DNA of 15,640 bases from an uncultured Bacteroides sp. (GTDB lineage Bacteria > Bacteroidota > Bacteroidia > Bacteroidales > Bacteroidaceae). How positions within the stretch are numbered: the stretch's first letter is position 1; each line of letters starts with the position of its first letter. Where the stretch lies: assembly GCA_900557355.1 (NCBI GenBank), contig USSR01000082.1:1-15640 (forward strand), in the 5' to 3' direction. Made by a program: the position numbers and the translations under genes. A model generated the notes under the pieces. It worked only from the letters and a program-made list of their open reading frames with translations, had not been told where the DNA came from and ran no database searches. Shown here piece after piece: positions 1 to 15,640 of the stretch.

Positions 1-52
1 TGAAGTAGGTCGTAATGAAATGCTTTCATGGGGGTACAGAATTGAGAAATGA
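1..52 (+). CDS. 3' end of an upstream gene (partial, unidentified)
   Basis: The frame beginning at base 2 is open to a TGA at 50-52 and encodes a C-terminus ending LSWGYRIEK. The other two forward frames stop within the first six bases. A strong terminator begins 26 bases after this stop, which is the spacing expected for a real gene end. The tail is too short to assign a family. The call rests on the reading frame and the terminator only. Confidence 0.4.
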   Translation, partial: EVGRNEMLSWGYRIEK

Positions 53-77
53 GAAAGAGTACATTAACTAGGTTTAG

Positions 78-117
78 AGTGGGGATACGTTATTAAAAAC
101 GATATCCCCACTTTTTT
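78..117 (+). terminator. Rho-independent terminator upstream of the recombinase gene
   Basis: A GC-rich stem GTGGGGATA (79-87) pairs perfectly with TATCCCCAC (103-111); an extra A-T pair at the base brings in 78 and 112. The loop is about 15 bases, and a run of six T follows at 112-117. It would close the transcript coming from the left edge and insulate the recombinase gene from it. Confidence 0.85.
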
Positions 118-180
118 AGGTTTTCTTTGATAGAAACCTATGTGATAGCATCTTAAAGAAGTCTTTTTAGTCTAAAAGAA

Positions 181-217
181 TCTGTCGCTGGTGAACTTTT
201 TGTACTTTTGCGCTATT
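181..217 (+). promoter_or_regulatory. Putative promoter of the recombinase gene
   Basis: TACTTTTG at 203-210 matches the Bacteroides -7 consensus TAnnTTTG exactly. The -33 element is weak: TCTG at 181-184, 18 bases upstream, has one mismatch to TTTG. Transcription would start near 217, about 30 bases before the ATG at 249. The assignment rests on motif and position. Confidence 0.5.
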
Positions 218-248
218 TTGAATAGAAAATAAAGGGTAGAAGTAAATT

Positions 249-1475
249 ATGGCATCGATAAGATTATTACTAAATAAACAGAGAATGCTTAATAATGGTA
301 CATTTCCATTAGTGTTTCAAATAATTCATCAAAGACGGAAATTACTTTATTATACCAAGTATCGTATATTTCAGCAGCAGTTTGACGAAAATACTTGTGA
401 AGTGGCATATTGCAAGTCTTCATTTTATTCTATGAAAGAAATAAAGGAGATGAATCGTGAATTAAAGCGGGAGTATAAGCAGCTTTCAGATCGTGTACGT
501 ATGTTAGAAAGGAAAAAAGAATTATACACTGTAGCTGACATTGTAGGGCCTAAAAGACAAAATCGTTTCCATTATTCTTTTCTTCAATATATGGATATGC
601 AGATCATTCGTAAGTTAAATATGGGGAAAGATGGAACTGCTGCAGCTTACCATAGCACGCGCGTTTCTTTGGGAAAATATATGCATATAGTTTCTGCTCG
701 AAAGACTGATATAAAGATGGAAGATATAGATTATAATTATGTGATTGGTTATGAAGGCTTCCTATATTCACAGGGGCTGGCGGAGAATACAGTGAACTAT
801 TATTTACGTAATTTTCGGACGATATATAATTCTGCAGTTCGGGAAGGATACAAACCCCAAAACGATCATCCTTTTATCTATGTCCATGCAAAGCCTTGTA
901 AAACTATCAAGCGTGCAATAAACAGAGAAGAGATGAAGAAATTATTCTCTTTATCTTTACCGGATTATTCAGAAATGGCGCTTTCTCGTGATTTGTATTT
1001 ATTTAGTTTTTACGCTCAAGGTATGGCTTTTGTTGATATTGCATTTCTGAAAAGGAAGAATATACATAGTAGTATACTTAGTTATTATCGTCATAAATCA
1101 AAACAGTTGATTCATGTTGTTGTTACCCCTCAAATGCTTTCTTTAATAGATAAATACGCAAATGCCAGTGAATATGTATTTCCAATAATTGACAGTGCTT
1201 TGTCAACGCCGGTATATGAGCAATATCGTTTGGCATTGAGACGCATAAATCGGCATTTGAAAAAGATGGCTTCTGCATTGAATATAGATGTGCCTTTGAC
1301 AACTTATACTGCTCGCCATACTTGGGCGACTTTGGCACGGGAAAGCGGGGCTCCTATATCTATAATAAGCGCAGGGTTGGGACATACTTCAGAAGAAATG
1401 ACGAGGGTATATCTTAAAGAGTTTGATCAGGATGTATTAGCACAAGTAAATCGTATAGTAACTAATCTGTTATAA
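249..1475 (+). CDS. Tyrosine site-specific recombinase (Bacteroides invertase/integrase type)
   Basis: A 408-aa DNA recombinase with three parts: an N-terminal arm-binding region (about residues 1-100), a SAM-like core-binding domain (about 105-215), and a C-terminal catalytic domain (about 220-408). The catalytic signature is visible as ARHTWAT (Arg356, His357), GLGHTSEEMTRVYL (His379, nucleophile Tyr388) and a beta-hairpin Lys (Lys283 or Lys285). At the place of the first catalytic Arg the sequence reads FYAQGM, with Gln257 where related Bacteroides enzymes usually have RGM, and the HxxR position reads YTAR (Tyr353). I cannot tell whether these are subfamily traits or losses. The gene sits about 70 bases upstream of an inverted-repeat-bounded segment and ahead of a capsule operon, the usual place for a local invertase of capsule phase variation. 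The ATG at 249 follows an AAAGGG-type ribosome site. No phage genes accompany it, so an invertase is more likely than a prophage integrase. Confidence 0.9.
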   Translation: MASIRLLLNKQRMLNNGTFPLVFQIIHQRRKLLYYTKYRIFQQQFDENTCEVAYCKSSFYSMKEIKEMNRELKREYKQLSDRVRMLERKKELYTVADIVGPKRQNRFHYSFLQYMDMQIIRKLNMGKDGTAAAYHSTRVSLGKYMHIVSARKTDIKMEDIDYNYVIGYEGFLYSQGLAENTVNYYLRNFRTIYNSAVREGYKPQNDHPFIYVHAKPCKTIKRAINREEMKKLFSLSLPDYSEMALSRDLYLFSFYAQGMAFVDIAFLKRKNIHSSILSYYRHKSKQLIHVVVTPQMLSLIDKYANASEYVFPIIDSALSTPVYEQYRLALRRINRHLKKMASALNIDVPLTTYTARHTWATLARESGAPISIISAGLGHTSEEMTRVYLKEFDQDVLAQVNRIVTNLL

Positions 1476-1498
1476 TATAAAAAACAGATTTGTTCTTT
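1464..1498 (+). terminator. Possible weak terminator at the end of the recombinase gene
   Basis: AATCTGTT (1464-1471) and AACAGATT (1483-1490) form a perfect 8-bp inverted repeat around an 11-base loop. The stem overlaps the stop codon at 1473-1475 and is followed by a broken T-rich stretch (TGTTCTTT). Low GC and the poor T-tract make it a weak candidate. Confidence 0.3.
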
Positions 1499-1502
1499 AA
1501 AT

Positions 1503-1541
1503 TTTGCGAAGTTCGGATTAATAATCTATATTTGTAATTGT
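1503..1541 (+). promoter_or_regulatory. Strong Bacteroides-type promoter pointing into the invertible segment
   Basis: TTTG at 1503-1506 (-33), a 20-base spacer, and TATATTTG at 1527-1534 (-7) match the TTTG-N19-21-TAnnTTTG consensus of Bacteroides housekeeping promoters without a mismatch. The start site would lie near 1541, a few bases before the left inverted-repeat site. The promoter is outside the segment between the repeats. As the window is written it reads antisense across araC. If the segment flips, it would read araC in sense, with the araC ATG falling near 1777. Confidence 0.65.
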
Positions 1542-1544
1542 TAT

Positions 1545-1566
1545 CTATTCCGTAATAGAGAGCAAA
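1545..1566. repeat. Left inverted-repeat recombination site (IRL)
   Basis: These 22 bases, beginning CTATTCCGTAATAGAGAG, are the exact reverse complement of 2779-2800. The core is a dyad ATCTATT / AATAGAG around the asymmetric centre CCGT (1550-1553). The left half-arm beyond that core is degenerate (TTGTTAT in place of TTGCTCT). Two arms around a short central spacer is the architecture of a tyrosine-recombinase crossover site. The recombinase gene ends 70 bases away. Confidence 0.8.
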
Positions 1567-1694
1567 TAAAATTTCATCTAAGGTTTAATCATAATTGATG
1601 TTGCAAAGTAAGCCTATTTTTAGCAAGTAATCACTATCTTAAAATTCAATAATACACACTTTTTGTACGGTTATGGAATATTAGTTCAAAATAT

Positions 1695-2570
1695 CTAATA
1701 GTTAGTCTGATATTGCTCTATTAATTGCTTCGGAGTGCAATGAAATTGTTGCTTGAAATAGCGATATAATTGTGCTTGTGATTCAAAATTGCATACTTCC
1801 ATTAATTGTTTGACTCGTACACCTGGCTCGGATACTTTTCCTAATATTCGTTCTTTTAATTGTTTCATCATCCACTTCTTGGCAGTTATTCCAAATTCCT
1901 TTTTAAATTTGATGTAGAAACTGGTTCTTCCCATATGCGATAATGTTATTAACTCATCCAAATTGTTTACTCTAGTATAGTTTTGCATGACAAAATCCTT
2001 GAATTCCAATTCTTTTCCAATAATAGGATGGAAAAGGTGTGCGATTTCCTGTTTCTCATAAAATCCTCTTAGTAGGAAAAAAAACTCACGTTGCATAATA
2101 TCATGTAAATGCGTACAATTCATGTTGTTTTTTAGGCAACAAACAACTGTTTCTAGAAAAGGTATCAGTGGATAACGAATAGGAATGGAATCAAATTCAT
2201 ATTCTATGTTTTTACACATAGGAGATAATGCCTGAAACAATAACTTGTCACAACTACTCAAAGGTACATCGAATGCCATAGTTAACATTTGAGATTTTGA
2301 TTCTGCAGAGATTTTGACCGCTGATGATTTAGGTAATAATATCATTTCATTATAATGAAAAATGTGATCACAAAATTGGTTACACTTTATTGAAAAATCA
2401 CCTTTTAAGAAAAATATGAGATAATTCTTATTGACGTACTCTTCTTCTATAATTGTTTTTTCTTTAAATTCAAGATATTTGAATCCTATTATAATCTCTG
2501 TCATGTAGTTTTTGCATGATAAATGTTCTCCAATGTTAAATAGTTCGTTTAATAATTGTTTTGTTTCCAT
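1695..2570 (-). CDS. AraC-family transcriptional regulator inside the invertible segment
   Basis: A 291-aa DNA-binding regulator. The N-terminal half (about 1-180) resembles the cupin-like sensory region of AraC proteins, with a run reading YLIFFLKGDFSIKC followed by FHYNEMILLP. The C-terminal part (about 190-291) holds the two helix-turn-helix units: the first around LDELITLSHMGRTSFYIKFK, the second around VKQLMEVCNFESQAQLYRYF. The ending FKQQFHCTPKQLIEQY is the conserved AraC C-terminus. Length and domain order are normal and the frame is intact. It is the only gene on the minus strand. No good TAnnTTTG promoter is visible upstream of it in the present orientation, which suggests that expression may depend on inversion and on the promoter at 1503-1541. 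Its target is unknown; the capsule operon, or its own segment with the ATTGAT repeats, are the natural candidates. Confidence 0.92.
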   Translation of the reverse strand: METKQLLNELFNIGEHLSCKNYMTEIIIGFKYLEFKEKTIIEEEYVNKNYLIFFLKGDFSIKCNQFCDHIFHYNEMILLPKSSAVKISAESKSQMLTMAFDVPLSSCDKLLFQALSPMCKNIEYEFDSIPIRYPLIPFLETVVCCLKNNMNCTHLHDIMQREFFFLLRGFYEKQEIAHLFHPIIGKELEFKDFVMQNYTRVNNLDELITLSHMGRTSFYIKFKKEFGITAKKWMMKQLKERILGKVSEPGVRVKQLMEVCNFESQAQLYRYFKQQFHCTPKQLIEQYQTNY

Positions 2571-2591
2571 GTTTATTGTTTTTAATGATTT

Positions 2592-2613
2592 AAATAGGAG
2601 TTAAACTCTATTT
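2592..2613 (-). promoter_or_regulatory. Hairpin/dyad in the araC leader
   Basis: AAATA-G-GAGTT and AACTC-TATTT form a 10-bp inverted repeat with one bulged base and a one-base centre, 22 to 43 bases upstream of the araC start codon. It could be a protein-binding dyad or an RNA hairpin affecting translation. No function can be read from the sequence. Confidence 0.3.
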
Positions 2614-2656
2614 GTTTCATAATATGTTCATTATTGTATATCCTAATTTGCTTTTA

Positions 2657-2758
2657 ATCAATATATTATACTTGATCAATTATTGATATATACTATATTA
2701 TATTTAAGATGAAACATAGTTGATTAATATTATTGATTATAAAATACAGTAAATCAAT
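2657..2758. repeat. Cluster of ATTGAT/ATCAAT hexamers upstream of araC
   Basis: ATCAAT occurs at 2657, 2675 and 2753, ATTGAT at 2682 and 2732, and the variant GTTGAT at 2719. The copies at 2675 and 2682 form a perfect palindrome with a one-base centre. Six related hexamers in about 100 bases is more than I would expect even in AT-rich DNA. They lie inside the invertible segment and could be operator sites for the AraC protein. Confidence 0.4.
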
Positions 2759-2774
2759 GATATATTGTATAAAG

Positions 2775-2816
2775 ATATATTTTGCTCTCTATTACGGAAT
2801 AGAGAGCAAAATATAT
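2775..2816. repeat. Right inverted-repeat recombination site (IRR), a perfect 19-bp dyad
   Basis: The arms ATATATTTTGCTCTCTATT (2775-2793) and its exact reverse complement (2798-2816) flank the centre ACGG (2794-2797). Bases 2779-2800 are the inverted copy of the left site 1545-1566. The dyad is far longer than a recombinase core alone needs and is more symmetrical than its partner. It is not followed by a T-run, so it is not a terminator in the plus direction. Confidence 0.8.
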
Positions 2817-3006
2817 TAATCTTATTATTGTTATATAAATGTTTATATATCAATGTATTATTGGGTAATGATAGTAGTCTGATATTACCTATAGAGAGTT
2901 TTTATAATTATATTATACAATAATAATAGAGAATAGTAATCATCGTTGATAGTCAAAAAATATAAATAGAATAATAAACTATTATTTATATTAGGAGTAT
3001 TTTATT

Positions 3007-3042
3007 ATGGTAGTATTTATGAGATTGTTCATAACTCTTTAA
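3007..3042 (+). CDS. Possible leader peptide (11 aa) in the upxY leader
   Basis: An ATG at 3007 opens an 11-codon frame encoding MVVFMRLFITL and ends at TAA 3040-3042. An AGGAG ribosome site lies at 2993-2997, nine bases upstream, a strong signal in DNA otherwise almost all A and T. Such a short translated leader could couple ribosome movement to transcription. A chance ORF is quite possible at this length. Confidence 0.25.
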   Translation: MVVFMRLFITL

Positions 3043-3057
3043 ATATTACTTTTTGCT

Positions 3058-3097
3058 TTTGATATTTAGGATATAGTCGTCATATATTTAGAGTAAG
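3058..3097 (+). promoter_or_regulatory. Candidate fixed promoter directly upstream of upxY
   Basis: TTTG at 3058-3061, a 21-base spacer, and TATATTTA at 3083-3090, one mismatch from TAnnTTTG. The start would be near 3097, just before the GTCACA dyad and about 50 bases before the upxY ATG. If real, the capsule operon has a promoter that inversion does not touch. It is weaker than the promoter at 1503. Confidence 0.3.
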
Positions 3098-3147
3098 CTG
3101 TCACATGTGTGACTGGCGAAGACAGAGTGTATCTAGGACTTACATTT

Positions 3148-3666
3148 ATGAATAGCAAAATAGAACAAAAAAATTGGCTTGTAGCTTACGTACAGAGCAA
3201 TAGGGAGAAGAAAACTTACGACCGTCTTACCGCATTGGGTATTGAGGCATTTCTTCCGTTACAAGAAGAAGTACATCAGTGGAGTGACCGTCGCAAGAAA
3301 GTACAGAAGGTGATTATTCCGATGTGTATATTCGTTCGGGTCACTTATCCCGAACGGTTAGATGTTCTTCATTTACCTTCGGTCAATCGTTTTATGGTTT
3401 TGCGTGGAGAGAGCACCCCGGCCACTATTCCGGAATCACAGATGGAACGCTTTAAGTTTATGCTCGATTATTCAGAGCAGACAGTTGAGATGTGCTATGA
3501 ACATTTGCAGCCTGGAGAACGAGTGAGAGTAATTAAAGGCTCGTTGACGGGATTGGAGGGAGAACTGATAACAATTGGTGACAAGAGTAAAGTGGCAGTC
3601 CGGATTGATATACTAGGGGTAGCCCTTGTGGAGATGCCGATTGGATTTGTAGAGAAACTGGCTTGA
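3148..3666 (+). CDS. upxY: UpxY-family transcription antiterminator (NusG-like), first gene of the CPS operon
   Basis: A 172-aa NusG/RfaH-family protein. The N-terminal NGN domain (about 5-105) begins NWLVAYVQSNREKKTYDRL and continues through FLPLQEEVHQWSDRRKKV and the IFVRV strand. A C-terminal KOW domain (about 115-170) reads GERVRVIKGSLTGLEGEL. In Bacteroides each capsule locus starts with its own UpxY, which lets RNA polymerase read through the leader of that locus. A longer frame opens at a GTG (3109), but the ATG at 3148 gives the usual family N-terminus; the GTG would add 13 residues without family character. The next gene starts five bases after the stop, so this is an operon. No upxZ, the trans-inhibitor gene that often follows upxY, is present. 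GC content is visibly higher than in the flanking DNA. Confidence 0.93.
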   Translation: MNSKIEQKNWLVAYVQSNREKKTYDRLTALGIEAFLPLQEEVHQWSDRRKKVQKVIIPMCIFVRVTYPERLDVLHLPSVNRFMVLRGESTPATIPESQMERFKFMLDYSEQTVEMCYEHLQPGERVRVIKGSLTGLEGELITIGDKSKVAVRIDILGVALVEMPIGFVEKLA

Positions 3667-3670
3667 TTGA

Positions 3671-5488
3671 ATGAAACAGATAATAGATAAGGAAAGCTGC
3701 TGCGGGTGTAACGCCTGTGGAGATATATGTGCGCATGCAGCGATTTCTTTTAAAACGGATATTGAAGGATTCTGGTATCCCGAAATTGATCAAGCTAAAT
3801 GTGTTGATTGCGGCTTGTGTATGAAAGTCTGCCCTGTTGTAAATGTCGAAAGACTGAAGCATAATGATTTGCAATCTCCAGAATGTTATGCTGCTATTCA
3901 TAAAAATTTGGAGGTAAGATTTGATTCCACTTCCGGTGGGATTTTTTCTGCATTGGCTGAATATATGTATCGTCAAAAAGGATATGTTGGGGGAGCTATT
4001 TACAATGATGATTTCTCTGTACGTCAATTCATATCTCCTGATAAAAGTGATTTATCGGCTTTACGTAGTTCAAAATATTTGCAAAGTAATGCGGAAGGAT
4101 TTTATATCTTAGTTCGTGATTTATTGAATCGTGGAGAAAAGGTGCTTGTGTGTGGTACACCCTGTCAAATGGCTGCATTGCGTGCTTTTTTACATAAACC
4201 CTACGAGAATTTAATTATTATCGATTTTATTTGTCGGGGAATTAATTCGCCAAAAGCTATGCAGAAGTTCTATGAGGATTTAGAAAAAAAAGCTAACTCT
4301 AAGTTGGTATACATAAAAGCTAAGAATAAAGAACTGGGATGGCGTAATCTTACAACGAAATATATTTTTGATAATAAAAAGGTTATATATCTAAAAAAGG
4401 ATGAAAACACATTTACAAAAGGCTATTTGCAGACAAATGTGTTTTGCCGTCCATCTTGTTATGATTGTCAGTTTAAAGGCTTTCCTAGGATTGCTGATAT
4501 TACAATTGCCGATTTTTGGGGGGCTGAGGAGAACGTTAGCAAGGATTTGGACAATGATCTTGGCACTTCACTCGTGCTGGTTAATTCAGAGAAAGGACGT
4601 GTTTGTTTTGATAAAATAGCTAATCGGATATTATCAGAATCAATTACACTTAATGATGCATTGAAAGGCAATCCGGCTTTAATTAAACCTCTTGATGCTC
4701 CTAATGTTAATCGTGAGTGTTTTTATCGTGATCTTGATAAAAATGATTATCAGTATATTGTAGATAAATATATAAGTTCACCTTCTTCGAAACAGAGTTT
4801 GCGTCGTAAACTGGTAAATCTGTTGCATTTTGGTAGATTACTAAAAGACGCCTGCGGTTGGAGTGTCCCTACTTTTATAAAAAATCTCAAATATAATTTC
4901 TTTTCTCGTCAGACAAAAACTGATATTCTTGCCGGGAAATATATGGTAATTTATAAACATAGTATTATTGAATTACACAAGAATGCCAGAATAGATATCA
5001 ATGGAATTTTCCGTGTAGGAAACAAAAAATTTAAAGATTCACGACTTGAAACACGTTTGTTGATTGATGAAGGTGGACGCATTAACGTGAGAGGTTCGTT
5101 CGACATAGGTTACGGCTCTGATGTCGAGGTATTTAAAGGTGCGTTACTCGAGTGCGGTGGACATAGTGGAATCAATATGGGCGCAACTATTATTTGTGCT
5201 GAACACATTTTGTTGGAACGTGAGGTAATGATAGGTCGTAATGTGACGATTCGTGATAACAATGGAGGGCATTATCTCTCATATCGTGGCTACAAAAACA
5301 CACGTCCTGTTGTGGTTGGACAACATGTTTGGCTGTGTGAAGGGTGTACCATTATGCTTGGTGTCCATGTGCACGATGGAGCGATTATCGGTGCCCATAC
5401 ATTAGTGCAGAATAATGTTCCGGCTTTTACCGTTGTTTCAGGTAATCCGGCGAAAATAGTAGATGAAGATGTATATTGGAAATATTAA
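3671..5488 (+). CDS. Ferredoxin/FrhB-like protein fused to a hexapeptide (LbH) acyltransferase
   Basis: A 605-aa protein with two usually separate parts. Residues 1-60 form a dicluster 4Fe-4S ferredoxin, with C10-x2-C13-x2-C16-x3-C20 and C44-x2-C47-x2-C50-x3-C54-P. About 70-370 resembles the coenzyme F420 hydrogenase/dehydrogenase beta-subunit family (FrhB/FdhB), including STSGGIFSAL, VCGTPCQMAAL, CRPSCYDCQF and IADFWG. About 400-605 is a left-handed beta-helix acyltransferase of the NodL/WbbJ type, ending GNPAKIVDEDVYWKY. FrhB-like proteins are common in capsule and exopolysaccharide loci, often beside pyruvyltransferases, but their reaction there is not settled. The transferase half would put an acetyl or other acyl group on a sugar; in this operon it might use the chain made by the genes downstream. 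The frame is continuous across the junction, so this is a genuine fusion and not two genes. The start is five bases after upxY. Confidence 0.88.
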   Translation: MKQIIDKESCCGCNACGDICAHAAISFKTDIEGFWYPEIDQAKCVDCGLCMKVCPVVNVERLKHNDLQSPECYAAIHKNLEVRFDSTSGGIFSALAEYMYRQKGYVGGAIYNDDFSVRQFISPDKSDLSALRSSKYLQSNAEGFYILVRDLLNRGEKVLVCGTPCQMAALRAFLHKPYENLIIIDFICRGINSPKAMQKFYEDLEKKANSKLVYIKAKNKELGWRNLTTKYIFDNKKVIYLKKDENTFTKGYLQTNVFCRPSCYDCQFKGFPRIADITIADFWGAEENVSKDLDNDLGTSLVLVNSEKGRVCFDKIANRILSESITLNDALKGNPALIKPLDAPNVNRECFYRDLDKNDYQYIVDKYISSPSSKQSLRRKLVNLLHFGRLLKDACGWSVPTFIKNLKYNFFSRQTKTDILAGKYMVIYKHSIIELHKNARIDINGIFRVGNKKFKDSRLETRLLIDEGGRINVRGSFDIGYGSDVEVFKGALLECGGHSGINMGATIICAEHILLEREVMIGRNVTIRDNNGGHYLSYRGYKNTRPVVVGQHVWLCEGCTIMLGVHVHDGAIIGAHTLVQNNVPAFTVVSGNPAKIVDEDVYWKY

Positions 5489-5516
5489 TAATAAAAACCT
5501 ATAAATAAAGAGAATT

Positions 5517-5750
5517 ATGGACATTCAGAATTTTATTGCGAATTTTGCCGAACAATTTGATGACATTGATGTTGCTGAACTTCATTCAGATACCATTTTT
5601 CATGAACTTGACGGATGGACTTCATTGGCAGCGCTTTCTATTATCGCTATGATTGACGATGAATATAATGTTTCTGTTTCGGGAAAAGATATTCGTGAAT
5701 CCGAGACGATCGAAGATTTATATAATGTAGTTAAAAGCAAAAAGGGCTGA
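5517..5750 (+). CDS. Acyl carrier protein 1
   Basis: A 77-aa acidic four-helix carrier protein. The phosphopantetheine attachment site is Ser36 in LDGWTSLAALSII, where most ACPs read DSL; the Asp is replaced by Thr. The rest, with YNVSVSGKDIRESETIEDLYNVV, matches helices 3-4 of the family. It would carry malonyl or the growing acyl chain for the KAS III enzyme encoded next. Its stop codon overlaps the start of that gene by one base (TGATG), which suggests coupled translation. It is clearly different from the second ACP at 8624 and has the look of a dedicated, not a housekeeping, carrier. Confidence 0.9.
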   Translation: MDIQNFIANFAEQFDDIDVAELHSDTIFHELDGWTSLAALSIIAMIDDEYNVSVSGKDIRESETIEDLYNVVKSKKG

Positions 5751-6808
5751 TGAGTTTTCTTCATATTCCACATGTTGCAGTTCGAGGTATTGCGGCGTGT
5801 GTACCAAAGATAATAGAAGAAAATACAACCCTTGCTGTATTTGACACCCCGGAGCAATGCCAAAGTTTTATTTCTACTACAGGAGTGCGGCGTAGACGTC
5901 TTGTTAATGCGAAAACTTGCACATCTGATTTATGTTTTGAGGCTGCATGTGAATTATTAACGAAACTTGATTGGGGAACAAATATTGATTGTTTGATATT
6001 TGTTACACAGACCCCGGACTATTATTTGCCGGCTACATCTTGTATTCTTCAGGATAGGTTAGGACTTCCGACCGGGTGTTTTACGCTTGATATTTCGTTG
6101 GGGTGTTCCGGGTGGGTGTATGGTATGAGTGTTATCGCGGCCTTATTAAGAGGAGGTATGATGAAACGAGGCTTATTGCTTTGTGGTGATACTTGTACGA
6201 AAACGGCTTCTTCTGCAGATAAGAGTGTATGGCCTCTGTTTGGGGATGCCGGAACGGCAACAGCGATTGAATATAATGCTGAAGATGAAACAGGAATGTC
6301 TTTTCATTTTGCTACAAATGGAGCGGGTGCTGAAACCATTATTATTCCTGATGGAGGATATCGCCACCCTGTGAATTTGCAGTCATTTGAGATAAAAGAA
6401 TATGAAAAAGGAATATCCCGTAGTAATTTGCATACTTATCTTAATGGTATGGATGTTTTCTCTTTTGGCATATCCAAAGCTCCAGAATCGGTCAGACAAT
6501 TGCTTGATTATAAGCAAATAAGTAGTGATGAGATAGATTATTATCTTTTTCATCAGGCTAATCTGTTCATGAATGAGAAAATACGTAAGAAATTAAAAAT
6601 AGAAATCGGGAAAGTGCCTTATTGTCTACAAGATTTTGGAAATACTTCATCGGCGTCTATTCCTCTTACCATGGTGACACAATTACAGGGTAAGTTGCAC
6701 AACGAATATTTGAAACACATAGGTTGTGGCTTTGGAGTAGGACTTTCATGGGGAAGTATTTATTTTGAGACTGACCATATTGCATGTCCGGATTTAATAG
6801 AAATTTAA
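5750..6808 (+). CDS. 3-oxoacyl-ACP synthase III (KAS III/FabH-like) 1
   Basis: A 352-aa condensing enzyme of the thiolase fold. The full Cys-His-Asn triad is present: Cys119 in DISLGCSGWVYG, His268 in YLFHQANLFM, and Asn298 in DFGNTSSASIPL. The C-terminal GCGFGVGLSWGSI loop is also typical. FabH-type enzymes condense an acyl-CoA starter with malonyl-ACP. Length is slightly above the usual 320-330 aa. It starts on the last base of the ACP stop codon and is followed 15 bases later by a ketoreductase, so ACP, synthase and reductase are encoded as one module. The second KAS III at 7571 shares the same layout but is clearly diverged, which argues for different substrates and against a recent duplication. 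A separate housekeeping FabH is expected elsewhere in the genome. Confidence 0.93.
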   Translation: MSFLHIPHVAVRGIAACVPKIIEENTTLAVFDTPEQCQSFISTTGVRRRRLVNAKTCTSDLCFEAACELLTKLDWGTNIDCLIFVTQTPDYYLPATSCILQDRLGLPTGCFTLDISLGCSGWVYGMSVIAALLRGGMMKRGLLLCGDTCTKTASSADKSVWPLFGDAGTATAIEYNAEDETGMSFHFATNGAGAETIIIPDGGYRHPVNLQSFEIKEYEKGISRSNLHTYLNGMDVFSFGISKAPESVRQLLDYKQISSDEIDYYLFHQANLFMNEKIRKKLKIEIGKVPYCLQDFGNTSSASIPLTMVTQLQGKLHNEYLKHIGCGFGVGLSWGSIYFETDHIACPDLIEI

Positions 6809-6823
6809 AAATATAGAAGATTT

Positions 6824-7570
6824 ATGTATAATCCTTTTTCATTGGAGGGAAAGACTGTCCTGGTGACAGGGGCGTCGAGTGGTATTGGACGTGCTGTAGC
6901 CATTGAATGTTCGCGCATGGGAGCTCGTGTTTATATTACAGCTAGAAATGAAGCACGACTAAAAGAGACTCTTGAACTATTGGAAGGAGATGGGCATGAG
7001 ATGATTATTGCTGATTTATCTGATTTGTCGCAATTGGATTACATCGTAGAACATGTAGGACATTTGGACGGACTGGTAAATAATGCAGGCTATGCAGTCG
7101 TGATGCCTACTTCTTTTATTACAAAAGAAAAGTTGCAGGATATATTGACAATAAATACGATTGCTCCTATACTGTTGACTCAAAAATTGCTTAAGAAGAA
7201 GAAAGTTACGAGAGGTGCTTCTGTTGTTTTTACAGCATCTATATCAGGTCCTGTGGTTTCTGGTATTGGACATGCAATGTATTCTACTTCCAAGGCTGCT
7301 ATAGGAGGATTTGTCAAGAATGCAGCACTTGATTTGGCTAGTAAAAACATACGGGTGAATGCAGTTTCCCCAGGGATGATAGAAACGAATATGATGAATA
7401 ATAATTCTATAACACTTGAACAGTATGAATTGGATAAAAAAGAATATCCATTAGGTCGCTATGGTCGTCCGGAAGAAGTTGCTTATGCAATGATTTATTT
7501 ATTGTCTGATGCTTCGTCTTTTACAACGGGGACAAATCTTATTCTAGACGGCGGGGTAACACTGAGATAA
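6824..7570 (+). CDS. Short-chain dehydrogenase/reductase (FabG-like ketoreductase) 1
   Basis: A 248-aa classical SDR. The NAD(P)-binding motif TGASSGIG is at residues 15-22, NNAG at 86-89, and the active site has Asn111, a Ser in FTASIS (Ser139 or Ser141) and Y153-x3-K157. The ending TTGTNLILDGGVTLR is typical of FabG. Arg residues after the second strand (ITARNEARL) suggest NADPH. It would reduce a 3-oxoacyl-ACP to the 3-hydroxyacyl form. The stop codon directly abuts the next ATG, so the two are encoded in tandem. With no dehydratase in the cluster, the hydroxyl would be kept. Confidence 0.92.
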   Translation: MYNPFSLEGKTVLVTGASSGIGRAVAIECSRMGARVYITARNEARLKETLELLEGDGHEMIIADLSDLSQLDYIVEHVGHLDGLVNNAGYAVVMPTSFITKEKLQDILTINTIAPILLTQKLLKKKKVTRGASVVFTASISGPVVSGIGHAMYSTSKAAIGGFVKNAALDLASKNIRVNAVSPGMIETNMMNNNSITLEQYELDKKEYPLGRYGRPEEVAYAMIYLLSDASSFTTGTNLILDGGVTLR

Positions 7571-8617
7571 ATGGAAACAATTATTCAGAATACGAGACTT
7601 AAAGCCGTTTGCTCCTGGTTACCGGAGGGCAGTCTTGAATTGAGTTCGTTAGCAGAACAATATGGTGAAGCGGAGGTCGTTAATATCATCAGGGCAACAG
7701 GCATAGAGCGCGTTCGTATTGCAGACTCTGACATGACATCATCTGATATGTGTTATAATGCCGCTAAGGCATTGATTGAGAAAGAAAATATAGATTCTGC
7801 AGAAATTGACGGGCTTGTGTTTGTTTCTCAGACATGCGACTATATTTTGCCGTCGACTTCTGTTTCTTTACAGCATCGTCTGAAATTACCGAAAACGACA
7901 ATTTGTATCGATATCCATTATGGTTGTTCGGGATATATTTACGGCCTTTTTCAGGCAGCTATGTGGATTGCTTGTGGGGCATGTAGTAATGTTTTGGTGT
8001 TGGCGGGAGATACTACTTCTCGCATGATTAATCAGAATGACAAGTCCCTTCGTATGGTCTTTGGAGATTGTGGTACCGCATCATTGTTATGCAAAGGAAC
8101 AAGGCCGATGGGCTTCCATATTAATTCTGACGGTAGTGGGGCAGATCGGCTCATTATTCCTGCCGGTGGTTTCCGGCTTCCTGCTTCAGAAGCAACATCT
8201 ATGTTGACGTGGGATGCAGAGCACAATGGCAGAACACTGAATGATCTTTATATGGACGGTATATCCATATTTAATTTTGCTATAGCGAATGTTCCTGATA
8301 ATATAGAGCGTTTGTTGAAAATGATGGAATGGGATAAAGAAAGCGTGGGACTTTATGCCTTGCATCAAGCCAACAAGTTTATGGTTCATTATATATGCAA
8401 AAAACTTAAAATTTCAGAGGAACTGGCTCCCATGAATGTCCTTAATTATGGGAACACCGGTCCGGCTACCATTCCCTTATTACTTTGTGATATATGTACA
8501 GAGAAGAAAACCAATCTGGAACATGTTGTTATGAGTGGTTTTGGGGTGGGGCTCTCATGGGGCAGTATAGCTGCTTCGTTTGTTGATACACATTTTTATG
8601 AACCGATTAATAAATAA
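7571..8617 (+). CDS. 3-oxoacyl-ACP synthase III (KAS III/FabH-like) 2
   Basis: A 348-aa KAS III with the intact triad Cys119 (DIHYGCSGYIYG), His265 (YALHQANKFM) and Asn295 (NYGNTGPATIPL), and the same GFGVGLSWGSI C-terminal loop as its partner at 5750. The two proteins align along their whole length (for example SQTCDYILPSTS against TQTPDYYLPATS), yet many positions differ. It may perform a second condensation on the hydroxyacyl chain made by the first module. Other possibilities are a different starter specificity or action as an acyltransferase, as some FabH-like proteins do. ACP 2 begins six bases after its stop, echoing the ACP plus KAS III pairing of module 1. Confidence 0.93.
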   Translation: METIIQNTRLKAVCSWLPEGSLELSSLAEQYGEAEVVNIIRATGIERVRIADSDMTSSDMCYNAAKALIEKENIDSAEIDGLVFVSQTCDYILPSTSVSLQHRLKLPKTTICIDIHYGCSGYIYGLFQAAMWIACGACSNVLVLAGDTTSRMINQNDKSLRMVFGDCGTASLLCKGTRPMGFHINSDGSGADRLIIPAGGFRLPASEATSMLTWDAEHNGRTLNDLYMDGISIFNFAIANVPDNIERLLKMMEWDKESVGLYALHQANKFMVHYICKKLKISEELAPMNVLNYGNTGPATIPLLLCDICTEKKTNLEHVVMSGFGVGLSWGSIAASFVDTHFYEPINK

Positions 8618-8623
8618 ATACGA

Positions 8624-8845
8624 ATGGAAAAGAAAGTATTAGCGATTATTAATGAAATACGTACTTCAAAGGATTTGCCGGCATTATCTGTTCTTAAATC
8701 TACGGATAATTTGCGTGATGATCTTGAATTGACATCATTCGATTTAGCGGAGTTGACAGTGAAAATTGAAGATGAATTTGATGTTGATATCTTTGAAGAT
8801 GGATTAGTCAGCACAGTTGGCGAAATTTTTGTAAAACTCAAATAA
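8624..8845 (+). CDS. Acyl carrier protein 2
   Basis: A 73-aa acidic carrier protein. The likely phosphopantetheine serine is Ser38 in DDLELTSFDLAEL, again with Thr in place of the usual Asp of DSL but with a Phe after the Ser. The KIEDEFDVDIFEDGL stretch is the conserved helix 2-3 region. It has little in common with ACP 1 beyond the fold, so each KAS III or the ligase may have its own partner. Its stop overlaps the ligase start by one base (TAATG), pointing to the ligase as a direct partner. Confidence 0.88.
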   Translation: MEKKVLAIINEIRTSKDLPALSVLKSTDNLRDDLELTSFDLAELTVKIEDEFDVDIFEDGLVSTVGEIFVKLK

Positions 8846-10062
8846 TGGAAACTTTTCTTATAGACAAACAGAACACGTATACTTATGCCGATCTTCTGTA
8901 TACTATAAATAAGGATAAAGTATATCGTCCTCTATTTAAAGGAACTTGCTTATTTCAGTATTTTAGCAATTTAGTTAAAGCTCTTGTATGCAATCAGCCC
9001 TTGATTCTGCTTGATTCAGATTTGAATTTTAATGAAATGGGGGAATTATCGGAAAAGCAGGTGAATGAACAAGTTCCACTTATTTTTCATGAGTTTAAGT
9101 CAATAGATGAGGTGATTGCGGCTGTTCAAGTCTCTACTTCTGAGATAACTCTTTTTACATCAGGAACTACGGGGCAGCCTAAAAAGGTAATTCATACAGT
9201 CTTTTCTCTTACACGTTCTGTACGTATCAGCGAAAACAATAAGGGACAGATATGGGGATTTGCATACAATCCCACTCACATGGCCGGCCTTCAAGTGTTT
9301 TTTCAGGCATTTGAGAATAAAAACACGCTTGTTAATATTTTTGGCAATAGCCGTACGGCGGTTTATCAAGCTATTGATAATAACCAGATTACCCATTTAT
9401 CGGCTACGCCAACATTTTATAGGCTATTGCTGCCTTACGAACATTCTTGTCCATCTGTAGTGAGAGTAACTTTAGGAGGAGAGAAATCTGACCAACATTT
9501 ATATAAGTCTATTAGTGAAATATTTCCTTCTGCTAAAATAAATAATATATATGCTTCAACAGAAGCAGGCTCTCTTTTTGCCGCTAGAGGAGATTGCTTC
9601 CAAATACCGGATAGTCTGCAAGACAAGTTCAGAGTAGAAATGGATGAATTACTAGTTCATAAATCTTTGTTAGGGCAATCTGATAGTTTTCAGTTTACTG
9701 ATGACTATTATCATACAGGTGATTTAATTGAATGGGTGGATAAAGAGAAAGGTTTGTTTCGCTTTAAGAGCCGTAAAAATGAATTGATAAATGTCGGCGG
9801 TTATAAAGTGAATCCTGAAGAAACAGAAAATGCTTTATTGGCAATTGTGGGAATTAGTCAGGCTCTGGTTTATGGTAAAGCCAATTCAGTTTTAGGAAAT
9901 ATCCTTTGTGCTGATATAAAGATAGAAGCGGGAAGTTCCTTAACAGAATTGGAAATAAGAAATCAGTTGAAAAGTAATTTGCAAGATTTTAAAATCCCTC
10001 GTCGGATTAAGTTTGTAGAATCATTTGCTTTGACAAGAACCGGAAAAATGAAACGTTTATGA
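8845..10062 (+). CDS. AMP-forming acyl ligase (ANL superfamily), short form
   Basis: A 405-aa adenylate-forming enzyme. Core motifs are in order: the phosphate-binding loop TSGTTGQPKK (105-114), YASTEAG (236-242), HTGDLIEW (290-297), the hinge region RKNELINVGGYKVNPEE (310-326), and a C-terminal catalytic Lys in TRTGKMKRL. It is about 100 residues shorter than typical acyl-CoA synthetases, with a reduced N-terminal part, close in size to MenE-type and stand-alone acyl-ACP ligases. It would activate a carboxylic acid with ATP and load it on CoA or a carrier protein, here most plausibly ACP 2, which it overlaps by one base. It may supply a starter, recycle a released acyl chain, or activate the finished acyl group for transfer. 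The substrate cannot be read from the sequence. Confidence 0.88.
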   Translation: METFLIDKQNTYTYADLLYTINKDKVYRPLFKGTCLFQYFSNLVKALVCNQPLILLDSDLNFNEMGELSEKQVNEQVPLIFHEFKSIDEVIAAVQVSTSEITLFTSGTTGQPKKVIHTVFSLTRSVRISENNKGQIWGFAYNPTHMAGLQVFFQAFENKNTLVNIFGNSRTAVYQAIDNNQITHLSATPTFYRLLLPYEHSCPSVVRVTLGGEKSDQHLYKSISEIFPSAKINNIYASTEAGSLFAARGDCFQIPDSLQDKFRVEMDELLVHKSLLGQSDSFQFTDDYYHTGDLIEWVDKEKGLFRFKSRKNELINVGGYKVNPEETENALLAIVGISQALVYGKANSVLGNILCADIKIEAGSSLTELEIRNQLKSNLQDFKIPRRIKFVESFALTRTGKMKRL

Positions 10063-10781
10063 ATTATTTAGTGACAGGATGCTCACGGGGTGTAGGTCTG
10101 GAAATATGTAAAGTCCTTTTGGAACAAAATCATTGTGTATACGGAATAGCAAGAAGTTATACTGATGAATTTAAGGCATTGGAAAAGAGGTATGCAGACA
10201 AGTTGTTTTTCAAAAGTGTCGATTTAGCCGACTTGGAAAATATAAGGAAAATTATTTTTAAAGACTTTGTACCTAATCAAGTTTGCTTGCATGGATATGT
10301 GAATAATGCGGCGCTGGCTTATGATGATATTGTGACAAACATGAATCTGGAACGCCTGCAGAATATGTATGCTGTAAATGTGTTTGCACCTATGATGATG
10401 ACCAAGTATGTCATTAGAAATATGCTCTATCATCACACCCGTGGAAGTATTCTGCATATCTCATCCATTAGTGTTCATACCGGTTACAAAGGGCTTGCCA
10501 TGTATGCTTCCAGTAAAGGTGCTTTAGAAGCATTCTCTAAAGATACTGCTCGTGAATGGGGTGAATTGGGTATTCGTTCTAATGTTGTAGTACCCGGATT
10601 CATGGAAACCGCCATGAGTGCTACACTTTCTACCGAGCAAAAAGAACGCATTTATAAGCGTACATCTATGAAGGCTGCTACTTCTATTCGTTCAGTAGCA
10701 GAAACTGTAGCTTTTTTATTGTCAGATAAGGCAGAGAGCATCACAGGAGTTGAACTGAGAGTAGATAATGGAACGATCTGA
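10059..10781 (+). CDS. Short-chain dehydrogenase/reductase 2
   Basis: A 240-aa classical SDR with TGCSRGVG (residues 6-13) as the nucleotide-binding motif, NNAA at 82-85 where NNAG is usual, Asn107, a Ser in ISSISVH, and Y149-x3-K153. The C-terminal VELRVDNGTI is the shortened FabG ending. It starts in a four-base ATGA overlap with the ligase gene, a strong sign of coupled translation. It would provide the second ketoreduction of the cassette. It is clearly different from SDR 1, so a distinct substrate or opposite hydroxyl stereochemistry is possible. Confidence 0.9.
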   Translation: MNYLVTGCSRGVGLEICKVLLEQNHCVYGIARSYTDEFKALEKRYADKLFFKSVDLADLENIRKIIFKDFVPNQVCLHGYVNNAALAYDDIVTNMNLERLQNMYAVNVFAPMMMTKYVIRNMLYHHTRGSILHISSISVHTGYKGLAMYASSKGALEAFSKDTAREWGELGIRSNVVVPGFMETAMSATLSTEQKERIYKRTSMKAATSIRSVAETVAFLLSDKAESITGVELRVDNGTI

Positions 10782-11727
10782 TAGGATGATAATTATGAAA
10801 AGAGAGAACGATTGTGGTATTCCGAATGAGTTAACACTTCATAATGGCGTCACAATACCTTGTATAGGAAATGGACCGGGCATCCCCTACATTCCTTATA
10901 ATAATGAAAACTATATTGTGAAGCAGCTGCACAGAGTCTATAATAAACTATATGCCCGTCCCTGCCTGTTGCATCATTATGTAGAGGCCGTATCTCATTC
11001 TTTTCAAGTGGGATACCGGTTATTGGATTATTCTTCTTCTTATGGAGATGGAACTTTGATAGGCAAAGCTATAAAACGGAGCCGCATTGATAGAAAAGAG
11101 TTATTTTTAACGACGAGAATAAGTAATCCCGCACAGAGAAGTGGAGAAATCAAGAAATGTTTTTTTCAACAGTTGAAGGGTATGGGCACAGACTATATAG
11201 ATTTGCTGATGTTCCATTGGCCTGTCACCGATTATTATCTCGATACATGGAAAGAAATGGTCAATCTTTACAATGCCGGCTATTGCCGCGCTATTGGGGT
11301 AGCCAACTGTCATCCCCATCATATCGAGCATTTGATAAAGGCAACCGGATTTGTTCCGATGGTCAATCAGGTTGAGATTCATCCGCTGTTTACCCAGAAA
11401 GAACTGATAAACTATTGCCGGTCTAAGAATATAGTTGTTGAAGGCTACACTGCCATAGCACGTTTTGATGACAGGCTGATGCGTCTCCCTTTATTGCATC
11501 AGATAGCCAGAAAGTACAATAAGACTGTGGTTCAGCTGATTCTTCGATGGCACATACAAACGGGAGTGATACCCATTGTCAGATCCATGAATAAAAAACG
11601 GCAACTGGAAAATATCTCAATTTTTGATTTTGAATTATCAATGGAAGAAATGAATGCGATCAATGGCATTAATATCAATTCTCGTTTACGTTATGATCCC
11701 GATAACTGTGATTTCTCCATATTATGA
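10768..11727 (+). CDS. Aldo/keto reductase-family protein with a Lys-to-Arg change in the active site
   Basis: A 319-aa TIM-barrel AKR. Of the usual Asp-Tyr-Lys-His tetrad, Asp87 and Tyr92 (LLDYSSSYGDG) and His150 (LLMFHWP) are present, but the Lys position reads LFLTTRIS, giving Arg117. An insertion of about 25 residues (YNNENYIVKQLHRVYNKLYARP) separates the first strand from the DYSSSYGDG loop. NADPH contacts near the C-terminus are recognisable (IPIVRSMNKKRQLEN). It may reduce a carbonyl of the acyl chain or of a sugar; the Arg might lower or alter activity. The start is uncertain: ATG 10768 overlaps the previous gene by 14 bases, while ATG 10786 and 10795 lie after the previous stop. An AGG nine bases upstream favours 10795. 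Confidence 0.85.
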   Translation: MERSDRMIIMKRENDCGIPNELTLHNGVTIPCIGNGPGIPYIPYNNENYIVKQLHRVYNKLYARPCLLHHYVEAVSHSFQVGYRLLDYSSSYGDGTLIGKAIKRSRIDRKELFLTTRISNPAQRSGEIKKCFFQQLKGMGTDYIDLLMFHWPVTDYYLDTWKEMVNLYNAGYCRAIGVANCHPHHIEHLIKATGFVPMVNQVEIHPLFTQKELINYCRSKNIVVEGYTAIARFDDRLMRLPLLHQIARKYNKTVVQLILRWHIQTGVIPIVRSMNKKRQLENISIFDFELSMEEMNAINGININSRLRYDPDNCDFSIL

Positions 11728-11736
11728 TTGGCAGGC

Positions 11737-13263
11737 ATGCAGGCTAACAACAAAATAATAGCTAAAAATACCCTAATGTTATACTTCCGGATGCTGTTTC
11801 TGATGATAGTCTCATTGTTCACATCCAGAGTGGTACTCAAAGTCTTGGGAGTAGATGATTATGGTATTTACCAGGTTGTAGGAGGTGTTGTCGGTTTCTT
11901 GGGATTTTTAAATGTGGCTCTGACTGCAGGGTCATCCCGCTTCCTGACCTATCATTTGGGAGAAGGCAATTACTCAAAACTTCAGCGGACGTTTAGCACG
12001 ACTCTGACAATCCATCTGGCTTTAGCAATTTTGCTTGTACTTATAGCCGAAACATATGGGCTGTGGTTTGTCTATAATAAACTACTGATTGCTCCCGACA
12101 AGATGGAAGCAGCCGTATGGGTCTATCATTTGTCTATTGTCTGTACATTTATGGGGATTACCCAAGTACCGTACGGTGCGTCTATTGTTGCCCACGAGCG
12201 CATGAATATTTATGCTTACACAGGGATTGCTGATGTTGTTTTAAAACTATTGATTGTTTATCTGTTGTACATATCTCCTATGGATAAGCTCAAATTTTAT
12301 AGCTTGTTGTTAGCAATACAAAGCTTGGGCATCATGCTTTTTGAACGCTATTATTGTATTTCCCGGTTTTCGGAAACAAGATATAAATTTGTTTTTGATA
12401 AGGAGTTGTTGAAACAGATAGGTCGCTTCTCCGGATGGAGCTTGTTTGCTAACCTGTCGATAGCGCTGAATACACAGGGGATGACTATCCTGACCAATAT
12501 GTTTTTTTCTCCTTCTGTAGTAACGGCACGGGCTGTTGCCGGTAGCGTAAGCAATGCGGCAAACCAGTTCGTACAGAATTTCAGGACAGCCGTCAATCCT
12601 CAAATTATAAAAACGTATGCGGCAGGAGACAGAGAGGCTTCAAAAAATTTATTGCTCAGTTCCACTAGATATTCTTTTTATCTGATGTTCCTGCTTGGAT
12701 TACCCATCCTGTTATTAGCAGATCAGATTCTCTATTATTGGTTGGGACAAGTGCCGGATTACGCTCCTGTTTTTCTACAGCTGACAATTGTACAGGCACT
12801 ATTCTCCATTTTTGATTCATCGTTTTACGTGGCTTTGTATGCTAAAGGGCGATTGAAAGAAAATGCATTGATTAGTCCTTTGGTAGGATTTATACAATTT
12901 CCGGTAGTATATATCTTATTCCGGCAAGGATATTCACCAGTTGCCTTATCATGGGCTGCCGTTGTCTCTTATGCAATTTTAGGGCTGGTGATAAAACCTG
13001 TATTGATATGCCGGATTGTAGGGTATGATTATAAGGAAATCATGGTCAAGACAGTTCTGCCTTCCCTGAAGGTTGTGATTGTAGCGAGCATTTTACCAAT
13101 AGTGCTCCGTAACATTCTCATAGAGGAGAATTTCTTGAACTTCATGATAATCGGAATGTCTACAGTCTGCATCGTCATAGTAGTTATTTATTACGTGGGG
13201 CTGGACAGTAGTGTTCGGAAAAAGTTGAAGAACTATGTCCATGCTAAGTTGAAATCTTTATAA
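11737..13263 (+). CDS. wzx: Wzx-type polysaccharide flippase (MATE/MOP superfamily)
   Basis: A 508-aa integral membrane protein with about 12-14 hydrophobic segments spread over its length, beginning NTLMLYFRMLFLMIVSLFTSRVVLKVLG and followed by the DDYGIYQVVGG signature common to Bacteroidetes O-antigen/capsule flippases. It would move lipid-linked repeat units across the inner membrane for Wzy-dependent polymerisation. The frame can be extended to a TTG at 11728, but the ATG at 11737 gives the normal N-terminus. It follows the AKR gene by nine bases. Base composition here is visibly richer in GC than in the acyl cassette, which suggests the operon was put together from pieces of different origin. 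Confidence 0.92.
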   Translation: MQANNKIIAKNTLMLYFRMLFLMIVSLFTSRVVLKVLGVDDYGIYQVVGGVVGFLGFLNVALTAGSSRFLTYHLGEGNYSKLQRTFSTTLTIHLALAILLVLIAETYGLWFVYNKLLIAPDKMEAAVWVYHLSIVCTFMGITQVPYGASIVAHERMNIYAYTGIADVVLKLLIVYLLYISPMDKLKFYSLLLAIQSLGIMLFERYYCISRFSETRYKFVFDKELLKQIGRFSGWSLFANLSIALNTQGMTILTNMFFSPSVVTARAVAGSVSNAANQFVQNFRTAVNPQIIKTYAAGDREASKNLLLSSTRYSFYLMFLLGLPILLLADQILYYWLGQVPDYAPVFLQLTIVQALFSIFDSSFYVALYAKGRLKENALISPLVGFIQFPVVYILFRQGYSPVALSWAAVVSYAILGLVIKPVLICRIVGYDYKEIMVKTVLPSLKVVIVASILPIVLRNILIEENFLNFMIIGMSTVCIVIVVIYYVGLDSSVRKKLKNYVHAKLKSL

Positions 13264-13270
13264 AATTGAT

Positions 13271-14410
13271 ATGAAAATTGCGATACTGACATTACCCTTG
13301 CATACCAATTATGGAGGGATACTCCAGGCGTATGCATTGCAAACTGTTCTGCAAAATATGGGACATGAAGTTAAAATCATAAATTATTCGATGGAACTTC
13401 CGAAAGGAGTAATGGTGAAGAATGCATGTTTGCGTTTATTTAATAAAATGAGAGGAAACGATGAATTTGTCGCTGTGAACTTGCGTAGATATTTAAAGCG
13501 AAAATTTATGCGGGATTCAAGAATTACTCATTTTATAAGTAGGAACATTGAATTGTCAAAAGAAAAGTATAACAGAAAGGAAACTTTGGAATCCCTGTCC
13601 GGCAGTGATTTCGATGCTTTTATTGTAGGTTCGGATCAGGTTTGGCGGACGGCATATGTTTCGGATATATCCATTTATTTTTTATCTTTCATAAAAGATA
13701 CAAGAAAAAAAAGAATTGCTTATTCTGCATCGTTTGGCGTTGATTATCAAGAATATATACCAGAACAAATAGAAGATTGTCGGCAATATTTTTCCTTGTT
13801 CGATGCTGTTTCTGTAAGAGAAGAAAGCGGATTAAAATTGATAGAAGAATATCATTGGAAATGTAAAACGGCGTGTGTGCACACTTTGGACCCTACTATG
13901 CTTTTAGAAGGAAGCGATTATATACGTTCTTTTCAATTGAATATATATGCCAAGAAAGCAATCTTATGTGCTTATATACTGGATATTTGTGACGATACAA
14001 ATTATATCCAACGGCAAGTAGCCATGTCAAAAGGATTGGACGTAGTCAAAATAGAATCTATAGATACTTTTAAAATATGGAGGAAGAACCCCCTCATGTC
14101 ACCTGTTCAGTGGATGGAGCATATTGCGGCTTCCCGATTTGTAGTGACAGATTCGTTTCATGGTTGTGTCTTCTCCATATTATTTCATAAACCGTTTGTC
14201 GTGTTTAATAATTCTACTCGGGGAAGTGTACGGATGACTTCCTTATTGCGTCTCCTGCAATTGGAGGAACGTTTAGTCTCCTCCAGTAGTGAATTTGAGG
14301 AACGGAGAAACTTATTATTACAGGATATTGATTATTGTAAAGTTGATATTCTGCTAAAGGAGAAGAGAGTGTCGAGTCTCTCATTTCTTGATGCAGCTCT
14401 AAATAAATAG
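13271..14410 (+). CDS. Polysaccharide pyruvyl transferase family protein
   Basis: A 379-aa protein of the CsaB/WcaK-like polysaccharide pyruvyl transferase family. The N-terminus MKIAILTLPLHTNYGGILQAYALQ, the middle FIVGSDQVWR, IAYSASFG, and the C-terminal FVVTDSFHGCVFSILFHKPFVVFNN are family signatures. Family members transfer pyruvate from phosphoenolpyruvate to sugars as ketals, though many capsule members are untested. In Bacteroides loci such proteins are usually neighbours of FrhB-like ferredoxin proteins; here the FrhB-like gene is about 8 kb upstream at the head of the operon. It begins seven bases after wzx. Confidence 0.9.
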   Translation: MKIAILTLPLHTNYGGILQAYALQTVLQNMGHEVKIINYSMELPKGVMVKNACLRLFNKMRGNDEFVAVNLRRYLKRKFMRDSRITHFISRNIELSKEKYNRKETLESLSGSDFDAFIVGSDQVWRTAYVSDISIYFLSFIKDTRKKRIAYSASFGVDYQEYIPEQIEDCRQYFSLFDAVSVREESGLKLIEEYHWKCKTACVHTLDPTMLLEGSDYIRSFQLNIYAKKAILCAYILDICDDTNYIQRQVAMSKGLDVVKIESIDTFKIWRKNPLMSPVQWMEHIAASRFVVTDSFHGCVFSILFHKPFVVFNNSTRGSVRMTSLLRLLQLEERLVSSSSEFEERRNLLLQDIDYCKVDILLKEKRVSSLSFLDAALNK

Positions 14411-14461
14411 AAATTCCTGTTTACATACATTGTATTTAAATCGCATATATAGAAGTATATT

Positions 14462-15640
14462 ATGAAACAAAGACTAGATATTATTATTCAGTATTTACAA
14501 AAGAATTATTTGAGTTATTGGTTGGTCTTAGGATGTGATACTCTTACTGTTTTTATTGCTACATGGGCATCTTATGTCATTGTTCATTACATAACAGAAA
14601 CGCCGGTGAATTTTGCTGTGATGTGTAAAATCCTATCCGTGTCCGTTATATCGGGAGGGGGCAGTGCTTTGTTATTTCAGACATATCGTAATACAATTCG
14701 TTTTTCACAAATAAGAGACTTATTCCGTTTGGCTGGAGTTGCCGTTATAAAGTCAGTCTGTATAGCTGCTGCAGTTTGGGTTTATTTTGACTTGCCGGAA
14801 TGGCACAACAGGCAAAAATTAGTGTTGGTATTGTTTGACGGGATGTTAACCTTTATAATATTGGCCGGATTCAGGGTGCAGTTGGTGTTGACGTATGAAT
14901 ATCTGCTTGAGTTGTTGAATAGGAAAAACATGCGTATCCTGATTTATGGGATTGATGAGAAAAGTGTGGCATTGAAAATCCGTCTGGCGAACAGCTACCA
15001 CTATAAAGTCGTAGGCTTTTATATATATGGCGAAGACCGTTCGATTCGTAAAATAACCAGTCTTTCTGTATTCTCTTTTAACAGTGAAGGCCAATTTGCG
15101 GCTTTGATGCGTAAAAAACGTATTCAAGGAATTTTGTTTGCTTCATATGAAGATACACAACGTGAAGAAAAGCGTTTACTCCAATATTGCAAGCAGTATG
15201 AAGTCAAGACTCTGATTGCTCCTGATATCAATGAAGCTGATGAGAATGGTAATTTTCATCAGTGGGTGCGTCCCATAAAAATAGAGGATTTGTTGGGGCG
15301 CTCTGAGATTCAAATTAATATGAGCGAGGTGATGAAGGAGTTTTGTGATAAAGTAGTATTAGTGACTGGAGCTGCTGGAAGTATTGGCAGCGAACTTTGT
15401 CGTCAACTGGCACAAATGAAAATCAAGCAGCTGGTTATGTTTGATTCTGCAGAAACCCCTCTTCATAATGTGCGTTTGGAATTTGAGAAATCATACCCCG
15501 GATTAGATTTTGTGCCCGTTATAGGAGATGTCCGCGTGAAAGACCGCCTTCGTATGATATTCGAGCTTTACCATCCCCAGATTATTTTTCATGCGGCGGC
15601 TTACAAGCACGTGCCATTGATGGAAGAAAATCCTTGTGTA
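14462..15640 (+). CDS. FlaA1/CapD-type NDP-sugar 4,6-dehydratase (5' part, runs off the window)
   Basis: The frame opens at ATG 14462 and stays open for 393 codons to the right edge, so the gene is truncated by the window and not by mutation. The N-terminal third has four hydrophobic segments (within about residues 15-145), typical of the membrane-anchored family, followed by a CoA-binding-like domain (RILIYGIDEK). The Rossmann motif VTGAAGSIGSE begins near residue 300, and the conserved HAAAYKHVPLMEENP is at the very end. Such enzymes convert UDP-GlcNAc to 4-keto-6-deoxy sugars, precursors of QuiNAc4N or FucNAc-type residues. An amino sugar made this way would be a natural acceptor for an acyl group. 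A 51-base gap precedes it, with no clear promoter. Confidence 0.92.
   Translation, partial: MKQRLDIIIQYLQKNYLSYWLVLGCDTLTVFIATWASYVIVHYITETPVNFAVMCKILSVSVISGGGSALLFQTYRNTIRFSQIRDLFRLAGVAVIKSVCIAAAVWVYFDLPEWHNRQKLVLVLFDGMLTFIILAGFRVQLVLTYEYLLELLNRKNMRILIYGIDEKSVALKIRLANSYHYKVVGFYIYGEDRSIRKITSLSVFSFNSEGQFAALMRKKRIQGILFASYEDTQREEKRLLQYCKQYEVKTLIAPDINEADENGNFHQWVRPIKIEDLLGRSEIQINMSEVMKEFCDKVVLVTGAAGSIGSELCRQLAQMKIKQLVMFDSAETPLHNVRLEFEKSYPGLDFVPVIGDVRVKDRLRMIFELYHPQIIFHAAAYKHVPLMEENPCV

Follow-up and report, generated by a model that had tools for sequence, protein, structure and literature searches.

Switching of capsules and fimbriae in Bacteroides is usually described as the flipping of a bare promoter. 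In the capsule switch, a short invertible promoter lies before upxY, with an Mpi-type recombinase in B. fragilis and local tyrosine recombinases elsewhere, and the tsr15 (aapI) switch of B. fragilis is reportedly, from the abstract of Weinacht 2004, a flip of the promoter region. Invertible segments that enclose genes are also described: the Salmonella Hin and Providencia stuartii fimbrial segments span about 0.85-1 kb and have a coding gene inside (excerpts of PMC5903667), and larger Bacteroides inversions carry TonB/SusD-type clusters or genes that are moved into expression loci (excerpts of PMC8375218 and PMC12632263). An excerpt of the latter source also describes B. fragilis tsr15 (aapI) as phase-variable, with a product that resembles fimbriae.

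Here, we analyze a 15,640-nucleotide stretch of Bacteroides DNA (the window) in which a regulator gene lies between inverted sites upstream of a capsule-type operon. The features of the sequence make it probable that this segment is a site-specific inversion switch carrying an activator together with the activator's promoter, and that the window presents it in its OFF state. The kind of switch is known; what sets this case apart is that the predicted flipped unit holds an activator gene plus a promoter and stands before a capsule operon.

A regulator gene between inverted sites upstream of upxY

From left to right, the window holds a tyrosine recombinase gene, a first site, a minus-strand araC-family gene, a second site, upxY and a capsule-type operon. 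The left recombination site (1544-1566, plus strand, centre CCGT) and the right one (2781-2803, minus strand, centre ACGG) form an exact 23-bp inverted match (23/23; 27/29 over 1538-1566 and 2781-2809) and enclose a segment of 1214 bp. No exact inverted match between the non-coding stretches on either side of araC is longer than these 23 bp; in 200 dinucleotide shuffles of those stretches the longest match averaged 10.0 bp and never exceeded 14 bp. An earlier note on this DNA had described exact 22-bp inverted sites at 1545-1566 and 2779-2800; such sites are present, with the right-hand coordinates about 2 bases off, and their oppositely oriented asymmetric centres are as it described them. 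Its complete minus-strand araC between the sites, with HTH domains above cut-off, and its upxY directly behind the segment, with an NF033644 match above cut-off, also stand, and the recombinase gene does lie left of the site, its stop codon being 68 bp rather than 70 from it.

The right site sits within a perfect palindrome (2775-2816, 19+4+19) that is longer than the one at the left site. The operon-side palindrome is likewise longer in two of the related modules described below (L001 and L087), with no general trend across modules. A role for this palindrome as an OFF-state insulator was considered and rejected: relative to an in-silico inversion, the stem is longer now in 7 of 19 modules, equal in 8 and shorter in 4.

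The recombinase, the predicted local invertase, is encoded at 249-1475 on the plus strand (408 aa), with Phage_int_SAM_5 (PF13102), Phage_integrase (PF00589) and Arm-DNA-bind_5 (PF17293) domains above cut-off. Its catalytic boxes RHTWAT and LGHT and the Y are present; box I reads QGMAFVDI, with an Ala aligned where the XerC-like 4a8e has the first catalytic Arg. All 20 module recombinases with a readable box, of 21 tried, have a residue other than Arg at this position, and the catalytic boxes of one recombinase (L107) were not matched by the box pattern. IntDOT is active without the first catalytic Arg.

The araC-family regulator (1695-2570, minus strand, 291 aa) has a paired HTH C-terminal domain (HTH_18, PF12833, and HTH_AraC, PF00165, both above cut-off), with a profile match to MarA and others. 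Its structure model (mean pLDDT 82.8, pTM 0.67) combines a strand-rich N-terminal domain with a helical C-terminal part, and since the best Foldseek matches are ToxT, Rns and CsvR (TM 0.4-0.5), which the model resembles, a ligand-sensing role is possible. Candidate AraC sites lie at both ends of the gene. Upstream of araC, the repeats TGTTTCA (2613-2619) and ATGTTCA (2624-2630) stand 11 bp apart as a putative operator (2613-2630, plus strand), with a distal inverted copy, TGAAACA, at 2710-2716; these TGAAACA repeats are conserved in our alignment A3. An RNA hairpin reading of these leader repeats was discarded and we treat them as DNA sites, because RNAalifold found no pairs in 12 aligned leaders. 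At the other end, the GTACAAAA box lies upstream of the promoter-like element P_out discussed below; it reads GTACAAAAAGTG in the window (1657-1668, minus strand; consensus GTACAAAATG in alignment A2 of 12 modules) and is a candidate activator site, missing in L003 and L089, which have shorter spacers, and diverged in L086 and L006. Three relatives have a second, distant AraC-like gene beyond the recombinase (L004, 9663-10523; L005, 9669-10529; L090, 10485-11351).

Behind the segment lies upxY (3109-3666, plus strand; 169.4 bits to NF033644, cut-off 100), which encodes a UpxY-family antiterminator and is the first gene of the capsule operon. Its leader, counted from the right site, measures 305 bp to a GTG at 3109 or 344 bp to the likelier start, an ATG at 3148. 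In Bacteroides capsule loci upxZ often follows upxY (excerpt of PMC12632263); no upxZ-like gene was found directly after upxY here, where the next gene (3671-5488) encodes a 605-aa FrhB/4Fe-4S and hexapeptide transferase protein. The rest of the operon (3671-15640, plus strand) comprises, with this gene, those for two PP-binding proteins, two KAS III proteins, two short-chain dehydrogenases, an AMP-ligase, an aldo/keto reductase, a polysaccharide pyruvyl transferase, a flippase-like protein whose MatE match is below cut-off, and a Polysacc_synt_2 protein at the end of the window, where the last gene runs off. Genes for two phosphopantetheine-binding (ACP-like) proteins, two KAS III-like proteins, a short-chain dehydrogenase and an AMP-ligase lie within 5517-10062, and their presence in the operon suggests a capsule polysaccharide with an acyl or polyketide-like decoration.

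Related cassettes and their operons

An alignment of 20 AraC proteins, used to scan genome contigs, yielded 25 loci; the araC of the window itself falls in a cluster (P0001) that represents 820 contigs. At a threshold of E <= 1e-30, 27 of 158 genomes of the genus to which the genome of relative L001 belongs had AraC matches; wider AraC searches (5 of 393 genomes at the order level, 4 of 399 at the family level) added few relatives, and neither AraC nor the recombinase had a relative among viral contigs. We compiled 20 modules (the window, L001-L006, L086-L090, L094 and L101-L107), keeping L105 despite an extra gene between recombinase and araC, and leaving out L091, whose araC is cut by a contig end, and L109, L110, L114-L116, L118 and L119, which have no module. 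Two further loci, L117 and L120, enter only the tally of orientations, and L117 also that of operons.

A recombinase gene stands beside an araC gene between inverted sites in 19 of the 20 modules, the window included. We took the longest inverted match as the arms; 16 of these 19 modules have arms identical over 18-29 bp, and the arms of the other 3 agree at 90-94% of positions (35/39 in L102, 26/28 in L103, 31/33 in L107). Strand exchange needs matching centres in both copies of a site; the two copies match in all 12 modules with TCTATT-type or near sites, which together use seven centres (CCGT, CCAT, CTGT, CTAT, ACGG, TTCATG and ACTTA). Because the centres are matched yet vary among diverged relatives, the inverted sites in the window are very likely functional recombination sites. 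Genome-wide, the strict TCTATT pattern occurs at 8 places in 4 of 6 genomes (reversed control, 0), of which 6 are module sites of L001-L005, 1 lies beside the araC cut by a contig end (L091) and 1 lies elsewhere; a relaxed pattern was dropped, as it came near its reversed control in many genomes among the matches listed.

The site sequence differs by recombinase group, being CACTCTCTCCCGTAGAGAGTG in L094 and TTCATCTGT...ACAGATGA in L101 and L105. More generally, L094, L101-L105 and L107 are araC switches with quite different sites and more distant recombinases. The window recombinase shares 43-55% identity with its counterparts in 12 TCTATT-type araC-switch relatives (L117 included), 33-36% with 7 other araC-switch recombinases, and 28-34% with recombinases of upxY loci (15 with a value), whose box sequence is TLRHSWATTAKYRG as against TARHTWATLAR in the window.

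Fimbrial-type matches lie directly behind the segment and point away from it in 18 of the 19 relatives with a recombinase (L001-L006, L086-L090, L101-L105, L107 and L117), the exception being L094. The queries, by Pfam, were DUF3575, DUF3868 (a query labelled OmpA), FimA/Fimbrillin_C and Mfa2, and the record annotation of L117 (B. finegoldii) lists fimbrial-type genes. Among the modules seen, only that of the window has upxY behind it. The remaining module, L106, has a recombinase match that covers the C-terminal half only and contains 6 in-frame stops, and its araC lies the opposite way round, before a fimbrial operon. Its only site-like repeat measures 12 bp, a length that 14 of 200 shuffles reach; we therefore rejected this repeat as a site remnant, and since it is not beyond chance, L106 may not derive from a module of this kind at all. 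Between its araC and its fimbrial operon (within 6093-8001), L106 has a hairpin that looks like a terminator and carries a T run.

We also scanned the neighbourhoods of 16 AraC relatives that lack an intact recombinase, a selection from the loci retrieved (for L097-L100, about 1.5 kb to either side), leaving out L009, L015-L017, L019-L025 and the remaining weaker loci of the genus. A fimbrial gene lies co-directionally within 500 bp downstream of araC in 8 of the 16 (L007, L010, L011, L012, L018, L092, L099 and L106); seven of these eight are recombinase-free, and L106 has its degenerate recombinase. The Bacteroides -7 promoter element is TAnnTTTG, and a strict match to it lies between araC and the fimbrial gene in six of these eight loci; L106 has the relaxed form there and L099 neither. 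Strict elements also occur within 300 nt upstream of araC in 9 of 13 such relatives (2.76 expected), as against 3 of 20 (1.80 expected) between araC start and site, toward araC, inside the invertible segments. These elements and the co-directional fimbrial genes of the recombinase-free relatives point, in the clearest cases, to a fixed order of promoter, araC, promoter and operon. The misfits are L008, with FimB 1.85 kb away, L110, with DUF3575 on the other strand some 2.8 kb off, and L109, with an OmpA-like match upstream, while L013, L014, L097, L098 and L100 have no fimbrial match in the stretch scanned. In the cassettes as assembled, araC and its putative rear promoter are turned round between the fixed promoter and the operon.

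Promoter-like elements and the proposed switch

Two promoter-like elements in the window frame this comparison. The first, P_in (1503-1534, plus strand), is a full TTTG-N20-TATATTTG match, with TTTG at 1503-1506, a 20-nt spacer and TATATTTG at 1527-1534; it is fixed outside the segment, 9 nt from the left site, and points into it. The second, P_out, is a -7-like element, TTACTTTG followed by CA (1604-1611, minus strand), that has one mismatch to TAnnTTTG, has no TTTG at 17-30 nt upstream, and now points left out of the segment. We counted strict (TAnnTTTG) and relaxed (T[AT]nnTTTG[CT]) motifs in four regions, on both strands, of the 20 modules and of 100 dinucleotide shuffles of each; in L106, whose araC is reversed, the two outer flanks are swapped in meaning. 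Between the araC stop and the 3' site, on the araC strand, the relaxed motif, chosen after the sequences had been inspected, occurs in 20 of 20 modules (2.75 expected) and the strict one in 11 (2.70), counts that are not independent, the modules being related. This P_out-type element is aimed away from the operon in every module except the degenerate L106. Just outside the site on the araC-stop side, pointing inward as P_in does, 10 of 20 modules have the strict motif (2.08 expected) and 10 the relaxed one (2.82); the P_in motif is absent in 10. The recombinase frame and the site overlap in L101 and L103; after inversion a single transcript might therefore cover both recombinase and araC, and such read-through might replace P_in.

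Between the araC start and its site, toward araC, the relaxed motif occurs in 2 of 20 (1.25 expected); on the two strands of the outer flank on the araC-start side, the strict motif occurs in 1 (2.45 expected) and 1 (2.52) and the relaxed one in 4 (3.88) and 3 (2.73); and on the outer flank of the araC-stop side, pointing away, there is 1 against 0.64 expected. The inward strand of the araC-stop region has a weak excess (strict 6, 2.63 expected; relaxed 4, 3.74 expected). An E. coli-type promoter scan (23 found, 15.9 expected, sd 3.7) was set aside as uninformative for Bacteroides.

Because P_out lies just 3' of araC and P_in just outside the recombinase-side site, we propose that inversion has a double effect and that the window is OFF. 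In the present orientation, P_in would read into araC from its 3' end, against the direction of the gene, and P_out would face the recombinase, with both araC and the capsule operon predicted to be OFF. The adjoining tyrosine recombinase would invert the segment between the sites, and one inversion would give the order P_in, araC, P_out, upxY, predicted to be ON, with P_out probably the promoter that AraC serves. The eight fimbrial relatives without an intact recombinase support this model, since in them the elements stand in the order that the window would acquire by inversion. From the arrangement of these elements we infer that strands are exchanged, that the promoters are active, that AraC acts on P_out, and which orientation is ON and which OFF. 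The earlier note had proposed an invertible-type segment with a regulator gene before upxY; the linked recombinase and matched sites bear this out, and the promoter-like elements add to it a predicted double effect. If the model is correct, the ON state would need two conditions, orientation and AraC activity (perhaps with a ligand), so that OFF could stay tight.

Every one of the 21 loci in which a recombinase is present and araC can be read (19 modules, L117 and the partial faecal scaffold L120) has araC in the same orientation, and the opposite orientation occurs only in L106, with its degenerate recombinase. The earlier note had held that a single orientation with eroded sites among related genomes would speak against inversion; one half of that pattern is found, in that 21 of 21 loci share one orientation, and the sites are not eroded. 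Such uniformity argues for a strong bias or a stuck switch. It would also fit a switch of the opposite sign, with the orientation read here as the ON state. AraC would then bind the repeats close to the start of its gene and, from the gap of 210 bp that separates araC from the right site, divergently activate upxY as well as its own gene, and inversion would turn the operon OFF. The TGAAACA repeats 11 bp apart and their distal inverted copy are conserved in exactly this gap, and activator-dependent promoters can lack consensus elements. We nevertheless regard the opposite sign as unlikely: the gap has no excess of -7 motifs toward the operon (strict 2 of 20, 5.49 expected; relaxed 8 of 20, 8.14 expected), the P_out position is filled in 20 of 20 modules, and araC is co-directional with the operon in the eight relatives without an intact recombinase.

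A stuck switch, whose sequence is intact but which has ceased to flip or flips only very rarely, would account for the single orientation in 21 of 21 loci and would suit the Ala in the window recombinase at the XerC-like first catalytic Arg, but we think this quite improbable. A non-Arg residue is found there in all 20 recombinases read, and IntDOT does without that Arg; moreover, the recombinase frame is open and the sites are matched in diverged modules. A strong OFF bias also has precedent in B. fragilis, where, in excerpts of the respective papers, the Tsr19 capsule promoter is OFF in three genome sequences, although the authors anticipated this for one of them, given the culture it came from (PMC3090145), and the ON state accounted for 1.03% of IVp-I in an inoculum (PMC4747536). 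A role of the inverted repeats as palindromic operators or terminators, with an incidental recombinase gene nearby, is very improbable. Each site is palindromic and the right one is the only terminator-like match in 1400-3300, but in 19 modules the sites stand on either side of an araC that adjoins a recombinase gene, their sequences vary with the recombinase group, and their asymmetric centres match in inverted orientation.

Comparison with known switches

The inversion switch that we favour shares with the capsule promoter switch its inverted sites upstream of upxY, its neighbouring recombinase and a predicted phase variation of the capsule. The capsule switch, however, spans a few hundred bp and contains a promoter only, whereas the segment in the window spans 1214 bp and holds a complete gene for a 291-aa putative activator. 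We surveyed the best 30 of 114 UpxY matches (15 genomes), with about 1.5 kb examined on each side: 16 of the 30 loci have a tyrosine recombinase match near upxY, and none of the 30 has an AraC match. GTTACTTCTTAGGTAAC-type inverted repeats occur in all 8 recombinase-bearing upxY loci readable in forward orientation, a count that leaves out 1 masked and 7 reverse-oriented loci; one of the upxY loci (L121) has the order recombinase, 17-bp repeats 285 bp apart, UpxY. The fimbrial recombinase-araC cassettes resemble the window in their three-part layout, in their site type (the same in the closest) and in the P_out motif present in all tested; they differ in that a DUF3575/OmpA/FimA/Mfa2-type operon follows, where the window has upxY and capsule genes behind a leader of 305-344 nt. 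Since 18 of 19 relatives are fimbrial, 0 of 30 upxY loci have an araC, and the recombinase is nearer to the TCTATT-type araC-switch group, what the window shows resembles a switch of the fimbrial type that has come to lie before a capsule operon. We lean, by a little, toward the broader view that this is a portable 'double-disconnect' switch, in which one recombination would join a fixed promoter to an activator and the activator's promoter to a surface operon, giving an ON state reached in two steps and possibly self-reinforcing, and which evolved with fimbriae and was grafted onto a capsule. Such switch cassettes would then move between kinds of surface structure, and fimbria-type control would govern a capsule.

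In the titles and abstract openings among the literature matches listed, we found no invertible segment carrying an AraC gene, nor is there one in the excerpts of PMC11892184, PMC4747536, PMC3090145, PMC8375218, PMC11868660, PMC8748976, PMC5903667, PMC12632263 and PMC10994844; the enclosed genes named in those excerpts are restriction-specificity subunits, recombinases, a small C. difficile open frame and surface-gene clusters. According to an excerpt of PMC8748976, that survey removed invertible regions containing or overlapping coding sequences, and gene-carrying invertible segments can therefore escape notice. A survey size limit that would miss segments this long was also suspected; none appears in the excerpts of published surveys.

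Among the described systems, as far as excerpts of the sources go, the B. fragilis tsr15 (aapI) switch resembles the window in its local tyrosine recombinase, which the review PMC12632263 leaves unnamed. The larger Bacteroides inversions are, like the segment in the window, flanked by a recombinase and have genes inside, but there the surface genes themselves flip rather than a regulator. The Hin and P. stuartii segments enclose their recombinase, whereas the segment in the window encloses a regulator and leaves the recombinase outside.
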